Shown: positions 1-64,000 of the stretch, in pieces
Numbering within the stretch: position 1 is the first letter of the stretch
Layout: each line of letters begins with the position of its first letter
NCBI GenBank assembly: GCA_963575745.1
Contig: CAUYUJ010015516.1
Location: 237,645 to 301,644, forward strand
Reading direction: 5' to 3'
Length of the DNA: 64,000 bases
From: Prorocentrum cordatum
Taxonomy: Eukaryota; Sar; Dinophyceae; Prorocentrales; Prorocentraceae
Position numbers and translations under genes: made by a program
The notes under the pieces: generated by a model
What the model was told of the DNA's origin: nothing
What the model saw: only the letters and a program-made list of their open reading frames with translations
Database searches by the model: none

Positions 1-574
1 CCCAGACTGGGGGGCACCCCAAGCGACCTGTATCGGCGGCTCTGGCCGAAGGCCACTACAATATCTAAATGGGGCCAAGTGCTTGAATTCTGCCTCTTTG
101 GCCACACACGACAGGCAGCGGGCAATCTATGTCGACGTCATCCTGTGAGAAACTGCCACGGAGCTACAGGCCTCGATGCCTCAGCTCAGCCATGGCAACT
201 TTAGGCGAGTCTCGTTCTCCAATGATGGAGGGGCTCAGGGACACAAATCAAGACACACGTATCCCAGGAGCCCTCATATGTTCTCACATGTTTTTGATGC
301 TCGTCGTCCCCTCCCACTTCTCAGACTCTCCCATCTTTTCCTGGGAGTCGACGACAAATTGTGCCTGTGAGTTTTTGTTCCTCCTCATAACGAATGCCTT
401 CACATCGCAGTGTCTGCGCCCCGCCAGGATCGTCGCTGTCGCCGCCAGCTCGCCCTTAAGGCCCGTCGCCAGGGTCGCCCGCCTGCCCCGCAGGGCCTCG
501 CCTGAGCTCGCGCAGCAAATGGTAGCCTCCCCCCACCCAAAGGTGAGCGTTTTCTTTTTCGGCGCTTCCACATT
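1..574. other. Single-copy-looking stretch, no gene recognised
   Basis: Mixed-composition sequence with only short overlapping frames on both strands, none with a recognisable domain. It precedes a chain of microsatellites. Nothing functional is seen. Confidence 0.4.
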
Positions 575-946
575 GGGCGGACCTCCTCCTCCTCCTCCTC
601 CTCCTGCGCCTCCTCCTCCTCCTCCTCCTCCTCCTCCTCCGGGGGGTGGAGGGGGGGAGGTCTGGCTCCGGACCTCTGCTTGATGAGACTGCTTGCACCA
701 ATGCGTCCATCATGGGGGAAGCCCCACCTTCGCGAAGCGGGCGCCAAAAGCAGCCAAGATCTACGTACTCCAGGGGGGGATGGGGGGGGGGGAAGGGGGG
801 GGAGGGGGTGCGAAGACCCGCGCCGATCGGCAAAACAAGGAATCAGAGAAAGACCGCAAGCCCTCCCCGACCCCCGACGCCGTGCTTCTGTTTTCGCGGC
901 GCGGAAGCCCCAGAGAGTCTCGTCCTTGTCGTCGTCGTCGTCGCTG

Positions 947-990
<44 letters not shown>
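575..990. repeat. Trinucleotide microsatellites (CCT)n and (GTC)n
   Basis: A CCT tract with slight interruptions runs about 580-642, a G-rich stretch 770-806 and a GTC/TCG tract about 928-985. Open frames across them read as poly-Pro, poly-Ser, poly-Val or poly-Arg depending on frame, the signature of a microsatellite and not of a protein. Confidence 0.85.
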
Positions 991-1132
991 CACCTGCCGT
1001 CGGCGTGGTGGCGAAGGGGGGGCAGAGGGGCCGCAGCGTGGGCAGAGGCCGTGGCTCTTCTTGTGCTTCTTGCCCATGGCCGGCCTCGGGGTCGTCGCAA
1101 AAAAAGTGGAGAAGGAGGAGGAGCCCCCCCCC

Positions 1133-1150
1133 AACACACACACACACACA

Positions 1151-1197
<47 letters not shown>

Positions 1198-1795
1198 GCG
1201 CACACCCACACACACGCACACACACGCACACACGCACACACGCACACAAGCACACACACACACACGCACACGCACACACGCACACACGCACTCACGCACG
1301 CGCGCGCGCACACCCGCACACACGCACACACACGCACACACGCACACACGCACACAAGCACACACACAGGCACACACACACACGCACACGCACACACACG
1401 NNNNNNNNNNNNNNNNNNNNNNNNNNNNNNNNNNNNNNNNNNNNNNNNNNNNNNNNNNNNNNNNNNNNNNNNNNNNNNNNNNNNNNNNNNNNNNNNNNNN
1501 CGCACACGCACACGCACACGCACACGCACGCGCACGCGCACGCACACGCGCACGCGCACGCGCACGCGCACGCGCACGCGCACGCGCACGCGCACGCCCA
1601 CGCGCACGCCCACACACACGCCCACACACACACACACACGCCCACACACACGCGCACGCCCACACACACGCCCACACACACGCCCACACACACGCCCCCA
1701 CACACACACACACACACACACACGTCCTTCTCCTCCTCCTCTCCTCCTCCGCCTCCTCCGCCTCCTCCTCCGCCTCTTCCTCCGGGTCGGCGACG
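1133..1795. repeat. Long CA / CACG dinucleotide tract followed by TCC tract
   Basis: Almost uninterrupted alternating purine-pyrimidine sequence (CA, CG, CACG and CCCA variants) on both sides of an assembly gap, ending near 1,722 and followed by TCC/TCCG repeats to about 1,795. Such DNA readily forms Z-DNA. A 517-codon frame on the minus strand is produced only by this tract. Confidence 0.95.
1401..1500. other. Assembly gap of 100 N
   Basis: Exactly 100 N inside the CA/CACG microsatellite. A round number like this is normally a placeholder, so the true length of the tract is unknown. Confidence 0.98.
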
Positions 1796-2204
1796 ACCTC
1801 CGGTCCAGACGCCCGACGTTCGTGGAGGGCAAAAAATCCGCCCCCATAATAACCACCTCGGCACGCGAAGCCGTTTAGTGAACGCACCAAGAGAAAGAAT
1901 CGAGCAGGGCAGGGCTGTTTAGTAAACGCACAGGCCCGTTTAGTCAGCGCCAATTATCGGGTCCAAGTGGTTTTCCTCCCTTGAGATGCGAATGAGCATG
2001 GGGGGGAGACGGCGGTCACAGAGGGCCCCCCCCCACCTGCACGACGACGCGAACAGTATCCCTGTCGGCCCGAATCGATGTCTTTCTCGACACAACGTGC
2101 TCAGAAAGACGACAGGCCGCAACATCAATGCACAGTCCAAAGGAAAATCTCCCTAACCCTTTTCTCAACCTTACTCCTCTCCTCTCCTCATCTCATTCTC
2201 TGGT
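1796..2204. other. No gene seen
   Basis: Non-repetitive sequence between microsatellites. It holds the phrase GTTTAGT three times (1,873, 1,917, 1,937) in a degenerate short direct repeat, but no supportable frame. Confidence 0.4.
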
Positions 2205-2280
2205 GATGATCATCATCATCATCATCATCTCTGCTCTCTCTCTCTCTCTCTCTTTATCCCTCTCTCTCTCGTTGCCTCAC

Positions 2281-2340
<60 letters not shown>

Positions 2341-2379
2341 GTCCCTTTCTCCCTCTCTCTCTACCTCTTTGCCTCACTA

Positions 2380-2418
<39 letters not shown>

Positions 2419-3226
2419 CTCACGCCAAAAAAGAGAGAGGAGAGAGATGATGAACGAGAGAGAGAGAGAAAAAAAAAAAAAAACAAAAAAAACAGAGATG
2501 GAGAGAACCTCGAAGGAAGATGGGCGGAAGAAGGGGGGGGCACGGGGAGGGGCAGCGGAAGCCGTCTGGAGCGAACGAGGTTTAGAAAGGGCAAACGAGG
2601 ACGCCTTGGAAAAAGGATCATGGACGGAGGAGGGGGACGCACCTTGCCCATCGGTCCTCCTCCTCGGTCCTTCTCGGTTCTCTTCCTCCTCCTCCTCCTC
2701 CTCACTCCTCTCTCCTCCCTCCTCCTCCCTCTTCCTCCTCCTCCTCCTCCTCCTCGGTCAGCCCCTCGGGCCTCGGTCCTCCGCCTCATACTCGGCCTCC
2801 TCCTGCCCTTCCGTCCTCGGGTTCATCCTCATCCTCGGCCTCCTCCTCCTCCTCGGTCCTCCTCCCGGCGCCTCTGTCCTAATGTCGGTTCCTCCTCGGT
2901 CTCCTCATCCTCTCTCTCCTCCTCCCTCCTCCTCCTCCTCCTCTTGCAATGATCTTCCTCCCGACTCGACTCGACTCTGGACGGCTATGAGTGTGTCCGC
3001 TGCCGTTCCCCTCCTCCTGCTCCTCCTCTCCTCCTCCTTTTCCGCCTCTCCTCCTCCTCCTCGCCCTTCTCCTCCTTCCTCCCCTCCTCCTCCTCCTCCT
3101 CCTCCTCCTCCTCCTCCCCTCAGGTGTCACGAGGGCGGGGACACGACGAGTTAGATTTACAGTGGAGGGGGGAAAGAAGCAGGAGAAGAAAAAGAGAGAG
3201 AGAGAGAGAGAAGAAAGAGAGGGAGC

Positions 3227-3257
<31 letters not shown>

Positions 3258-3265
3258 CAACAAAA
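2205..3265. repeat. Compound microsatellite block
   Basis: In order: ATC repeats (2,208-2,230), CT repeats (2,236-2,322), TA repeats (2,319-2,341), a second CT block (2,343-2,402) and TA block (2,400-2,418), GA and A tracts (2,435-2,495), cryptic TCC repeats (about 2,655-3,120) and GA repeats (3,193-3,262). No gene can be supported inside. Confidence 0.9.
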
Positions 3266-3613
3266 GGGATAACCAACTCATACCCTGCACTCCGCGTGCT
3301 CCCCGAGCGCACACGAAAACGGTGGCACCTGTGCGCTGGCGTAAGACCCAAAACTGCTAGACATCGCAGGAGCGAGGGAGGAGCCCTGACGTATCGCGCG
3401 AACGGAACGACGATCCAGGGCTCCCAAAACCGTGCAGTGACGGGACCGCGTGGCCTCAGTCCCCGACACGACCTCACCTCGCGCGGCCCGTCACTGCACG
3501 GCCTTGGGTTCTCCTGGACGCCCCAGGTCACCCGAGCTCAGAGAACGACCCGAGCCCGAGAAGCGGCGCGCGGTGACCCCCGGAACCCCTCGCGATGTGA
3601 ACAAATCACGACG

Positions 3614-3648
<35 letters not shown>

Positions 3649-3850
3649 AAAAAAAATGTTTGGCATCCTCTGGCCCTCGCCGGGCCTCGGGACCGTCAAA
3701 CAACGACTCGGGATGAAATTCCGGTCCCGGGGAAGGGGTCGAGGCCCCTGGGGGTCGACGCTGCGAGAAAATCACAGCGTCGGGGGGCCTGGGCCCGGAT
3801 TCATCTCCACGGACTCGTCATGCGATGTGGTCGCCACACCGCGTGGGGGC
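3266..3850. other. Spacer with an inverted repeat and a T/A tract
   Basis: Mostly unique sequence. An inverted repeat pairs 3,430-3,452 with 3,479-3,501 (GTGCAGTGACGGG against CCCGTCACTGCAC). A tract of about 29 T followed by about 10 A lies at 3,616-3,655. No coding region is recognised. Confidence 0.6.
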
Positions 3851-3852
3851 CA

Positions 3853-4047
3853 CCGAGGAGGAGGAGGAGGAGGAGGAGGAGGAGGAAGGAGGAGGAGGGA
3901 GGAAGGAGGAGGGAGGAGGAAGGAGGGAGGGGGGCGGAGGAGGAGGAGGAGGAGGAGGAGGAGGAGGAGGAGGAGGAGGAGGAGGAGGAGGAGGAGGAGA
4001 GGAGGAGGAGGAGGAGGAGGAGGAGGAGGAGGAGGAGGAGGAGGAGG
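3853..4047. repeat. (GGA)n microsatellite
   Basis: Nearly 200 bp of GGA with small interruptions. Every frame is open: poly-Glu, poly-Arg or poly-Gly on +, poly-Leu, poly-Ser or poly-Pro on minus. Confidence 0.95.
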
Positions 4048-4420
4048 CGCGGGCACACGCATGAAGGTGGGGAGTTCAGGAGCCGCGACGGACTCCCGGA
4101 GCAAGGCATCGATATCGGCCGTGCAGGCTGGGGCGCGTCCGTGCGCGGGCGCGCTCCGCCGCTGCCTCTAAGGGGTCCCTCCCGCCGGTCTGCCCCCGAG
4201 AGGCGGGGGCGACCCTCAGATCCTGGAATTCCGAGCGTCCGAGACCACGGGACGCCACAGCGCGCAGTGCCACCAGGCTCCAACACTTGAAAACGCAAAA
4301 CCCCTAAACCCCTCCAACTCTACGACCCTAAGACCCTGTGGCCCTCAGACCCTCGGACCCAGGAGGCCTCCAAGAGGCTCAAGGGAGGCCCCAGGAGGGA
4401 GGGCGCGCCGCTGGATAACA
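4048..4420. other. No gene seen
   Basis: GC-rich sequence between the GGA tract and a C-tract minisatellite. Scattered AACCCCTAAACCC-like words from about 4,290 announce the telomere-like region. Confidence 0.4.
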
Positions 4421-4625
4421 AAGGGGGGGGGGGGTTTCGGGAACCCCCCTCCCCCCCCCTTGCCCGAAGCCGTGGTCGGCGAACCCTCCCCCCCCCCCCC
4501 TTGCCCGAGCCGTCGTCGGCGACCCCCCCCCCCCCCCTTGCCCGAGCCCGTCGTCGGCGAAACCCCCCCCCCCCCCCCTTTCCCGAACCGTCGTCGGCGA
4601 ACCCCCCCCCCCCCCTTTCCCCGGC
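4421..4625. repeat. ~45-bp minisatellite with C tracts
   Basis: Four to five units, each a C tract of about 10-17 followed by TTGCCCGAGCCGTCGTCGG and CGAAC. On the other strand each unit presents a G tract, so G-quadruplex formation is plausible. The array ends just before the degenerate telomeric array. Confidence 0.85.
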
Positions 4626-4674
4626 TCGCGCCCCGGCTCCGGAACCCCATCCCTACCACTCCCGCCCCGACCCC

Positions 4675-4954
4675 CCCGAACCCCTAACCTCTAACCCAAA
4701 CCCTGAACCCTAATCCTTAATCCCTAACCCGAAGCCTAAACCCTAACCGTAGACCTAACCCTGACCCCAAACCCTAACACTAAGCCTGGCCCTAACCTAA
4801 GCTCTAAACCTGAACCCTTAACCCTAGCCCTCAACCCTAATCCCTAACCTCAACCCTACCCCTCACCCTAAACCCTAAACCCTAACCCTAACCCTAAACC
4901 CTAACCTCAACCCCAACCCTGACCCTAAACCCTAAACCCTAGCCATAAACCCTA

Positions 4955-4987
<33 letters not shown>

Positions 4988-5267
4988 ACCCTAACCCCCA
5001 AAACCCTACACCCTAAACCCTGACCCTAAACCCTAACCCTAACCCTAACCCCATACACCCTAATTCTTAACCCTAACCCTAACCCTAAACTCTAGCCCTA
5101 ACCCTAACCCTAAACCTTAACCGTATGCCTAAACCCTATGACCTAACCCTAAACCTTAACCCTAACCCTGAACCCTGAACCCTAAACCTTAACCCTAAAC
5201 CGAACCCGAACCCTAACCCTAAACCCTCACCCTATCCCTAAACCTTAACCCTCAACACAAACCATAC

Positions 5268-5298
<31 letters not shown>

Positions 5299-5321
5299 AC
5301 CCTAAACCCTAACCCTAAGCC

Positions 5322-5354
<33 letters not shown>

Positions 5355-5417
5355 TAACCCTAACCGTAACCCTAAACCCTAAACCCTAAACCCTAAACCC
5401 TGTTAGACCCCCCTAAA
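4675..5417. repeat. Degenerate interstitial telomere-repeat array (CCCTAAA)n
   Basis: About 740 bp of CCCTAAA mixed with CCCTAA, CCCTGA, CCTTAA and CCATA variants, all with the C-rich strand on +. TTTAGGG is the telomere repeat of plants and many algae, dinoflagellates included. The heavy degeneration, unlike the clean tracts further right, suggests an old internal array and not a live end. It finishes with the junction word CCCTGTTAGACC and the head of module A1. Confidence 0.92.
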
Positions 5418-6257
5418 CTGCAGGCGCGGACCTGGGGGCGCGCACCGCCACGCCTGTAATGATCTGCTAGTGAGAGCGAGCTGCAAGTCGAGCTCACCGC
5501 GACCATAGGCCTGCCGGCCCGAGGCTGTGCTTCGCTTGCAAAATGATAACCCCTAACCCTCCGCCGGATGCTCAGAAATGCCGCTCGGCTTTTCCCCCGG
5601 AGCTCTCCCCCAGAGCTCTCCCCCAGAGCTCTCCCCCAGAGCTCTCCCCCAGAGCGCCGATGCTCCCTGTCATTCCTGGCATGCACATCCCGCAGCGCTC
5701 ACGCGCGTCGCAGAGCCGACGTCCGCCGACCCCGCGAACAACGGCGCCCCCGCGAACTCTCGGCAAGGCGCAGTTGTGCCCTCTTCCGCGGGCTTGCACC
5801 AGGAACGCGGAAGCTCGCGGTCGAGGGGGGCTTCCGCGCGGGTGTGGCCGCCGCGCCGCGCCGAGTCCGCGAGCGAGAAAGCCCGTCGGACTCCACGCGC
5901 GGCGCGGCGCCCACTGCCGCGCGGAAACCCAGGGGGCCACGTCCAGCCTCCACGCGGCGGCCCCTGGGGAAGGCTACGCGGGCGACTCTGCACCCGCAAG
6001 GGTCGCGGTCGCGCGCGTAACCTTCGCGAAGGACGACTCTCGAATCGCGCTAATGCTGACATATCTGTTTCTGGGACGCACATCACTCACTCAGTCTGAC
6101 GCCAGCACTCCTTCCCCCCTTGATAGGGGGGAGCGTGGGAGGTAGATCCCTAAACCCTAAAAGCAATGACTCTGGGTGGAGGGGGTGGGACAGAACGCAT
6201 CCATCCATCCCCCCCTACCTCCTGAGGAGGGGGGGATAGGATGGTTCTGCGCAGAAG
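5418..6257 (+). repeat. Telomere-linked module A1
   Basis: Class A unit. Its head begins CTGCAGGCGCGGACC right after a CCCTAAA unit and carries a second telomere-like word at 5,550, 132 bp in. A short array of the 13-bp unit GAGCTCTCCCCCA follows (about 5,597-5,657), then a GC-rich body. Hairpin 1 is CCCCCC-TTGATA-GGGGGG (6,114-6,131), the internal CCCTAAACCCTAAAA is at 6,148, and hairpin 2 pairs CATCCATCCCCCC with GGGGGGATAGGATGG. The tail from the internal motif to the end is 109 bp. The same order recurs in A2 and A3. Frames through it are open on several phases and are not taken as genes. Confidence 0.85.
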
Positions 6258-6313
6258 CCCTAAACCCTAAACCCTAAACCCTAAACCCTAAACCCTAAAC
6301 CCTAAACCCTAAA
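6258..6313. repeat. Interstitial CCCTAAA tract between A1 and B1
   Basis: Eight clean CCCTAAA units. The B1 head CTGCAAGCC follows without a spacer. Confidence 0.95.
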
Positions 6314-8218
6314 CTGCAAGCCACGGGCGGTGCATCGTCAGAAGCCCGTGGCGCCTGGCCGAGCGCTCAGCGAGCCTGCCCATACGGCGTGCGCCGCACC
6401 GACGAAGCGGCGATAGCCGCTGAGGAGGAATTCGCACGCCGCGCGTTGCATCCCCGTGGTGTTCTCCTAAGAAAAGGAACCCTTAACCCTCAGCCGCAGC
6501 CTGCGGGTTCCCCACGAGTCGCTACATCCCCTGAGGCTCCAAACCTATGAAAATACAGCATGCGGTGCTCTCTGGGTGCTCCAAACGTATGAAATTACAG
6601 CATGCGGCGCTCCAAGCGCTTCCAAACGCTCCAGGCGCTCCCAAGGACTCTCCAAGCGCTCTCGGCACGCTCCCAGGCGCTCCCAAGCGTTCCCAGGCGC
6701 TCCCAGCGCTCCCAGGCGCTCCCAGGCGCTCCCAAGCGCCCCCAGGCGCTCCCATGCGCTTCCAAGCTTCCCCAGGCGCTCCCGGCACGCTCCCAAGCGC
6801 TCTACGGCGCTTCCGGCGCTCCCGGCACGCTCCCAGGCGCTCTCGGCACGCTCCCAGGCGCTCCCAGGCGCTCTCAGGCGCTCCCGAGCGCTCCCAAGCG
6901 CTCCTGGGCGCTCCCGGCACGCTCCCAGGCGCGTTCCCAGGCGCGCGCTGGCTGCGCTCGGCGCTCCCAGGAGCTCCCGGCACGCCCCCAAGCGCTCCCA
7001 GGCGCTCGCAGGCGCTCCCAAGCGCTCCCGGCACGCTCCTGGCGCGCTCCCAAGCGTTCGCAGGCGCTCCCCAGCGTTCCCAGCGCTGCCACAACCCCGA
7101 AGCGCTCCTAAACGCTCCCCGGCGTTCCCAGGTGCTCCCAGGCGCCCAAGCATTCCCACGCGCTCTTAAGCACCCACAAGCGATCCAAGGCGCCACGCTG
7201 CGCTGCCATGCGCTCCCGCGCGCCCCCAAGCGTGCCCAGGCGGTTCCAGGCGATCCCAGGGCTCCTGGGGGAAGCTCCAGGCGCTCTCCCAGCGCTGCCA
7301 GAGGGCCCCCCAAGGCATTCCACGGGCTCTGCCATGGAGGTGCTGCCGCAGCCATGCGCGCGCATCGTAGCGAGGGGGTGCCAGACCCACCCCCTCGCGC
7401 TCCCCCTCCAGCCGTCCGAAGCTCGCGCCGAGGGCGGCTGCGTCGATGATTGCAATCGCTTCAGCGGGGAGGCGACCCCAAAGGCGAAACCCAAAGCCGC
7501 GAGCGAATGCAACTGCCGTGCGCGTCGCCGTCAGCGAGGAGCCCGACGGCGCAGCCGCTCGCTCGAGGCCCGCGGGAAACCATGGGTTTGCCGCGCCAGC
7601 GCCTTCGCAGTGCTGCTTTCCAATGCCGAAAGGGAATGCCGGACCCCTGTGGAACTGCTGCGCCAGCGGCAGCCCGCCGGCGAAGCTCCACGCCGAAGGT
7701 GCAAACAGCTGCCTCATCGACGAGGCGACCTGACGCGCCAGCGCCATGCACCCTGCGCGCGTGCTCGCGTCGGCGCGCATTGCTGCGGCCGCGGCCGCGC
7801 GCGCGCATCCCAGCATTCACAGCCCAGTGTCACAACCCAGTGCCGAAGGCAAAGGCGGCAACGCATGGACATGCTGCGCCAGCGGCAGCCCAACGGCGAA
7901 GCTCAACGCCGAAATCGCCAAAGGCTGCCTCTTCGACGGGGCGACGCGCCGACGCGCCTACGTCACGCGCCCTGCGCGCATGCTTAAGTGGATGCGCAGT
8001 GCCACGGCTGCGTCGGCGATCGCCTGCGCGCGCCACTTCGACAGCCCCCCGTGATAGGGGGGTTGGGGGGAGAAACCCTAAACCCTAAAAGGCTTCACTC
8101 TGGGTGGTCTGGGGCGGGAATGCGACGAACCGTGGCGCGCGCGGCCTGGGCAGCGACCCCCCCCAACAACCTTGATGTGGGGGGGATCGCAGCCAGCGCG
8201 CGCTCGCGCCAATGCAGG
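6314..8218 (+). repeat. Telomere-linked module B1
   Basis: Class B unit. The head starts CTGCAAGCCACGGGCG, with a second telomere-like word CCCTTAACCCT at 6,480 (166 bp in) and two copies of a ~40-bp phrase containing TATGAAAATACAGCATGC. The 10-bp array CCCAGGCGCT runs about 6,614-7,265. A GC-rich body follows (7,330-8,040) with two diverged ~220-bp direct repeats built on CAGCGGCAGCCC. Hairpin 1, CCCCCC-GTGATA-GGGGGG, is near 8,046 and the internal CCCTAAACCCTAAAA at 8,076. Hairpin 2 pairs CCCCCCCAACAAC with a G tract. The tail is 142 bp. Three phases are open through the body, so coding is doubtful. Confidence 0.85.
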
Positions 8219-8292
8219 CCCCAAACCCCAAACCCCAAACCCCAAACCCCAAACCCCAAACCCTAAACCCTAAACCCTAAACCCTAAACCCT
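8219..8292. repeat. Telomeric tract with CCCCAAA variants
   Basis: Five to six CCCCAAA units followed by four to five CCCTAAA units. The variant block is homogeneous and confined to one side of the tract. Confidence 0.95.
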
Positions 8293-8804
8293 CAAGACGA
8301 AAAACACCACGTATTGAGCAAGCTCGAATGGTGCCATTGCGAAAGACAGTGAAACGATACCATGCCGAACGATGTAAGCGAGCCCGGCGCAAGCTTGCGC
8401 GAGCGCCTGATGGGCGCGCCAACCATGCCCGACGCTCCGAGCGAGCCGGCGCGAGCGGAAGCGGCTCCGGAACAGCGCGCCGGCACGCTCCCAGGCGCTC
8501 GCAGGCGCTCCCGGCGCGCTCCCAGGCGCCCCCAGGCGGTCTCGAAGCTCCCGAGCGCCCAGAAGCGCTCCCAGGCAGGGGTTCCCAGGCGCTCCTAAAC
8601 GCGTCCGGCACGCTCCCAAGCGTTCCCAAGCGCTCCCAGGCGCTCCCGAGCGCTCCCGGCACGCTCCCGGGCGCTCCCAGGCGCTCCCGGCACGCTCCCG
8701 GCACGCTCCCGGCACGCTCCCAGGCGCTCCCAGGCGCTCCCGGGCGCTCCCGGCACGCTCCCAAGCGTTCCCAAGCGCTCCCGGCACGCTCCCGGCACTG
8801 GCAG

Positions 8805-8835
<31 letters not shown>

Positions 8836-8980
8836 TGCTCCCAGGTGGTCCAGGCGCTCCCAGGGAGACATCCGCCGCGCGGGAGGCGATCTTCGAGCGG
8901 GCACGCACGGAAGCGCTCTCGGCGATAGCGCAGACCAATTGATACCGCCGCGAGGTCCGCAGACGCTAATACGTTGTGTA
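8293..8980 (+). repeat. Telomere-linked module C
   Basis: A single unit whose edges differ from classes A, B and D. A non-repetitive head (8,293-8,480) is followed by an array of the same CCCAGGCGCT decamer (about 8,482-8,862) and a short tail ending GTTGTGTA. It lacks the internal CCCTAAACCCTAAAA and the hairpin pair, so it may be a truncated or different class. Confidence 0.7.
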
Positions 8981-9045
8981 AACCCTAAACCCTGTTAGAC
9001 CCTAAACCCTAAACCCTAAACCCCTAAACCCTGTTAGACCCTAAA
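8981..9045. repeat. Telomeric tract with two CCCTGTTAGACC junction words
   Basis: CCCTAAA units interrupted twice by CCCTGTTAGACC, near 8,990 and 9,031. The second lies directly before the A2 head. Confidence 0.93.
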
Positions 9046-10869
9046 CTGCAGGCGCGGGCCTGGGGGCGCGCACCGCCACGCCTGTAAGGATCTGCTAGTG
9101 AGAGCGAGCTGCAAGTCGAGCTCACCGCGACCATAGGCCTGCCAGCCCGAGGCGGTGCTTCGCTTGCAAAATGATAACCCCTAACCCTCCTCCGGATGCT
9201 CAGAAATACAGCTCGGCTCTCCCCCGGAGCTCTCCCCCAGAGCTCCCCCCCAGAGCTCCCCCCCAGAGCTCTCCCCCAGAGCTCTCCCCCAGAGCTCTCC
9301 CCCAGAGCTCTCCCCCAGAGCTCCCCCCCAGGGCTCCCCCCCAGAGCTCCCCCCCAGGGCTCTCCCCCAGAGCTCTCCCCCAGAGCTCCCCCCCAGAGCT
9401 CTCCCCCAGAGCTCTCCCCCAGAGCTCTCCCCCAGAGCGCTCCCCCAGAGCTCTCCCCCAGAGCTCTCCCCCAGAGCTCTCCCCCAGAGCTCTCCCCCAG
9501 AGCTCTCCCCCAGAGCTCTCCCCCAGAGCTCTCCCCCCCAGAAAGTTCTCCCCCAGAGCTTCGCCCCAAGAGCTCCCCTCCAGAAGCTCTCCCCCAGAGC
9601 TCCCCCCCAGAGCTCTCCCCCAGAGCTCTCCCCCAGAGCTCCCCCCCAGAGCTCTCCCCCAGAGCTCTCTCCCAGAGCTCCCCCCCAGAGCTCTCCCCCA
9701 GAGCTCTCCCCAGAGCTCTCCCCCAGAGCTTCCCCCCAGAGCTCTCCTCCAGAGCTCTCCCCCAGAGCTCTCCCCCAGAGCTCTCCCCCAGAGCTCCCCC
9801 CCAGAGCTCCCCCCCAGAGCTCCCCCCCAGAGCTCTCCCCAGAGCTCTCCCCCAGGGCTCTCTCCCAGAGCTCTCCTCCAGAGCTCCCCCCCAGAGCTCT
9901 CCCCCAGAGCTCTCCCCAGAGCTCTCCCTCCAAGCTCCCCCCCCGAGCTCTCTCCACAAGAGCTCTCCCCATATGCTCTCCCCCGAGCTCTCCCCCAGAG
10001 CTTACCCCCCCCCCCCACGAGCTCTCCGCGAGAGGCTCCCCCCCAGACTCTCCCCCATAGCTCTCCCCCAGAGCTTCTCCCCAGAGCGCTCCGCCCATAG
10101 CTCCCCCCAGACTCTTCCCCAGCATTTGAGCTCTCCCCCGAGCTCTCCCCCAGAGTTCCTCCCAGAGCTCTCCCCCAGTACTCTCCCCCCCAAATCGCTC
10201 TCCCCAGATCTCTCCCCCAGAGCCCGATGCTCCCTGAGAAGCCTGTGCGTGCAACATCTCCCGCAGCGCTCACGCGCGTCGCAGAGCCGACGTCCGCCGA
10301 CCCCACGAACAACGTCGCCCCCGCGAACTCTCGGCAAGGCGCAGTTGTGCCCTCTTCCGCGGACTTGCACCAGGAACGCGGAAGCTCGCAGTCGAGGGGG
10401 GCTTCCGCGCGGGAGTGGCCGCCGCGCCGCGCCGAGTCCGCGAGCGAGAAAGCCCGTCGGACCCCGCGCGCGAGTCCGCGAGCGAGAAAGCCCGTCGGAC
10501 CCCGCGCGCGGCGCGGCGCCCACTGCCGAGCGGAAACCCAGGGGGCCACGTCCAGCCTCCACGCGGCGGCCCCTGGGGAAGGCTACGCGGGCGACTCTGC
10601 ACCCGCAAGGGTCGCGGTCGCGCGCGTAACTTTCGCGAAGGACGACTCTCGAATCGCGCTAATGCTGACATATCTGTTTCTGGGACGCACATCACTCACT
10701 CAGGCTGACGCCAGCACTTTACCTTCCCCCCCTTGATAGGGGGGAGCGTGGGAGGTAGATCCCTAAACCCTAAAAGCAATGACTCTGGGTGGATGGGGTG
10801 GGACAGAACGCATCCATCCATCCCCCCCTACCTCCTGAGGAGGGGGGGATAGGATGGTTCTGCGCAGAA
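9046..10869 (+). repeat. Telomere-linked module A2 (longest 13-bp array)
   Basis: Same head as A1, with the second telomere-like word at 9,178 (132 bp in). The 13-bp array GAGCTCTCCCCCA is expanded to about 1 kb (9,216-10,222). The body matches A1 and adds a ~40-bp direct duplication near 10,435-10,510. Hairpin 1 is followed by the internal motif at 10,761 and a 108-bp tail. Because 13 is not a multiple of 3, the array reads as a 13-residue Pro/Ser repeat in all + frames and as a Gly/Glu repeat on minus. Frames of 300-480 codons here are therefore shadows. Confidence 0.88.
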
Positions 10870-10877
10870 ACCCTAAA

Positions 10878-11506
10878 CTGCAAGCCACGGGCGCTGCAAC
10901 GTCCGTAGCCCGTGGCGTCTGGCCGAGCGCTCAGCGAGCCTGCCCATACAGCGTGCGCCGCACCGACGAAGCGGCGATAGCCGCTGAGGAGGAATTCGCA
11001 CGCCGCGCGGTGCATCCCCGTGGTGTTCTCCTAAGGAAAGGAACCCCTAACCCTCAGCCCTAGCTAGTGGCCCCCTGGGGGGCCGATGCTTCCTCTGGGG
11101 CTCCAAACCTATGAAAATACACCATGCGGCGCTCCCTGGGTGCTCCAAACTTATGAAATTACCGCATGCGGCGCTCCAAGCGCTTCCAAACGCTCCAGGC
11201 GCTCCCAAGGACTCTCCCAACGCTCCAGGCACGCTCCCAGGCGCTCCCAGGCGTTCCCAGGCACTCCCGGGCGCTCCCAGGCGCTCCCAGGCGCCCCCAA
11301 GCGCTCCCAGGCGCCCCCAAGCGCTGCCAAGCTTTCCCAGGCGCTCCCGGCACGCTCCATGACGCTTCAGGCGCTCCCGGCATGCTCCCAAGCGCTCTCG
11401 GCACGCTCCCACGAGCTCCGAGGCGCTCCCAGGCGCTCCCAGGCGCTCCCAAGCGCTCCTGGGCGCTCCCGGCACGCTCCCAGGCGCGTTCCCAGGCGCG
11501 CGCTGG

Positions 11507-11537
<31 letters not shown>

Positions 11538-12749
11538 AGCGCTCCCGGCACGCTCCCAGGCGCTCCCAGGCGCTCGCAGGCGCTCCCAAGCGCTCCCGGC
11601 ACGATCCTGGCGCGCTCCAAGGCGCTCGCAGGCGCTCCCCAGCGTTCCCAGCGCTGCCACAACTCCGAAGCGCTCCTAAGCGCTCCCCGGCGCTCCCAGG
11701 TGCTCCCAGGCGCCCAAGCATTCCCACGCGCTTTTAAGCACCCACAAGCGCTCCAAGGCGCCACGCGGCGCTCCCATGCGCTCCCGCGCGCTCCCAAGCG
11801 CGCCCAAGCGGTTCCAGGCGGTCCAAAGGCTATTGGGGGACAGGTGCTCCCAAGCGCCCACGTGGAAGTGCTGCCGCAGCCATGCGCGCGCATCGCAGCG
11901 AGGGGGCGCCAGACCCACCCCCTCGCGCTCCCCCCCCAGCCGTTCGAAGCTCGCGCCGAGGGCGGCTGCGTCGATGATTGCAATCGCTTCAGCGGGGGGG
12001 CGACCCCAAAGGCGAAACCCAAAGCCGCGGGCGAATGTAACTGCCGTGCGCGTCGCCGTCAGCGAGGAGCCCGACGGCGCAGCCACTCGCTCCAGGCCCA
12101 CGGGAAACCATGGGATTGTCACGCCAACGCCCTTGCAGTGCTGCTTTCCAATGCCGACGGCAAATGCCGGGCCCCTGTGGATCTGCTGCGCCAGCGGCAG
12201 CCCACCGGCGAAGCTCCACGCCGAAGGTGCAAACGGCTGCCTCATCGACGAGGCGACCTGACGCGCCAGCGCCATGCACCCTGCGCGCGTGCTCGCATCG
12301 GCGCGCATTTCCACGGCCGCGGCCGCGCGCGCGCATCCCAGCATTCACAGCCCAGTGTCACAACCCAGTGCCGAAGGCAAAAGCGGCAACGCATGAACAT
12401 GCTGCGCCAGCGGCAGCCCAACGGCGAAGCTCAACGCCGAAATCGCCAAAGGCTGCCTCTTCGACGGGGCGACGAGCCGAAGCGCCGCCTACGTCACGCG
12501 CCCTGCGCGCATGCTCAAGTGGATGCGCAGTGCCACGGCCGCGTCGGCGATCGCCTGCGCGCACCACTTCGACAGCCCCCCGTGATAGGGGGGTTGGGGG
12601 GAGAAACCCTAAACCCTAAAAGGCTTCACTCTGGGTGGTCTGGGGCGGGAGTGCGACTAACCGTGGCGCGCGCGGCTTGGGCAGCGATCCCCCCCAACAA
12701 CCTTGATGGGGGGGGGATCGCAGCCAGCGCGCGCTTTCTCTAATGCAGA
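10878..12749 (+). repeat. Telomere-linked module B2
   Basis: Closely similar to B1 throughout, and separated from A2 by one CCCTAAA unit only. Second telomere-like word at 11,044 (166 bp in), decamer array about 11,170-11,835, GC-rich body 11,870-12,580, hairpin 1 near 12,576, internal CCCTAAACCCTAAAA at 12,607, tail 142 bp. A 525-codon + frame crosses head, array and body, but equivalent frames are open in other phases. Confidence 0.87.
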
Positions 12750-12763
12750 CCCTAAACCCTAAA

Positions 12764-13036
12764 TTCCCAAGCACCTCGTTGTGCTTCTGCCCACCCCGCC
12801 GCGCATCACCGTCGCCGTCTACGAGAGACAGGGCATCTCTGAGATGCTTGAGCATGTAGCCCGAGTGGTTCGCCTTGGCAGCTTTTGCTGCTGCCCTCCC
12901 CCTCTTTTGGGGATTCGCGCTTCAATGATAAACCTCCCCTGATCCTCAACGAATATAACACCCTAAACCCAAAGACCTTTTCTTCGAAGCGCCCGGGGGC
13001 GCCTGGGGGCGCCTGGGAGCGCCTGGGAACGCTTGG

Positions 13037-13072
<36 letters not shown>

Positions 13073-13076
13073 TTGG

Positions 13077-13142
<66 letters not shown>

Positions 13143-13301
13143 TTGGGAGCGCCTGGGAGCGCCTGGGAGCGCCTGAGAGCGCTTGGGAGCGCCTGGGAGC
13201 GTGCCGGGAGCGCCTGGGAGCGCTTGGGAGCGCCAAGGAGCGCTTGGATGCGTCTGGGAGCGCCCGGGAGCGCTTGGGAACGCGCCGGGAGCGCCTGGGG
13301 A

Positions 13302-13333
<32 letters not shown>

Positions 13334-13682
13334 CTTGGGATGGCCAGGGAGCGCTTCGGAACGCGCCGGGAGCGCCTGGCAGCGCCGGGGAGTGCATGGG
13401 AGCGCTTGACTGAGAGCGCCTGGGAGCGCTTGGGAGCGCCTGGGAGCGCCAGGGAGCGCCTGGGAGCGCTTGGAACGCATTTGGGAATTTAGGGGCCAAC
13501 GGCCCTAAACCCTAAAAGGCTTTAGTTTGGGAGGTTGCCGGCCATGCGGCCGGGGGTGGGGAGATGTTGCACCTCCTGCCCCCTTCGCCAAGCTTGCTCG
13601 GGTCGGCTAACCGCCCCCCCAATCGAGCTTGCCGAAGGGGGGGCAGCATTGCCTGGACTGTCGGCCGCTGCGCTAAGAGAAG
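12764..13682 (+). repeat. Telomere-linked module D1
   Basis: Class D unit, preceded by two CCCTAAA units. The head starts TTCCCAAGCACCTCG and carries a second CCCTAAACCC word at 12,961 (197 bp in). The array about 12,990-13,480 is the decamer in the opposite orientation (GGGAGCGCCT on +). Then come a small hairpin GGGGCC-AACG-GGCCC, the internal CCCTAAACCCTAAAA at 13,503, TTTGGGAGG, and a large hairpin pairing CTTCGCCAAGCTTG with CGAGCTTGCCGAAG. The tail is 179 bp. Confidence 0.88.
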
Positions 13683-13748
13683 CCCTAAACCCTAAACCCT
13701 AAACCCTAAACCCTAAACCCTAAACCCTGTTAGACCCTAAACCCTAAA
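13683..13748. repeat. Interstitial CCCTAAA tract with CCCTGTTAGACC
   Basis: Clean CCCTAAA units with the junction word CCCTGTTAGACC near the right end, before D2. Confidence 0.95.
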
Positions 13749-14072
13749 TTCCCAGGCACCTCGTTGTGCTTCTGCCCACCCCACCGCGCATCACCGTCGC
13801 CGTCTGCGAGAGACAGGGCTTCTCTGAGATGCTTCAGCTGGTTGCCCGACTGGGTCGTCCTGGTAGCCTAGGGCTACCTAACCCCACGCTTGGGGATCTA
13901 CGATGCAAAGATAAACCATGCTTGATCTTCGAAGAGTACAACACCCTAAACCCGGGGACCTTTCGTCCTCGGGTCGGGTTCCTACTTCTCCGAGACGTAA
14001 AAACACGTGTGGGGCGCTCTAAACGCTTCTGGGCGCACTTGTGAGCGCCTGGGAGCGCCTGGGAGCGTCTGA

Positions 14073-14114
<42 letters not shown>

Positions 14115-14134
14115 ACGCCTGGGAGCGTGCGGGA

Positions 14135-14169
<35 letters not shown>

Positions 14170-14336
14170 TTGGGAGCGCCGGGGCGCACCTGAGAGCGCC
14201 GGGGAGCGCCTGGGAGCGCCGGGGAACGCCTGGGAGCGCCGGGGAGCGCCGGGGAGCGCCAGGGAGCGCCGGGTAGCGCCGGGGAGCGCCTGGGAGCGTC
14301 TAGGAGCGCCTGGGAGCGCCGGGGAGCGCCGGGGAA

Positions 14337-14369
<33 letters not shown>

Positions 14370-14601
14370 CAGGGAGCGCTTGGGAGCGCTTGGAGCCATT
14401 TGGGAATTTGGGGGCCAGCGGCCCTAAACCCTAAAAGGCTTTAGTTTGGGAGGTCTCCGGCCATGCGGCCGGGGGTGGGGGGATGTTGCAACTCCTGCTC
14501 CCTTCGCCAAGCTTGCTCGGGTCGGCTAACCGCCCCCCCAATCAAGCTTGCCGAAGGGGGGGCAGCATTGCCTGGACTGTCGGCCGCTGCGCTAAGAGAA
14601 G
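13749..14601 (+). repeat. Telomere-linked module D2
   Basis: Head as in D1 with small changes. Second CCCTAAACCC word at 13,944 (195 bp in), GGGAGCGCCT array about 14,043-14,395 with many GGGGAGCGCC variants, internal motif at 14,422, tail 179 bp. Confidence 0.88.
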
Positions 14602-14691
14602 CCCTAAACCCTAAACCCTAAACCCTAAACCCTGTTAGACCCTAAACCCTAAACCCTAAACCCTAAACCCTGTTAGACCCTAAACCCTAAA
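14602..14691. repeat. Interstitial CCCTAAA tract with two junction words
   Basis: About 90 bp of CCCTAAA with CCCTGTTAGACC near 14,630 and 14,670. Confidence 0.95.
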
Positions 14692-15016
14692 TTCCCAAGC
14701 ACCTCGTTGTGCTTCTGCCCACCCCACCGCGCATCACCGTCGCCGTCTACGAGAGACAGGGCTTCTCTGAGATGCTTCAGCTGGTTGCCCGACTGGGTCG
14801 TCCTGGTAGCCTAGGGCTACCTAACCCCACGCTTGGGGATCTACGATGCAAAGATAAACCATGCTTGATCTTCGAAGAGTACAACACCCTAAACCCGGGG
14901 ACCTTTCGTCCCCTGATGGCGCTCTACATGTCTCCGACACGTAAAAACACGTGTGGGGCGCTCTAAGCGCTTCTGAGCGCACTTGTGAGCGCCTGGGAGC
15001 GCCTGGGAGCGTCTGG

Positions 15017-15061
<45 letters not shown>

Positions 15062-15386
15062 TGCGGGAAGCGCCTGGGAGCGCTTGGGAGCGCCTGGGAG
15101 CGCCGGAGCGCACCTGGGAGCGCCGGGGAGCGCCTGGGAGCGCCGGGGAGCGCCGGGGAGCGCCGGGGAGCGCCGGGGGGCGCCGGGGAGCGCCTGAGAG
15201 CGCCTGGGAGCGCCGGGGAACGCTTGGGACGCCTGGGAGCGCTTGGGAGCTCCTCGGAGCGCGGGGGACGCTTGGGAGCGCCTGGGAGCGCCTGGGAGCG
15301 CCAGGGAGCGCCTGGGAGCGCTTGGGGGCGCCAGGGAGCGCCTGGAAGCGCTTGGGAGCGCCTGGGAGCGCTTCGGTACGCGCCGG

Positions 15387-15422
<36 letters not shown>

Positions 15423-15436
15423 CTGAGAGCGCTTGG

Positions 15437-15472
<36 letters not shown>

Positions 15473-15695
15473 TTGGGGGCGCTTGGAACGCATTTGGGAA
15501 TTTAGGGGCCAACGGCCCTAAACCCTAAAAGGCTTTAGTTTGGGAGGTTGCCGGCCATGCGGCCGGGGGTGGGAAGATGTTGCACCTCCTGCCCCCATCG
15601 CCAAGCTTGCTCGGGTCGGCTAACCGCCCCCCCAATCAAGCTTGCCGAAGGGGGGGCAGCATTGCCTGGACTGTCGGCCGCTGCGCTAAGAGAAG
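14692..15695 (+). repeat. Telomere-linked module D3
   Basis: The head is nearly identical to D2. Second CCCTAAACCC word at 14,887 (195 bp in), decamer array about 14,987-15,490, internal motif at 15,516, tail 179 bp. D1, D2 and D3 stand in direct tandem, which fits recent unequal exchange or copying. Confidence 0.88.
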
Positions 15696-15747
15696 CCCTA
15701 AACCCTAAACCCTAAATCCTAAACCCTAAACCCTGTTAGACCCTAAA
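15696..15747. repeat. Interstitial CCCTAAA tract
   Basis: About 50 bp of CCCTAAA with one CCCTAAAT variant and a CCCTGTTAGACC word directly before the B3 head. Confidence 0.95.
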
Positions 15748-16202
15748 CTGCAAGCCACGGGCGGTGCAACGTCAGTAGCCCGTGGCGCCTGGCCGAGCGA
15801 TCAGCGAGTCCGCCCATGCGCGCGCGCCGCACCGACGAAGCGGCGATAGCCGCTGAGGAGGATTCGCATCTCGCGGGTATGCATCCCCGTGGGTGTGCAT
15901 CTGAGAATAGAAAGAACCCTTAACCCAAAGCCCAGCCGTAGGCTTCGCTGCGCGCGCCTACATCCCCTGGGGCTCCAAACCGATGAAAATGCAGCATGCG
16001 GCGCTCTTTCGGCCGTCCGTGGGGCCGCAAACCATATGAAAATACAGTATGCGGCGTCCTTTCGGCTGGCGCACGTCCCAGGCGCTCCCCAGCGCTTCCA
16101 GGCGCTCCCAGGCGCTCTCAGGTGCTCCCAAGCGGTCCCAAGCGCTCCCAAGCGCTCTCCAACGTTCCCAGGCGCTCCCAGGCGCTCCCAAGCGTTCCCA
16201 AA

Positions 16203-16237
<35 letters not shown>

Positions 16238-18258
16238 CGAGGAGCTCCCAGGTGCTCCCCAGCGCTTTCGGCACGTTCCCAAGTGTTCCCAAGCGCTCCC
16301 AAGCGCATGGCGCTCCCAGGCGCTCCCAAGCGCTCCCGGCACGCTCCCAGGCGCTCCCTGGCGCGCTCCGCATGCTTCCACGCGCTCCCAAGCGCTCCCA
16401 AGCGCTCCCAGGCGCTCCCACGTACTCCCAAGCGCTCCCGGCACGCTCCCAGGCGCTCGAGCATGCTCAAGCGCTCCCTGCGCGCTCCCTGGCGCCTCCG
16501 AGCGCTCTGGGGCGCTCCCAAGCACTCCCAGGCGCTCCGGCGCGCTCCCAGGCGCTCCCGGCACGCTCCCAGCACGCTCCCCAACGCTCCCAAGCGTTCC
16601 CATGTGCTCCCAGGCGCTCCGAAGCTCCCACGGGTGCTCTCAAGCGTTCCCTGGCGCTCGCAAGTGCGTTTAAGCAGTCCGAGCGGTCCGATGGCGCTCC
16701 CAAGCGTTTGCATGCATTCGCAAGCACTCGGCAGCGCTCCCTGGCGGCGCTGCCCGGCGCTCCCCCGCCATGCAGGTGCTGCCGCAGCCATGCGCGCGCA
16801 TCGTAGCGAGGGGGTGCTAGACCCACCCCCTCGCGCTCCCTCTCCTGCCATGCGACATTCGCGCCGAAGGCGGCTGCGTCGACAATGCAATCGCTTCGGC
16901 GGGGGCGACGCCAACGGTCCTGCCCAATGGGCGACCCACGGCCCGCACTCGCGGTGCACTCTGCGTGTCCTGTCACGCTCCCAGACGCTCCCGCGTGCTT
17001 CCATCCCGGGGAAACCTCGAGGCGCTCTCTCAGCGCTCCCAGAGAGCTCTCCCAAGGCATTCCAGGGGGTCTGCCATGGACATGCTGCCGCAGCCATGCA
17101 CGCGCATCGTAGCGAGGGGGTGCCAGACCCACCCCCTCGCGCTCCTCCTTCCAGCCATGCGACATTCGCGCCGAAGGCGGCTGCGTCGACAATGCAATCG
17201 CTTCAGCGGGGGCGACGCCAACGGTCCTGCCCAATGGGCAACCCACGGCCCGCGCTCGCGGTGCACTCTGCGTGTCCTGTCGCGCTCCCAGACGCTCCCA
17301 CGTGCTTCCATCCTGGGGAAAGGTCGAGGCGCTCCCCCAGCGCTCTCAGAGAGCTCCCCCAAGGCATTCCAAGGGGTCTGCCATGGACGTGCTGCCGCAG
17401 CCATGCGCGCGCATCGTAGCGAGGGGGTGCCAGACCCACCCCCTCGCGCTCCTCCTCCCGCCTTCCGAAGCTCGCGTCGACAGCGCCTGCGTCGATGATT
17501 GCGACTTCAAAGCAAAACCCAAAGCCGCGGGCGAATACAACTGCCGCGCGCGTCGCCGTCAGCGAGCAGCCCGACGGCGCGGCTACTCGCTCGAGGCCCA
17601 CGGGGGCCCAAGGGATTGCCGCGCCAGCGCCCTCGCAGTGCTGCTTTCCAACGCCGAAGGCAAATGCGGACCCCTGTGGATGCGCTGCGCCAGCGGCAGC
17701 CGTCTACGACGGCGGCTGCAAGGGCAGCCAGGCCAACGGCAAAAGCCAATGCAGGAGGCCTACTGGAACCAGGGGCAGTGCTGCGTCTGCGACAGGCCAA
17801 CGCCGTAACTCAAAATCTCATGCGGCGACGCCTGGCCTTGAGGCCTCTCCTGTGCCTTCTGATTGCAATGAACACCCGCAGGAGAAGAATCCGTCCTTCG
17901 GCAAAGCCATGCGCCAACTGGGAGCCAGCCGAATGCAGCTAAACCCACGGCAAAGATTGTTGGCCATGCGACGACGCTGGCTCTTGCGCCTGCGCAAAGC
18001 GCTTTGCGCGCGTACCAAGAACGCGATGCCAAAACCGCGTCGTCGTGCTCCCCGCGGAATATTCGCATTCGCACACAACACGAAAGCCCCCCTTGATAGG
18101 GGGGTTGGGGGGAGAAACCCTAAACCCTAAAGGGCTTTACTGTGGGTGGTCTGGGGCGGGAGTGCAAGTTCAAAGCGCGCGCGGCTTGGGCAGCGATCCC
18201 CCCCAACAACCTTGATGCGGGGGGGATCGCAGCCAGCGCGCGCATGCGCCAATGCAGG
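15748..18258 (+). repeat. Telomere-linked module B3 (expanded body)
   Basis: B-class head with the second telomere-like word at 15,917 (169 bp in). Decamer array about 16,072-16,750. The body contains three tandem ~305-bp repeats, each opening with TGCTGCCGCAGCCATGC (about 16,778, 17,080 and 17,390), where B1 and B2 have one and B4 two. The 3-prime body (17,690-18,090) diverges from the other B copies. Internal CCCTAAACCCTAAAG at 18,118, tail 140 bp. Confidence 0.85.
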
Positions 18259-18328
18259 CCCTAAACCCTAACCCCTAAACCCTAAACCCTAAACCCTAAT
18301 CCCTAACCCCTAACCCCTAACCCCTAAA
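18259..18328. repeat. Interstitial CCCTAAA / CCCCTAA tract
   Basis: A mixed tract in which CCCTAAA gives way to CCCCTAA units toward the B4 head. Confidence 0.93.
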
Positions 18329-20546
18329 CTGCAAGCCACGGGCGGTGCATCGTCAGAAGCCCGTGGCGCCTGGCCGAGCGATCAGCGAGTCCGCCCATGC
18401 GCGCACGCCGCACCGACGAAGCGGCGATAGCCGCTGAGGAGGATTCGCATCCCGCGGGTATGCATCCCCGCGGTTGTTCTTCTGAGAATAGAAAGAACCC
18501 TTAACCTCAGCCCCAGCCAGTGAACCCGCTACGGTCGGTGCCATCCCCTGGGGCTCCAAACCTATGAAAATACAGCATGCGGCGCCCTTTCGGCCGTCCG
18601 TGGGGCCGCAAACCATATGAAAATACAGCCTGCGGCGTCCTTTCGGCTGGCGCACGTCCCAGGCGCTCCCAAGCGCTCCCAGGCGCTCCCAGGCGCTCCC
18701 AAGCGCTCCCAAGCGCTCCCAGGCGCTCCCAAGCGCTCCCAAGCGCTCCCAAGCGCTCCCAAGCGCCCCCGAGCGCTTCCAGGCGCTCCCAAGCGCTCCC
18801 AGGAGCTCCCAGGCGCTCCCAGGCGCTCCCCGGCGCTTTCGGCACGTTCCCAAGCGCTCCCAAGCGCTCCCAGGCGCATGGCGCTCCCAGGCGCTCCCAG
18901 GTGCTCCCGGCACGCTCCCAGGCGCTCCCGGCACGCTCCCTGGCGCTCCCAGCACGCTCTCAGGCGCTCCCAAGCGCTCCCAAGCGCTCCCAGGTACTCC
19001 CAAGCGATCCCGGCACGCTCCCAGGCGCTCCCAGCATGTTCAGGCGCTCCCTGCGCGCTCCCAAGCGCTCCCTGGCGCCTCCGAGTGCTCCGGGGCGCTC
19101 CCAAGCACTCCCAGGCGCTCCGGCGCGCCCCCAGGCGCTCCCGGCGCGCTCCCATCACGCTCCCAAGCGCTCCCAGGCGTTCCCGTGCGCTCCCAGGCGC
19201 TCCCAAGCTCCCACAGGTGCCCCCAAGCGCTCCCCGGCGCTCCCAAGCGCGCTTAAGCAGTCCAAGCGGTCCCATGGCGCCCCCAAGCGTTTCCATGCAT
19301 TCGCAAGCACTCGGCAGCGCTCCCTGGCGGCGTTTCCCGGCGCCCCCCCGCCATGCAGGTGCTGCCGCAGCCGTGCGCGCGCGTCGTAGCGAGGGGGTGC
19401 CAGACCCGCCCCCTCGCGCTCCTCCTCCAGCCATGCGAACTTCGCGCCGAAAGCGGCTGCGTCGACAATGCAATCACTTCAGCGGGGGCGACGCCAACGG
19501 TCAAGCCCAACAGACGACCCACGGCTCGCACTCGCGGTGCACTCTGCGTGTCCTGTCACGCTCCCAGACGCTCCCACGTGCTTCCATCCCGGGGAAAGGT
19601 CGAGGCCCTCGCCCAGCGCTCCCAGAGAGCTCTCGCAAGGCATTCCAGGGGGTCTGCCATGGGCGTGCTGCCGCAGCCATGCGCGCGCATCGTAGCGAGG
19701 GGGTGCCAGACCCACCCCCTCGCGCTCCCCCTCCCGCCTGACGAAGCTCGCGCCGAGAGCGTCTGCGTCGATGATTGCAATCGCTTCAGCGGGGGCGACC
19801 CCAAAGGCGAAACCCAAAGCCGCGGGCGAATGCAACTGCCGTGCGCGTCGCCGTCAGCGAGGAGCCCGACGGCGCAGCCACTCGCTGGAGGCGCAGGGGA
19901 ACCCGAAGGATTGCCACGCCAACGCCCTTGCAGTGCTGCTTTCCAATGCCGACGGCAAATGCCGGACCCCTGTGGATCTGCTGCGCCAGCGGCAGCCCAA
20001 CGGCGAAGCTCCACACAGAAGGCGTAAACGGCTGCCTCATCGACGAGGCGAGCTGGCGCGCCAGCGCCATGCACCCTGCGCGCGCGTTCGCGCGGGCGCG
20101 CGTGCTCCCACGGCCGCGGCCGCGCGCGCGCTTCCCAGCATTCGCAGCCCAGTGTCACAGCTCAGTGCCGACAGCAAAAGCGACAACACATGGACATGCT
20201 TCACCAGCGGCAGCCCAACGGCGAAGCTAATCGCCGCCATCGCCAACGGCTGCCTCTTCGACGGGACAACGAGCCGAAGCGCCGCCTACGCCGCGCGCCC
20301 TGCGCGCGTGCTCACGTGGATGCGCAGCGCCACGGCCGCGTCGGCGATCGCCTGCGCGCGCCACTTCGACAACCCCCCGTGATAGGGGGGTTGGGGGGAG
20401 AAACCCTAAACCCTAAAAGGCTTCACTCTGGGTGGTCTGGGGCGGGAGTGCGACTAACCGTGGCGCGCGCGGCTTGGGCAGCGACCCCCCCCGACAACCT
20501 TGATGCGGGGGGGATCGCAGCCAGCGCGCGCTTGCGCCAATGCAGG
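18329..20546 (+). repeat. Telomere-linked module B4
   Basis: B-class head with the second telomere-like word at 18,498 (169 bp in). Decamer array about 18,657-19,262, two ~305-bp body repeats (about 19,353 and 19,662), hairpin 1 near 20,376, internal motif at 20,404, tail 142 bp. Confidence 0.86.
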
Positions 20547-20609
20547 CCCTAAACCCTAAACCCTAAACCCTAAGCCCTAAACCCTAAACCCTAAACTCTA
20601 AACCCTAAA
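20547..20609. repeat. Interstitial CCCTAAA tract
   Basis: About nine CCCTAAA units with minor variants (CCCTAAG, ACTCTAAA), followed by the A3 head. Confidence 0.95.
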
Positions 20610-21762
20610 CTGCAGGCGCGGACCTGGGGGCGCGCACCGCCACGCCTGTAAGGATCTGCTAGTGAGAGCGAGCTGCAAGTCGAGCTCGCCGCGACCATAG
20701 GCCTGCCGGCCCGAGGCGGTGCTTCGCTTGCAAAATGATAACCCCTAACCCTCGGCCGGATGCTCGGAGATACCGCTCGGCTTTTCGCCCAGAGCTCTCC
20801 AGAGCTCCCCCCCAGAGCTCCCCCAGAGCTCCCCCCAGGGCTTCCCCCCAGAGCTCTCCCCCAGAGCTCTCCCCCAGAGCTCTCCCCCAGAGCTCTCCCC
20901 CAGAGCTCTCCCCCAGAGCTCCCTCCCAGAGCTCTCCCCCAGAGCTCTCCCCCAGAGCTCTCCCCCAGAGCTCTCCCCCCTCTCCCCCAGAGCTCTCCCC
21001 AGAGCTCTCCCCAGAGCTCTCCCCCAGAGCTCTCCCCCAGAGCTCTCCCCCAGAGCTCTCCCCCAGAGCTCTCCCCCAGAGCTCTCCCCCAGAGCTCTTC
21101 TCCCCCAGAGCTCTCCCCCAGAGCTCTCCCCCAGAGCTCTCCCCCAGAGCTCTCCCCAGAGCTCTCCCCCAGAGCTCTCCCCCAGAGCTCTCCCCCAGAG
21201 CTCTCCCCCAGAGCTCTCCCCCAGAGCTCTCCCCAAGAGCTCTCCCCCAGAGCTCTCTCCCAGAGCTCTCCCCCAGAGCTCTCCTCTCCCAGAGCTCTCC
21301 CCCAGAGCTCTCCCCCAGAGCTCTCCCCCAGAGCTCTCCCCCAGAGCTCCCCCCCAGAGCGCTCCCCCAGAGCTCTCCCCCAGAGCTCTCCACCAGAGCT
21401 CCCCCCCAGAGCTCTCCCCAGAGCATCCGCGGAGCCCGGCGCGGCGTCCAGCCTCCACGCGGCGGCCCCTGGGGAAGGCTACGCGGGCGACTCTGCACCC
21501 GCAAGGGTCGGGGTCGCGCGCGTAACTTTCGCGAAGGACGACTCTCGAATCGCGCTAATGCTGACATATCTGTTTCTGGGACGCACATCACTCACTCAGG
21601 CTGACGCCAGCACTCCTTCCCCCCTTGATAGGGGGGAGCGTGGGGGGTAGATCCCTAAACCCTAAAATCAATGACTCTGGGTGGATGGGGTGGGACAGAA
21701 CGCATCCATCCATCCCCCCCTACCTCCTGAGGAGGGGGGGATAGGATGGTTCTGCGCAGAAG
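20610..21762 (+). repeat. Telomere-linked module A3 (internally deleted body)
   Basis: A-class head with the second telomere-like word at 20,742 (132 bp in). The 13-bp array runs about 20,785-21,425. Most of the GC-rich body present in A1 and A2 is missing, and the array passes almost directly into the CCACGCGGCGGCCCC part. Hairpin 1 precedes the internal motif at 21,653, and the tail is 109 bp. Confidence 0.87.
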
Positions 21763-21818
21763 CCCTAAACCCTAAACCCTAAACCCTAAACCCTTTACCC
21801 TAAACCCTAAACCCTAAA
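21763..21818. repeat. Interstitial CCCTAAA tract
   Basis: Eight units, one of them CCCTTTA. Confidence 0.95.
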
Positions 21819-22164
21819 TTCCCAAGCACCTCGTTGTGCTTCTGCCCACCCCACCGCGCATCACCGTCGCCGTCTACGAGAGACAGGGCATCTCTGAGAT
21901 ACTTCAGCAGGTAGCCAGAGTGGGTCGCCCATGCAGCCGTAGGCTGCCCCTTGGGAATCGCGAGTCAAAGATAAACTTTCCCTTGATCCTCGAAGAGTAT
22001 AACACCCTAAACCCGGGGACCTTTCGTCCTCGGGTCGCGCTCTACATGTCTCCGAGACGTAAAAACACGTGGGGGGCGCTCTAAGCGCTTCTGGGCGCAC
22101 TTGGGAGCGCTTGGGAGCGTCTGGGAGCGCCTGGGGCCCCCTGGGAGCGCCTGGAAGCGCTTGG

Positions 22165-22210
<46 letters not shown>

Positions 22211-22730
22211 CGGGAAGCGCCTGGGAGCGCTGGGGAGCGCCGGGGCGCACCTGAGAGCGCTGGGAAGCGCCTGGGAGCGCTGGGGAGCGCCGAGGAGCGC
22301 CGGGGAGCGCTTGGGAGCGCCGGGGAGCGCCGGGGAGCGCCGGGGAGCGCCGGGGAGCGCCTGGGAGCGCTTGGGAGCGCCTGGGAGCGCCTGGGAGCGC
22401 TTGGGAGCGCCTGGGAGCGCTTGGGAGCGCTTGGGAGCGCCAGGGAGCGCCGAGCGCCGGGGAGCGCTTGGGAGCGCCTGGGAGCGCTTGGGAGCGCCAG
22501 GGAGCGCCTGGGAGCGCTTGGAGCCATGTGAAAATTTAGGGGCCAGCGGCCCTAAACCCTAAAAGGCTTTAGTTTGGGAGGTCGCCGGCCATGCGGCCGG
22601 GGGTGGGAAGATGTTGCAACTCCTGCTCCCTTCGCCAAGCTTGCTCGGGTCGGCTAACCGCCCCCCCAATCAAGCTTGCCGAAGGGGGGGCAGCATTGCC
22701 TGGACTGTCGGCCGCTGCGCGCCCGAGAAG
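21819..22730 (+). repeat. Telomere-linked module D4
   Basis: D-class head, diverged in the middle, with the second CCCTAAACCC word at 22,005 (186 bp in). Decamer array (GGGAGCGCCT) about 22,085-22,525, internal motif at 22,550, tail 180 bp including a CGCGCCCGAG variant at the end. Confidence 0.87.
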
Positions 22731-22806
22731 CCCTAAACCCTAAACCCTAAACCCTAAACCCTAAGCCCTAACCCCTAACCCCTAACCCTAACCCTAAACC
22801 CTAAAC
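22731..22806. repeat. Last interstitial telomeric tract
   Basis: CCCTAAA units, then CCCCTAA units, then CCCTAA. This is the inner edge of the mosaic. No telomeric array is seen further right. Confidence 0.94.
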
Positions 22807-22972
22807 CTCGCTCGCCTCGCGCGCAGACTGTAGGACGCAGGGGACGTCGGCGGCGGAACTCTGAAAGTTTTGTGGGTGTGCGGGCGGGCCCGCCCGCACA
22901 CCCGCAAAGCTTTCAGAGTCCCGCCCCCGACGGCCCCTACGTCCAACAGTCCGCGCGCTCGGCTCGCTCGCC
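22807..22972. mobile_element. Large imperfect palindrome at mosaic edge
   Basis: Two ~80-bp arms fold on the centre GCGGGCGGGCCCGCCCGC near 22,892. Pairs include ACTCTGAAAG with CTTTCAGAGT and CGCGCAGACTGT with ACAGTCCGCGCG. Size and shape fit a foldback/MITE-type element. No transposase is seen. Confidence 0.7.
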
Positions 22973-22980
22973 CCGGACCC

Positions 22981-23165
22981 CTCCGGAAAGGGGGGGAGGG
23001 GGGTGGAGGGGTTCCGACCCCCCCCCCCTTTCAAAGGGGGGGGGGGGGGGTTCGACCCCCCCCCCCCTTAAAGGGGGGGAGGGGGGGGGGGGTTCTCGGA
23101 CCCCCCCCCCCCTGAAGGGGGGGAGGGGGGGGGGGGTCCCTGGAGCCCCCCCCCCTTTTGTATTC
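22981..23165. repeat. Alternating C and G tracts
   Basis: Four successive C-tract/G-tract pairs of 9-15 bases, each able to form a hairpin or quadruplex, in ~50-bp units with TTC(T)CGGACC between. Tract lengths are probably unreliable in the assembly. Confidence 0.85.
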
Positions 23166-23650
23166 AAGGTGATCCACTGGCGCTCTTTCCCCAGGAGGCC
23201 CCCAAGAGGCCTCCGAATGGCCCCATATGGTCGCCATCCCGTCCCCGATGCTCACCCGCATTCCCCGTCACTCCCGGCGCTCCCTCCCTCCCTGACCCCT
23301 CCTCCGCCACCTCCTCCTCCTCCTCCTCGTCTCCCGTTCCCCTCCCTTCCCTCTGTATTGTCCCCTGCCCCCTTCCCTCACTGTCTCCCTCACTGACTCC
23401 CTCGCTGACTCCATCCTTCCGTCGCTCCTTTCCCTTCCCTCCCGCAATTATCTCCCGCTTTCCCTCCCCGCAATTATCTCTCCGCTAGGATGCGCTAAGG
23501 CCCCCACGTTCCGTCGCCGCCGCCAGCCAGGCGAGGGACAAGGTGGATCGTGGAGCCATCCTCCAGGAAACAGTGGCGAAGCAGCGAACCAGGACAGAAA
23601 AGCGCATTGCAATACATGTGGACACTGGCCGACAGCGAGGGAGAGAGGGA
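23166..23650. other. Pyrimidine-rich spacer, no gene seen
   Basis: CCT/CTCC-rich sequence with short repeats such as TCCCTCACTGACTCCCTC. No coding region is supported. Confidence 0.4.
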
Positions 23651-23662
23651 GAGACAGAGAAG

Positions 23663-23710
<48 letters not shown>

Positions 23711-23803
23711 TGCAGGCAGGCAGACAGACAGACAGGCAGACCGACAGACAGAAAGACAATCAAACAACCACCCAAGCAAAGAGAGAGAGAGAGAGAGAGA
23801 GAG
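23651..23803. repeat. (GACA)n and (GA)n microsatellites
   Basis: GACA tetranucleotides with a few GGCA variants run about 23,663-23,757, followed by GA repeats to 23,801. Confidence 0.93.
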
Positions 23804-24009
23804 CCAAGAGAAACGGAACGAAACGCACATGCGGGCAGTCGCCCCAGCCCCTGACGGGCGGACCGTGCGAGGCCTGTGTCTTGCAAAAGCGGCGGGTACA
23901 TCAACAACTTACTCAGGATATTGGTGTCGGTGCCAGAGAACGTGCGGATGGCGTCGTAACGATGCTCAGATTGCTCCCGCTAGTCTGTTGTGGGTTGTAG
24001 CCCAACGAA

Positions 24010-24095
24010 ACCAGCGGTGGCGACGCTGGTTTACAAGGAAACGCAAAACGGGGAAAACGGGCGAAGGGTAGCGGTATTGGTACCATTTCCCCCTC
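24010..24095. repeat. Diverged copy of the GGTACC-ended dispersed repeat (M6)
   Basis: Contains ACCAGCGGTGGCGACG and a right end AACGGGCGAAGGGTAGCGG plus TATTGGTACCATTTCCCC, matching the right half of the copies at 57.3, 59.7 and 61.3 kb. Confidence 0.5.
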
Positions 24096-24356
24096 TGAGG
24101 GGGTGAGGGAGGTGGTGGTTGTGTATATTTGTGGGCCCTTCAATTTCAGCGTCTTAGCTGTAGACCGCATGAGGCACAGCGTCGCTCGCTCCCTCGCTTG
24201 CTTCCCGAATCGAGGCGGCCGGGAGCGGGGCGTCCAAGAGGGGGGGCGCAAATACGCGGCACAGGGCGGGGGGTGCTCGGGACGTATTCAAATAAGAAGA
24301 GGCGCCATACAAACTGGAAGATTTCATGGCCCCCGCCATGATATCCAGCGCCCTAG

Positions 24357-24537
24357 TCTTAGGTCGGGCGTGTCCCCCTACAGGGGAATTTTCGACGAAA
24401 AATAAAAAATACTTACAACATACTCCAACATTGTCAAAAACTACTCCAAAAATAGTCCCCCGACTATTTTTGGACTAGTGTTGTGGTATTCTTATTTTTC
24501 GTCGAAAATCCCCCTGTAGGGGGACAGGCCCGACTTA
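24357..24537. mobile_element. Foldback element with ~55-bp inverted repeats
   Basis: The left arm (24,357-24,418) and right arm (24,476-24,537) are near-perfect reverse complements, with GTCCCCCTACAGGGG and TTTTCGACGAAAAATAA in both. The centre holds a second hairpin, CCAAAAATAGTC against GACTATTTTTGG, so the whole element folds on itself. The ends read CTTAG and CTTAA, compatible with a TTAA-like target but not proof. It is AT-rich in a GC-rich setting, which suggests insertion. Confidence 0.85.
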
Positions 24538-24689
24538 ACCCCAGTCATCACCCCCTCTTTGTCGACCCCGACTTCAGGCGGTCCTCCAGGCCGCAGTCTG
24601 CGAGCGTCTGCTCCGGCTGCAGGCTCTGGCCGCCGAAGACCGCGGCGGCGGCGAAGCCCAAGCTCCCCACGGTGCTCCCGGCCTCGGGA

Positions 24690-24835
24690 GGGGGAGGAGG
24701 AGGAGGAGGAGGAGGAGGAGGAGGAGGAGGAGGAGGAGGAGGAGGAGGAGGTGGAGGAGGAGGAGGAGGAGGAAGAGGAGGAGGAAGAGGGGAAGGGGGA
24801 GGAGGACGAGGAGGAGGAGGAGGAGGAGGAGGGCG
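24690..24835. repeat. (GGA)n microsatellite
   Basis: GGA repeats with AGA, GTG and GAC interruptions, open in all frames. Confidence 0.93.
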
Positions 24836-26635
24836 GGGCTGCCGCAGCCCTTGGGAGGAAGCCCGTGCTGCGCGATGACCCACGCTGGCAAGGCTTCGGG
24901 CTGCGCACAAATAGCCCCTCCAGGCACAGTCCCGCCAGGCCCCCCCGAGTGGGCCCCCGGCTGGCCTCCAGCAGCGCCCGGGAGCCTATGCAGGCCAGCT
25001 GGGACTTCCTCGGGCAGCCTGTTGAGGCCAGCCGGGACTGCAAGCGGGAGCTGCCTGAGTGTGCAGCCCGAAGTCTTACCAGCGTGATCACCCAGATGAC
25101 TTTTGTACTCTGGGCTTCAACGGCAATCGCTGAGTTGGCATCGGAGGCCTCACTTCAGAGCATCGTTGGACATAGCAGTAGTTGGGACATATTGGCATAC
25201 ATTCGTTCTGGCAAGCATGTCACAGACGTGGGCTTGCACACGCTCCTGCAAGCCAATTATCACATATCTGCCACCGTGCCGTAAGCTTGGGATGGAAGGC
25301 CCTCAAATTCTGACGAATCATCAGTATTGAATCCGCCGGCCCTGTCGGCGTGTGCGAGGGGCTCCTGGGATGATCGTCCTGCACGACTATTTAGCTACGA
25401 AAGAAGCCTCGCCAACCATGCAATCGAACTACGATTTCCTCTGTCACCAGAAATACAAACCAGCCCTCTCGTCGGAGGGGGTTCACCCTGCACCACCACC
25501 TCCCCAGAGGTAAAAAAGACAAGGATTTCGCGAGGTGTGACCGTACCTGATGTTGCCCCAATGACATACAAGATGGCGCAGTATGGCTCCAGCTGGCCTC
25601 CAACATGGATCCAAGAGGCCCCCCGACTGTGCGTGGCGGGCAGGTGTCACGCTGGCATACCCAGCTGATGTGAACTTACGTGTTGTCGCCACTCGATTGA
25701 GGGTTGTGTGCTTTCAGTGACAGGCTTTGGTTTGAGTTTACTTGGATCCGCGGCGGACATGGCTCGCGCTGTCGCAGTCAGCTGAAGCTGTGATAACAAT
25801 AGATGTGCAGCTGCTACGTGTTTCCAATTGCCGCTGTGTGTCGCTGTGATCTGATATTTGTTGCCGGTTGGTATTCTCTTCGCGACTCTTGTGGCAAATA
25901 TCTACAGGGGCCTATAGTGCACCCGGCTCGACAAATGCAGCATCAACATGGGGTCGAGGTCGTCGGTCGCGATCTTTCGTAATGTGGCATTTTGTTCGCA
26001 ACGTCGGATCATGTCGGATCTCAGGGCTGCCCCACATGGCAGGAGCCCGAATTTTTCATTGCTCGCGGTAACGCCCGCGACCGGACCACGCCCGGCCCCA
26101 CCTCCCCCCCCTTTGTCACGCTACGATTCGCGCCAGCGCAGTCTAGGAATGTTTAAGAATTCCAATTCCCAGACGGCGCCCGCGCGAATCGCGACGTGAC
26201 CGGCCCACTCCCCCCTCCATCCCCCCTCGGTCACGCCCGCTATCGCCAGGTGGTTTACAAGAAACTGTCTCCAGCGTGCGACACGACATGGTCGCGTCAT
26301 GAATACCCCAGGGACTACAGTTGACACGCCGGCGTCGCGCCGCGCTCCGAGGCAAAACGTTCAGCACGGTGGTCCTCCGATGTTAAGGTAATATTTCACG
26401 AGACACGGCCGCGTTTCGAAATAAGTCCAAGGACGATCTGTTCGGAATCCCGAGCAGTCTCCCCCTCAATCTCCCCCCAATCATTGCACTCCAAAACGAG
26501 AACCGCTCCGCGCTTCCCGGTCGGACACTAAAGGGGGTCTGTTCGGCGCCCCCAGCCGATTCTCCCCCTCAGAACTCCCACTCTGAAGAGAAACACTTCG
26601 CGCCTCCCGTCAACTATGCTTCCGCGCACGGGAGG
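24836..26635. other. Spacer without a recognised gene
   Basis: About 1.8 kb of mixed sequence. The longest + frame that leaves the GGA tract continues to 25,284 (ending ...LLQANYHISATVP), but its start lies in the microsatellite and no domain is recognisable. At 26,070-26,250 a loose direct repeat of GTCACGCCCG / CCCCCC phrases occurs. A short exon cannot be excluded. Confidence 0.35.
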
Positions 26636-26639
26636 CTGC

Positions 26640-27286
26640 TATCCATTGTACAAACGAATCGCCCCGGGCTCGCGAGATCACGAGCATGCGCAATCCGCGC
26701 TTCCGAGGCCACAATCCCTCACACGAAAATGGGTCCGCGCTCGCGAGGCCACGACCCATTGTATGAAATAATTTGTCCACGCCATCGAGGCCACGAACCC
26801 ATACAACAAACAAAGAATCCGCACCTCCGAGGCCACAATCCTTCCTTGGAGCAGACAGCAACTCCGCGCCCCCGAGGCCCCGACCCCGCAGAACACATGA
26901 AGGATCTGCGCCTCCGACGACGCCACAACTCCTAATCTAGAATGATGGGCCCGTGCTCCCCAGGCCACAACAGGCCACAATCCTCAGCAACGAGAACTAC
27001 AGCCGAAAAGCTGTCACAAGGAACCCTAAAGAAGGAGCGAGGCCTCGTTTCTCCATAAGTTGAACTTCGATTTCCCCATGAAATACCTCATTAAAATAAA
27101 GACAAACTGTAACTCGATGAAAGAACACTGAACCACTCCCAAACGAAAAGGGTTCCTCCTTCAGAGGCCCGACTGCATGGGTGCGTGCCTGCGAATTCAC
27201 GAGCCCTAAGACAACAGACGGTTGGTTTGCGCCTCCGAAGCCGGGATCCCTTGTACAAGGCGATGGGCCCACGATTAGAAGAAAAA
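26640..27286. repeat. ~43-bp spaced direct-repeat array, left part
   Basis: A conserved core, roughly CCGCGCCTCCGAGGCCACAA, recurs near 26,665, 26,695, 26,732, 26,776, 26,818, 26,861, 26,905 and 26,948 with 37-44 bp spacing. The ~20 bp between cores differ from unit to unit. A further core is at 27,228. The stretch 26,985-27,180 lacks clear cores. Confidence 0.75.
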
Positions 27287-27460
27287 ACACTGCCTAAACA
27301 TAAACTGTTGGCGCTCCGCGCGGATTTCTTGGATCTGCGCTGGACCCCCCTCCCTGGCGAGCGGAGCGCGCCAGGGGCGGCGCTGGAGGCGCTGCCGGGC
27401 GGGGCCCAGCGCGGATCCAAGAAATCCGCGCGGAGCTCCGAAAATTCATGTGTATGCCGT
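27287..27460. mobile_element. MITE-like element N1
   Basis: Long terminal inverted repeats: left CGCTCCGCGCGGATTTC, right GAAATCCGCGCGGAGC, with GATC-CAAG neighbours and outer CATAAACTG / CATGTGTATG edges. It interrupts the 43-bp array, which resumes at 27,470. Copies N2 and N3 lie at 58.6 and 63.5 kb. Confidence 0.75.
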
Positions 27461-27690
27461 TTTTCTTTTTCGACCGATCCCGAGGCCACGATCCCTCGTT
27501 TTCCAAAGATGGGCCGCGCCCTCGGAACCATGATCCCCGGTATACGAAGGATATGCCCGCGCCTTCGAGGGTCACGGAAGCCTCGCTCAACAGAAGACAG
27601 CCCACGCCTCCGAGGCCACGACCCCTCAGAGAGCACAAGGACCGATCGCGAGCCCCCGAGGTCACGATCCCCTGCAAAACTGCTACAACA
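27461..27690. repeat. ~43-bp spaced direct-repeat array, right part
   Basis: Cores near 27,478, 27,511, 27,556, 27,603 and 27,640, again 33-47 bp apart with differing intervals. An isolated related core is at 27,870. Confidence 0.72.
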
Positions 27691-27749
27691 GGAACTCGAC
27701 CACCAGAAGCCTTCCGCAAGAAACCCAGCCTTGAGCCTCCAAGAGGTCC

Positions 27750-27872
27750 ACTGTGTCTGGGTGTGGGGAAGTCACGCATTACGTGGGGAAACCATCGAGA
27801 CCCAAGAACCCAGGGCACCCTGGAGGCAAGCAGGGCGTTTCTTGGCAGGGGTCTCCACTGTAATGGGTCTGT
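27750..27872. repeat. Dispersed ~120-bp repeat R1
   Basis: Matches 59,219-59,330, including CCCAGGGCACCCTGGAGG and GCAAGCAGGG. The core is palindromic: CCAAGAAcCCCAG... pairs with ...GTTTCTTGG. Confidence 0.7.
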
Positions 27873-28060
27873 GCGCCGGGGGTCACGATTCCTCGTAATA
27901 AAGCTGTGGGTTCGCGCTTCGAGCCCGCCAGGCACCCGGCCCGCCTGCCGAACAGCCAGCAAGCTTGCCCACCGGTCCCTCGGCCAACCAGCGGGCCAGC
28001 AAAACCTCCCAACCGTCCGTCCACCCAGACAACCAGCAAGGCAAACAGTCGAGGTGCCAG

Positions 28061-28240
28061 CCTTCGGCGGCGAGCGAGGGGGGAAGTGGGAAGGAGAAGG
28101 CCTTCTCAGAAGCCTTCTGAGAAATCCTCTGCGTCTTCGAGGAAGGCTTCGAAATCTTCTCAGAGGGCCAGGGGACTTCCGAGCCTTCTGAGAAGGCCCG
28201 CCCCTTCTCACTTCCCCTCCCCCCGGCTCGCCGCCGAAGC
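28061..28240. mobile_element. Foldback element F1 (CTTCTCAGAAGG family)
   Basis: Terminal inverted repeats CTTCGGCGGCGAGCGAGG and CCCGGCTCGCCGCCGAAG enclose further inverted phrases (GAAGTGGGAAGGAGAAGG / CCTTCTCACTTCCCC) and several CTTCTGAGAAG words. Related copies: F2, F3, and a weaker F4. Confidence 0.8.
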
Positions 28241-28309
28241 AAGCTCACCCAGCCTCCTCCCCACTGGCTCTGGGGAGGCCACAGAGGAACCCACACTGCT
28301 GCTCCCTGG

Positions 28310-28437
28310 ACCTCTCCAGGGGTGCGTTCTGTCCAGGATTTCGAGGCGAATCCGGCGGTGCCGACGAGGGCCTCCCAGGAGGCCCCCCAAAGGGGGAAAG
28401 CGAGGGAAAGGTCGCGGCATGGGCACCTTTTCCCCCC
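28310..28437. repeat. GGTACC-ended dispersed repeat M1 (left end lost)
   Basis: Shares GATTTCGAGGCGAATCC, GGTG-CGACGAGGGCCTCCCAGG and a right end GGGCACCTTTTCCCC with the copies at 57-61 kb. Confidence 0.7.
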
Positions 28438-28564
28438 TATCGCCCGCCGCCGACCGCGGAAGGTCCCCACGGACAGGCGGCCTTCTGTCTCAAGTGGGCA
28501 CAGGCAGCGGCCAAACCAGCCGCGAGTCCTGTTCAGAATGAGCAGGGAGTGCCGTCGGTCTTTG

Positions 28565-28780
28565 CCAGAGTGAGGGGGGCGAACGGTCATTCACTGTCCC
28601 TGGATGCGTGGCTGAAGTGAAGCTCCGCGACGCGGATTGTTGTTATCGTCGTCGTCCCACCCGCGACCCTGCCCGCGACCCACCCGCGACTCACCCGCGA
28701 CCGACCGACCCGCGACCCACCCGCGACCCACCCGCGACCAACCCCGCGCCCGCCCCCTCACTCTTGTCCGCGACTGCGGG
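28565..28780 (+). repeat. Dispersed element end with CCCGCGACCCA minisatellite (copy 1)
   Basis: Starts AGAGTGAGGGGGGCGAAC, continues GGTCATTCACTGTCCC and GTGGCTGAAGT, then a minisatellite of ~11-bp CCCGCGACCCA units (28,655-28,755). The same sequence in reverse complement lies at 33,928-34,770. The conserved end would read MTVRPPHS on one strand in both copies, but neither frame extends to a shared protein. Confidence 0.75.
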
Positions 28781-28862
28781 GTGCTGCATACCCATTACTT
28801 CCGTCCCGTTCCGACCTTCCCGAGTCTCACTTCTCCACGGGCTCGCCGCCGAAGCTGACTAC

Positions 28863-29030
28863 CTACCAGACCACCCCAACCTAACCCGAAGACCTGAATT
28901 TCGGGTTGGGGCGGGTACGGGCTCCACACGTGATTCTTTATATGTTCCCCGACCCTCCACACTGGAAATGGAGGGCAAATCGGGGCCTTCAGGTTGGGTT
29001 GGGGTGGTTTGGTGGGCGGTGAGAAGCCTG
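28863..29030. mobile_element. Foldback sequence with ACCACCCCAACC arms
   Basis: ACCACCCCAACCTAACCCG on the left pairs with the GGTTGGGTTGGGGTGG region (about 28,993-29,012) on the right. A small inner hairpin CCCTCCACACTGGAAATGGAGGG lies near 28,955. Its edges are unclear. Confidence 0.5.
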
Positions 29031-29196
29031 CCCACCGATCAACCAACCAACCGACCAACCCAATCGACCCAGCCGTGCGGACCATCGGCCGCGGGGGCGC
29101 TGGCGGCAGAGGGCCGAGCCCTCCTCGGGCATCAAGAGGGCCCGTCCAGACCGCACGGGCCGCTGAAAGGGCATGCTGTCCCTTGCGCAGGCTGCA

Positions 29197-29400
29197 CTTC
29201 GGCGGCGAGCGAAGGGGGGAAACCAGAAGGGGCGGCCTTCTCAGAGGGCTCGGAAGCCCCCCAACCTTCTGAGAAATGTTCTGTGCCCCCCCGGAAGACA
29301 CAACCAAACTTCTCAGAAAGCGCGAGGGCGTATGAGAAGTCCCGCCGCATTCTGAGAAGGCCTTTTCCGTCTCACTTCCCGCGCTCGCTCGCCGCCGAGC
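29197..29400. mobile_element. Foldback element F2 (CTTCTCAGAAGG family)
   Basis: Ends CTTCGGCGGCGAGCGAAGG and CGCTCGCTCGCCGCCGAG. The interior carries CCTTCTCAGAG, CCTTCTGAGAAATG and TTCTGAGAAGGCC. Same family as F1 and F3. Confidence 0.8.
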
Positions 29401-29814
29401 AGTGGAACCCACATTCAGTGCACGCCTAAGTGGACCTGAACGAGGCGACACCGAAAGAGAGGAAATGGAGGGAGAAGTTGAATAACGACGTCGAGCAAGA
29501 GGTGAGGACAGGGCTTCTTTGGAGGAAAACAAACAGCGGCATTGAGCGCGAGGAGGAATGCCATGTGCCAGGTGAATGCTAAGTTTTTTTTTACATCTCG
29601 ACCATGCGGCAGCGATCCCAGGTTGAGGCGTGAGTCACATGGCAAACCTGTGGGCCTCAACCTTTTAACACTCAACGTGGGCATCGAAAGTTTGTGGCCG
29701 CGCACGGGGCCCAACCTGGGTGTATGAAGAACGGGAAAAATGTCATCGCGCTGTTGCGCGCACAGCCGAAGCATTACCGATTGTCCAGAAATATGGAAAC
29801 ATGTCCCGATCTAC
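29401..29814. other. No gene seen
   Basis: Mixed sequence between F2 and the ~95-bp tandem array, with only short frames and no domain. Confidence 0.4.
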
Positions 29815-31068
29815 CAAGGGCTCTGGTAGGACTGCGCTCCGCTGGACACTCTATAAGCCTCAAGAGAATGGCGGCCAATGCGCCATGCACAACTCAGGTA
29901 AGACCGCACCCCGCCGGACCCTACACAAGCTCAGGGAAGTGCGGGCAGCTGCGCAATTGACACCACCCACGGCGGTGACGTCTAGCCTGGGCCTGGTAAG
30001 ACCGCACCCCGTTGGATCCCTCATGAACGACATTTGCACAATTTGCACGACCAACGATGCGAGGTTTAGTTTGGGACTCGGTTAGACTGCGCCACGCTGG
30101 ACCTCCACCAGCTGACGAAAATGGCGACGGTGGCACAATTCGCATGGTCCGAAAGGGTGGAATCTCTTTTGGGTAAGGAAAAAGGCGCGCGCCGCTACAG
30201 AACCCCCAACAAACTGACGAACATCGATACCACTGCAAAATACACACCACCCACGGAAGTAAGGTTTTTTTGGGGTCTCTGTAAAACTTCACCACACTCA
30301 GCTGGGCCTTCAAAAGCTAATGAAACTGTGAACACTTCCCCGGTAAGCACCATACGCGACGGCGAAGACTACGTAGGTCTGGGTAAGATCGCACCCTGTT
30401 GGATCCCCCAAGAACTCGCACAAGTGGCGGCACATTTCGCACCAAACAATTTCAAGGTCTGGTTCGGTGTCGGCGAGATCGCACTCAGCTGGAAGCGCCA
30501 CGAGCTCACGAAAGTGCGGCCCACTGCGCGATCGACGCCACGCACGGCAGGGAATTCTAGCTTGGGTCGGGGCAAGACGCCCCTCCCCCGCTGGATCCCC
30601 CATGAGCTTCCGCAAGTGGTGACATTTGCGAAGCTTGCACCACCAATGAGGCGAGGTCTAACTTGGGTCTCTGTGAGACCGCACCCCGCTGGACCTCCCA
30701 AAAGCTGGCGACAATGGTGACGGCGGGAGAATTTGCATGACCCGAAAGAACGACGGCTCGCTCGGGTCCAGGTGAAAGCGCGTTCCGCTTCAGGACCCCC
30801 GCAGGCCCAATAAAATGGCGACCAAGGTTGGAGGCTGGGGCATGAGCACCAGCACTAAAACAGGGGGGTGCGTCTGCCTGGGGAGGATGATCATAGATTT
30901 CGGTGTCGGCTGTAATCTTTCGGCTACCTAGAAGCCCGAAGCTTACCACCATCATCGAGATCAGGATCATCTTCCTTCGGTGGAGGCACACCGCCCATAA
31001 TGGTGTCGGTGTCAACCTCTAGGCATCGGAGATTGCGCAGTACACGCCACCCACGGAGGTGATGTCGC
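29815..31068. repeat. ~95-bp degenerate tandem array, left part
   Basis: A phrase like GGTAAGACCGCACCCCGCTGG recurs about every 87-105 bp (29,832; 29,907; 29,996; 30,083; 30,178; 30,280; 30,383; 30,474; 30,572; 30,673; 30,770). Each is followed by an AGCTC...GTGCGG...TTGCGCAATT...CACCACCCACGG block. The last unit ends ...CACGGAGGTGATGTCGC, where the LTR retrotransposon begins. The array resumes at 51,811. Confidence 0.82.
31064..31068. repeat. Target-site duplication GTCGC, left copy
   Basis: Five bases directly outside the left LTR, repeated at 51,811-51,815 directly outside the right LTR. Five bp is the usual target duplication of copia elements. Confidence 0.75.
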
Positions 31069-31400
31069 AGTCCCTTCCCTGGATATTCATAATCCCTGCA
31101 ATACGTCCCGATGAGATCTCATGGTCAGTGGGCTCCGCAGATGACATGGGTTAAAAGGGATAGTGCCGTCGAGCATACACTAGGGCGACATTGAAGGGAG
31201 GAGGCCGGCCCGCAGGCCGACGCACGCGCGCGCGCCGCAAGCTCGCTCCTTTTACCACTTCTCTAGAGCCAATATATGTGTATATATATATATATATAGT
31301 TGCGGGAGCAGAGCAAGTCAACGCAGCAGGCGGACAGCGCGCGCAAGGAGAGAGAGCAGGCAGGGCAAAATAATAGTGGTGCGGAAAGGGTGCATTGACT
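31069..31400 (-). repeat. 3-prime LTR (left copy)
   Basis: Begins AGTC and ends GACT on +, a short terminal inverted repeat. Aligns with 51,498-51,810 at about 85% by eye, with blocks such as TCCCGATGAGAT, CATGGTCAGTGGG and GCAAGGAGAGAGAG identical. A TA microsatellite (31,277-31,299) has expanded here and is reduced to AGAATA in the other copy. The ends are not the usual TG...CA, so the exact limit could be a few bases inside. Confidence 0.88.
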
Positions 31401-31414
31401 CCCCCCGCGGCGGG
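31401..31414 (-). promoter_or_regulatory. Polypurine tract
   Basis: On the minus strand CCCGCCGCGGGGGG abuts the 3-prime LTR start AGTCAATGCA. The purine run directly before the LTR is where plus-strand DNA priming would occur in reverse transcription. The other LTR lacks this run outside it, as expected. Confidence 0.65.
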
Positions 31415-31460
31415 ATCCGTAGAGCCGCCCCGGCCCCCAACCCACCTGGCCTGCACGTAT

Positions 31461-32505
31461 TTACAGCCACCGGGGCGAACCCCAAAAAAACAGTTTACCG
31501 CTCGACGGTGGTTGCCAGGGGGCGGAAGGCCGAAGAAAACCGACGTTCCCAGCCTGAGCTAACATTTCCAACTCAGGCCTCAATGCCCATGCGCACGTGG
31601 TGCACCCGCTCCACGAAATAGTGCGGACCAGTATCAACTTTGTCGCACAGGTTCCATTGCGCACCATCACCTCCTCCATCGACCTCTCCACTCTCTCGAG
31701 TCATCCCAGGGATCGCTGTTGCTCCAGCGCCACTGGTTCTGGTCCCTGGAGGAGCTGTTCTCTCTTCTGCTCGAACCCCGGCCACTTGGCTCACTCTTTC
31801 CCTGGCCCTTCTCCGACGGTCTCGCCTTGGGCGACGGCGGCTGGGGCGGCGCCGGCATGGTACTTGGCGCCCCAGAGTCGCGCTGGAACTTGTCGTTGTA
31901 CTCATGCGGACTAAACCACAGCCATGTTTTGCGATGACTGGTGACTTGGTGATGCCGAGATATATGTACGTAGTATCCTAGAACTTCTCCATTGTCGGTC
32001 TTGTCTTCGCAATCAACGGACGCGTCGTGCACGCCGTCCATGGACGGCCCGGGGCCGTCGCCATCGCGCGCGCGGCCGCCAACGAGCTCGACGGCCCGGG
32101 GCCGTCGCCGCCGCGGGGTGGGTTCCTCAGTCCAAGACTCATCCGCCCGCGACCGGATTCTGTCATAATCGATCCAGCCGGCATTGGTGCCTGACGCGGC
32201 TGAGCCGGCAGACGCAGGAGCATAGGGAGCGGCCCGATGGGATTGCCTTCCACGTTGGAATTTTTGCCGCGATGCCGGGCGAGAGCATTGCTGAGTTCGC
32301 TGCCCCGAGGCGGCAGTGCCACGCGGGGTAATGCTGCCAGCGACTGGGGCAACAGCATCTGCTGGCGACTCGGCTGGGACTGTCTAGGTGGGATAGTTGG
32401 CTGGGCCACTCTCCTCCAGTTTCTTCTTAAGGCAACTGGTGATCCCAATAGCGCCATCAGTATTGAAGACTCCAAAAAGGCTGCTAGCGAGACAAATCTC
32501 GACAC
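31461..32505 (-). pseudogene. 3-terminal ORF remnants of the LTR element
   Basis: Three overlapping minus-strand frames (32,505-31,978; 32,041-31,667; 31,691-31,461) give mixed-composition peptides such as LGYYVHISRHHQVTSHRK and TWLWFSPHEYNDKF, followed by a Pro/Ser/Arg-rich stretch. Frame changes at about 32,010 and 31,680 suggest one older ORF broken by indels. No domain is recognised. A palindromic ACGGCCCGGGGCCGT occurs twice (about 32,045 and 32,093). Position next to the polypurine tract makes it the last ORF of the element. Confidence 0.4.
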
Positions 32506-33215
32506 TAAACTGGGGTTTCGCAGACGTGTGTATAAACAGCATAGCCGCTTGAATGCCTGAGCGATTCCGTCGCGCGGTCTCGGATACTTAATTTCCCAAT
32601 CCGTTGGTCCAAGTAAGAAGCAAATCGAATGTCTTTACAAAAACTCGGATCCAACAGTCCAGAACATAAGCATATTGCAAATCTTGGGGGGATTGCGGAT
32701 TGCGCTGCACCTCCTATCCCGGGAACGCAACGTTGATTCCCGCGGACATGAATAACAATATGACTTCTCGTACAGCTAACAGAACGCGCCCCCATTTTCC
32801 ATGCGTGGGGATGCGATCAAACGATTGGTCCCAAATTAGATCCACAAGCTCGTGTGGTCCTGGCGGCACGTCATGGATTAGGCCGGTGTCCAACGGGCTC
32901 GTATTTGGAACAATCGATAAGTATTCAATAGCAAAATTGTGTTGCAACTTGGATGGCGTCTGTCCTCTCGTAAGTTTCATTGTTGTAGTTGTGACCACAC
33001 ATGCAACCAGACATTGAAAATAAATCAAGCCAGAAAGGCAACGATCTATTCGGAATAAACAATGGATGTCGCTGTGCGATATGGTTAATGCATATGCCAT
33101 CCGACATCGCAGCCTTCTCTTCACGTTCCGAAACTACTTCATCACTGCTGCTTGGCCGGTGATACAGTTCAGCAGCGACTCGGAATTCGATGTCCCCTGG
33201 TGTAGCACCCCGCAA
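32506..33215 (-). pseudogene. Unrecognised minus-strand ORF remnant in LTR element
   Basis: Overlapping frames 33,215-32,925 and 33,124-32,714 contain phrases such as HDVPPGPHELVDLIWDQSF. No domain is recognised and the frame is broken. Probably part of the same post-RNase-H region as 34.8-41.7 kb. Confidence 0.3.
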
Positions 33216-33298
33216 GCGCGGATAAGAGTGAGGGGGCGGGCGCGGGCGACGCGGGCGTTGTCGAGCCGGCAGACATCGTGGCCCCCACCTTCCTTGTC

Positions 33299-33690
33299 GA
33301 TGGCGCTCTCCTCCTCCCCTTCCTCCTCCTCCTCCTCCTCGTCCTCGTCCTCGTCCTCCTCCTCCTCCTCCTCCTCCTCCTCCTCCTCCTCCTCCTCATC
33401 CTCCTCCTATTCCTCCTCCTCCTCCTCTTCCTCGTCCTCGTCCTCATCGTCATCGTCATCCACCTCCCCCACCTCGTCCTCCTCCTCCTCTTCTTCGTCG
33501 TCCTCCCTCTCCGCCCCTCGTCCTTTCATCATCGTCCTCCCATTGTCGTCCTCCCCCTCATCGGCCTCCATCATCGTCTTCCCATTGTCGTCCATCATCA
33601 TCATCCTCTCCCTCCTCCCCTTCCTCGTCCTCCTCCTCCCCCTCCTCCCCCTGCTCGTCCTCCTGCTCCTCCTCCTTATATTTGTCCACA
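33299..33690. repeat. (TCC)n / (TCG)n microsatellite
   Basis: About 390 bp of TCC with TCG, TCA and TTC variants, open in every frame. It lies inside the LTR element. Confidence 0.93.
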
Positions 33691-33927
33691 GTCTCTTTAC
33701 ATCCTCTCTTCGTCCGCGTTCTCCTCGTCCCCTGTTTACTCCTCATGCCTCCCCCTCGACCAAGAGAACTGCAACGCAATCTTTTGTTCCACTGTATGCT
33801 CCCCACCTTCTCTGATCAAGGCAACTCGCCAGTGCAGAGTTGCTGGACGGGCTGGTGTGGATGCGCGGGGTTTGACGAGGTCCTTGCGGGCTCAGACGGC
33901 ATGCAAACATCCGCCGCCGCGCTTGTG

Positions 33928-34770
33928 CGGCATTGGTTTGTTCAGTGAACGTGGTTTAGGTCGCGGGTGGGTCGCGGACTTTCCACCTCCACCTGGAAGG
34001 AATGCGAAAGCAGCCCGCCGCAGGCGCCACAAAAATTGGTTTGTACACTGAACGTGGTTTGGGTCGCGGGTGGGCCGCGGGTTTTCCACCGGGAACGAAT
34101 GCAAAAGATGCCCGCCGCAGGCGCCGAAAAATATGGTTTGTACCCTGAACGTGGTCGCGGGTGGGCCGCGGGCTCTCCACCTGAAACGAATGCAGAAGAT
34201 GCCCGCCGCAGGCGCCGAAAAAAATGGTTTGTACCCTGAACGCGGTTTGGGTCGCGGGTTGGTCGCGAGTTGTTCACGGGGTGGGTCGCGGGCTCTCCAC
34301 CTGGAAAGAATGCCAAAAAAACCCGCCGCAGGCGCCAAAATGGCGGTTTGTACCTTGAACGTGGTTTGGGTCGAACGTGGGTCGCGGGTGGGTCGCGGAG
34401 TGGGTCGCGGATGGGTCGCGGGTGGGTCGCGGGTGGGTCGCGGGTGGGTCGCGGGGTGGGCCGCGGGCGGGTCGCGGGGTAGGTCGCGGGGTGGGTCGCG
34501 GGGTGGGTCGCGGGGTGGGTCGCGGGTGGGTCGCGGGGTGGGTCGCGGGTGGGCCGCGGGTAGGTCGCGGGTGGGTCGCGGGGTGGGTCGCGGGTTGGGT
34601 CTCGGGTGGGTCGCGGGGCGGGTTGCGGGTGGAACGACGACAACAAACAACAACAAACAACAACAACAAACAACATCAACAAACAACAACAACGAGAATC
34701 CGCACCGCGGAATTCCACTTCAGCCACGCACCCAGGGACAGTGAATGACCGTTCGGCCCCCTCACTCTGA
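33928..34770 (-). repeat. Nested dispersed element with GGGTCGCGGGT minisatellite (copy 2)
   Basis: Four to five ~105-bp tandem units (33,930-34,370), each with GGTTTGTACCCTGAACG, CGCGGGTGGGCCGCGG and CCCGCCGCAGGCGCC, are followed by ~11-bp GGGTCGCGGGT units (34,378-34,630), an AACAAC tract (34,637-34,692) and an end matching the reverse complement of 28,565-28,640. It is inserted in the LTR element. Confidence 0.78.
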
Positions 34771-36729
34771 TTTGGGTCGATGCAGATGCTCGGTTCGCTG
34801 CTTCCAAACTATCCGTCAACACTCGAACTGGTGGAATGACAAATCCTCGTTCCTCCATCTCTCAATCCCACTGGTCCCAGTCCGTCTCCGGTCGGATTTG
34901 GTCTGCACTAACATGTTCCCAATCGAAAGCGGCAAGTGCAGAGCATCTCATAGGGCGAGCATATTGGTCCAGATCTTGCGTCCAAATCAATGGCCACCGC
35001 TGGGCGGCCGTGTGGTGAGCATCCCCATGCTTGTGATCTAGCCAGTCAATGAACCTGAGCTTGAGGGGTTCAAGATATGTACTGGAAGTATGGCTCGTGA
35101 CGCTCCGGCGGCTGTGCCGAGATGCTATCAGGTCGCCAGGACGAAACGGTCCTTGGTTGTGAATTCATGAATGTACCACCAGCCAAAGCAGTCTTGAAAC
35201 GTATGTGTTCATCATTAACCCATTTGCGCTGGCGCTGTTCGGCCTTGCTCAGATTATCCACAGCAACAGCAGAGCTCTTGTCCATTGCTCTTAACCGGTT
35301 GAAATTATATTAAATCGTTTATCTCCTCTCGGGGTGGCATCAAGGCGTGGTTTCAGTCCTAGTCTCGTCCATGCAGCAGCTAATGTATCTTCTTCTGGCG
35401 ATTGAAAGTACTTCGCTCTGGAGTATGTTTTGTACCTGACAGGGGTAAGGCAATGCAAACAATATCCCAAACCAGCCATCACGGCATGGCATTGAGCGCA
35501 AATGTACCTCCCATCGTCAGTCCACATTCTCCGCATGATGAATGCCTTTTCCTCTTCGAACAGAGTACTTTGTCCGATGTCGACCTCTTGTTCATCGGGG
35601 AAGACCCGCGTTCTGATTGCATCAGACGAGAAAGCAACCTCCCACGCCACTCTTGTGAAAATATCGAGGTCCAAATCACCTGTGGCACAGTATTTCTACC
35701 AACTTGTTCAACCACCTGCAATTGTACAATGCGCGAAATATCATTGATACGTGCTTGTCCCGTGGTCACCAGAGTTCCATCGCGGTTGATCTGATACCTA
35801 AAACGAGGCACTACCCGTCCATTGAAGACAACAACAGGTTCCCACTTCTCATTACGTGTCACATCAGCGCCCCAGAAAGACGGGGTGATTGATTGAGGCC
35901 AAGCACCCCGATTGGGGGGTCCACCGCCGGCAGGGGCATTGCCCTCGGCCTGATATACCCTGGCGGGTGGAGCCTCACCGTCCTTCCGCTGGCTGAGCCA
36001 GTGACGGGCGTGTTCAGCATATTCCGTAGGAAACTCTCGCCTCGTCGGTATCAGTCTAGGAAATCCGTAGTCATGTGCTTTGCACAAGCCGCTAAGCTTG
36101 TTCGGGAACTTAATGATCCCTTCTCCCAGAGTTGACTCCCTTAGTCTCTAAAGGTGTAATATGCAGCAAGTGCCCATGGCACCGTACCGTGCCATCCCAA
36201 ACTCGTAAGGAACATACATGCGCTCGATGCTGCGAATAAAACAAGAGTCATTGACATGCACGGAAGAACAACGGCATGGGCTTAGCAGCCCGTTCATCCC
36301 CATTGATGGAGATGACTGGATCCCCGTGCTTCTCATCAACGATTGTGTCGTGCGAGGCATCTGGGATGAAAAAAAACGCCCCCCACTGCTCAATTGGCTG
36401 CGTTTGTTATCGCCCTGACGCCTAGAACATCAATCTCTCCTGGCGGCAGCGTTGCCAGGCCGTGCATTGCAAGGGCAGTAGTGGCGTGTGTTATACCATC
36501 GTTCGTCACCTTCTGAATGAGGTCGACCACGTACACCCACCCATCCGATGATCGGGCGTACTCGGCGCAGTGTCTCGCCATGTGCACCGCGCACTCGCCT
36601 ATGAATTGCGCTTGGGAGAGCGTTCGGTGGCTGCGCTTCCGAGATCCCCAGCATGACGGGCTCTCGGCCATGCTTCAACGGCCTTGCCTCCGCTTCCTCG
36701 GCTGTGCCGGTAGCGTCATTCGGTAACAC
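34771..36729 (-). pseudogene. Minus-strand ORF remnants with a CxxC zinc-knuckle-like motif
   Basis: Frames at 36,729-36,430, 36,671-36,390, 36,087-35,479, 35,674-35,291 and 35,285-35,070 form a chain broken by stops and shifts. The 35.7-35.3 kb piece reads CAQCHAVMAGLGYCLHC, two CxxC pairs that could bind zinc. The 36.1 kb piece starts MCKAHDYGFPRLIPTRREF. The 36.6 kb piece contains SSDGWVYVVDLIQKV, faintly like the N-terminal half of Tpt1/KptA RNA 2-prime-phosphotransferases, too weak to call. Composition is ordinary protein-like, unlike the repeat shadows elsewhere. It lies downstream of RNase H within the element. Confidence 0.45.
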
Positions 36730-37098
36730 TAGGGGAACGAGTGCATTGTCGGCCTCCTGGGGATCGGAGTCCGGTCTGTCGTCCGAGTCAAACTCTGCTT
36801 CGAGAGATCTGAGCGCTTGCTCAAAACTTTCTACCTCTAGCTCCCCAAGCAGCGCAAATCTGGGACATGTGCTGTGCGCGCATTCTCCTTGATCGTAATA
36901 TAGGCGCGCCCGCGAACAGCTGCGATGCGCGGGGGCACTGGGCCAGCCCTGTGGGCTTCAGGGACCTGCATTCGGATTTCATCGCTCGTTCCATCATAAG
37001 TAATATCCCGATGTTGTCAATCAAAATACAGAGGCTACCCATCAATCGTCGATGTCGCGCGACTGACATTCCTAATTCGACCGGGAGGGTCGCGCTCC

Positions 37099-40000
37099 TC
37101 AGGACTGTTTACGATCAGGCGTGGGCGGAAGAGTCACGCGCATAAGCAAATTCGTGACTCCTGGATTGTCATCAGCGTCCACGTCTTCTGCGATTAGCAG
37201 GCGAGACTTCTCCCCAGAATAGGGGATCCTTAGTCGATTGTCCTGCGGTTCAGTGGGTCGCGCGTCACTTCCTCCATCTGTTTTCGCCGCGGCGGACCCT
37301 TCGCTGTCTCCGGTTGTACCGGTTGCACCGGTCAACGCCATAGGGTCAGCAATCATTCGGGTATTTGGGCCTTCTCCAGTGGCAATATATTGCGGACAGC
37401 GAATCTGAGGGAAGTGACGTAGACAATAGGCCCCAGTCTTACTTAACAACCACTGACACAGGATCATTGTTCAGGAGATCATTCCGAGGCAACAACAACT
37501 CGAAATCCGACTCTTCGCGCTTCCTACGCCCGGCGCATCCGCCGCAGCCGTAGATGGGTCGTCTCTCAGAGAGGGCCTCCACTGATCTCGACTGTTTGGT
37601 TGCAGCGTTGTTGGCTCTCTCTTTGGCATCTGATCGGAGTCGCTTGGCTTGGCCGGTGACTTCGGGGCAAGTCCAGGAGGGGGCGGTAGTGGCTTCGACG
37701 CACTGTCTGACAATGGTTCCCTGGCGGCGGCGCCGTAAGAGACAGGCTCCCTTCCTGAGAGTCGTTATCCGACTCAGCAGCCGTCATGTCCCCCTGACCT
37801 TTAGGTGTCGGCGGCACAAGGGGGTCTGGCTGTTTGGGGAGGCGGAAGCTTCGGTTCCTGAGAATCGCCAAAACACGGTGGAGGCTTGGCTGCACCAGAG
37901 GCGGACCAGCCTGCCGGCTGCGCCGGCGGCTTGGCCACGGCCTCTTCTCGGCCACCAGCCGGGCGCTTCCTATCCTCATTTGCTCCGTCCAAGAACGGGC
38001 GTTCGAAAGCGAATGTGCAACCTCTGCTCTCCAAGTAGTCCCACGCGTTCCCCGTCGAAGGGTCACGCTCGAGGTGCGGTGAAGCATTCTCCTGCCAGAT
38101 TGGTGAAACGGAAACCCATTGGCATTGCTGATTCCTGAATTTGTCTATCCATTCAGCTCTTTCTTTGCTTCTCAAACGTTCATCGCGTTCTTCCAACAAG
38201 TGTCGCAATATTGTCCAAGCGCCACCCCCCTACGTATGATACGCAGCAGGGTGCCAATGATACGTGCGTATCTCCGTCATTGCCACTTGATCGGCGTTTT
38301 TGGTGCATTGTCGTGTTGGACCACCATCACCAGTGACGGATTTCGAACAACTCCAAAAAATGATTTCCGCAGAGTTCCAATATACATCGTGGAATGTCTC
38401 TTCCGCCATCGCGTGCCGCCAGTGGGTCGAAGGTTATCTTCTGGATATGCAAAAGAGTATACCCCGACGTTCGCTTTCTTCACGCTTCCCCCACACTCTG
38501 GGTCGGAAGGAAGACTTTGGTATCCTTCGAGAACTGAATGGAGCACCCCAACGCATGTCCCGTGGGACTGCCAGTGTTGCCCGAAATGAACCCTGCCAGT
38601 TTATCCTCTTTTAAGTTAAGAGGCAACGCCAATTGGACACATTGCTCCTTCTCTGCATGTTCTACAACTGCTGCTTTCCCCCACGCGATGCGGTCAGCAA
38701 TCGTCCTCGGTTCCCCGGACACCGTGCTTTCACGTCGTGCAGTGAAGACTTGTGCCCAAGTTGGGATCGCATATTCTGCAGACAGAACCGGTCGTTTCGT
38801 ACTGTCTTGTAGCAATTGCTCCGCCAAACACGCGTCTCCGTTTGATGCGACACACAACCGATCATAGGCTTCGCTATGCACGGATGTATCATTACTCCTT
38901 CCCTTTCGCAATAACTCGTCGTAATCTTCTCCTGGCCACAAGTTATTATTGCTGTAGAGGCGTTTCACCAATGCTGCAGCATTCAAGGGTTTCAGGAATA
39001 TGATTCCTGGAGATCCTCCAGCGGCTCCTTCAGCCACTCCATTCGTCGACTGATGTGGCAATTTGACAGGCCATCTACGAACGCCATCGGGCCCGAGAGG
39101 AGGATATGTATTATTCTGTCCTGCCCTAGGCCCGTCGATTTGCATTCGGGGCACTTCTCTTGCATTGCTTTCTGACAATGTATCGCGGGGGAAACGGCGG
39201 TCAGTGCCCTGGCAGGTACCACTGGGCGTGCTCGAGTTTAGGTTGAACCCTTGGCTGTGCCAGGTCTGACAGGATCCGCAGCATCGCTCGTACCTCGCAC
39301 GGCTTTTCCGGCACGGTTAGCAATCGAAGCCGCTCCAGCGGGGCTGATCTCTTGCCTCGTTGCGGGCTGCGCCCCCGAGATTCGCCACGCTGCCCGCCTG
39401 GCAGACTGTGCGGGGGACCGAAATAGTGGTCGAGATTTGTCCAAGACATCTATTGCATGCTGCATACATAGATCAATGAGAATCTGTTCACCTGCACGGC
39501 GTATTTCCCGCCCTTCAGGGGGCGCGCCAGGGATGTACGCCAAGCTCCTCAAGGAAGAATTGAAACTCACTCCAATCTAAAGATTTCTCACACCCACTCT
39601 CTTCCGACATAAAATGCCGCGCCCCCTGTCCCGCCCCAGTCGCACTGACAGGAAATGTCTTGAGTGGGTGAGCGAAAGGGAGTGTTCCCATTATCGAAAT
39701 CGGGGTGCCGTTTTCAGTGGGACACCAATTTGTCCAATATGAGACGTGTTCCTCATAGGCGGCGCCTATCATCGCAAGCCCGCCCGCTCGCAGCTCGCGT
39801 TCGCAGACCCGCCCCTGGGCGGCTGAGCCGCCAGAGGGCTTACAGAAAAACCAAGCCGCACGCCGCGCTGCCTTTGTCATATGATCAGCCATTACTCCGC
39901 CCCCTTGAACCTCGACCATTGCGCCATCTCTGTCCAATGTGTACGGTTCATGTACATTAGCAACTGTGATATGCATCGTGCGGGGTGTGGCGTAATTTCC

Positions 40001-41737
40001 GGCACAGACATGCGCCATCCGAAACCATTTGTTTAGGCTGTGTTCCTGCAGCTTTGCATCGTTCAATGCGCCGATTCATGCGTGCCCGCAGTAAGGTGGC
40101 AATGTCATCTCATATGGCGTTCATTTTGAATGTGCCGCTCTCCGACTGCCAACGTCTATGATCTCCACCGGCGTAAAATAACTGCGTGGCTCCCGTCTTG
40201 GAACGTTTTACCGCCCCATCGATCATTCTCTCTGATGTTTCAAAGAATGAGCCAAGCACTGCTATTTGCACTTGAGGCTCAGCATTATTCTGCTTCGTTC
40301 CGGGCAGCCCCATGACATTGCAATTGCCCCCTATCAGAAATGTCCTTCATGGACCAATATACGCATTGAATTGGCGCGCGTTGGCCCGGGATGAAACTTC
40401 ATGTGGTTGGAAGCCAGATTATTCCACAAATCCTGTTTCATCATGCGCTGCAAGAGCGTTGGCCCACATACTCCGCATTTGATATCTGCGTCCGTTCCCT
40501 GAAGACTATCCAGCTTGAACCACTGTGGGCTCGCGGAACCGCCAAGCCTCTTATCTTGTGAATCGCTGAACTTATACGTCGAACCAGTAACAACATGAAC
40601 GATAGCACCCCAAGATTTGCATCCTTTGGTCGATGTTTGCGCCAAAGGCCGGAAGAAATCCCGCGGAGGTCTGCCGGTCCGCAGCGTGGCGGCCAGGTCC
40701 TCACCACTGTAGGGAATCCACCCATGGCCATGCACCTCTGCCAATTGTGTAAGGGCCTGACACATCTCCTGTTTATTAAGCCATGCCAGCGAAATTGGTT
40801 GGGAAAGGTCAACTATGTCAGCGTACAGCGTGACGATCTCTGTAATACAACGAGCCCTCTCATCCGGCACTTCGGCGTCCTTCAGGGGCGCGGCTGCGCT
40901 GCCCCCTGCGTTGCAGCGCATTCCAGATACCACGGGCCAGACAGGGCGGATCGGACTCACCACCTATTTCATCCGAACGAGGAGGTCCAGGTGGTCCCGC
41001 GCCAGGAAATCGGTCTCCATTCCCCCCCCCCCCGTTTGGCGCATTCGGGTTCTGTCCGTCGCTTCCGCCACTGACCCAGATCCAGGCCGCATTCCCCAAC
41101 CCCCGGCTGCGCCGGCGGTGGGACAATTGGGGGCATCACTTCCGCTCGGGGCGCCACTTGCGGCACCGGAACTCGAGGAACCACCTCCGCGCGGTGCGTC
41201 AACGGGCGCATCTGGAATTGGAATGTCCAAATGGGCCACTTCCTCCTCAGCGTGCATGGGCGTCTCAATTTTGGCAACTTTTACGGGCCTCTGTCCCTCG
41301 TCGTCGCCCATCCGCTTCATTGGGGAGTTAGCTTGTTGAGTCAAAACAATCTCTCCCCTAGAGAGCGGCCCTCCTCGCTCGGGCGACTGCGTCGCTGAGC
41401 GAAGTTTAGCTCTGTTGGTCTGGGGTTATTCATGCCCCTCGTTCCTATCATGACGTTTACTCAGAACCTCCCTGGTTAGTGCTTGCGTGACCACATTTAT
41501 CTTCACTTTGGGCTCTCCTCCGACTGCTGGAAGTGGAAAATGGGTTCCCCATTTATCAACAGACAGGCTGTGCGAAAGTCTGTTCTTGGATGGCCCCCAA
41601 ACGTTCATGAAGACATCTTGGTCAGTGCGTCTGTCGATGGCCTTGATAGTGACAAAATATCCTGCCCCTGCCATGTAGGTGCGCTGAGCGGCCCCAAGAA
41701 CTGGCCCAAGTATTTCTCCATGGTCACAGAAAAGCAC
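37099..41737 (-). pseudogene. Long chain of unrecognised minus-strand ORF remnants
   Basis: Nearly every stretch is open in some minus frame: 41,737-41,426; 41,344-40,964; 40,963-40,334; 40,066-39,515; 39,570-39,238; 39,178-38,480; 38,208-37,801; 38,087-37,566; 37,467-37,099. Peptides are protein-like, for example PGEDYDELLRKGRSNDTSV (39.0-38.9 kb) and YSGEDLAATLRTGRPPRDFF (40.8-40.7 kb), with Pro/Ser/Gly-rich linkers at 41.3-41.0 and 37.9-37.6 kb. I recognise no domain. The pattern fits one or two large ORFs decayed by indels. The position after RNase H is where a copia element would normally have only its 3-prime LTR. Confidence 0.45.
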
Positions 41738-42389
41738 AGGTTTGCTCGTTGGGCCTCCTGGAGGCCCGGTGAAGAACCTACACCTCAGCGCGGTGATCGG
41801 GTCAACATGCGACTGGAAATACTGTCATTCCTTGATTTGCGCCAGGTCTGGAGGTGGACGATCAAAACTGCTTCTGAAACTACGCTGTGAGTCCTGCATG
41901 CACGTTGCCCAGAAAACGGTCCATGGATCAGAAGACATTATGGTACAATCGCTGAATTGCTGATTCATTGGCTGACTTCACTTCTTCATTAAGGGCAATC
42001 GCAAAATTGTCCGTCCGAGAATGCGCGCAGTCAGTTCGGGTCATCGTAACCTGCCGTATCCACCGTCCACGAGGCATTTACGGTACCTTTTCGCCACACA
42101 GAAACTCTTTGTCATCATCCTCTGGTTCTGAATGGTACGTGTTTTAGTTCCACACCGGTCCACTCTTTGGTATTCGCTCTTTCCTTGGGAAGACTCACCG
42201 CCTTCGGCTCGCTATCTGAATGATCCGTGACAATCACCTCTGTAGCGTCCAAAACCTGCGGGCAGTGCTCCCAGGCGTGCATATGTGGTACTTGAAGCTT
42301 CCCTAGCGGCATGGCTGCTCGGGGGCTGAGGGCCCCCACTTTCTCGGCGAACATACTAATCTATTTTAATGTTTGTTGTTTTTTTTTCC

Positions 42390-42695
42390 TTATTCTCCAA
42401 TTTTGGTCGGGCTGTTCGTGAAGAAATCGCATTTGCGGCACCTGTCGTCGCGAGTAGAAATGTAATCTTTGTCGCGCCTATCGCAGCTGCCCCGGCAAGC
42501 CTTGCAACAGTGATCTGAGCAGTCTACATTATCGTAGCATTCCAAAGGCTGTGCCGTTATCCGTTCCTCTGCCTGTTCCTCTGGCGATTCCTTGTCCTTC
42601 GCGGGGTTCACCTTGGACTGTGCCCAGGCGATCCCAAAGAGGCATCTGCACCCTATCGTTTGGCACTGAGAGAACCACCTGTCCTTCGAGTGCAT
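42390..42695 (-). pseudogene. Cys-rich small ORF in LTR element
   Basis: A 101-codon frame with a cysteine cluster: CRC, then C...C....CC..C...C, ending CRKC (DHCCKACRGSCDRRDK near the middle). This could be a zinc-binding segment. No family is recognised. It may be a fragment of the larger post-RNase-H region. Confidence 0.35.
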
Positions 42696-43437
42696 CTCAA
42701 GCGGCAGCGCCGCCGAGAGAGCAAAAGTCCGTCGTCGCCAGCGGGGGGGCGGCCGGGAGGCTACAGGCTGGCGCCCGCGGCCCGCGAGGGTGGAGCGGCC
42801 GCGGCTACGCGGAGGCTCCGCTAAGGGGGGGCGCGGCCGACGGCGGCCCCGCCCCCGCCCGCGGGAGAAGATGGCAGCGGCGCGCGCATCCTGATGGGGA
42901 GGGGGAAGATGGAGGGGGGAGTGCGATGCAGCGCGCGTAACAACTACGTGAATCCGTTTCGCAAACTAGTATGTGTAATCTTCGGCAACCTTGCAATCCC
43001 TACCGCACGCCTCCACGCGCGCGTGCGTGCCGTCGCACTTCCGCTCCAGGCCGCTGGTAACAATGCTAGACGTTGAAACGATGGCCCTTTTCTATCCTTC
43101 AACCCATGCGCACATCCGCGCAACGCTGTCTTATGCAACACTATCTCTCTCACAAATGCTCTCACTTGAGGGCCCCTCCAACACTGGCGCTGACTGGCTC
43201 GCGCAAAGCAAACCATACCCCCCCGCGTCAAAGACAGCGCGTGCAATTTCTCTACAATTCCCAAAGAGGTATCGAACATCTGTTCGGATTCCTCGGAGCC
43301 TTCGAAGAGATCCGCGACCGATTTTACAGAATTATCCCGGCAAAGCAACCTAACAGCGATGTGTAGGAGCATATCTGGAAGCATTCCCCTTAAGATTCAG
43401 ATGAGAATCCAGTTGTAGAATTCTGCTGTTCTCGCTC
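42696..43437. other. No clear gene
   Basis: GC-rich 42,700-42,930, then mixed sequence. A minus frame 43,384-42,944 (146 codons) has no recognisable domain and overlaps + frames of similar length. Confidence 0.3.
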
Positions 43438-43751
43438 ACAGTCGCAGCCTCAGCCTCAGCCTGCCTCAGCCTCAGCCTCAGCCTGCCTCAGCCTCAGACT
43501 GCCTCAGCCTCAGCCTCAGCCTGCTTCGGCCTCAGCCTCAGTCTGCCTTCAGCTTCGGCGTCAGCCTCAGGCTGCCTCAGCCTCAGCCTCAGCCTGCATC
43601 AGTCTCAGCCTCAGCATCAGCCTGCCTCAGCCTCAGCCTGCCTCAGCCTCAGCCTGCTCAGCCTCAGCCTCAGTCTGCCTTCAGCCTCGGCCTCAGCTTC
43701 AGCCTGCCTCATCCTCAGCCTGCCTCAGCCTCAGCATCAGCCTGCCTCAGC
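43438..43751. repeat. (CAGCCT)n minisatellite
   Basis: About 310 bp of CAGCCT hexamers with regular CTGCCT and CAGTCT/CAGCAT interruptions, giving a higher order of 20-30 bp. Inside the LTR element. Confidence 0.93.
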
Positions 43752-43759
43752 ATTCAAAA

Positions 43760-44190
43760 TGTGGCCCGGGAATTGAATTCTGGGAACTCGAAGAACACGA
43801 AGTGGCCTACAGTTGGCTCCGGGGATGCAAAATCATGCCCAGGAATGGAGTTCTGGGAACTCGAAGACCACGAAGTGAGATACAGTTGGCTCCGGGCATT
43901 GAAAATGTGGCCCGGGAGTGGAGTTCTGGGAGGTCGAAGAGCACGAAGTGTGTGACTGTTGACGAAAAACGAGCCCGGCTCTGTTCCCGGTTCTCCAGAA
44001 AGTGACCCGGGAATGGAGTTCTGGGAGGTCGAAGAGCACGAAGTGCGTGACTGTTGGCGAAAAGCGAACCCGGCTCTGTTCCCGTTTCTCCAGAATGTGT
44101 CCCGGGAATGGAGTTCTGGGAGGTCGAAGAGCACGAAATGTGTGACTGTTCGCGAAAAACGATTCCCGGCTCTCCTCCCCGGCACCCGCC
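43760..44190. repeat. Tandem repeat of 72-96 bp units
   Basis: Five units start near 43,762, 43,835, 43,907, 44,003 and 44,097. Each opens CCCGGGAATGGAGTTCTGGG and goes on with TCGAAGAGCACGAAGTG. The last three units carry an extra ~22 bp (CGGCTCTGTTCCCGG), so the unit grew during amplification. Confidence 0.88.
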
Positions 44191-44536
44191 CAGACCCCCC
44201 TGAGGAGTCATGATGCTGTCTTTTGACCCTACTAGAAACCTATCAGCAAACGCTGTTAAGTAAAAAATGAGCTTCGTTAGCACATTGTCAGGGAGGCCCT
44301 CCAGTGCACGGGATGGCACCCCAAAACGAAATACGTTTTCCCTTAAATCTCTGATATCCGTGAGTGCTTTGTTTTTGGTTGCCATCTTCAGTCCTCAATT
44401 CCCCCCTTTCGGTGCATCGCGATACACTGCATGAGTTATCAACGGCATGTCTTGCATTACCTATCTTGCTACTTGACCTGCAACAATATTCAAGTATTAC
44501 TCTTTCTCTTATCCATTTGTTTTTGTAGATTTGTGG

Positions 44537-45849
44537 TTATTTCGTAGGTTGTGCTATCAAAGGCATCCGCTCATTCTCATCCGACTTTACTGCGGCCGCA
44601 TCGGCAATTTCGCTGCAGCCATCTTCATCAGGAGAATGTGCTGCTACATCTGAAGCGTCTGATTCACTGTCAGTTATCTCAAACATAGCCTTCGTTTCTT
44701 CATATTCTCTCGATACTCGCTGATGGTAGTTTTTCCTGGAACCGTCCTTGTCATCGGCTACCGCAGAGTCCGGTGTCGGCAAAGGATGCGCATGGGCCTG
44801 TGCCTCAGCAGATGCGGCTTTGCCGTCTGTTGAGGCGGCTGTTATTTTGGCCATGTCTTTATGTCCTATAGGAGCGGCAGTCACTGGCATTCCCCTGTTG
44901 GCTCTCTTCTTCCCGTGCGTCTTTTTGCTCTGCACCGCGCCTCCTTGACGGGCCGCGGCCTTCAGACCTATCCGCGGCTTGAGAATCCCCCCGGTTTCCA
45001 AGGGAAGTCCGTCTAGATAGTCTTGATACCAGTTGACCTTCCAAAACTTAGGGGTCACTTTGTTAACAAGGTAAAGAACCTGAACCCATGCGAGAGGGTC
45101 AATAATGCGCTTTGTGCAAATATCGGCGGCTTCGTTTTGAGTCCGTTCATACTGTAAAGTAACGGCTCCACGGGTAAACTGCTTAGAAATGGCGGCGGCG
45201 TCTACGCGGCGGGCGCGCGGAGGGTGCATCAATTTCATCGACCCCTCACCTGTATCACCTTACACACTGCTTGGTTATCTTCCATGAGTGTGCAATTGAC
45301 CTTTCGTTGTAGCAGAGTTTTCCACGGCGGCAGGGCCGGCAGTAACTCTGCGCGCACGGCTGGATCTGCTGCGACAGTTTCTGCCTCAAGCGTGCTATGG
45401 GACACGCAGGTTTGCCGACGAGAAGCCATGCTCTAGTTAGCTCGCGTGCATGGTGCCCAAATCACATGGTGACTTGCACTCGCACTGCGATGCGTTCGTA
45501 AGACACTAGCAAGGTCTGCGTCGGAGTACTGTCGGACCGAGACATCCCCCATTTTGTCGCCTACCCACGGCGCCATGTTATACAGGGTCGTGGACTTGAT
45601 GTAGTATATCAAGCGAAACAACATCCATGTCATGTTGTTCAGCGCATTTCGCGACGCACCCGGCGGCGTGGCAAACTGCGCGCAATAAATCATACCGGGC
45701 CATCCTCGCACCATATAAGATCTGCAGGGTAACTTTCGCAGCGAGAAGCATGCAAAAAAACGACGGCGTCGGTGGTTCAGGGTCCTCTGGACCGGGTTCC
45801 GCCGCCAAGCCGGGAACCTCGGCGGGCTTGTCTGGGGAACCTGTGTCAA
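44537..45849 (-). pseudogene. Copia-type RT C-terminal region and RNase H, broken
   Basis: Read on minus, the piece begins with a Pro/Glu linker, then LQILYGARMARYDLLRAV, the usual connection segment after the copia RT fingers/palm. The frame shifts near 45,630 into LIYYIKST...WVGD, then YSDADLAS with the conserved RNase H Asp. A stop near 45,433 is followed in the same frame by SRRQTCVSHSTLEAE (RNase H Ser/His/Glu block) and MEDNQAVCKV (the xDNQ block). After a second shift near 45,236 comes RTQNEAADICTKR, the copia C-terminal block. RNase H would degrade the RNA strand during reverse transcription. With two shifts and a stop it is dead. Downstream (44.9-44.5 kb) a Lys/Ala-rich tail follows. 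Confidence 0.85.
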
Positions 45850-45908
45850 TTGGGATCCCGAGCGAGGCTGCTATGGCCTCCTGCAGGGGGGTGTTCCCCG
45901 CGCGTGGG

Positions 45909-47629
45909 TCACTTTACAACCAGAAGCGCACTTTACAACCAGATGGGTGACTTTACAACCAGCTTACAAAATCCGAGAAGGGCACTTTACAACCAGGAAG
46001 GGCACTTTACAACCAGGCAAGTAAAACAACATATTGAATGCACGCGGGCCTTTCCCTGGAATCTCCGCGGGCAAGCGCAAGGGTGGCTTTGGGCTCTCTG
46101 AGGCATGTTGGTTGTAAAGTTGCCCATTGCGCACGAAGAAGCACTGCGAACGTGTTGGCGATGCGGCGACCTGGTGCGCTATGGTATGTTGCGTGCTGGT
46201 GGGCGGATCAGGGTTTTGACCTGCTCTCTAAGCTCTGTCGGTCAATTCTGCCATTGCTTGCTCTGCCTTTTTTTTCTGACGGGCGAAGGCTAGTCGCGCA
46301 GGGCATACGAATGGACCATGATCCCGTCCAAGACTGGAGCTGCGTGGCAGTGGGAAGCTGTAGTGGGAGATGTGGTGGTAGCGGGGGCTACAATGGGAAC
46401 TGCATGGCGTTGGGAAGCTGCGGTGGCAACTGTGGTGGTCGCCAGGCAGCGGTGGGAACTATGGTGGTAGCTGGGCTGCAATGGGATTTGCGGTGGCAGC
46501 GGGGGGTCAGTCGGAATTGTGGGGGTAGCGGGGCTGCAGCGGTAAGTTTGGTGGTAGCAGGCGCAAAGGTGGCGGTGGTGCGCTGTCGCGGTGGCTCAAG
46601 CTGCTGCGCTGGCACGGTGGCTGAGGCTGCTGCCCGAGCAGGATACATGCGTTGCTGCGCTGGCGCTGCGGCTGACGCTGGAAGGAACGATCTTCGAAAT
46701 AGTTGCATGTATTCGGAACGTTGAACCTCGATCTTCCAAGAAGAGGAGCAGCAGGGGGCCAACTGGAGCTGGAGCACTGAGCCCCTTGCAGAACACCGTG
46801 GGGCTTCAGGGGCCAACGTGGCGCAAGAGACCCGCGGTGCCAATGGCCTAGTTCCCTGGAGCGCTGGGCCCTTGTGGAGGCCACTGGGCTCGCTTCCTGT
46901 GAATGGCCCCTAAAACTGGCAGCGCGTCGCCCTGAGCCTTCCTACGTATGCTGTCGCCTTATTCCCGTGCGAGCACGGGGCCCTTGTTGAGGCCGCTTGG
47001 CCCCTGCTAGCAAGCCCTGTCTTAGTCTGCTGGGCTCAGAGCGCCAGAGCGTCCAGGCGCTCGGGCTCAGAGGCATCGCTGGGGCCTGCTCAGAGCGTCC
47101 AGGCGCTCGGGCCCAGAGGCATCGCTGGGGCCTGCGCAGAGCGTCCAGGTCCTCGGGCCCCGAGGCATCGCTGGGGCCTGCGCAGGGCGTTCAGGCGCTC
47201 GGGCTCAGAGGCATCGCTGGGGCCTGCGCAAAGAGTTCAGGCGCTCGGGCTCCAGAGCGCCCACGTGCTCTGGAGCACTTTTCAAAGCGTCCGCGCGCCC
47301 TGGAGCACTTTTGAGAGCGCCCACTTGCTCTGGGGCATGTTTCAGAGCGCCCACTTGCTCTGGGGCATTTTTTCAAAGCGCCCACTTGCTCTGGAGCACT
47401 TTGCGGAACGCCCAACCACGCACAGCCACTCTGAGCTGGTTGTAAAGTGGTCCGTTCTGGTTGTTAAGTGGCCCGTTCTGGTTGTAAAGTGGTCCGTTCT
47501 GGTTGTAAAGTGGGCCGTTCTGGTTGCGAAGTGGACGTTCTCGATGAAAAAAACCATACTTTCCAATCCTATGCTGGTTGTAAAGTAACCCATATGGTTG
47601 TAAAGTGGTTGTTCTGGTTGTAAAGAGAC
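45909..47629. mobile_element. Foldback transposon with iterated 20-bp terminal repeats
   Basis: The left end carries CACTTTACAACCAG at 45,910, 45,930, 45,950, 45,984 and 46,004. The right end carries the reverse complement CTGGTTGTAAAGTG or close variants at 47,437, 47,457, 47,477, 47,497, 47,519, 47,574, 47,594 and 47,614, mostly on a 20-bp period. The interior is almost all minisatellite: ~27-bp GTGGGAAGCTG units (46,345-46,560), 46-bp GGCATCGCTGGGGCCTG units (47,040-47,250) and ~35-bp GCGCCCACTTGCTCTGG units (47,255-47,410). No transposase is seen. It separates the RT from the RNase H remnants of the copia element, so it arrived later. A C tract (47,641-47,663) follows the right end. Confidence 0.82.
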
Positions 47630-47804
47630 CGAATCTCGGTGGCCCCCCCCCCCCCCCCCCCCTCCCCCGTGGACCTCCTTGTCCATCCTCAAAATCAGTC
47701 AGTTCGGGGCCGAGGGGGTGCCAGCAGCAGGATGTGTAGCAGGGTCTGTATCGGCCAATTGCGCATAGAGCGTCGCAGAAGGATGCAAATCACTCATTCG
47801 TATC

Positions 47805-48791
47805 CTAGTCGATGGCTCTGACTATTTTCGGCTGTCTAGGTTGGTATGGCCCAGCCGGCTGCGCCGCTGAGTCACGCCCCGCTTCCTCGTCATCGCTCTC
47901 CACTGTTTGACCAGAGGTGGGCGTTTTCTTCACCTTCGGCGGTGGAGGGCCAAGGGCGGTCGGTAGCTCACCGTGCCACTCAACGCATTGCGTGGGCAGA
48001 TGATGTTCACAGCCCAGATATCGCCCTACGTTAGTTGGTGGGTCGACCTCAATGCCCTTGGGGCAACCGTCAGAGGCCTCTTGCAAGAGGCGCCAAACTT
48101 GTTCAATATTTTCTTTTGGCCCAGACAATTTGCAATCACCGACATAAATAATAAGGAACAAACGCAGTCCAGTATGAAAATAACAACTACGCCAAGGAGC
48201 GCATTGGATAAATCCCTTGGGGGGCCACGTGTCCCTCGCAATGCTGTTCCCAATGTCCACCAGAGTCAGGATGTCCGTGGAGTGAAAGGATCAGAGGACA
48301 TACAGGATTCCGCATGTCTCTCCAAGCAGACGGCCATCTCTTGGGAGGCAAATCCATGCTGGAGCTCCCCCTAGTTTGGACTGAGTGTCAGCCTGTTTGG
48401 CATCCGCCTGTTGAATGTCACTCCCCTCGAATAGGCCATAAGTATACGCCGCCTTGCTGGCCTGCCTGGTGGATGGGCTTCTAGAAAGCTCCTGGAACAA
48501 AGCTACTTCTCTATTTTGATCTCGAACGTCAGGTCCATCAAAGACAACGCGGCCTTCATGCTTGCGGTCTTTGTGCCCGATAGGGAGGTCGGAGATCTTT
48601 TCGACCAAAATGGCAAAGCGGCATCCAAAATGAATCGTTTGGCCTGTCCGCTGCCGAACAACATCGCTGTATTCCATCGCGCCCGACTCATCCCAAGTGC
48701 CGATGCTTCTTAATCGACCCAGTTCGGTTCTCAGTGCTTTGCGAGCATCCTGGTTCACCGCAGCTTCGGCCATAGACGCGGGTCGTGCCAC
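47805..48791 (-). pseudogene. Copia-type reverse transcriptase core, inactivated
   Basis: Reading minus from 48,791: ALRTELGRLRSIGTWDES, then HFGCRFAILVEK, GRVVFDGPDVRDQN, and DIQQADAKQADTQSK where the first catalytic Asp of the RT palm is expected, followed by WICLPRD. A TGA at 48,291-48,293 interrupts the frame, which resumes in the same phase with WRSCYFHTGLRLFLII and YVGDCKLSG. The family signature there is YVDD. A GAT-to-GGT change removes one catalytic Asp. GRYLGCEH follows, then a Pro/Lys linker up to the nested foldback element. The enzyme would have copied the element RNA. The stop and active-site change make it non-functional. Confidence 0.87.
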
Positions 48792-48842
48792 GGCCGCGGC
48801 GCTCCTTTGCGGTTGAACCTCAGCTGGTAATTCATGCGCCTA

Positions 48843-49228
48843 TTATCTGATTCGAATACCATCGGTGAACGGATTATATCGGCAGGTTGTATCTAACATT
48901 TCTTCCTCACGATGAAGCGGGGGACATGGCTCAGGCGACTGCAATGGCGCGCGGGGAACGCTGCGTCGCGAAGCGGCGGCCGCCGGACTCGAAGTCAGGC
49001 TGTTCCCGTCAGACCTTAAAGATTGCGGGGGCGCGATGTCCTCCCTGACTGTGTCAGGAGTAACCCATCTCGCAAAATGGTCCCACCATGCCAACTCTGT
49101 TTCCGCCATGCTTCATTGTCATCGGAGGTACCCTGGTCACTCTCAGAGCCTACATCAGTGGGGCGTTCCGCTGCCGCTCCCGCGGGGCGCAGGAGGGCGC
49201 GCCAGTCTACGTCAGTTTCCTCGGGCAC
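48843..49228 (-). pseudogene. Linker-region ORF remnants before RT
   Basis: Two frames (49,228-49,016; 49,109-48,843) join by a shift near 49,060 and give a low-complexity, acidic and Ser/Pro-rich stretch with TELAWWDHFARWV in the middle. Position directly before RT suggests the variable linker of a copia polyprotein. Confidence 0.4.
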
Positions 49229-49387
49229 AACCGCTTCTCCTTTCTTTCCTCGGCGGGTTTCATCGCCGGGATGAAGGTTGCCCTCTGGGGGCTCAGTTTC
49301 TGCGTTGCTGCGTCGCGCGCTCTGTGGATCGACTGCGTCGATGCCACTGTCGCGAAGAAGGGCAAAGCGAAGTCCCGGGTCAAAGAC

Positions 49388-50318
49388 TCAGAGGAAACCT
49401 ATTTTCTCGAGTCGGGATTGCTCCTCCGCTTTTCTCCGTTCTGCATGGCCCATGTTGAACCGTCGGCTCGGGCGAATCCCCGGATTGGTGGAACTGGGCA
49501 ATTTCTTGAGCCATTGCGCTCCATGACGTGGGTCCGGGTCTGTGACCCAGACGCGTGCCGCGGGGGCATAGTCAGGATCGTAAAATAAAACGACCCTAAG
49601 ACTGCAAGGTTTCCTCCTGCCTTTGAACGACAGTTTTCCCGTCAGTCCATCCTTGCTAAGGCCCGCGACAACGCGTCGATCGTAATATTCCATCGTGTCT
49701 AAGTTCTGCGTAGTTCGGGGCAGAAGTTGCCCTGGCCCAGGGCGCTCTCGACCGCGGCTGCGCCGCCGAGAAATTAGACTGACGATCCGACCTGCGCCCC
49801 GCATGGGCAAGACCGAGCCTTTGTCCTGTGTCATCGTCGGGTCTAGAATCGCGCCGGGGCCCCCTGCCATCAGGCACCGCAAGCACGTCACCCACAATAA
49901 TTCCCCCCGGGCCATCGTCGTCGGAGTCGCCCCCCTCTTGAAGCCGCGTTGCGGCCTCGCCTCGTGCCGGAGGCGGTGGTTCTGATGCGCTTGGATCCCC
50001 TCTACCGAACGACTGCGTCGCTGGTGGCTCCAATCTGGCGCCCTGACCAGCTGAGCCATCAGGGGCGCCACTAGGACGGAGAAGTGCATGTTTGACCGTC
50101 CTCCGCGCAATCTCACATGCTTCACGCATAAAGAATTTGGGTTCTTGATCCGGCGCAACGCAGTCCAACGTACCGCTGTTAACTTGATTTGATTTCTCGA
50201 TGATCGGGCGCTTGCCAACTGGTGTCCGCCCAGCCCCCATGTTCAGACCGTCAAGTTGTCGCAATGGTGCCACGTAGTTTTCTGGCCCAATCATGCCCCC
50301 CCCCCCCCCCCCCCCCAT
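49388..50318 (-). pseudogene. Polyprotein segment before RT, frameshifted
   Basis: Frame 50,318-49,656 (MIGPENYVAPLRQLDG, later a Pro/Gly/Asp-rich stretch) passes by a shift near 49,700 into MEYYDRRVVAGLSKDGL, GRRKPCSLRVVLFYDPDY and RVWVTDPDPRHG in frame 50,218-49,388. No integrase DDE residues could be assigned. It could be the C-terminal part of integrase plus linker, or another domain. Confidence 0.4.
50001..50073 (-). other. tRNA-like relic (box A match)
   Basis: On minus, GCGCCCCTGATGGCTCAGCT begins a 73-base stretch. TGGCTCAGCTGG matches the tRNA box A consensus, and CCCCT at the start pairs with AGGGG at the end. The anticodon and T arms do not fold, so it is not a working tRNA. It may be a tRNA-derived repeat fragment. 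Confidence 0.3.
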
Positions 50319-50384
50319 CCCTCATCCCTCCCATCCGCCCTGGCCGCCCCTCCATGGTCAGACCGTCAAGTTGTCGCAATTGTG
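50243..50384. repeat. 27-bp direct repeat flanking a C tract
   Basis: TCAGACCGTCAAGTTGTCGC plus the next bases occurs at 50,243-50,269 and 50,358-50,384 with one or two differences. A tract of about 18 C lies between. It looks like a local duplication inside the element. Confidence 0.75.
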
Positions 50385-50836
50385 TCCGTGGCCTCTTCGG
50401 CGGCCTTCGCACTTGCGCTCTTCCATCGCGATGCGCTCGTTTCAAAGCCACGCAAGGGTACATTGGAACAACATGCGAACATTGAGAACACACGGGTCTT
50501 CGACATGCCCCCCCGGTTCGCGCGCTTTCCCAGGGCGCCAATTCTCCGCCCGAGCGGGGCGCGTTGGCCCGGCGTTCCAGCGGCCTTCCCGCGTCGAGAA
50601 GCTGCCGGCGGCTTTATTCGAGCTCATCGCGTTCTGGCACTCTATCTCTGTTCGTTCTGGGCAACGAGAAGTCAGGTCTGTTAAAGCCCTGCAATAAGGG
50701 CGAGGTGCTCAAGTCGCCATTATCACCCTTCGGTTTCTTCGTGCGCGGGCGGGGGGGCATGCCTGTAGCTACTCGCGAATTTATCACCGCGCGCGTCGCG
50801 TCGGTGGAGCTCGATATCGGCTGCGCCGTTGAGCAT

Positions 50837-51576
50837 TCACCTTGGTTGAAGCTTCCTTCCGTCTCTGCAGTGATCGCCCGAGTCACTGATGGCTTTCTGA
50901 CTTGCCTCTATCATTGCGCGGTCAGGAGTGGGACCGACACGCAGATCAAGGAGAGGCTCGAAATGACGCGACGGACCTGACGAGGTGCGACACAAGGCAT
51001 ATTCCTCGTTCTGTTCTATCGAGTGGGAACTTTCGCCTTCAGACTGCTGGTCGCTCGCATCCTCACACTGTCCATGAAACGTGCATTGCACTGCATGCTC
51101 GGAGCGCATACTTTCAGCGCGGGATGTTTCGATGGGGGTATGACCCAACAAATTCCCCTTGTCGAGATCTATGTCGATCGATGGCTCAAAGCCAGGGTGC
51201 ACCGATACCAGCTCCGAGGGTCCCTCGGCGGAGGTTTTGGCTGTGCCATACCTTCCGCTTGAACGTTGGCCTTTGGATCTTGTCGTTGAATCAACCGATG
51301 AATCCCTTCCGCTAGGTCGAACATAGTCCCTGATGCTTTCTTAATGGGAAGGTTAAAAGGGTTTGATCGCCTCGTTGAGGCGCTTATAATTGTGTCACGT
51401 ACGGAATGTATTCGATCTTCTGTTCGTACGAACGTTCTTTCGTGAGATCCCCCGCTCTGCGAAGCGAACGGTTGTGCCGTCGTTTCGGATGATAACCAAT
51501 CATTCGCCTGGATATCCAGGAACCCTGCAACATGTCCCGATGAGATATCATGGTCAGTGGGTCCCGCGGATGACAT
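50837..51576 (-). pseudogene. Leader/gag-position ORF remnants
   Basis: Frames 51,576-51,169 and 51,202-50,837 (joined by a shift near 51,190) give acidic, Ser/Gln-rich peptides without a recognisable zinc knuckle. The first frame opens inside the 5-prime LTR (MSSAGPTDHDISSGHVAGF), so the true start is unclear. The position is where gag of a copia element belongs. The call rests on position only. Confidence 0.35.
51487..51498 (-). promoter_or_regulatory. Candidate tRNA primer-binding site
   Basis: TGGTTATCATCC on minus lies directly inside the 5-prime LTR. It resembles the initiator-Met primer site of copia elements (TGGTATCAGAGC) with one inserted base and changes at the end. Given the decay of the element the match is only suggestive. 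Confidence 0.4.
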
Positions 51577-51810
51577 GGGTAAGAAGGGATAGTGCCGTCA
51601 AGCATACACTAAGGTAACACTGAAGGGAGGAGGCTGGCCCGCCAGCCGACGCAAACGCGCGCGCCGCAGGCTCGCTCCTTTCCCGTTTCCCTAGAGCCAA
51701 AGAATATAGCTGCGGGAGCAAAACAAGTCAGTACAGCAGGCGGACAACGCGCGCAAGGAGAGAGAGCCGGCAGGGCAAAATAATGGTGGTGCGACAGGTG
51801 TGCATTGACT
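51498..51810 (-). repeat. 5-prime LTR (right copy)
   Basis: Pairs with 31,069-31,400. Similarity is strong from CCTGGATAT at 51,507 to GACT at 51,810 and weak in the first ~10 bases, so the inner edge is uncertain by about 10 bp. As the upstream LTR of a minus-strand element it would have carried promoter and polyadenylation signals, but none is evident by eye. Confidence 0.86.
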
Positions 51811-52310
51811 GTCGCGTTTGGGCTTCGGAAAACAACCATTATGCTGGCCCTCCATGCGCTCACGAATGTGTGGACTGTTGCCCGAGTGGCACCACACACA
51901 CACCACGGCGAATACTGGCACGAGGTCGGGGGAAGAGACCACGCCCTGCTGGTGGATCGCTCCCCCACGAGCTCGCACAGACGACATTTGCACAATTCGC
52001 ACCACCAAGGGTTGGCGGCGCGCAGAGGGGACTAGGGGAGGCTTCTTAGAAGGAGGCCACTTCTTAGAAGGCGCCGACTCTACACCTACAGACAAGGCCC
52101 GCACCTTCTAAGAAGCAGGGGTGTCTTTAAGAAGCCTTCCCCTCCCCCTACCCCCCTCTGCGCGTGGTCTCGGTCAAGACGCATTCCGCTGACGACCCAC
52201 ACGCGCACGAAACTGGCGACGGTTGCGCAGCGGGGACCGAACGGTGAGGCGAAGTCAACTTGGGGGGGCAATGTAAGACAACACTTCGATACTTGCCCTC
52301 CCATAAACGA
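51811..52310. repeat. ~95-bp tandem array, right part, with target duplication GTCGC
   Basis: Begins with GTCGC (51,811-51,815), the second copy of the target duplication. It continues with GTTTGGGCTTCGG, then units at about 51,930-52,015 (GAGACCACGCCCTGCTGG, CACGAGCTCGCAC, TTTGCACAATTCGCACC) and 52,166-52,260, the same wording as the array ending at 31,068. A foldback element (52,019-52,163) splits it. Confidence 0.8.
52019..52163. mobile_element. Foldback element F4
   Basis: Ends GCGCAGAGGGG and CCCCTCTGCGC. Inner arms GGAGGCTTCTTAGAAGG and CCTTCTAAGAAG / AAGAAGCCTTCCCC. It resembles F1-F3 in having CTTCTNAGAAG words but differs in its ends. It interrupts the ~95-bp array. Confidence 0.72.
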
Positions 52311-52395
52311 AATTATCTGGCCCAGCGGGTCAGAGGCGTGCTAAGATCCCGAGTAACATACTAACAATATCTCTAGTACGCGCGCCTGGGGACGC

Positions 52396-53060
52396 TCATG
52401 GGGTCCCTGGATGAAAAGTACCCCGGCAGGTCCCCTGGCGGTGCAGATCAGAGATGGTTTTCCTCCTGGGCGCGTCTTCCAGGTGCCCCAGAGCGCGCCA
52501 AGTGGACCCGAAGAGGCGCCCAAGACGGTCCAAGAGAGCTCCGAGTCGTCGAACGATCCGTCCGAAACACCCAAGATGGCTTCCAGACGGCCCAAGAGGC
52601 CTCCAAGATGCCCCAAGAGGCCTCCAAGAGGCCTTCCAAAAGAGCCCCAAAAGGCACAACTCATTGATTGTCCATTGGTTTTTGATGAATCTTGGCGTTG
52701 TAGCCTTTTCAGCTTCCCGACGCTCCAAGACGGCCCAAAAGGCCCCCATGACCGCCCCAATACAGCCGAAGAGGTTTCCAAGAAAGCTCCAGAACGACCC
52801 AAAAGGGCCCCAAGACTGTCCAAGAGACCTCGAAGACGGCCCAAGAGGCCCCCAAGACTGCTCCAAGACAGGGACCAGACGGAGGGCCCGACTGGCCACT
52901 TCGAGCTCTTTGCCCGAACAGGCCCCTGGGGGGCCCCAATAGACCCCCAAGAGGCGCTCAAGAGGCCTCCAAGAGGCCTCCGTGGGCCCCAGGAGGCCCC
53001 AAAAATACCGCCAAGAGGACCGCCGAGAGGCCTCCCGAGAGACCCCATGAAGCCTCCCAG
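52396..53060. repeat. Dispersed CCAAGAGGCC-rich repeat G1
   Basis: About 650 bp built from ~11-12-bp CCCAAGAGGCCTCCAAGA-like phrases. The central non-repetitive part (CAGCTTCCCGACGCTCCAAG, 52,711-52,730) and its neighbours match 60,480-61,010 over several hundred bases. Minus frames of 220-235 codons rich in Leu/Gly/Trp are shadows of the repeat. Confidence 0.75.
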
Positions 53061-53987
53061 ACAAGCGTCTTGTCCACGATCAGGTTGGGGGCGCGCAGTA
53101 TGGGCTGGCGGTGCAAGCGCAGCGATTAATTAATGTCGCGTCCCTTATGCGCCTGGCAGCACCCATTGAGGGAGAGAGAGCAGAAGCGAGGAAGAAGCAG
53201 AGAGGAAGCGAAGAGGAAGCGAGGAGGCAACCAAAAGGGGAGGGGGAGCGGGAGAGGACGGAACGGGATGGGAGCAGCAGCGCTCTACTACACACCGGTA
53301 TCAAACACAGGAGGATGGTGGAACATGTGTTACGACGATATGTGGAGAGGCGGCATTCGAAAATCACTTCTTTTTCTGCCACTCTCGACCGTCTCATCTC
53401 GATGGTCTCTCTCTCGGCTTGTGGCGCAACTGTTCGAATCTGCGCCGCGAAACTGTTGCTGCATACAGTGCGCCAATGTCGGACATCATGTCTAAGTACC
53501 ACATGACAAGCAACAACGCCCAGACTACTCGTTGAATATTGTGCACACTATGTCGAGCGTAGCAGTCGACCGAAACACTCCCCTTCAGAACGATCAAATG
53601 ATGCACCCGGCCGATCGATAATTCCAAAGAAATCTGTCACGAAGCCACGGATGCTGCTAAACGAATCCCACCTGTTAGAAATGGCCCGACCGACTCAACA
53701 AGCAATGGTCGAATCGCTGCCTCATTAGTCGGTCCATTGCTTCATATACTCCAGGGACTTCTCACAAGACTCCTCATTAGTCTCGACCGTGCCTCGGTAG
53801 GCTGCCCCGCTCGCTTACAAGTATGCTGAGAACCCTACTAATTACGGATGCAAGTGCCATCGCGACATAAGGCGTGCAGTGGGGTCCTGCTCGCACCGGT
53901 AGCCGAGCTCAATACATAATGCGCACGGCGACTGCAACTTCGCGGAAAACAAATTGAAGTTCAGGTCACCATGCCTGGTAGACGCGC
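53061..53987. other. No gene seen
   Basis: Purine-rich 53,165-53,275 (GAGGAAGC-type repeats), then mixed AT-richer sequence. Overlapping 120-140-codon frames on both strands are without domains. Confidence 0.35.
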
Positions 53988-54521
53988 ATGTCTGAAGCTG
54001 CGCCTGACGAGTCCCAAAACGATGCCATGGCAAATCTGCCAACTTCCAACACTCCGCGCCTCCTTCCCAGCCTCTCTTGGACTGAGGCGGACAGGGCAAA
54101 CATGCTGCGAGTCGGCTACAGGTACCATTTTGAAACGCGAAGCTCGTGCAATATTCATCTCTTCAAGGCTTTGCGTGCGTCCTATACTCTAGAAGATCTC
54201 ATAGACGGGTCCGGCGGGACCCTGGCCGACAAGTTGAGTTCTGGCTCGTTTGGAAGGACATCGGGCCTCCCGACCGAGCCCTTCAAGTTTCCAGGCCCGC
54301 ACCAGCTCCCTTCGCCAGCACGTTTTCGAATCGCATCGCGTCTACCAGCTGGCGTTCGCAGCGCAAAGAGCAGTCCACCGAGAGAGCGCTCAATCTCGAC
54401 ACTCGTCAAGGGTTCCCTGCTTGCCTGCCTGCCTGTTGAAACGTGCTTCCGACTATTGAAACGTGCTTCCGGCTTGATGAGCAATGTAAGAACCCCTAAC
54501 CCTTTTTGCGAGGGAACCTAA
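53988..54521 (+). CDS. Possible hypothetical protein frame, 177 codons
   Basis: The frame opens MSEAAPDESQNDAMANLPTS and contains LSWTEADRANMLRVGYR and ALRASYTLEDLIDGSGG. Its composition is mixed and protein-like, and no tandem repeat underlies the first 100 codons. The last third is Ser/Arg/Pro-rich, with a short direct repeat (GAAACGTGCTTCCG twice near 54,440). I recognise no family. An overlapping minus frame (54,484-54,182) and a shorter + frame in another phase weaken the case. It could be a single exon or a chance frame. Confidence 0.25.
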   Translation: MSEAAPDESQNDAMANLPTSNTPRLLPSLSWTEADRANMLRVGYRYHFETRSSCNIHLFKALRASYTLEDLIDGSGGTLADKLSSGSFGRTSGLPTEPFKFPGPHQLPSPARFRIASRLPAGVRSAKSSPPRERSISTLVKGSLLACLPVETCFRLLKRASGLMSNVRTPNPFCEGT

Positions 54522-55440
54522 GTTAGGAGGGCCAAACAAATTCGGGATATGGGGCTCGTTTCTGCACATGTGTCAAGCCGATCGGCATTGATGTATTGAC
54601 CCCAGTGCACGGGGACCTAAGTGAGGCCACGCCTTCACTATGTTATGAAGGATAACGGTTCATCATCCTCGATGACGAATGGCCACTTCATGTGGGCCCG
54701 TCCTCACGCCCCCCAATCGGTCATCGGGAAAGCCCATCAGACAGCCCGTCTCCCAAAGGGGCTGACGAAACCGAGGGCCCCCCCGAAGGGGGCTCGGGAG
54801 CAGGAGGAGCAGGAGGAGCAGGAGGAGCAGGAGGAGGAGCAAAAGGAGCAGGATGAGGAGCGGGAGGAGCAGGAAGAGCAGGAGGAACACGAATAGCATG
54901 AGGAGGAGGAGCAAAAGGAGCAGGAGGAAAAGCAACATAATGATATTATATTAGACACGACTTCGGGCCCGCACTTCTGTTCTCACTAAGCGTGGCGGAT
55001 GTGGCAGCAAGGAAAACCGCGAGAGCCTAGCTCAGTGTGTACGCGCAAGCGTGCAGATACGTAGCGAAGAGACGATTTAAATCTTCAAAAGCGTGAAGCT
55101 CTGAGGATGCACCCGTGGGACGACAATTTAATGTCGCGAAGTTGAGCGGGGCCCAGCAGGCCCTGACGGACCGAAAAACTGAGCCCCGGGGACGTGCGCA
55201 CCGACGAGTGGGATGCGAACGTGACCCCAGGCAGGGAGGGGCAGCAAGGCCACAAAAGACCGTTCGTGTAACACCCAATGGGCCGAGGACGGGCGAGAGG
55301 AGCAATAATAACAGGAGGAGAGGCGAACGAGAAGAGCGGGGGTGACGGCAGGAGCAGCGAAGGGCCCCCCCCAGGGTCGGCGGTTGATCGGTCAGAGACT
55401 CACCCAACAGCGAGCGCTGCGACATAAAAGAAAGGCCGGC
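54522..55440. repeat. GGAGCA-rich microsatellite in otherwise gene-free sequence
   Basis: AGGAGC/AGGAGG repeats occupy 54,797-54,935. On either side no gene is recognised. Minus frame 55,425-55,027 has no domain. Confidence 0.6.
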
Positions 55441-55599
55441 CTAGACGAGCACGCCGCACACCTGGTCGGAAACCGCATAGTCACGTATGGGCGCGACGAC
55501 GTCCCTGACGATGCACGGCGCTAGGCCGAAGCCATTGTAATCAGCGAACTCGTAGGTGCAGCCAGTGAACAGCACCAAGTACGAAACAAACTCACGCCC

Positions 55600-55792
55600 G
55601 AGTAGTGTTCGAGCTGCAGCAAAACGCGACGGAACCTGACTCCCGAAGGCCAAGATTAAATTTCGAGGCGCACACCACGGCAAAACGCGACGAATGAGCC
55701 TGCCCGAAGGTCAGGACTTGCCAGCTCGAGCCGCAAAGCCACGACAAAACGCGACATGAGCCTGACCCCCGAAGGCCAGGACTTGCCGTCGA
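55600..55792. repeat. Three ~63-bp tandem units
   Basis: AAAACGCGAC plus CCCGAAGG-CAGGACTTGCC recurs near 55,620, 55,683 and 55,747, ending at the stop codon of the minus-strand gene that follows. Read on minus these units form its 3-prime flank. Confidence 0.75.
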
Positions 55793-56752
55793 TCACGCGC
55801 TAGCCTCCTTGCCGTCCACCGCGTTTTGCATGATCTCCTCCATGGCGCCAGGAGGCGCCGCGCCCAGGGCCCTGCGCGCCCCTGCTTCGACCAGCGCCTT
55901 TTGCAGCAGGCCGCGGACTTGTATGGGAGAAGGCAGCGGCTGCTCGTCGGACTCTGGCGAGGGCTGGTCCATCGGCACGTCTCTCCGCATGATGTGTCTC
56001 TTGCGCTTGGTCTGGTCGTAACATTTCATCACTCGGAACAGCCGCATAATGTCGTACAGCTCATCGGTCCGCAGCTCCACCCATGCTTTGTCGTGCCAGA
56101 GCTTGAGCCTCGCGCGCGTCAGCCGTCCCAGCGCTACTCCACGCTCGAGCAACTGGCTGAGAAACCCATCGAAGATATGAAGGTGAGGAGGACCGAGCTG
56201 GTGGCCTTTTCCGCGGGCTCGGACTTCGTGTGAATATGTCACCCCGCACTCGCTGACAGCGACCACCTCTGGCGCGTCTGCGTCCATGAAGAACGTGTCC
56301 ACGCCCGCGGCCCACAGGTCCCGCACCATCTGCGAGGTGAGCAGCACCTGCTTGACCATCACGTTGATGAATGCCGCTTGCTTCTTGTTGAAACCCATGT
56401 CCTTGACCTTGCCCAGGTGGCGGTTGCGATTCTTCTTGTCTCCTTTGTCTTGAACGGCGTTCTCCTGCGGACCGCTGGCTGCGGCGTTCGGTCCCCCAAA
56501 CCCCGAAGTTGCGCCTCCGCCCTGCCTGGGCGGGGGTGCCTTGGCATTGCCGAGGGCAGGAGCGCCCGCGGCCTCGCCGTCGGCAGCCCGCTTGGGGAGG
56601 CGCCACTTCGGAGCCGCATCAGGAGAAGCAGAGCCTCCCAACTGACGCGGGCCTGTGACTTTGACGTCGGCGGTCGTCAAATCCACGAACCTATCGAGCA
56701 TGAACAGGCGCATCGGCCCGCACGCGATTTTGAGGGTGTCGGCAGCCCGCGC
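55793..56752 (-). CDS. Hypothetical protein, best host-exon candidate of the window
   Basis: From the first ATG at 56,713 the minus frame encodes 306 residues. It stays open to 56,752, where TTTTAG directly precedes it and could be a splice acceptor, so this may be a last exon with the start further upstream. Residues 1-100 are Pro/Ala/Gly/Lys-rich linker. From about 105 the composition is compact: VKDMGFNKKQAAFINVMV, VDTFFMDADAPEVVAV, QLGPPHLHIFDGFLSQLLER, then a helical basic segment to about 250 and an acidic Pro tail. I do not recognise the family. Rival frames in this stretch are shorter and lower in complexity. The stop is TGA at 55,793. No repeat underlies it, unlike most long frames here. 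Confidence 0.5.
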   Translation of the reverse strand, partial: ARAADTLKIACGPMRLFMLDRFVDLTTADVKVTGPRQLGGSASPDAAPKWRLPKRAADGEAAGAPALGNAKAPPPRQGGGATSGFGGPNAAASGPQENAVQDKGDKKNRNRHLGKVKDMGFNKKQAAFINVMVKQVLLTSQMVRDLWAAGVDTFFMDADAPEVVAVSECGVTYSHEVRARGKGHQLGPPHLHIFDGFLSQLLERGVALGRLTRARLKLWHDKAWVELRTDELYDIMRLFRVMKCYDQTKRKRHIMRRDVPMDQPSPESDEQPLPSPIQVRGLLQKALVEAGARRALGAAPPGAMEEIMQNAVDGKEASA

Positions 56753-56789
56753 CTAAAACGTTTACAGAGGGACGAGGGGGGAAGAAGCG

Positions 56790-56868
56790 CAGGAGGAGGA
56801 TGAGGAGGAGGAGGAGGAGGGGGAGGGGGAGGAGGAGGAGGAGGAGGAGGAGGAGGAGGAGGAGATCC
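56790..56868. repeat. (GGA)n microsatellite
   Basis: GGA repeats with G-rich interruptions, directly upstream (minus sense) of the candidate exon. Confidence 0.92.
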
Positions 56869-57274
56869 GACCCGTTCGACACGCATGGAACTCACGGGCA
56901 CATGCTGGCACGGATCGGGGAAGGTGCCGCCGAAACATGAGGCTGGTGCTGCCCGATTTGGCGACGGGGTGCGCCGATGCTGCATGGAAGCGGGAACCCC
57001 GTCACTGGCGCACGTGCCTTAGTGCATGCTTGCGCGTCCTCAAAGCTCTCAGTGGCTTCGTGGTGTTCTCGGATGGACCTGAAATCTGGGGCCCAACCCT
57101 GGGATATACGATGGGGGGCGTCCATCTCCGACACGGGCACGTCCGAACAGACACCCTTGGGGGTGTATCCTAAGGCTTCCCTCTTCTTCTGAGCGGCTCC
57201 ATCTTTCTTCGAAAAATCGGGGACCGGGGGAGAAAAAACGCCTGCGAGAGGAGACCCATGCGGGGCACCTCTGG
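56869..57274. other. No gene seen
   Basis: Mixed sequence between the GGA tract and repeat M2. A long minus frame (480 codons, from 58,491) runs through this and the next three repeats and is rejected as a composite of repeat sequence. Confidence 0.35.
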
Positions 57275-57431
57275 GGAACCCAAAAGGTACCGATACCGCT
57301 ACCTGGGCCTTTCCCGGGATGCGTTCTGACACGGATTTCGAGGCGAATCCAGCGGTGGTGACGAGGGCCTCCCAGGAAACCAAAAATATGGAAAACAGGC
57401 GGAGGGTAGAGATCTGGGTACATTATCCTTC
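57275..57431. mobile_element. GGTACC-ended dispersed repeat M2
   Basis: Left end AACCCAAAAGGTACCGATAC, core GATTTCGAGGCGAATCC and GCGGTGGTGACGAGGGCC, right end GATCTGGGTACATTATCC. Inverted ends and ~150-bp size fit a MITE. Five other copies in this window are in the same orientation. Confidence 0.75.
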
Positions 57432-57435
57432 TCTG

Positions 57436-57643
57436 ATCTGCGGCGAGCGAGGGAAGTGAGAAGGCGAAGGCATTCTCAGAAGGTTCGGAAGTTCCCCGGA
57501 CTTCTGAGAAGTTTTCTAAGCCTTCCCCGAAAACAGAGCAAGCTTCTCCGAAGGAAGGCGCGAGGGCCTCTGAAGAAAAGTCCCGCCGCCTTCTGAGAGG
57601 ACCTCCTACTCCTCGTTTCCCCCCTCGCTTGCCGCCGATCTGA
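57436..57643. mobile_element. Foldback element F3 (CTTCTCAGAAGG family)
   Basis: Ends ATCTGCGGCGAGCGAGG and CCTCGCTTGCCGCCGATC. The interior has CATTCTCAGAAGG, ACTTCTGAGAAG and CCTTCTGAGAGG. It lies 5 bp from M2. Confidence 0.8.
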
Positions 57644-57734
57644 GAGTGGAGACCCATATGGGGCACCCCGCTGGCTCCCCCCCTAAGGGCACAGGGGCGC
57701 GGCGACGACCGAGCGCGTCTGGCAGCACTCGTGC

Positions 57735-57832
57735 GCAAGGGCGAATCCAGCGGTGGCGACGAGGGCCTGTCAGGAGGCCGAAACAACAAGGAAAACGGGC
57801 GGGGGGTATAGGTATGGGTACCTTTTCTCGGG
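57735..57832. repeat. GGTACC-ended dispersed repeat M3 (right part)
   Basis: Starts within the core (GCGAATCCAGCGGTGGCG) and ends GGTATGGGTACCTTTTC. The left half is replaced by CGACGACCGAGCGCGTCTGG, a phrase repeated at 58,243. Confidence 0.7.
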
Positions 57833-58605
57833 GGCGCGCAAACATGGACTAGCGATCCATGGATTTGGCGCGCGGTCGCCAGATCCATGGACCGAGTCGC
57901 CAAATCCACGGATCGGGGGAGGTGGCCTCCCCAAAGTGCGGCCGGTGCCGCCTCGCTCGGCAACAGACATCCGCGATCTCCCATGGACACGGGACCCGTC
58001 GCCAATACACGCCCCCTTGATCCATGTCTGCGATCGCCGAATTTTCCTCCTCTGGACGTTGGGCACCACTCTGGCTGGCCATCACTCGGATGCCCATTCC
58101 CTGTGCTTTTGTTCGATTTCGTGCGTGGCTTGTTCGCCAAATGATCAAGGATGTTCCTCGATGGTCCTCGCCGAAGGAAACATGCACACGTCCGAGCGAT
58201 GCCAAGCTGGACCCCCCCCCCAGGGGCAAACGAGGGGCGCGGCGACGACCGAGCGCGTCTGGCAGCGGCCGTGCGCACGGGCCGGGGGGCCTCGTCGGTT
58301 GTCTGCGCGTCGAGGGGGGCCGGCCGCTGCGCGAGGCACCCCGAGGGGCGCAGGACAGCGGCGACGTGGGCAGGCCCTGGCTGAAGGAACCCAGGGACAC
58401 CTGACTGAATAGGTACAAATCCCAGGATTCCTCCAATCTTAACATATGCTATGGCTTTGCGTCTTCCCTCCCCATGTCCCATAGTTTCCAATTATTCTCT
58501 AGGAATCTATGACTAATCGGCAATCCTTTTTCCTAGGAGTCGACGTTCGCAATTCCTGGTGGCACTGGAGATGCGCGAGGTCTCGTCGGTAGAAGAAGGA
58601 AGCAC
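57833..58605. other. No gene seen; short duplications only
   Basis: GGGGCGCGGCGACGACCGAG plus the next ~15 bp occurs at 57,686 and 58,234. ATCCATGG words cluster at 57,857-57,890. Frames of 100-220 codons on both strands overlap each other and have no domain. Confidence 0.35.
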
Positions 58606-58766
58606 GACACAAGCATAAACTGTTTGGCGCCTCGGGCGAATTTCTTGCATCCGCGCTGGCCCCCCTCCCGCGCCAGGTGCGGCACCGGACGCGCCGCCAG
58701 GCTGGCCCAGCGCGGATGCTAGAAATCCGCGCGGAGCGCCAAAAGTTCATGTGTATGGCCTTGTCT
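58606..58766. mobile_element. MITE-like element N2
   Basis: Second copy of the CCGCGCGGATTTC element: GCATAAACTGTTTGGCGCC on the left, AATCCGCGCGGAGCGCC and CATGTGTATG on the right. GATGCGCGAGGTYTCG lies on both sides (58,570 and 58,783), either a long target duplication or part of a host repeat. Confidence 0.72.
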
Positions 58767-59218
58767 TCTTCGAGGCATCCAAGATGCGCGAGGTTTCGGT
58801 TGGGACAGCGCGTGTCCGCACTCCGCCAGGCGCCCAACGATGCCTGTATGAGGACTCGATGGTCCCGTGGTATCTGCGTGCAGTCGGGTTGGATTGGAGA
58901 TGACACGCGAGAGGACGCCAGACCCTTCCGAACGCCACATTGCCATAGGAATGTAGAAGGCATGGGTCGGCAATCACAGGACAAAAGGGTGCCATCGATT
59001 TTTGGCGGAGTCGCCCTGATCGGACTCGACTGTAGGCCTGCGGCTTGGCCTGGTACATCTGCAGAAAAGACCCCCCTATCCCTGATGTATCTGGCTCTCC
59101 TGACTTAGGTCCCCTCCCAAAGGGTTAGGGTATTTTTTCGATTAATCATTACAGAACCCCCCACAAGAAACCTCCCACAAGAAACCCAACGCTGAGACCC
59201 CAGGACGTCCATTGACTT
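58767..59218. other. No gene seen
   Basis: Mixed sequence with a 143-codon + frame that begins inside N2. No domain is recognised. Confidence 0.35.
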
Positions 59219-59330
59219 TTGGTGTGGGAACGTCACGCTGTCCATGACAAAACAATGGAAACCCAAGAAACCCAGGGCACCCTGGAGGCAAGCAGGGTGT
59301 TTCTTGGCATGGGCCTCCACTGTAGACCCC
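59219..59330. repeat. Dispersed ~120-bp repeat R2
   Basis: Pairs with R1 (27,750-27,872) and has the same palindromic CCAAGAAACCCAG...GTTTCTTGG core. Confidence 0.7.
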
Positions 59331-59669
59331 ACTCCACAGGACCCCCCCCCCCAGGGACGCCGCAAAATGGCGACAAGTGGACCGCGAGGCACCCACGGAG
59401 GGTGCGCAAAACTGCCCTCCGCTCGACACCCAAGGCCGCAACCAAACTGGCGACAGTCCGACGACTCGCAGCGTCCACAGAGGCCTGACTAGTCCACCCA
59501 GGCGACTCGCAACAGCCACATCCTGGCGACAATCAGACCGGTCGCAACATCCGCAAAGTCCCGCTTGGATCTGCCCAGGGCCGCACTCCGCTGCGTCCCC
59601 CTGGGCAGAGCGTTCGGATCTGAACAACATCGCGCCCTGCGATGCCTGCGAGCAGAGACCAACGTGTGG

Positions 59670-59817
59670 GGAACCAAAAGGTACCAATACCGCTACTCCA
59701 CGGGCCTTTCCCGGGATGCGTTCTGACCCGGATTTCGAGGCGAATCCAACGGTGGCGACGATGGCCTCCCAGGAGGCCCAAAAAGGGGAAAACGGGCGTA
59801 TGGGTACCTTTTCCTCC
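59670..59817. mobile_element. GGTACC-ended dispersed repeat M4
   Basis: Best-preserved copy: left GGAACCAAAAGGTACCAATA, right TGGGTACCTTTTCCTCC (inverted ends), core GATTTCGAGGCGAATCC. It lies between two copies of CTCCGCTGCRTCCCCCTGGG (59,589 and 59,829), so it may split an older repeat. Confidence 0.78.
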
Positions 59818-60479
59818 TTTGCATCTCCGCTGCATCCCCCTGGGCAAGGCGTTTGGATCCGAACAACATCGCGCCCTGCTCGACGCGGCACGTGCACGAC
59901 CGACCCCCTGCCACATCGTACAACTCCACACGGACGGCCACGAAGCGCCTCCTGGCGACTCCTTCAGAACTCCGCGAAGACCGCCCCTCCTCCTCCTTCT
60001 CCTCCTCCTCCTCCTCCTGCTCCTCCTCCGTGCAAGCTGCCAACAAGCATCAAGGAGCCCCAAGAGGGACCCCAAGGACTCTCCAGCAGGCCCCAAGTAG
60101 GCAAATCCGCCGACCCTGTCGGCGTGTGGAAGAGGCTGTTCCGTTTGACTTGTCCTCGTCGTCGTCGTGGTCGTTGTTGTCGTCGTCGTCGCTGTCGCCG
60201 TCGCCGGTCCCCTCCCTTTCCCTGAGCCTGGCGCCGCTGCCTCCACTTTCACCGGGCCCTCCTCCTCGAGCGCGCCAGCCACAGCGAAATTGAGCAGCGC
60301 TGTAGTTGAGTCGAAGGGAAGCCCCTTCCCTTTGATCCCTTCCCCACCGGGGGGGGGTCCCGGGGGGGTCCAGGGGGGGGTCCCGGGGGGGGGGGGTCCC
60401 GGGGAGGGGTCCCGGGGGGGGGTCCCGGGTCAGATACGACTCCCCTCCGGGCGGTTCGGGAGCCCAGACAATCCCCAAG
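59818..60479. repeat. Low-complexity block: CCT, GTC and G-tract repeats
   Basis: CTCCTC repeats (59,985-60,030), GTCGTC repeats (60,143-60,205) and G tracts of 7-14 separated by TCCC (60,348-60,428). On the G-rich strand the last is a strong quadruplex candidate. No gene. Confidence 0.8.
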
Positions 60480-61020
60480 ACGTAGCAAAAGTGTCCCGAG
60501 ATGCCCCCAAGAATGTCCTCGAGGGACCCGAATCGCCGAAGTATCGGTCCAAGCCGCGAATAGCCTCCAGACAGCTTCGGAAGTTCCCACTACAAGCGCA
60601 CTCCCAAGAGGGCCCTAAGGAGCAACAATCAGCGATTTCCCCTAAGTTTTTGAAAGATTTCGGCATTCTCGCCTTGTCAGCTTCCCGACGCTCCAAGACA
60701 GAAGCCCCCAAGACCGCCCCAATATCGCCCAAGAGGCCTCCAAGAGAGCACCAAAACGACCCAAGAGGGCCCCAAGACCGACTAAGAGGCCTCCAAGACA
60801 GCCGAAGAGGCCCCCAAGACGGCTCCAAGGAGGAGCCCAGACGGGGGACCCGAACGGACATTTCAAGCCCTCGGCCTGAGAAGCTCTCAGGCCCCCAGGT
60901 CCCTAAGAAGCCCCGCAAGAAGCCCCAATAAGCCCCCAAGAGACCCCAAGAGGCCCCCACGAGGCTTCCAAGCGGCCCCCCAGAGCTTCCCAAGAGGCCC
61001 CCCCGAAGAGGCCCCCGAGA
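60480..61020. repeat. Dispersed CCAAGAGGCC-rich repeat G2
   Basis: Shares with G1 the centre CAGCTTCCCGACGCTCCAAG, followed by parallel wording (CCCCCAAGACCGCCCCAATA, CAAAACGACCCAAGAGGGC). A GTCGTC tract follows at 61,026-61,042. Confidence 0.75.
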
Positions 61021-61301
61021 GCACTCGTCGTCGTCGTCGTCGTCGCCCTCAGGGTTGGCGGCACTGGCCGTAAGGCCTTCGCAATACATTGAAATGCACA
61101 TGCATGTGTTCAACAATTCCAGCTTAACGCCCTGAAGTCCTGGCGCGAGGTCCGATATACAACTGGCCGGCCTTCGGGCCTCACTAGACTGTGCCCCAGC
61201 AGTTGAAGAAGCCTCCCAGAGCCCTCTGTGACAAAGGGCTCCCAGATGCAACAAGACTGCCCGAGAACCCCCTAGATGGCTCCAAGACAGTCCCATTGGG
61301 G

Positions 61302-61452
61302 GGAAACCAACGGGTACCGATACTGCTACTCCCCAGACCTCTCCTGGGATGCGTTCTGACAAAGATTTCGAGGCGAATCCAGCGTTGGTGACGAGGGCCG
61401 CCCAAAAAGGGAAAAACGCGCGACGGGTACCGGTAAAGGTACCTCTTCCTCC
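61302..61452. mobile_element. GGTACC-ended dispersed repeat M5
   Basis: Left GGAAACCAACGGGTACCGAT, core GATTTCGAGGCGAATCC, right GACGGGTACCGGTAAAGG plus TACCTCTTCCTCC. Same family as M1-M4. Confidence 0.75.
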
Positions 61453-61637
61453 TCTAACATTTAGCGCAGGCGGGCGCGCGGGTCATCACCAGAGTGCGCG
61501 CGCGTGCAGGTAGCATCATAGGATGTAGGACCTGGTCAAGCAACCAACGGGAACATGCCTCTCCAGTGCTACGGTACGGTCAGTCGCCGTGGCCGAGCAG
61601 AAGTCAGTGAAAGCAATAAAAGTCTGGTGCTCAATGG

Positions 61638-61888
61638 TCATACTAGAGGCCTCCTAGATGGGGTCCAAGTAGATGGGGTCAGAGGATCTCGCCTCATCGC
61701 CGATACGTCGACGATGCATCGGCGATGCGCTGGCGGCGTCGGCGATGCATCGGCGACGTCGGCGTGGAGAACATTTGGCCCCACACCGAGCCGCATCGCC
61801 GATGCATCGCCGACGCATCGGCGATGCGGCGCGATCCTCCGACCACATCTACTCCGACCCCATCTAGAAGGCCTAGACATACGACCCT
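61638..61888. mobile_element. Foldback element P3 with ~90-bp arms rich in CATCGGCGATGC
   Basis: The left arm (CATACTAGAGGCCTCCTAGA, GATGGGGTC, GAGGATC, then CGATGCATCGGCGATGC) and the right arm are reverse complements with few changes. Arm ends CATACTAGAGGCC and GGCCTAGACATACG. The centre (TGGAGAACATTTGGCCCCA) is short. The arms are themselves built of CATCGGCGATGC words, each a small palindrome. Confidence 0.82.
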
Positions 61889-62151
61889 CAGAATGCAGGT
61901 GGCAATCACAGGCTTCAAAAGTTGTGGACTGGCACTGTCGAGCACAGACTGGCGCGGGGGCTAGCCAAGCGAAGAGCAGAAACAAGGACCTTGAAGCGCC
62001 TGCCAGGGCAGAAGTCCTTGGCGGGGGTAGGCACACCTCAACATGCGAACCACTCCCCCTTACACTGCGTGACCATCGGATATTCGAGTGACATGTTCAC
62101 GAACGTATCGGTTTGGCACGACCAAAATCGGTACGTAAAAACGATGTCGAA
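61889..62151. other. No gene seen
   Basis: Mixed sequence between two foldback elements. Its right part may already belong to the tandem array below (TTTGGCACG, ATGTCGAAC). Confidence 0.35.
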
Positions 62152-62336
62152 CACTCCAGATTTAGTAATAAAAGGGAGGGGGTCTGGACCCTCCAAGACA
62201 AGCCATTTCAGAACTCCCCCGTGGGAGAACCCTCCAAAACATCGTCCCCAGACCCCCCCAGGCCCTCCAAGATAGCCTGGAAGAGACCCCCCCCCGAAAT
62301 GAGACCCCCCTCCCTTTATTTCGAAATCTGGAGTAT
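62152..62336. mobile_element. Foldback element P4
   Basis: Left ACTCCAGATTTAGTAATAAA with GGGAGGGGGTCT, right AGACCCCCCTCCCTTTATTT plus CGAAATCTGGAGT. About 33-bp inverted ends and ~185 bp overall. It is inserted at or in the CGTGCGCGTTTGGCACG tandem array. Confidence 0.78.
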
Positions 62337-62905
62337 CCCACATGCTGGCGCGTGCGCGTTTGGCACGTGCGTTCACTTGTCCAGGCAACCCAGACGGGTT
62401 TCGAGCATGATTTCTTACGTGTCAGGTGGCGTCGGACCTGGGCACCTAGAACTGCGCGCGCGGAGAACAGGGAGATCCAACATACGTCCCAGCACGCATG
62501 CGCTTGGCACGCGCTTTCAAATGTCTGCGGTGCCAGAACGGCCACATGTAGGGTATCCAACATGGGAGCATCGGGTTCTTGACAGGCAACAACAGGAAGG
62601 ATTGTGCGCGGAGAGTGGGGTATCCAACAAACGTCTTGCGCGTGCGCGTTTGGCACGTTTTCACGTTCCTAGGCGCCCAGGCGGGTGTCGAACATTTGAT
62701 CGTCGGATTCTTCACACGTGCAAATGCGTGCGCTGAGGGGGTCTGGCGCGTGCGCATTTTGCAGATCTCCAGGCACCCAGGGAGATGTCGAACATGCGGT
62801 CGCCAAATTCTTCGCATGTGCAAATACGTGTGCGCAGGGTGGTATTCAACATGCGTCCGGCGCGTGCGCATCTAGCTTGTGTCCAGGACACGAGGGGTAG
62901 TCGAA
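62337..62905. repeat. Degenerate tandem array, ~110-145-bp units
   Basis: GTATCCAACATGCGTC, GGCGCGTGCGCGTTTGGCAC, CCAGGCACCCAGG and TGTCGAACAT follow one another in each unit. Units start near 62,335, 62,479, 62,622, 62,730 and 62,848. Frames through it are shadows. Confidence 0.75.
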
Positions 62906-63469
62906 TTCGTGCGGCCGCTGAACTCTCCAGACGTAGAACTCGTAAAACTACGTTCGCGAAGAGGGGGGGTATCGCGGCACATGATTTCTCATGCTCCGGG
63001 CACCGAGAGAAACCATAATGAGAGAACCCATCAATGTAACGTGTCATACGAATTGCGCGGTACGCCTTGCAGACCGCAGCACAACACACCGCACGGCACC
63101 CCACGGCATAGCATGGAATGGCATACCGTAGCATGCCAGCGCGAGCGTGTAGCAGCCCTGCCATAATACTATCTGACTCAAGTACCTTGCCAGGTTCGTG
63201 ACTTCCTCAGGTTCAGCCCTCCCAGCAAAAGAACGGTATGCAATTCGGATGCAACGTGCACCATCAAATACTACCGCGAGGGCGACTAGATGAAGCTGGA
63301 CGGGGGAAATTGGGGCGAAATGAGCGGCGCTGCCGCAGTCCCTGGCTAGCCCCAAGGATGGCCGCGTGCAGGCGAAAGTCAGGCTTCCCACGGTGCCTGG
63401 AATAATGATTCATGACATGTGCGATCGCCATGGCGCTCCCCCGCGATCTTCGCCAGCGGGTCTACACAG
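62906..63469. other. No gene seen
   Basis: Mixed sequence. 63,060-63,140 is rich in CGGCAC and GGCATAGCATGG short repeats. Confidence 0.35.
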
Positions 63470-63607
63470 ACCAAGAACAAAGTGTCGGAGCTCCGCGAGG
63501 AGTTCTGGGATCAGCGCATGGTGCCCCCTGACATGGCACGCTGAGCGCGCCAGGGGTGGCGCGCCAGAAAATCCGCGCGGAGCTCCGAAAGCGTATGTTT
63601 ATGCCGT
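63470..63607. mobile_element. MITE-like element N3
   Basis: Third, shortest copy: GTCGGAGCTCCGCGAGGAG on the left and AAATCCGCGCGGAGCTCCG with GTATGTTTATGCCG on the right. A 199-codon + frame (63,366-63,965) runs through it and is not accepted. Confidence 0.65.
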
Positions 63608-64000
63608 TGTGCCTTTACCGACTGCAACAGCAAACCATCAGCTGCTACCATCAAGGATTGAAACTCGGGCTGGCGCCGCCGCGGGGTTCGCATCGCACAG
63701 TACTGAAGTCTTGGTCGGGGATAATCGAAGGCATTCGAACGGCCATGTGATGGCTGGACCTCTGCCCCACTTCATGCATGCCTTTCCCACCATGCTGGCG
63801 TGGCAAAACAATTGGTTTACGCAACTGGTCGGCTGCATGTGCTGCATCAACCAAGCGCATTCCTGTTTGATCGTATCTACCGACGTGCGCGTAACGTTTT
63901 TGCGTGTGTTAGATGGTCTACCAAGATACCAAGCTTATGATAGCAATGCAAAGAAAGGTATGTGATTCAGCGCGATGGGGATCATGTAGCTGACCGCCCC
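63608..64000. other. No gene recognised at the right edge
   Basis: Mixed sequence. A + frame ends ...LPRYQAYDSNAKKGM at 63,965 but starts across N3. A partial gene leaving the window cannot be excluded. Confidence 0.3.

What the first reader, a model, noticed from the sequence alone, without database searches (positions are those of the whole stretch)
5418..22730. Twelve-module telomere-linked mosaic with fixed heads and tails around variable arrays
Classes A (3 copies), B (4) and D (4) share one plan despite unrelated sequence. A head starts right after a CCCTAAA unit. A second telomere-like word stands at a fixed distance: 132 bp in A, 166-169 in B, 186-197 in D. Then comes a tandem array of free length, a hairpin, an internal CCCTAAACCCTAAAA, a TGGGNGG word, a second C/G hairpin and again CCCTAAA. 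The distance from the internal motif to the module end is constant: 108-109 bp (A), 140-142 (B), 179-180 (D). Constant flanks around a variable middle suggest that the flanks are recognised by something, for example telomere addition, copying or end protection. I know of no described element with this plan. The measurement is direct; the function is inference.
Basis: partly seen in the sequence, partly recalled or inferred. Interest (0 to 1): 0.9.

Follow-up and report, generated by a model that had tools for sequence, protein, structure and literature searches.

The report
Telomere-resident Helitron-like transposon array
The repeated blocks sitting between telomere repeats are mostly short, non-coding relatives of a Helitron-like jumping gene that settles at one fixed position inside the telomere repeat of a large-genome alga, an unusual niche for this kind of transposon.

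Summary
In detail: 12 units lie in CCCTAAA repeats on one strand; 11 have the constant tail (A 3, B 4, D 4), class C has none. The tail core recurs genome-wide: 855 pattern hits, reversed control 0. Joins are in register: 51 of 59 heads follow TAAA, 74 of 79 tails precede CCCT. The key lies outside the window. On contig C268 a 13,873-bp element has the B head after CCCTAAA, the B tail before CCCTAAA, and one open frame of 1,903 codons with Helitron HUH, two-tyrosine and helicase motifs. All four window B modules match its two ends and lack its middle. A second class (F, C166) also has transposase gene, head and tail. A homologue's model best matches Helitron transposase 7lcc. Two B helicases show purifying selection (pN 0.14, pS 0.74). 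Best reading: B modules are, and A and D probably are, non-autonomous Helitron-like elements targeted to AAA^CCC. Canonical Helitron ends and target are not met. Transposition and the role of the internal telomere motif are inferred. A genome-wide transposase count did not complete.

The parts
5418..6257 (+). Class A module 1 (non-coding element); internal motif at 6148
6314..8218 (+). Class B module 1; its ends match the 13,873-bp coding element of C268, whose middle it lacks
8289..8982 (+). Class C unit, no tail of the common kind
9046..10870 (+). Class A module 2; internal motif at 10761
10878..12749 (+). Class B module 2; one CCCTAAA separates it from A2
12764..13682 (+). Class D module 1
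13749..14601 (+). Class D module 2
14692..15695 (+). Class D module 3
15748..18258 (+). Class B module 3
18329..20546 (+). Class B module 4
20610..21762 (+). Class A module 3
21819..22730 (+). Class D module 4
6148..6162 (+). Internal two-unit telomere motif (class A tail), followed by a G-rich box and the 3' hairpin; same feature at 8076, 10761, 12607, 13503, 14422, 15516, 18118, 20404, 21653, 22550
10814..10857 (+). 3' hairpin of A2: 19 predicted pairs, base 13 nt from the module end (terminator-like by analogy)
5932..6035 (+). HDV-like ribozyme candidate in A1 (below Rfam's threshold); also 10541-10644 in A2; the first strand of P1 is absent in A3
4682..5417 (+). Degenerate telomeric repeats at the left edge of the array
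22731..22807 (+). Telomeric tract at the right edge of the array

Best explanation
The modules are copies of a family of Helitron-like (RepHel) transposons that live in telomeric DNA of a large-genome alga, probably the dinoflagellate Prorocentrum cordatum. Each has a 5' end (head), a free middle (often a minisatellite array) and a 3' end (tail) with a two-unit telomere motif, a G-rich box and a large hairpin near the terminus. Coding copies are about 13.8-13.9 kb; the best one encodes a protein with three Cys-rich repeats, an HUH nuclease with two tyrosines and a Pif1/RecD-like helicase. Window B modules are internally deleted derivatives; A and D are probably moved in trans by relatives. Shown: shared ends, coding copies, conserved motifs and fold, purifying selection, fixed register. 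Inferred: the transposase nicks single-stranded C-rich telomere strand at AAA^CCC, joins the element in one orientation by rolling-circle transfer, and the hairpin ends the transfer; telomerase and unequal exchange then change the repeat tracts between units; the telomere-like words in head and tail are binding sites that copy the target.
For: Two telomere-bounded elements hold a RepHel gene between head and tail: B on C268 (B head 94%, RepHel, B tail 85%, 13,873 bp) and F on C166 (about 13.8 kb; its head matches that of a short F copy at 94%). A third, on C262, has the B head with the helicase at nearly the same distance (1,305 against 1,341 bp; its tail was not fetched); a fourth, at the end of C2, has RepHel and a tail (left part beyond the contig end). 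All four window B modules align to both ends of the C268 element (B1 to 1-626, 13047-13628 and 13625-13873 at 76, 91 and 87%; B2 and B3; B4). The 1,903-codon frame has no stop and carries PHLH, YVSKYVAK, GKPGTGKT, YTALSRV and three Cys-rich repeats. Homologues: Helitron_like_N at 5.9e-05; a Polarella entry named Helitron helicase-like; PDB best hit 7lcc, Helitron transposase on its left end, E 3e-23. Two B helicases: 251 codons, 78% aa identity, no stop, pN 0.142, pS 0.735. Register. 3' hairpins with different stems, bases 12-24 nt from the end in one fold each of A, B, E and F; in Helraiser a hairpin 11 nt from the end acts as terminator, its loop needed and its stem exchangeable (PMC4778049, passages and section 8). 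Three direct tail|head joins without telomere repeat fit circles or read-through.
Against: Only class B of the window has a coding partner with the same ends among the held loci; A, C and D have none. Pfam Helitron_like_N stays below its cut-off, and a profile of Rep-part proteins found no PDB chain by sequence. Termini are not TC...CTRR and the site is not A^T. RepHel runs against head-to-tail in B and F but along it at C2. The C2 gene lies in two frames and its two-tyrosine stretch was not seen; the F gene is in several frames. 5' stem-loops of heads are not significant in 8 of 10 classes. The internal motif is only two to three times less variable than the rest of the tail (B 6/322 vs 261/4669 cells, D 4/210 vs 150/3255, A 0/126 vs 30/1494), and many of those loci were chosen by it. 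In folds of B3, the coding B copy and G the hairpin base comes within 3-4 nt of the end, and in D 41 nt. No genome-wide count of RepHel near tails was obtained.
Confidence: 0.82

Rival explanations
1. Y'-like subtelomeric cassettes: units once formed are copied and shuffled only by recombination between CCCTAAA tracts; the RepHel gene is a passenger.
For: Units are separated by identical tract sequence that offers homology; 29 different neighbour pairs of classes among 57 tracts; the flank right of the window array recurs in part at C149 and C262; many hits are clustered.
Against: Does not explain a common end plan across classes of different sequence, direct tail|head joins, or RepHel genes inside two classes with matching ends under purifying selection. 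Probably acts alongside the best explanation.
Confidence: 0.3
2. A telomere-targeted retroelement of MoTeR/SART type, moved by target-primed reverse transcription.
For: Same layout: head-to-tail units separated by telomere repeats, variable tandem arrays inside (PMC7367193, PMC12857005). A few units lacking part of the head abut telomere repeats.
Against: The coding units met hold RepHel; no reverse transcriptase among the four frames scanned with Pfam (other frames were not scanned). Truncated heads are few: 3 of 77 head hits, one of them at a telomere repeat (heads lost entirely are not counted there).
Confidence: 0.04
3. The tail is a telomerase-RNA-like domain: hairpin, two-unit template CCCTAAACCCTAAAA, structured 3' part.
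For: Exactly two units in 51 of 56 tails; hairpins on both sides; HDV-like ribozyme candidates upstream in A and at C2.
Against: No Rfam telomerase RNA at the thresholds tried; motif only modestly less variable than the rest of the tail; in D both units can pair with flanking sequence (read by eye); hairpins are expected of Helitron ends.
Confidence: 0.05
4. A Helitron nested by chance in a B-like satellite unit.
For: Only two complete copies were held, and RepHel orientation differs at C2.
Against: RepHel lies at nearly the same distance from the B head on two contigs that are only 73-77% alike in DNA there, and in a second class with its own divergent RepHel (26-43% aa identity by piece) in the same orientation.
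Confidence: 0.08

Closest known systems
Helitron superfamily (RepHel; Helraiser/Helibat studied in detail, PMC4778049, passages and section 8)
   Same: HUH nuclease with two tyrosines plus Pif1-like helicase, fold match to 7lcc; many short non-coding copies sharing the ends of a coding copy; large hairpin near the 3' end; some direct tail-to-head joins; no visible target duplication.
   Different: Ends not TC/CTRR; target AAA^CCC in telomere repeats, not A^T; two-unit telomere motif and G-rich box inside the tail; gene antisense in two classes; HDV-like ribozyme candidate in some copies.
Telomere-associated Helitron-like elements of Oscheius tipulae (PMC8022731, passages)
   Same: Helitron-like genes with Pif1-like helicase confined, but for one match, to telomeric extensions (11 of 12 ends); called there perhaps a distinct family.
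   Different: The passages I saw describe no short derivatives in arrays, no fixed register in the repeat and no telomere motif inside the ends.
MoTeR1/MoTeR2 and FoTeR telomeric retrotransposons (PMC7367193, PMC12857005)
   Same: Coding and non-coding units sharing both ends (MoTeR), head-to-tail, separated by telomere repeats; tandem arrays inside.
   Different: Reverse transcriptase and target-primed mechanism; 5' truncation reported; here RepHel and mostly intact ends.
Yeast Y' elements (recalled, no call)
   Same: Subtelomeric units divided by telomere tracts.
   Different: Spread by recombination; no HUH transposase.

Membership tests
Helitron superfamily | RepHel: HUH nuclease with two tyrosines fused to SF1B helicase | tested here: met
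   PHLH, YVSKYVAK, Walker A, YTALSRV in one 1,903-codon frame; homologue model matches 7lcc
Helitron superfamily | Hairpin shortly before the 3' end | tested here: met
   Base 12-24 nt from the end in A, B, E, F; 41 nt in D; extended or branched folds in B3, coding B, G and N; no such hairpin was sought at random sites as a control
Helitron superfamily | Non-autonomous copies share both ends with a coding copy | tested here: met
   B1-B4 vs the C268 element; short F vs F head
Helitron superfamily | No target-site duplication | tested here: inconclusive
   Insertion in tandem repeats hides a duplication of whole heptads
Canonical Helitron (Helitron1) | 5'-TC and CTRR-3' ends | tested here: not met
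   Heads start CTGCA, TTCCC, CTCGA and others; tails end AGAAG, GCAGG, GAGAAG and others
Canonical Helitron (Helitron1) | Insertion between A and T | tested here: not met
   51 of 59 heads after TAAA, 74 of 79 tails before CCCT
MoTeR/FoTeR telomeric retrotransposons | Reverse transcriptase in coding copies | tested here: inconclusive
   Coding copies held encode RepHel; four frames scanned with Pfam show no reverse transcriptase; the other frames were not scanned
Telomerase RNA | Conserved core with pseudoknot | tested here: inconclusive
   No Rfam telomerase RNA match; no pseudoknot test was made
HDV-like ribozyme (part of A and C2 units) | Nested double-pseudoknot fold with P1-P4 and catalytic C in J4/2 | tested here: inconclusive
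   Rfam E 0.011-0.015 over 17.8 kb, below gathering score; strict descriptor finds A1, A2 and the C2 unit, 5 other hits in 508 kb (both strands) and 4 control hits; activity not testable here
Y' elements | Spread by recombination, telomere-tract flanks | not testable with these tools
   Needs lineages or long reads

The most novel reading that the evidence does not exclude
A Helitron-like lineage has become a telomere specialist: its transposase uses one DNA-binding module (the Cys-rich repeats) for telomere-like words inside both element ends and for the telomere target, so the ends mimic the target, fixing register and orientation. Repeated insertion followed by telomerase extension would build kilobases of chromosome end, a DNA-transposon counterpart of telomeric retrotransposons.
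Probability: 0.3. Interest if true: 0.88.

Novelty: new variant of a known kind. Interest (0 to 1): 0.74.

Why it matters
The telomere-dwelling mobile elements with defined insertion that I know of are mostly retroelements. A rolling-circle-type DNA transposon locked to one position of the telomere repeat, with coding and hundreds of short copies, would show that Helitrons can evolve strict target choice, and gives a natural set of ends to learn how. It also explains a large class of subtelomeric satellites in a dinoflagellate-type genome.

Tried and rejected
Telomerase-RNA mimic and target-primed retroelement were my first ideas; both lost ground when coding copies turned out to carry RepHel. 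Head stem-loops as a universal 5' feature: 2 of 10 classes below z -2. Internal motif as hyper-conserved: only two- to threefold less variable. A first hairpin script gave poor hits and was replaced. IMG/VR scan with a homologue: nothing; the alignment as query was unusable. Ten flanking ORFs of the window: no Pfam family at 0.001. ARAGORN's three tRNAs at 22996-23159 lie in a C/G homopolymer block and are taken as false. PDB sequence search with the Rep alignment: none up to E 1. The Rep domain alone was not folded or searched. First counts of heads, tails, tracts and motif cells used a wrong genome placement for the small loci; they were recounted with duplicates removed, and only those counts are used.

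Not in print: the phrase search (six phrases on telomeric or subtelomeric Helitrons) returned only PMC8022731; the listings show no paper on dinoflagellate telomeric Helitrons by title or abstract start. The library lacks most subscription papers and bioRxiv.
Full report
WHERE THE WINDOW LIES. The window is contig C14667:237645-301644 of a 4.128-Gb genome in 21,875 contigs. Telomere repeat TTTAGGG, GC 0.53-0.69 in 2-kb steps and dinoflagellate names among homologues of the transposase (Polarella, Symbiodinium, Effrenium) point to a dinoflagellate. A review gives Prorocentrum cordatum 59.7% GC and dinoflagellate telomeres TTTAGGG (PMC11453091, passages). I infer P. cordatum; its assembly size of about 4.15 Gb is recalled.

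THE OBSERVATION. Twelve units lie between CCCTAAA tracts, all on the + strand; 11 have the common tail. Offsets are constant within a class. The plan recurs: 855 matches of the tail-core pattern, none for the reversed pattern. Of the 100 places listed there, contig lengths were known for 83, in 24 of 29 contigs; in 18 of 24 contigs the units lie nearer the contig end that the telomere strand faces, in 7 of the 10 contigs over 400 kb. Six of 24 go against it, and two contigs hold units in both directions. The window's own array is about 242-260 kb inside a 1.04-Mb contig, so it is interstitial or the join is wrong; a 100-base N gap lies at 1401-1500. Parts of the flank right of the array recur at C149 and C262, as expected of a subtelomere.

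ENDS AND REGISTER. Held loci were placed on the genome and duplicates removed (dropped first: 16 hits of the A tail on B tails, 6 array hits of the C tail, 26 internal repeats of H and I, 2 hits at locus edges, minus-strand hits not sought). Of 77 head hits, 67 are full with telomere sequence before them, 7 full without it (4 of these are class K sequence inside other units), 3 truncated. Of 88 tail hits, 81 are full with telomere sequence after them, 4 full without it, 3 truncated. At the joins, 51 of 59 heads (A, B, D, E, H) follow TAAA and 74 of 79 tails precede CCCT. Tracts between units are whole heptads in 43 of 57 cases. Three joins have tail and head in contact without a repeat: B|B in L039, C|C and H|I in L010. 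Units that lack part of the head and abut telomere repeats exist: a D in L009, probably an E in L010 and a B lacking 10 nt in L013.

TAIL ANATOMY. From 5' to 3': a C/G hairpin, CCCTAAACCCTAAA(A), a G-rich box, a large hairpin, the end. In D and in the C2 unit a small hairpin sits inside the box (read). The 3' hairpins have different stems: 19 pairs in A, 25 in B, 24 in E, 13-16 in F, with stem bases 13, 15, 24 and 12 nt from the end; D 41 nt; in B3, the coding B copy, G and N the predicted fold is longer or branched. The word TTGAT stands at the tip in B, E and N, less exactly in G, not in D and F. The internal motif varies less than the rest of the tail: B 6 of 322 cells against 261 of 4669, D 4 of 210 against 150 of 3255, A 0 of 126 against 30 of 1494; many of these loci were chosen by the motif, so the contrast is partly built in.

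WHAT IT IS. Fetching neighbours showed longer units. At the end of C2 a unit carries two reading frames, with Rep-like and helicase-like motifs, before a tail of the same plan. The helicase matches AAA_30 at 3e-17. Homologues of the Rep part match Helitron_like_N up to 5.9e-05, below the curated cut-off. tblastn with homologues placed RepHel in regions of four contigs: C2, C268, C166, C262; the window itself gave no hit. C268:96607-110479 is a 13,873-bp unit: CCCTAAAx4, B head, open frame of 1,903 codons on the opposite strand, B tail, CCCTAAAx6. C166 gives a unit of about 13.8 kb of class F, with RepHel pieces in more than one frame; its head matches a short F unit at 94% over 621 bases. C262 has the B head with the helicase 1,305 bp further on; the rest was not fetched. 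Window B1 aligns to positions 1-626, 13047-13628 and 13625-13873 of the C268 unit at 76, 91 and 87% identity; B2, B3 and B4 align to both ends too. B modules are therefore internal-deletion derivatives of a coding unit. A shares 73-77% identity with the C2 unit around the ribozyme candidate and a short stretch of the tail core with B; D shares array sequence with B and F. That A and D are moved by RepHel relatives is inference from the tail plan.

MECHANISM. Shown: ends, coding copies, deletion derivatives, register. From known Helitrons (PMC4778049, passages and section 8): the transposase nicks the left end through a tyrosine, the helicase unwinds, a hairpin near the 3' end terminates, its loop matters and its stem can be exchanged, circles form. 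Inferred here: the target is the C-rich telomere strand at AAA^CCC when single-stranded; the fixed phase follows from this site; tracts between units then grow or shrink by telomerase or unequal exchange. The telomere-like words in head and tail may be binding sites that mimic the target; this is the boldest part and is untested.

SIDE FINDING. Class A units and the C2 unit carry an HDV-like ribozyme candidate 5' of the tail. Rfam gives CPEB3-type E 0.015 and 0.011 over 17.8 kb, and 0.00016 when 191 bases are searched alone, below gathering scores. A strict descriptor finds three such sites among 8 hits in 508 kb (both strands), with 4 hits on reversed sequence; Rfam did not report the C2 copy. 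In A3 and L056 the first strand of P1 is missing. R2 elements use such a ribozyme at the 5' end (PMC3414825, passages); here it lies inside the unit, so its role is open.

Canonical Helitron ends and site are not met, so I call it Helitron-like, not a canonical Helitron.

Noticed in passing
5932-6035 and 10541-10644; C2 unit (L017, reverse strand, about 3637-3740 of the reversed locus): HDV-like ribozyme candidates just upstream of the tail in two of three class A modules and between the transposase gene and the tail at C2.
   Followed up: partly
tracts at 8983-9045, 13683-13748, 14602-14691 and 15696-15747: CCCTGTTAGA replaces CCCTAAA in some tracts; the same 10 letters end class H telomere units elsewhere, so these may be relics of such units.
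   Followed up: partly
L019, L020, L025, L027 (classes H, I, K): Another set of telomere-separated units with AT-rich heads, G-rich boxes in the tail and no two-unit motif; not assigned to a transposase.
   Followed up: partly
22806-23400: Flank right of the array, with a long near-perfect inverted repeat and alternating C/G blocks; parts recur at C149 and C262, so it looks like a shared subtelomeric border.
   Followed up: partly
4682-5417: Degenerate telomere repeats of mixed 6-7-base units, also at C370 (L055); they resemble an older telomere at the distal side of the array.
   Followed up: no
L012 reversed 5246-5492 and a similar join in L079: Class K middle sequence joined to a class A tail: an A/K mosaic unit.
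   Followed up: no
582-4047: Dense microsatellites (CCT, CA/CG, GAG, AG) and a 100-base gap left of the array.
   Followed up: no
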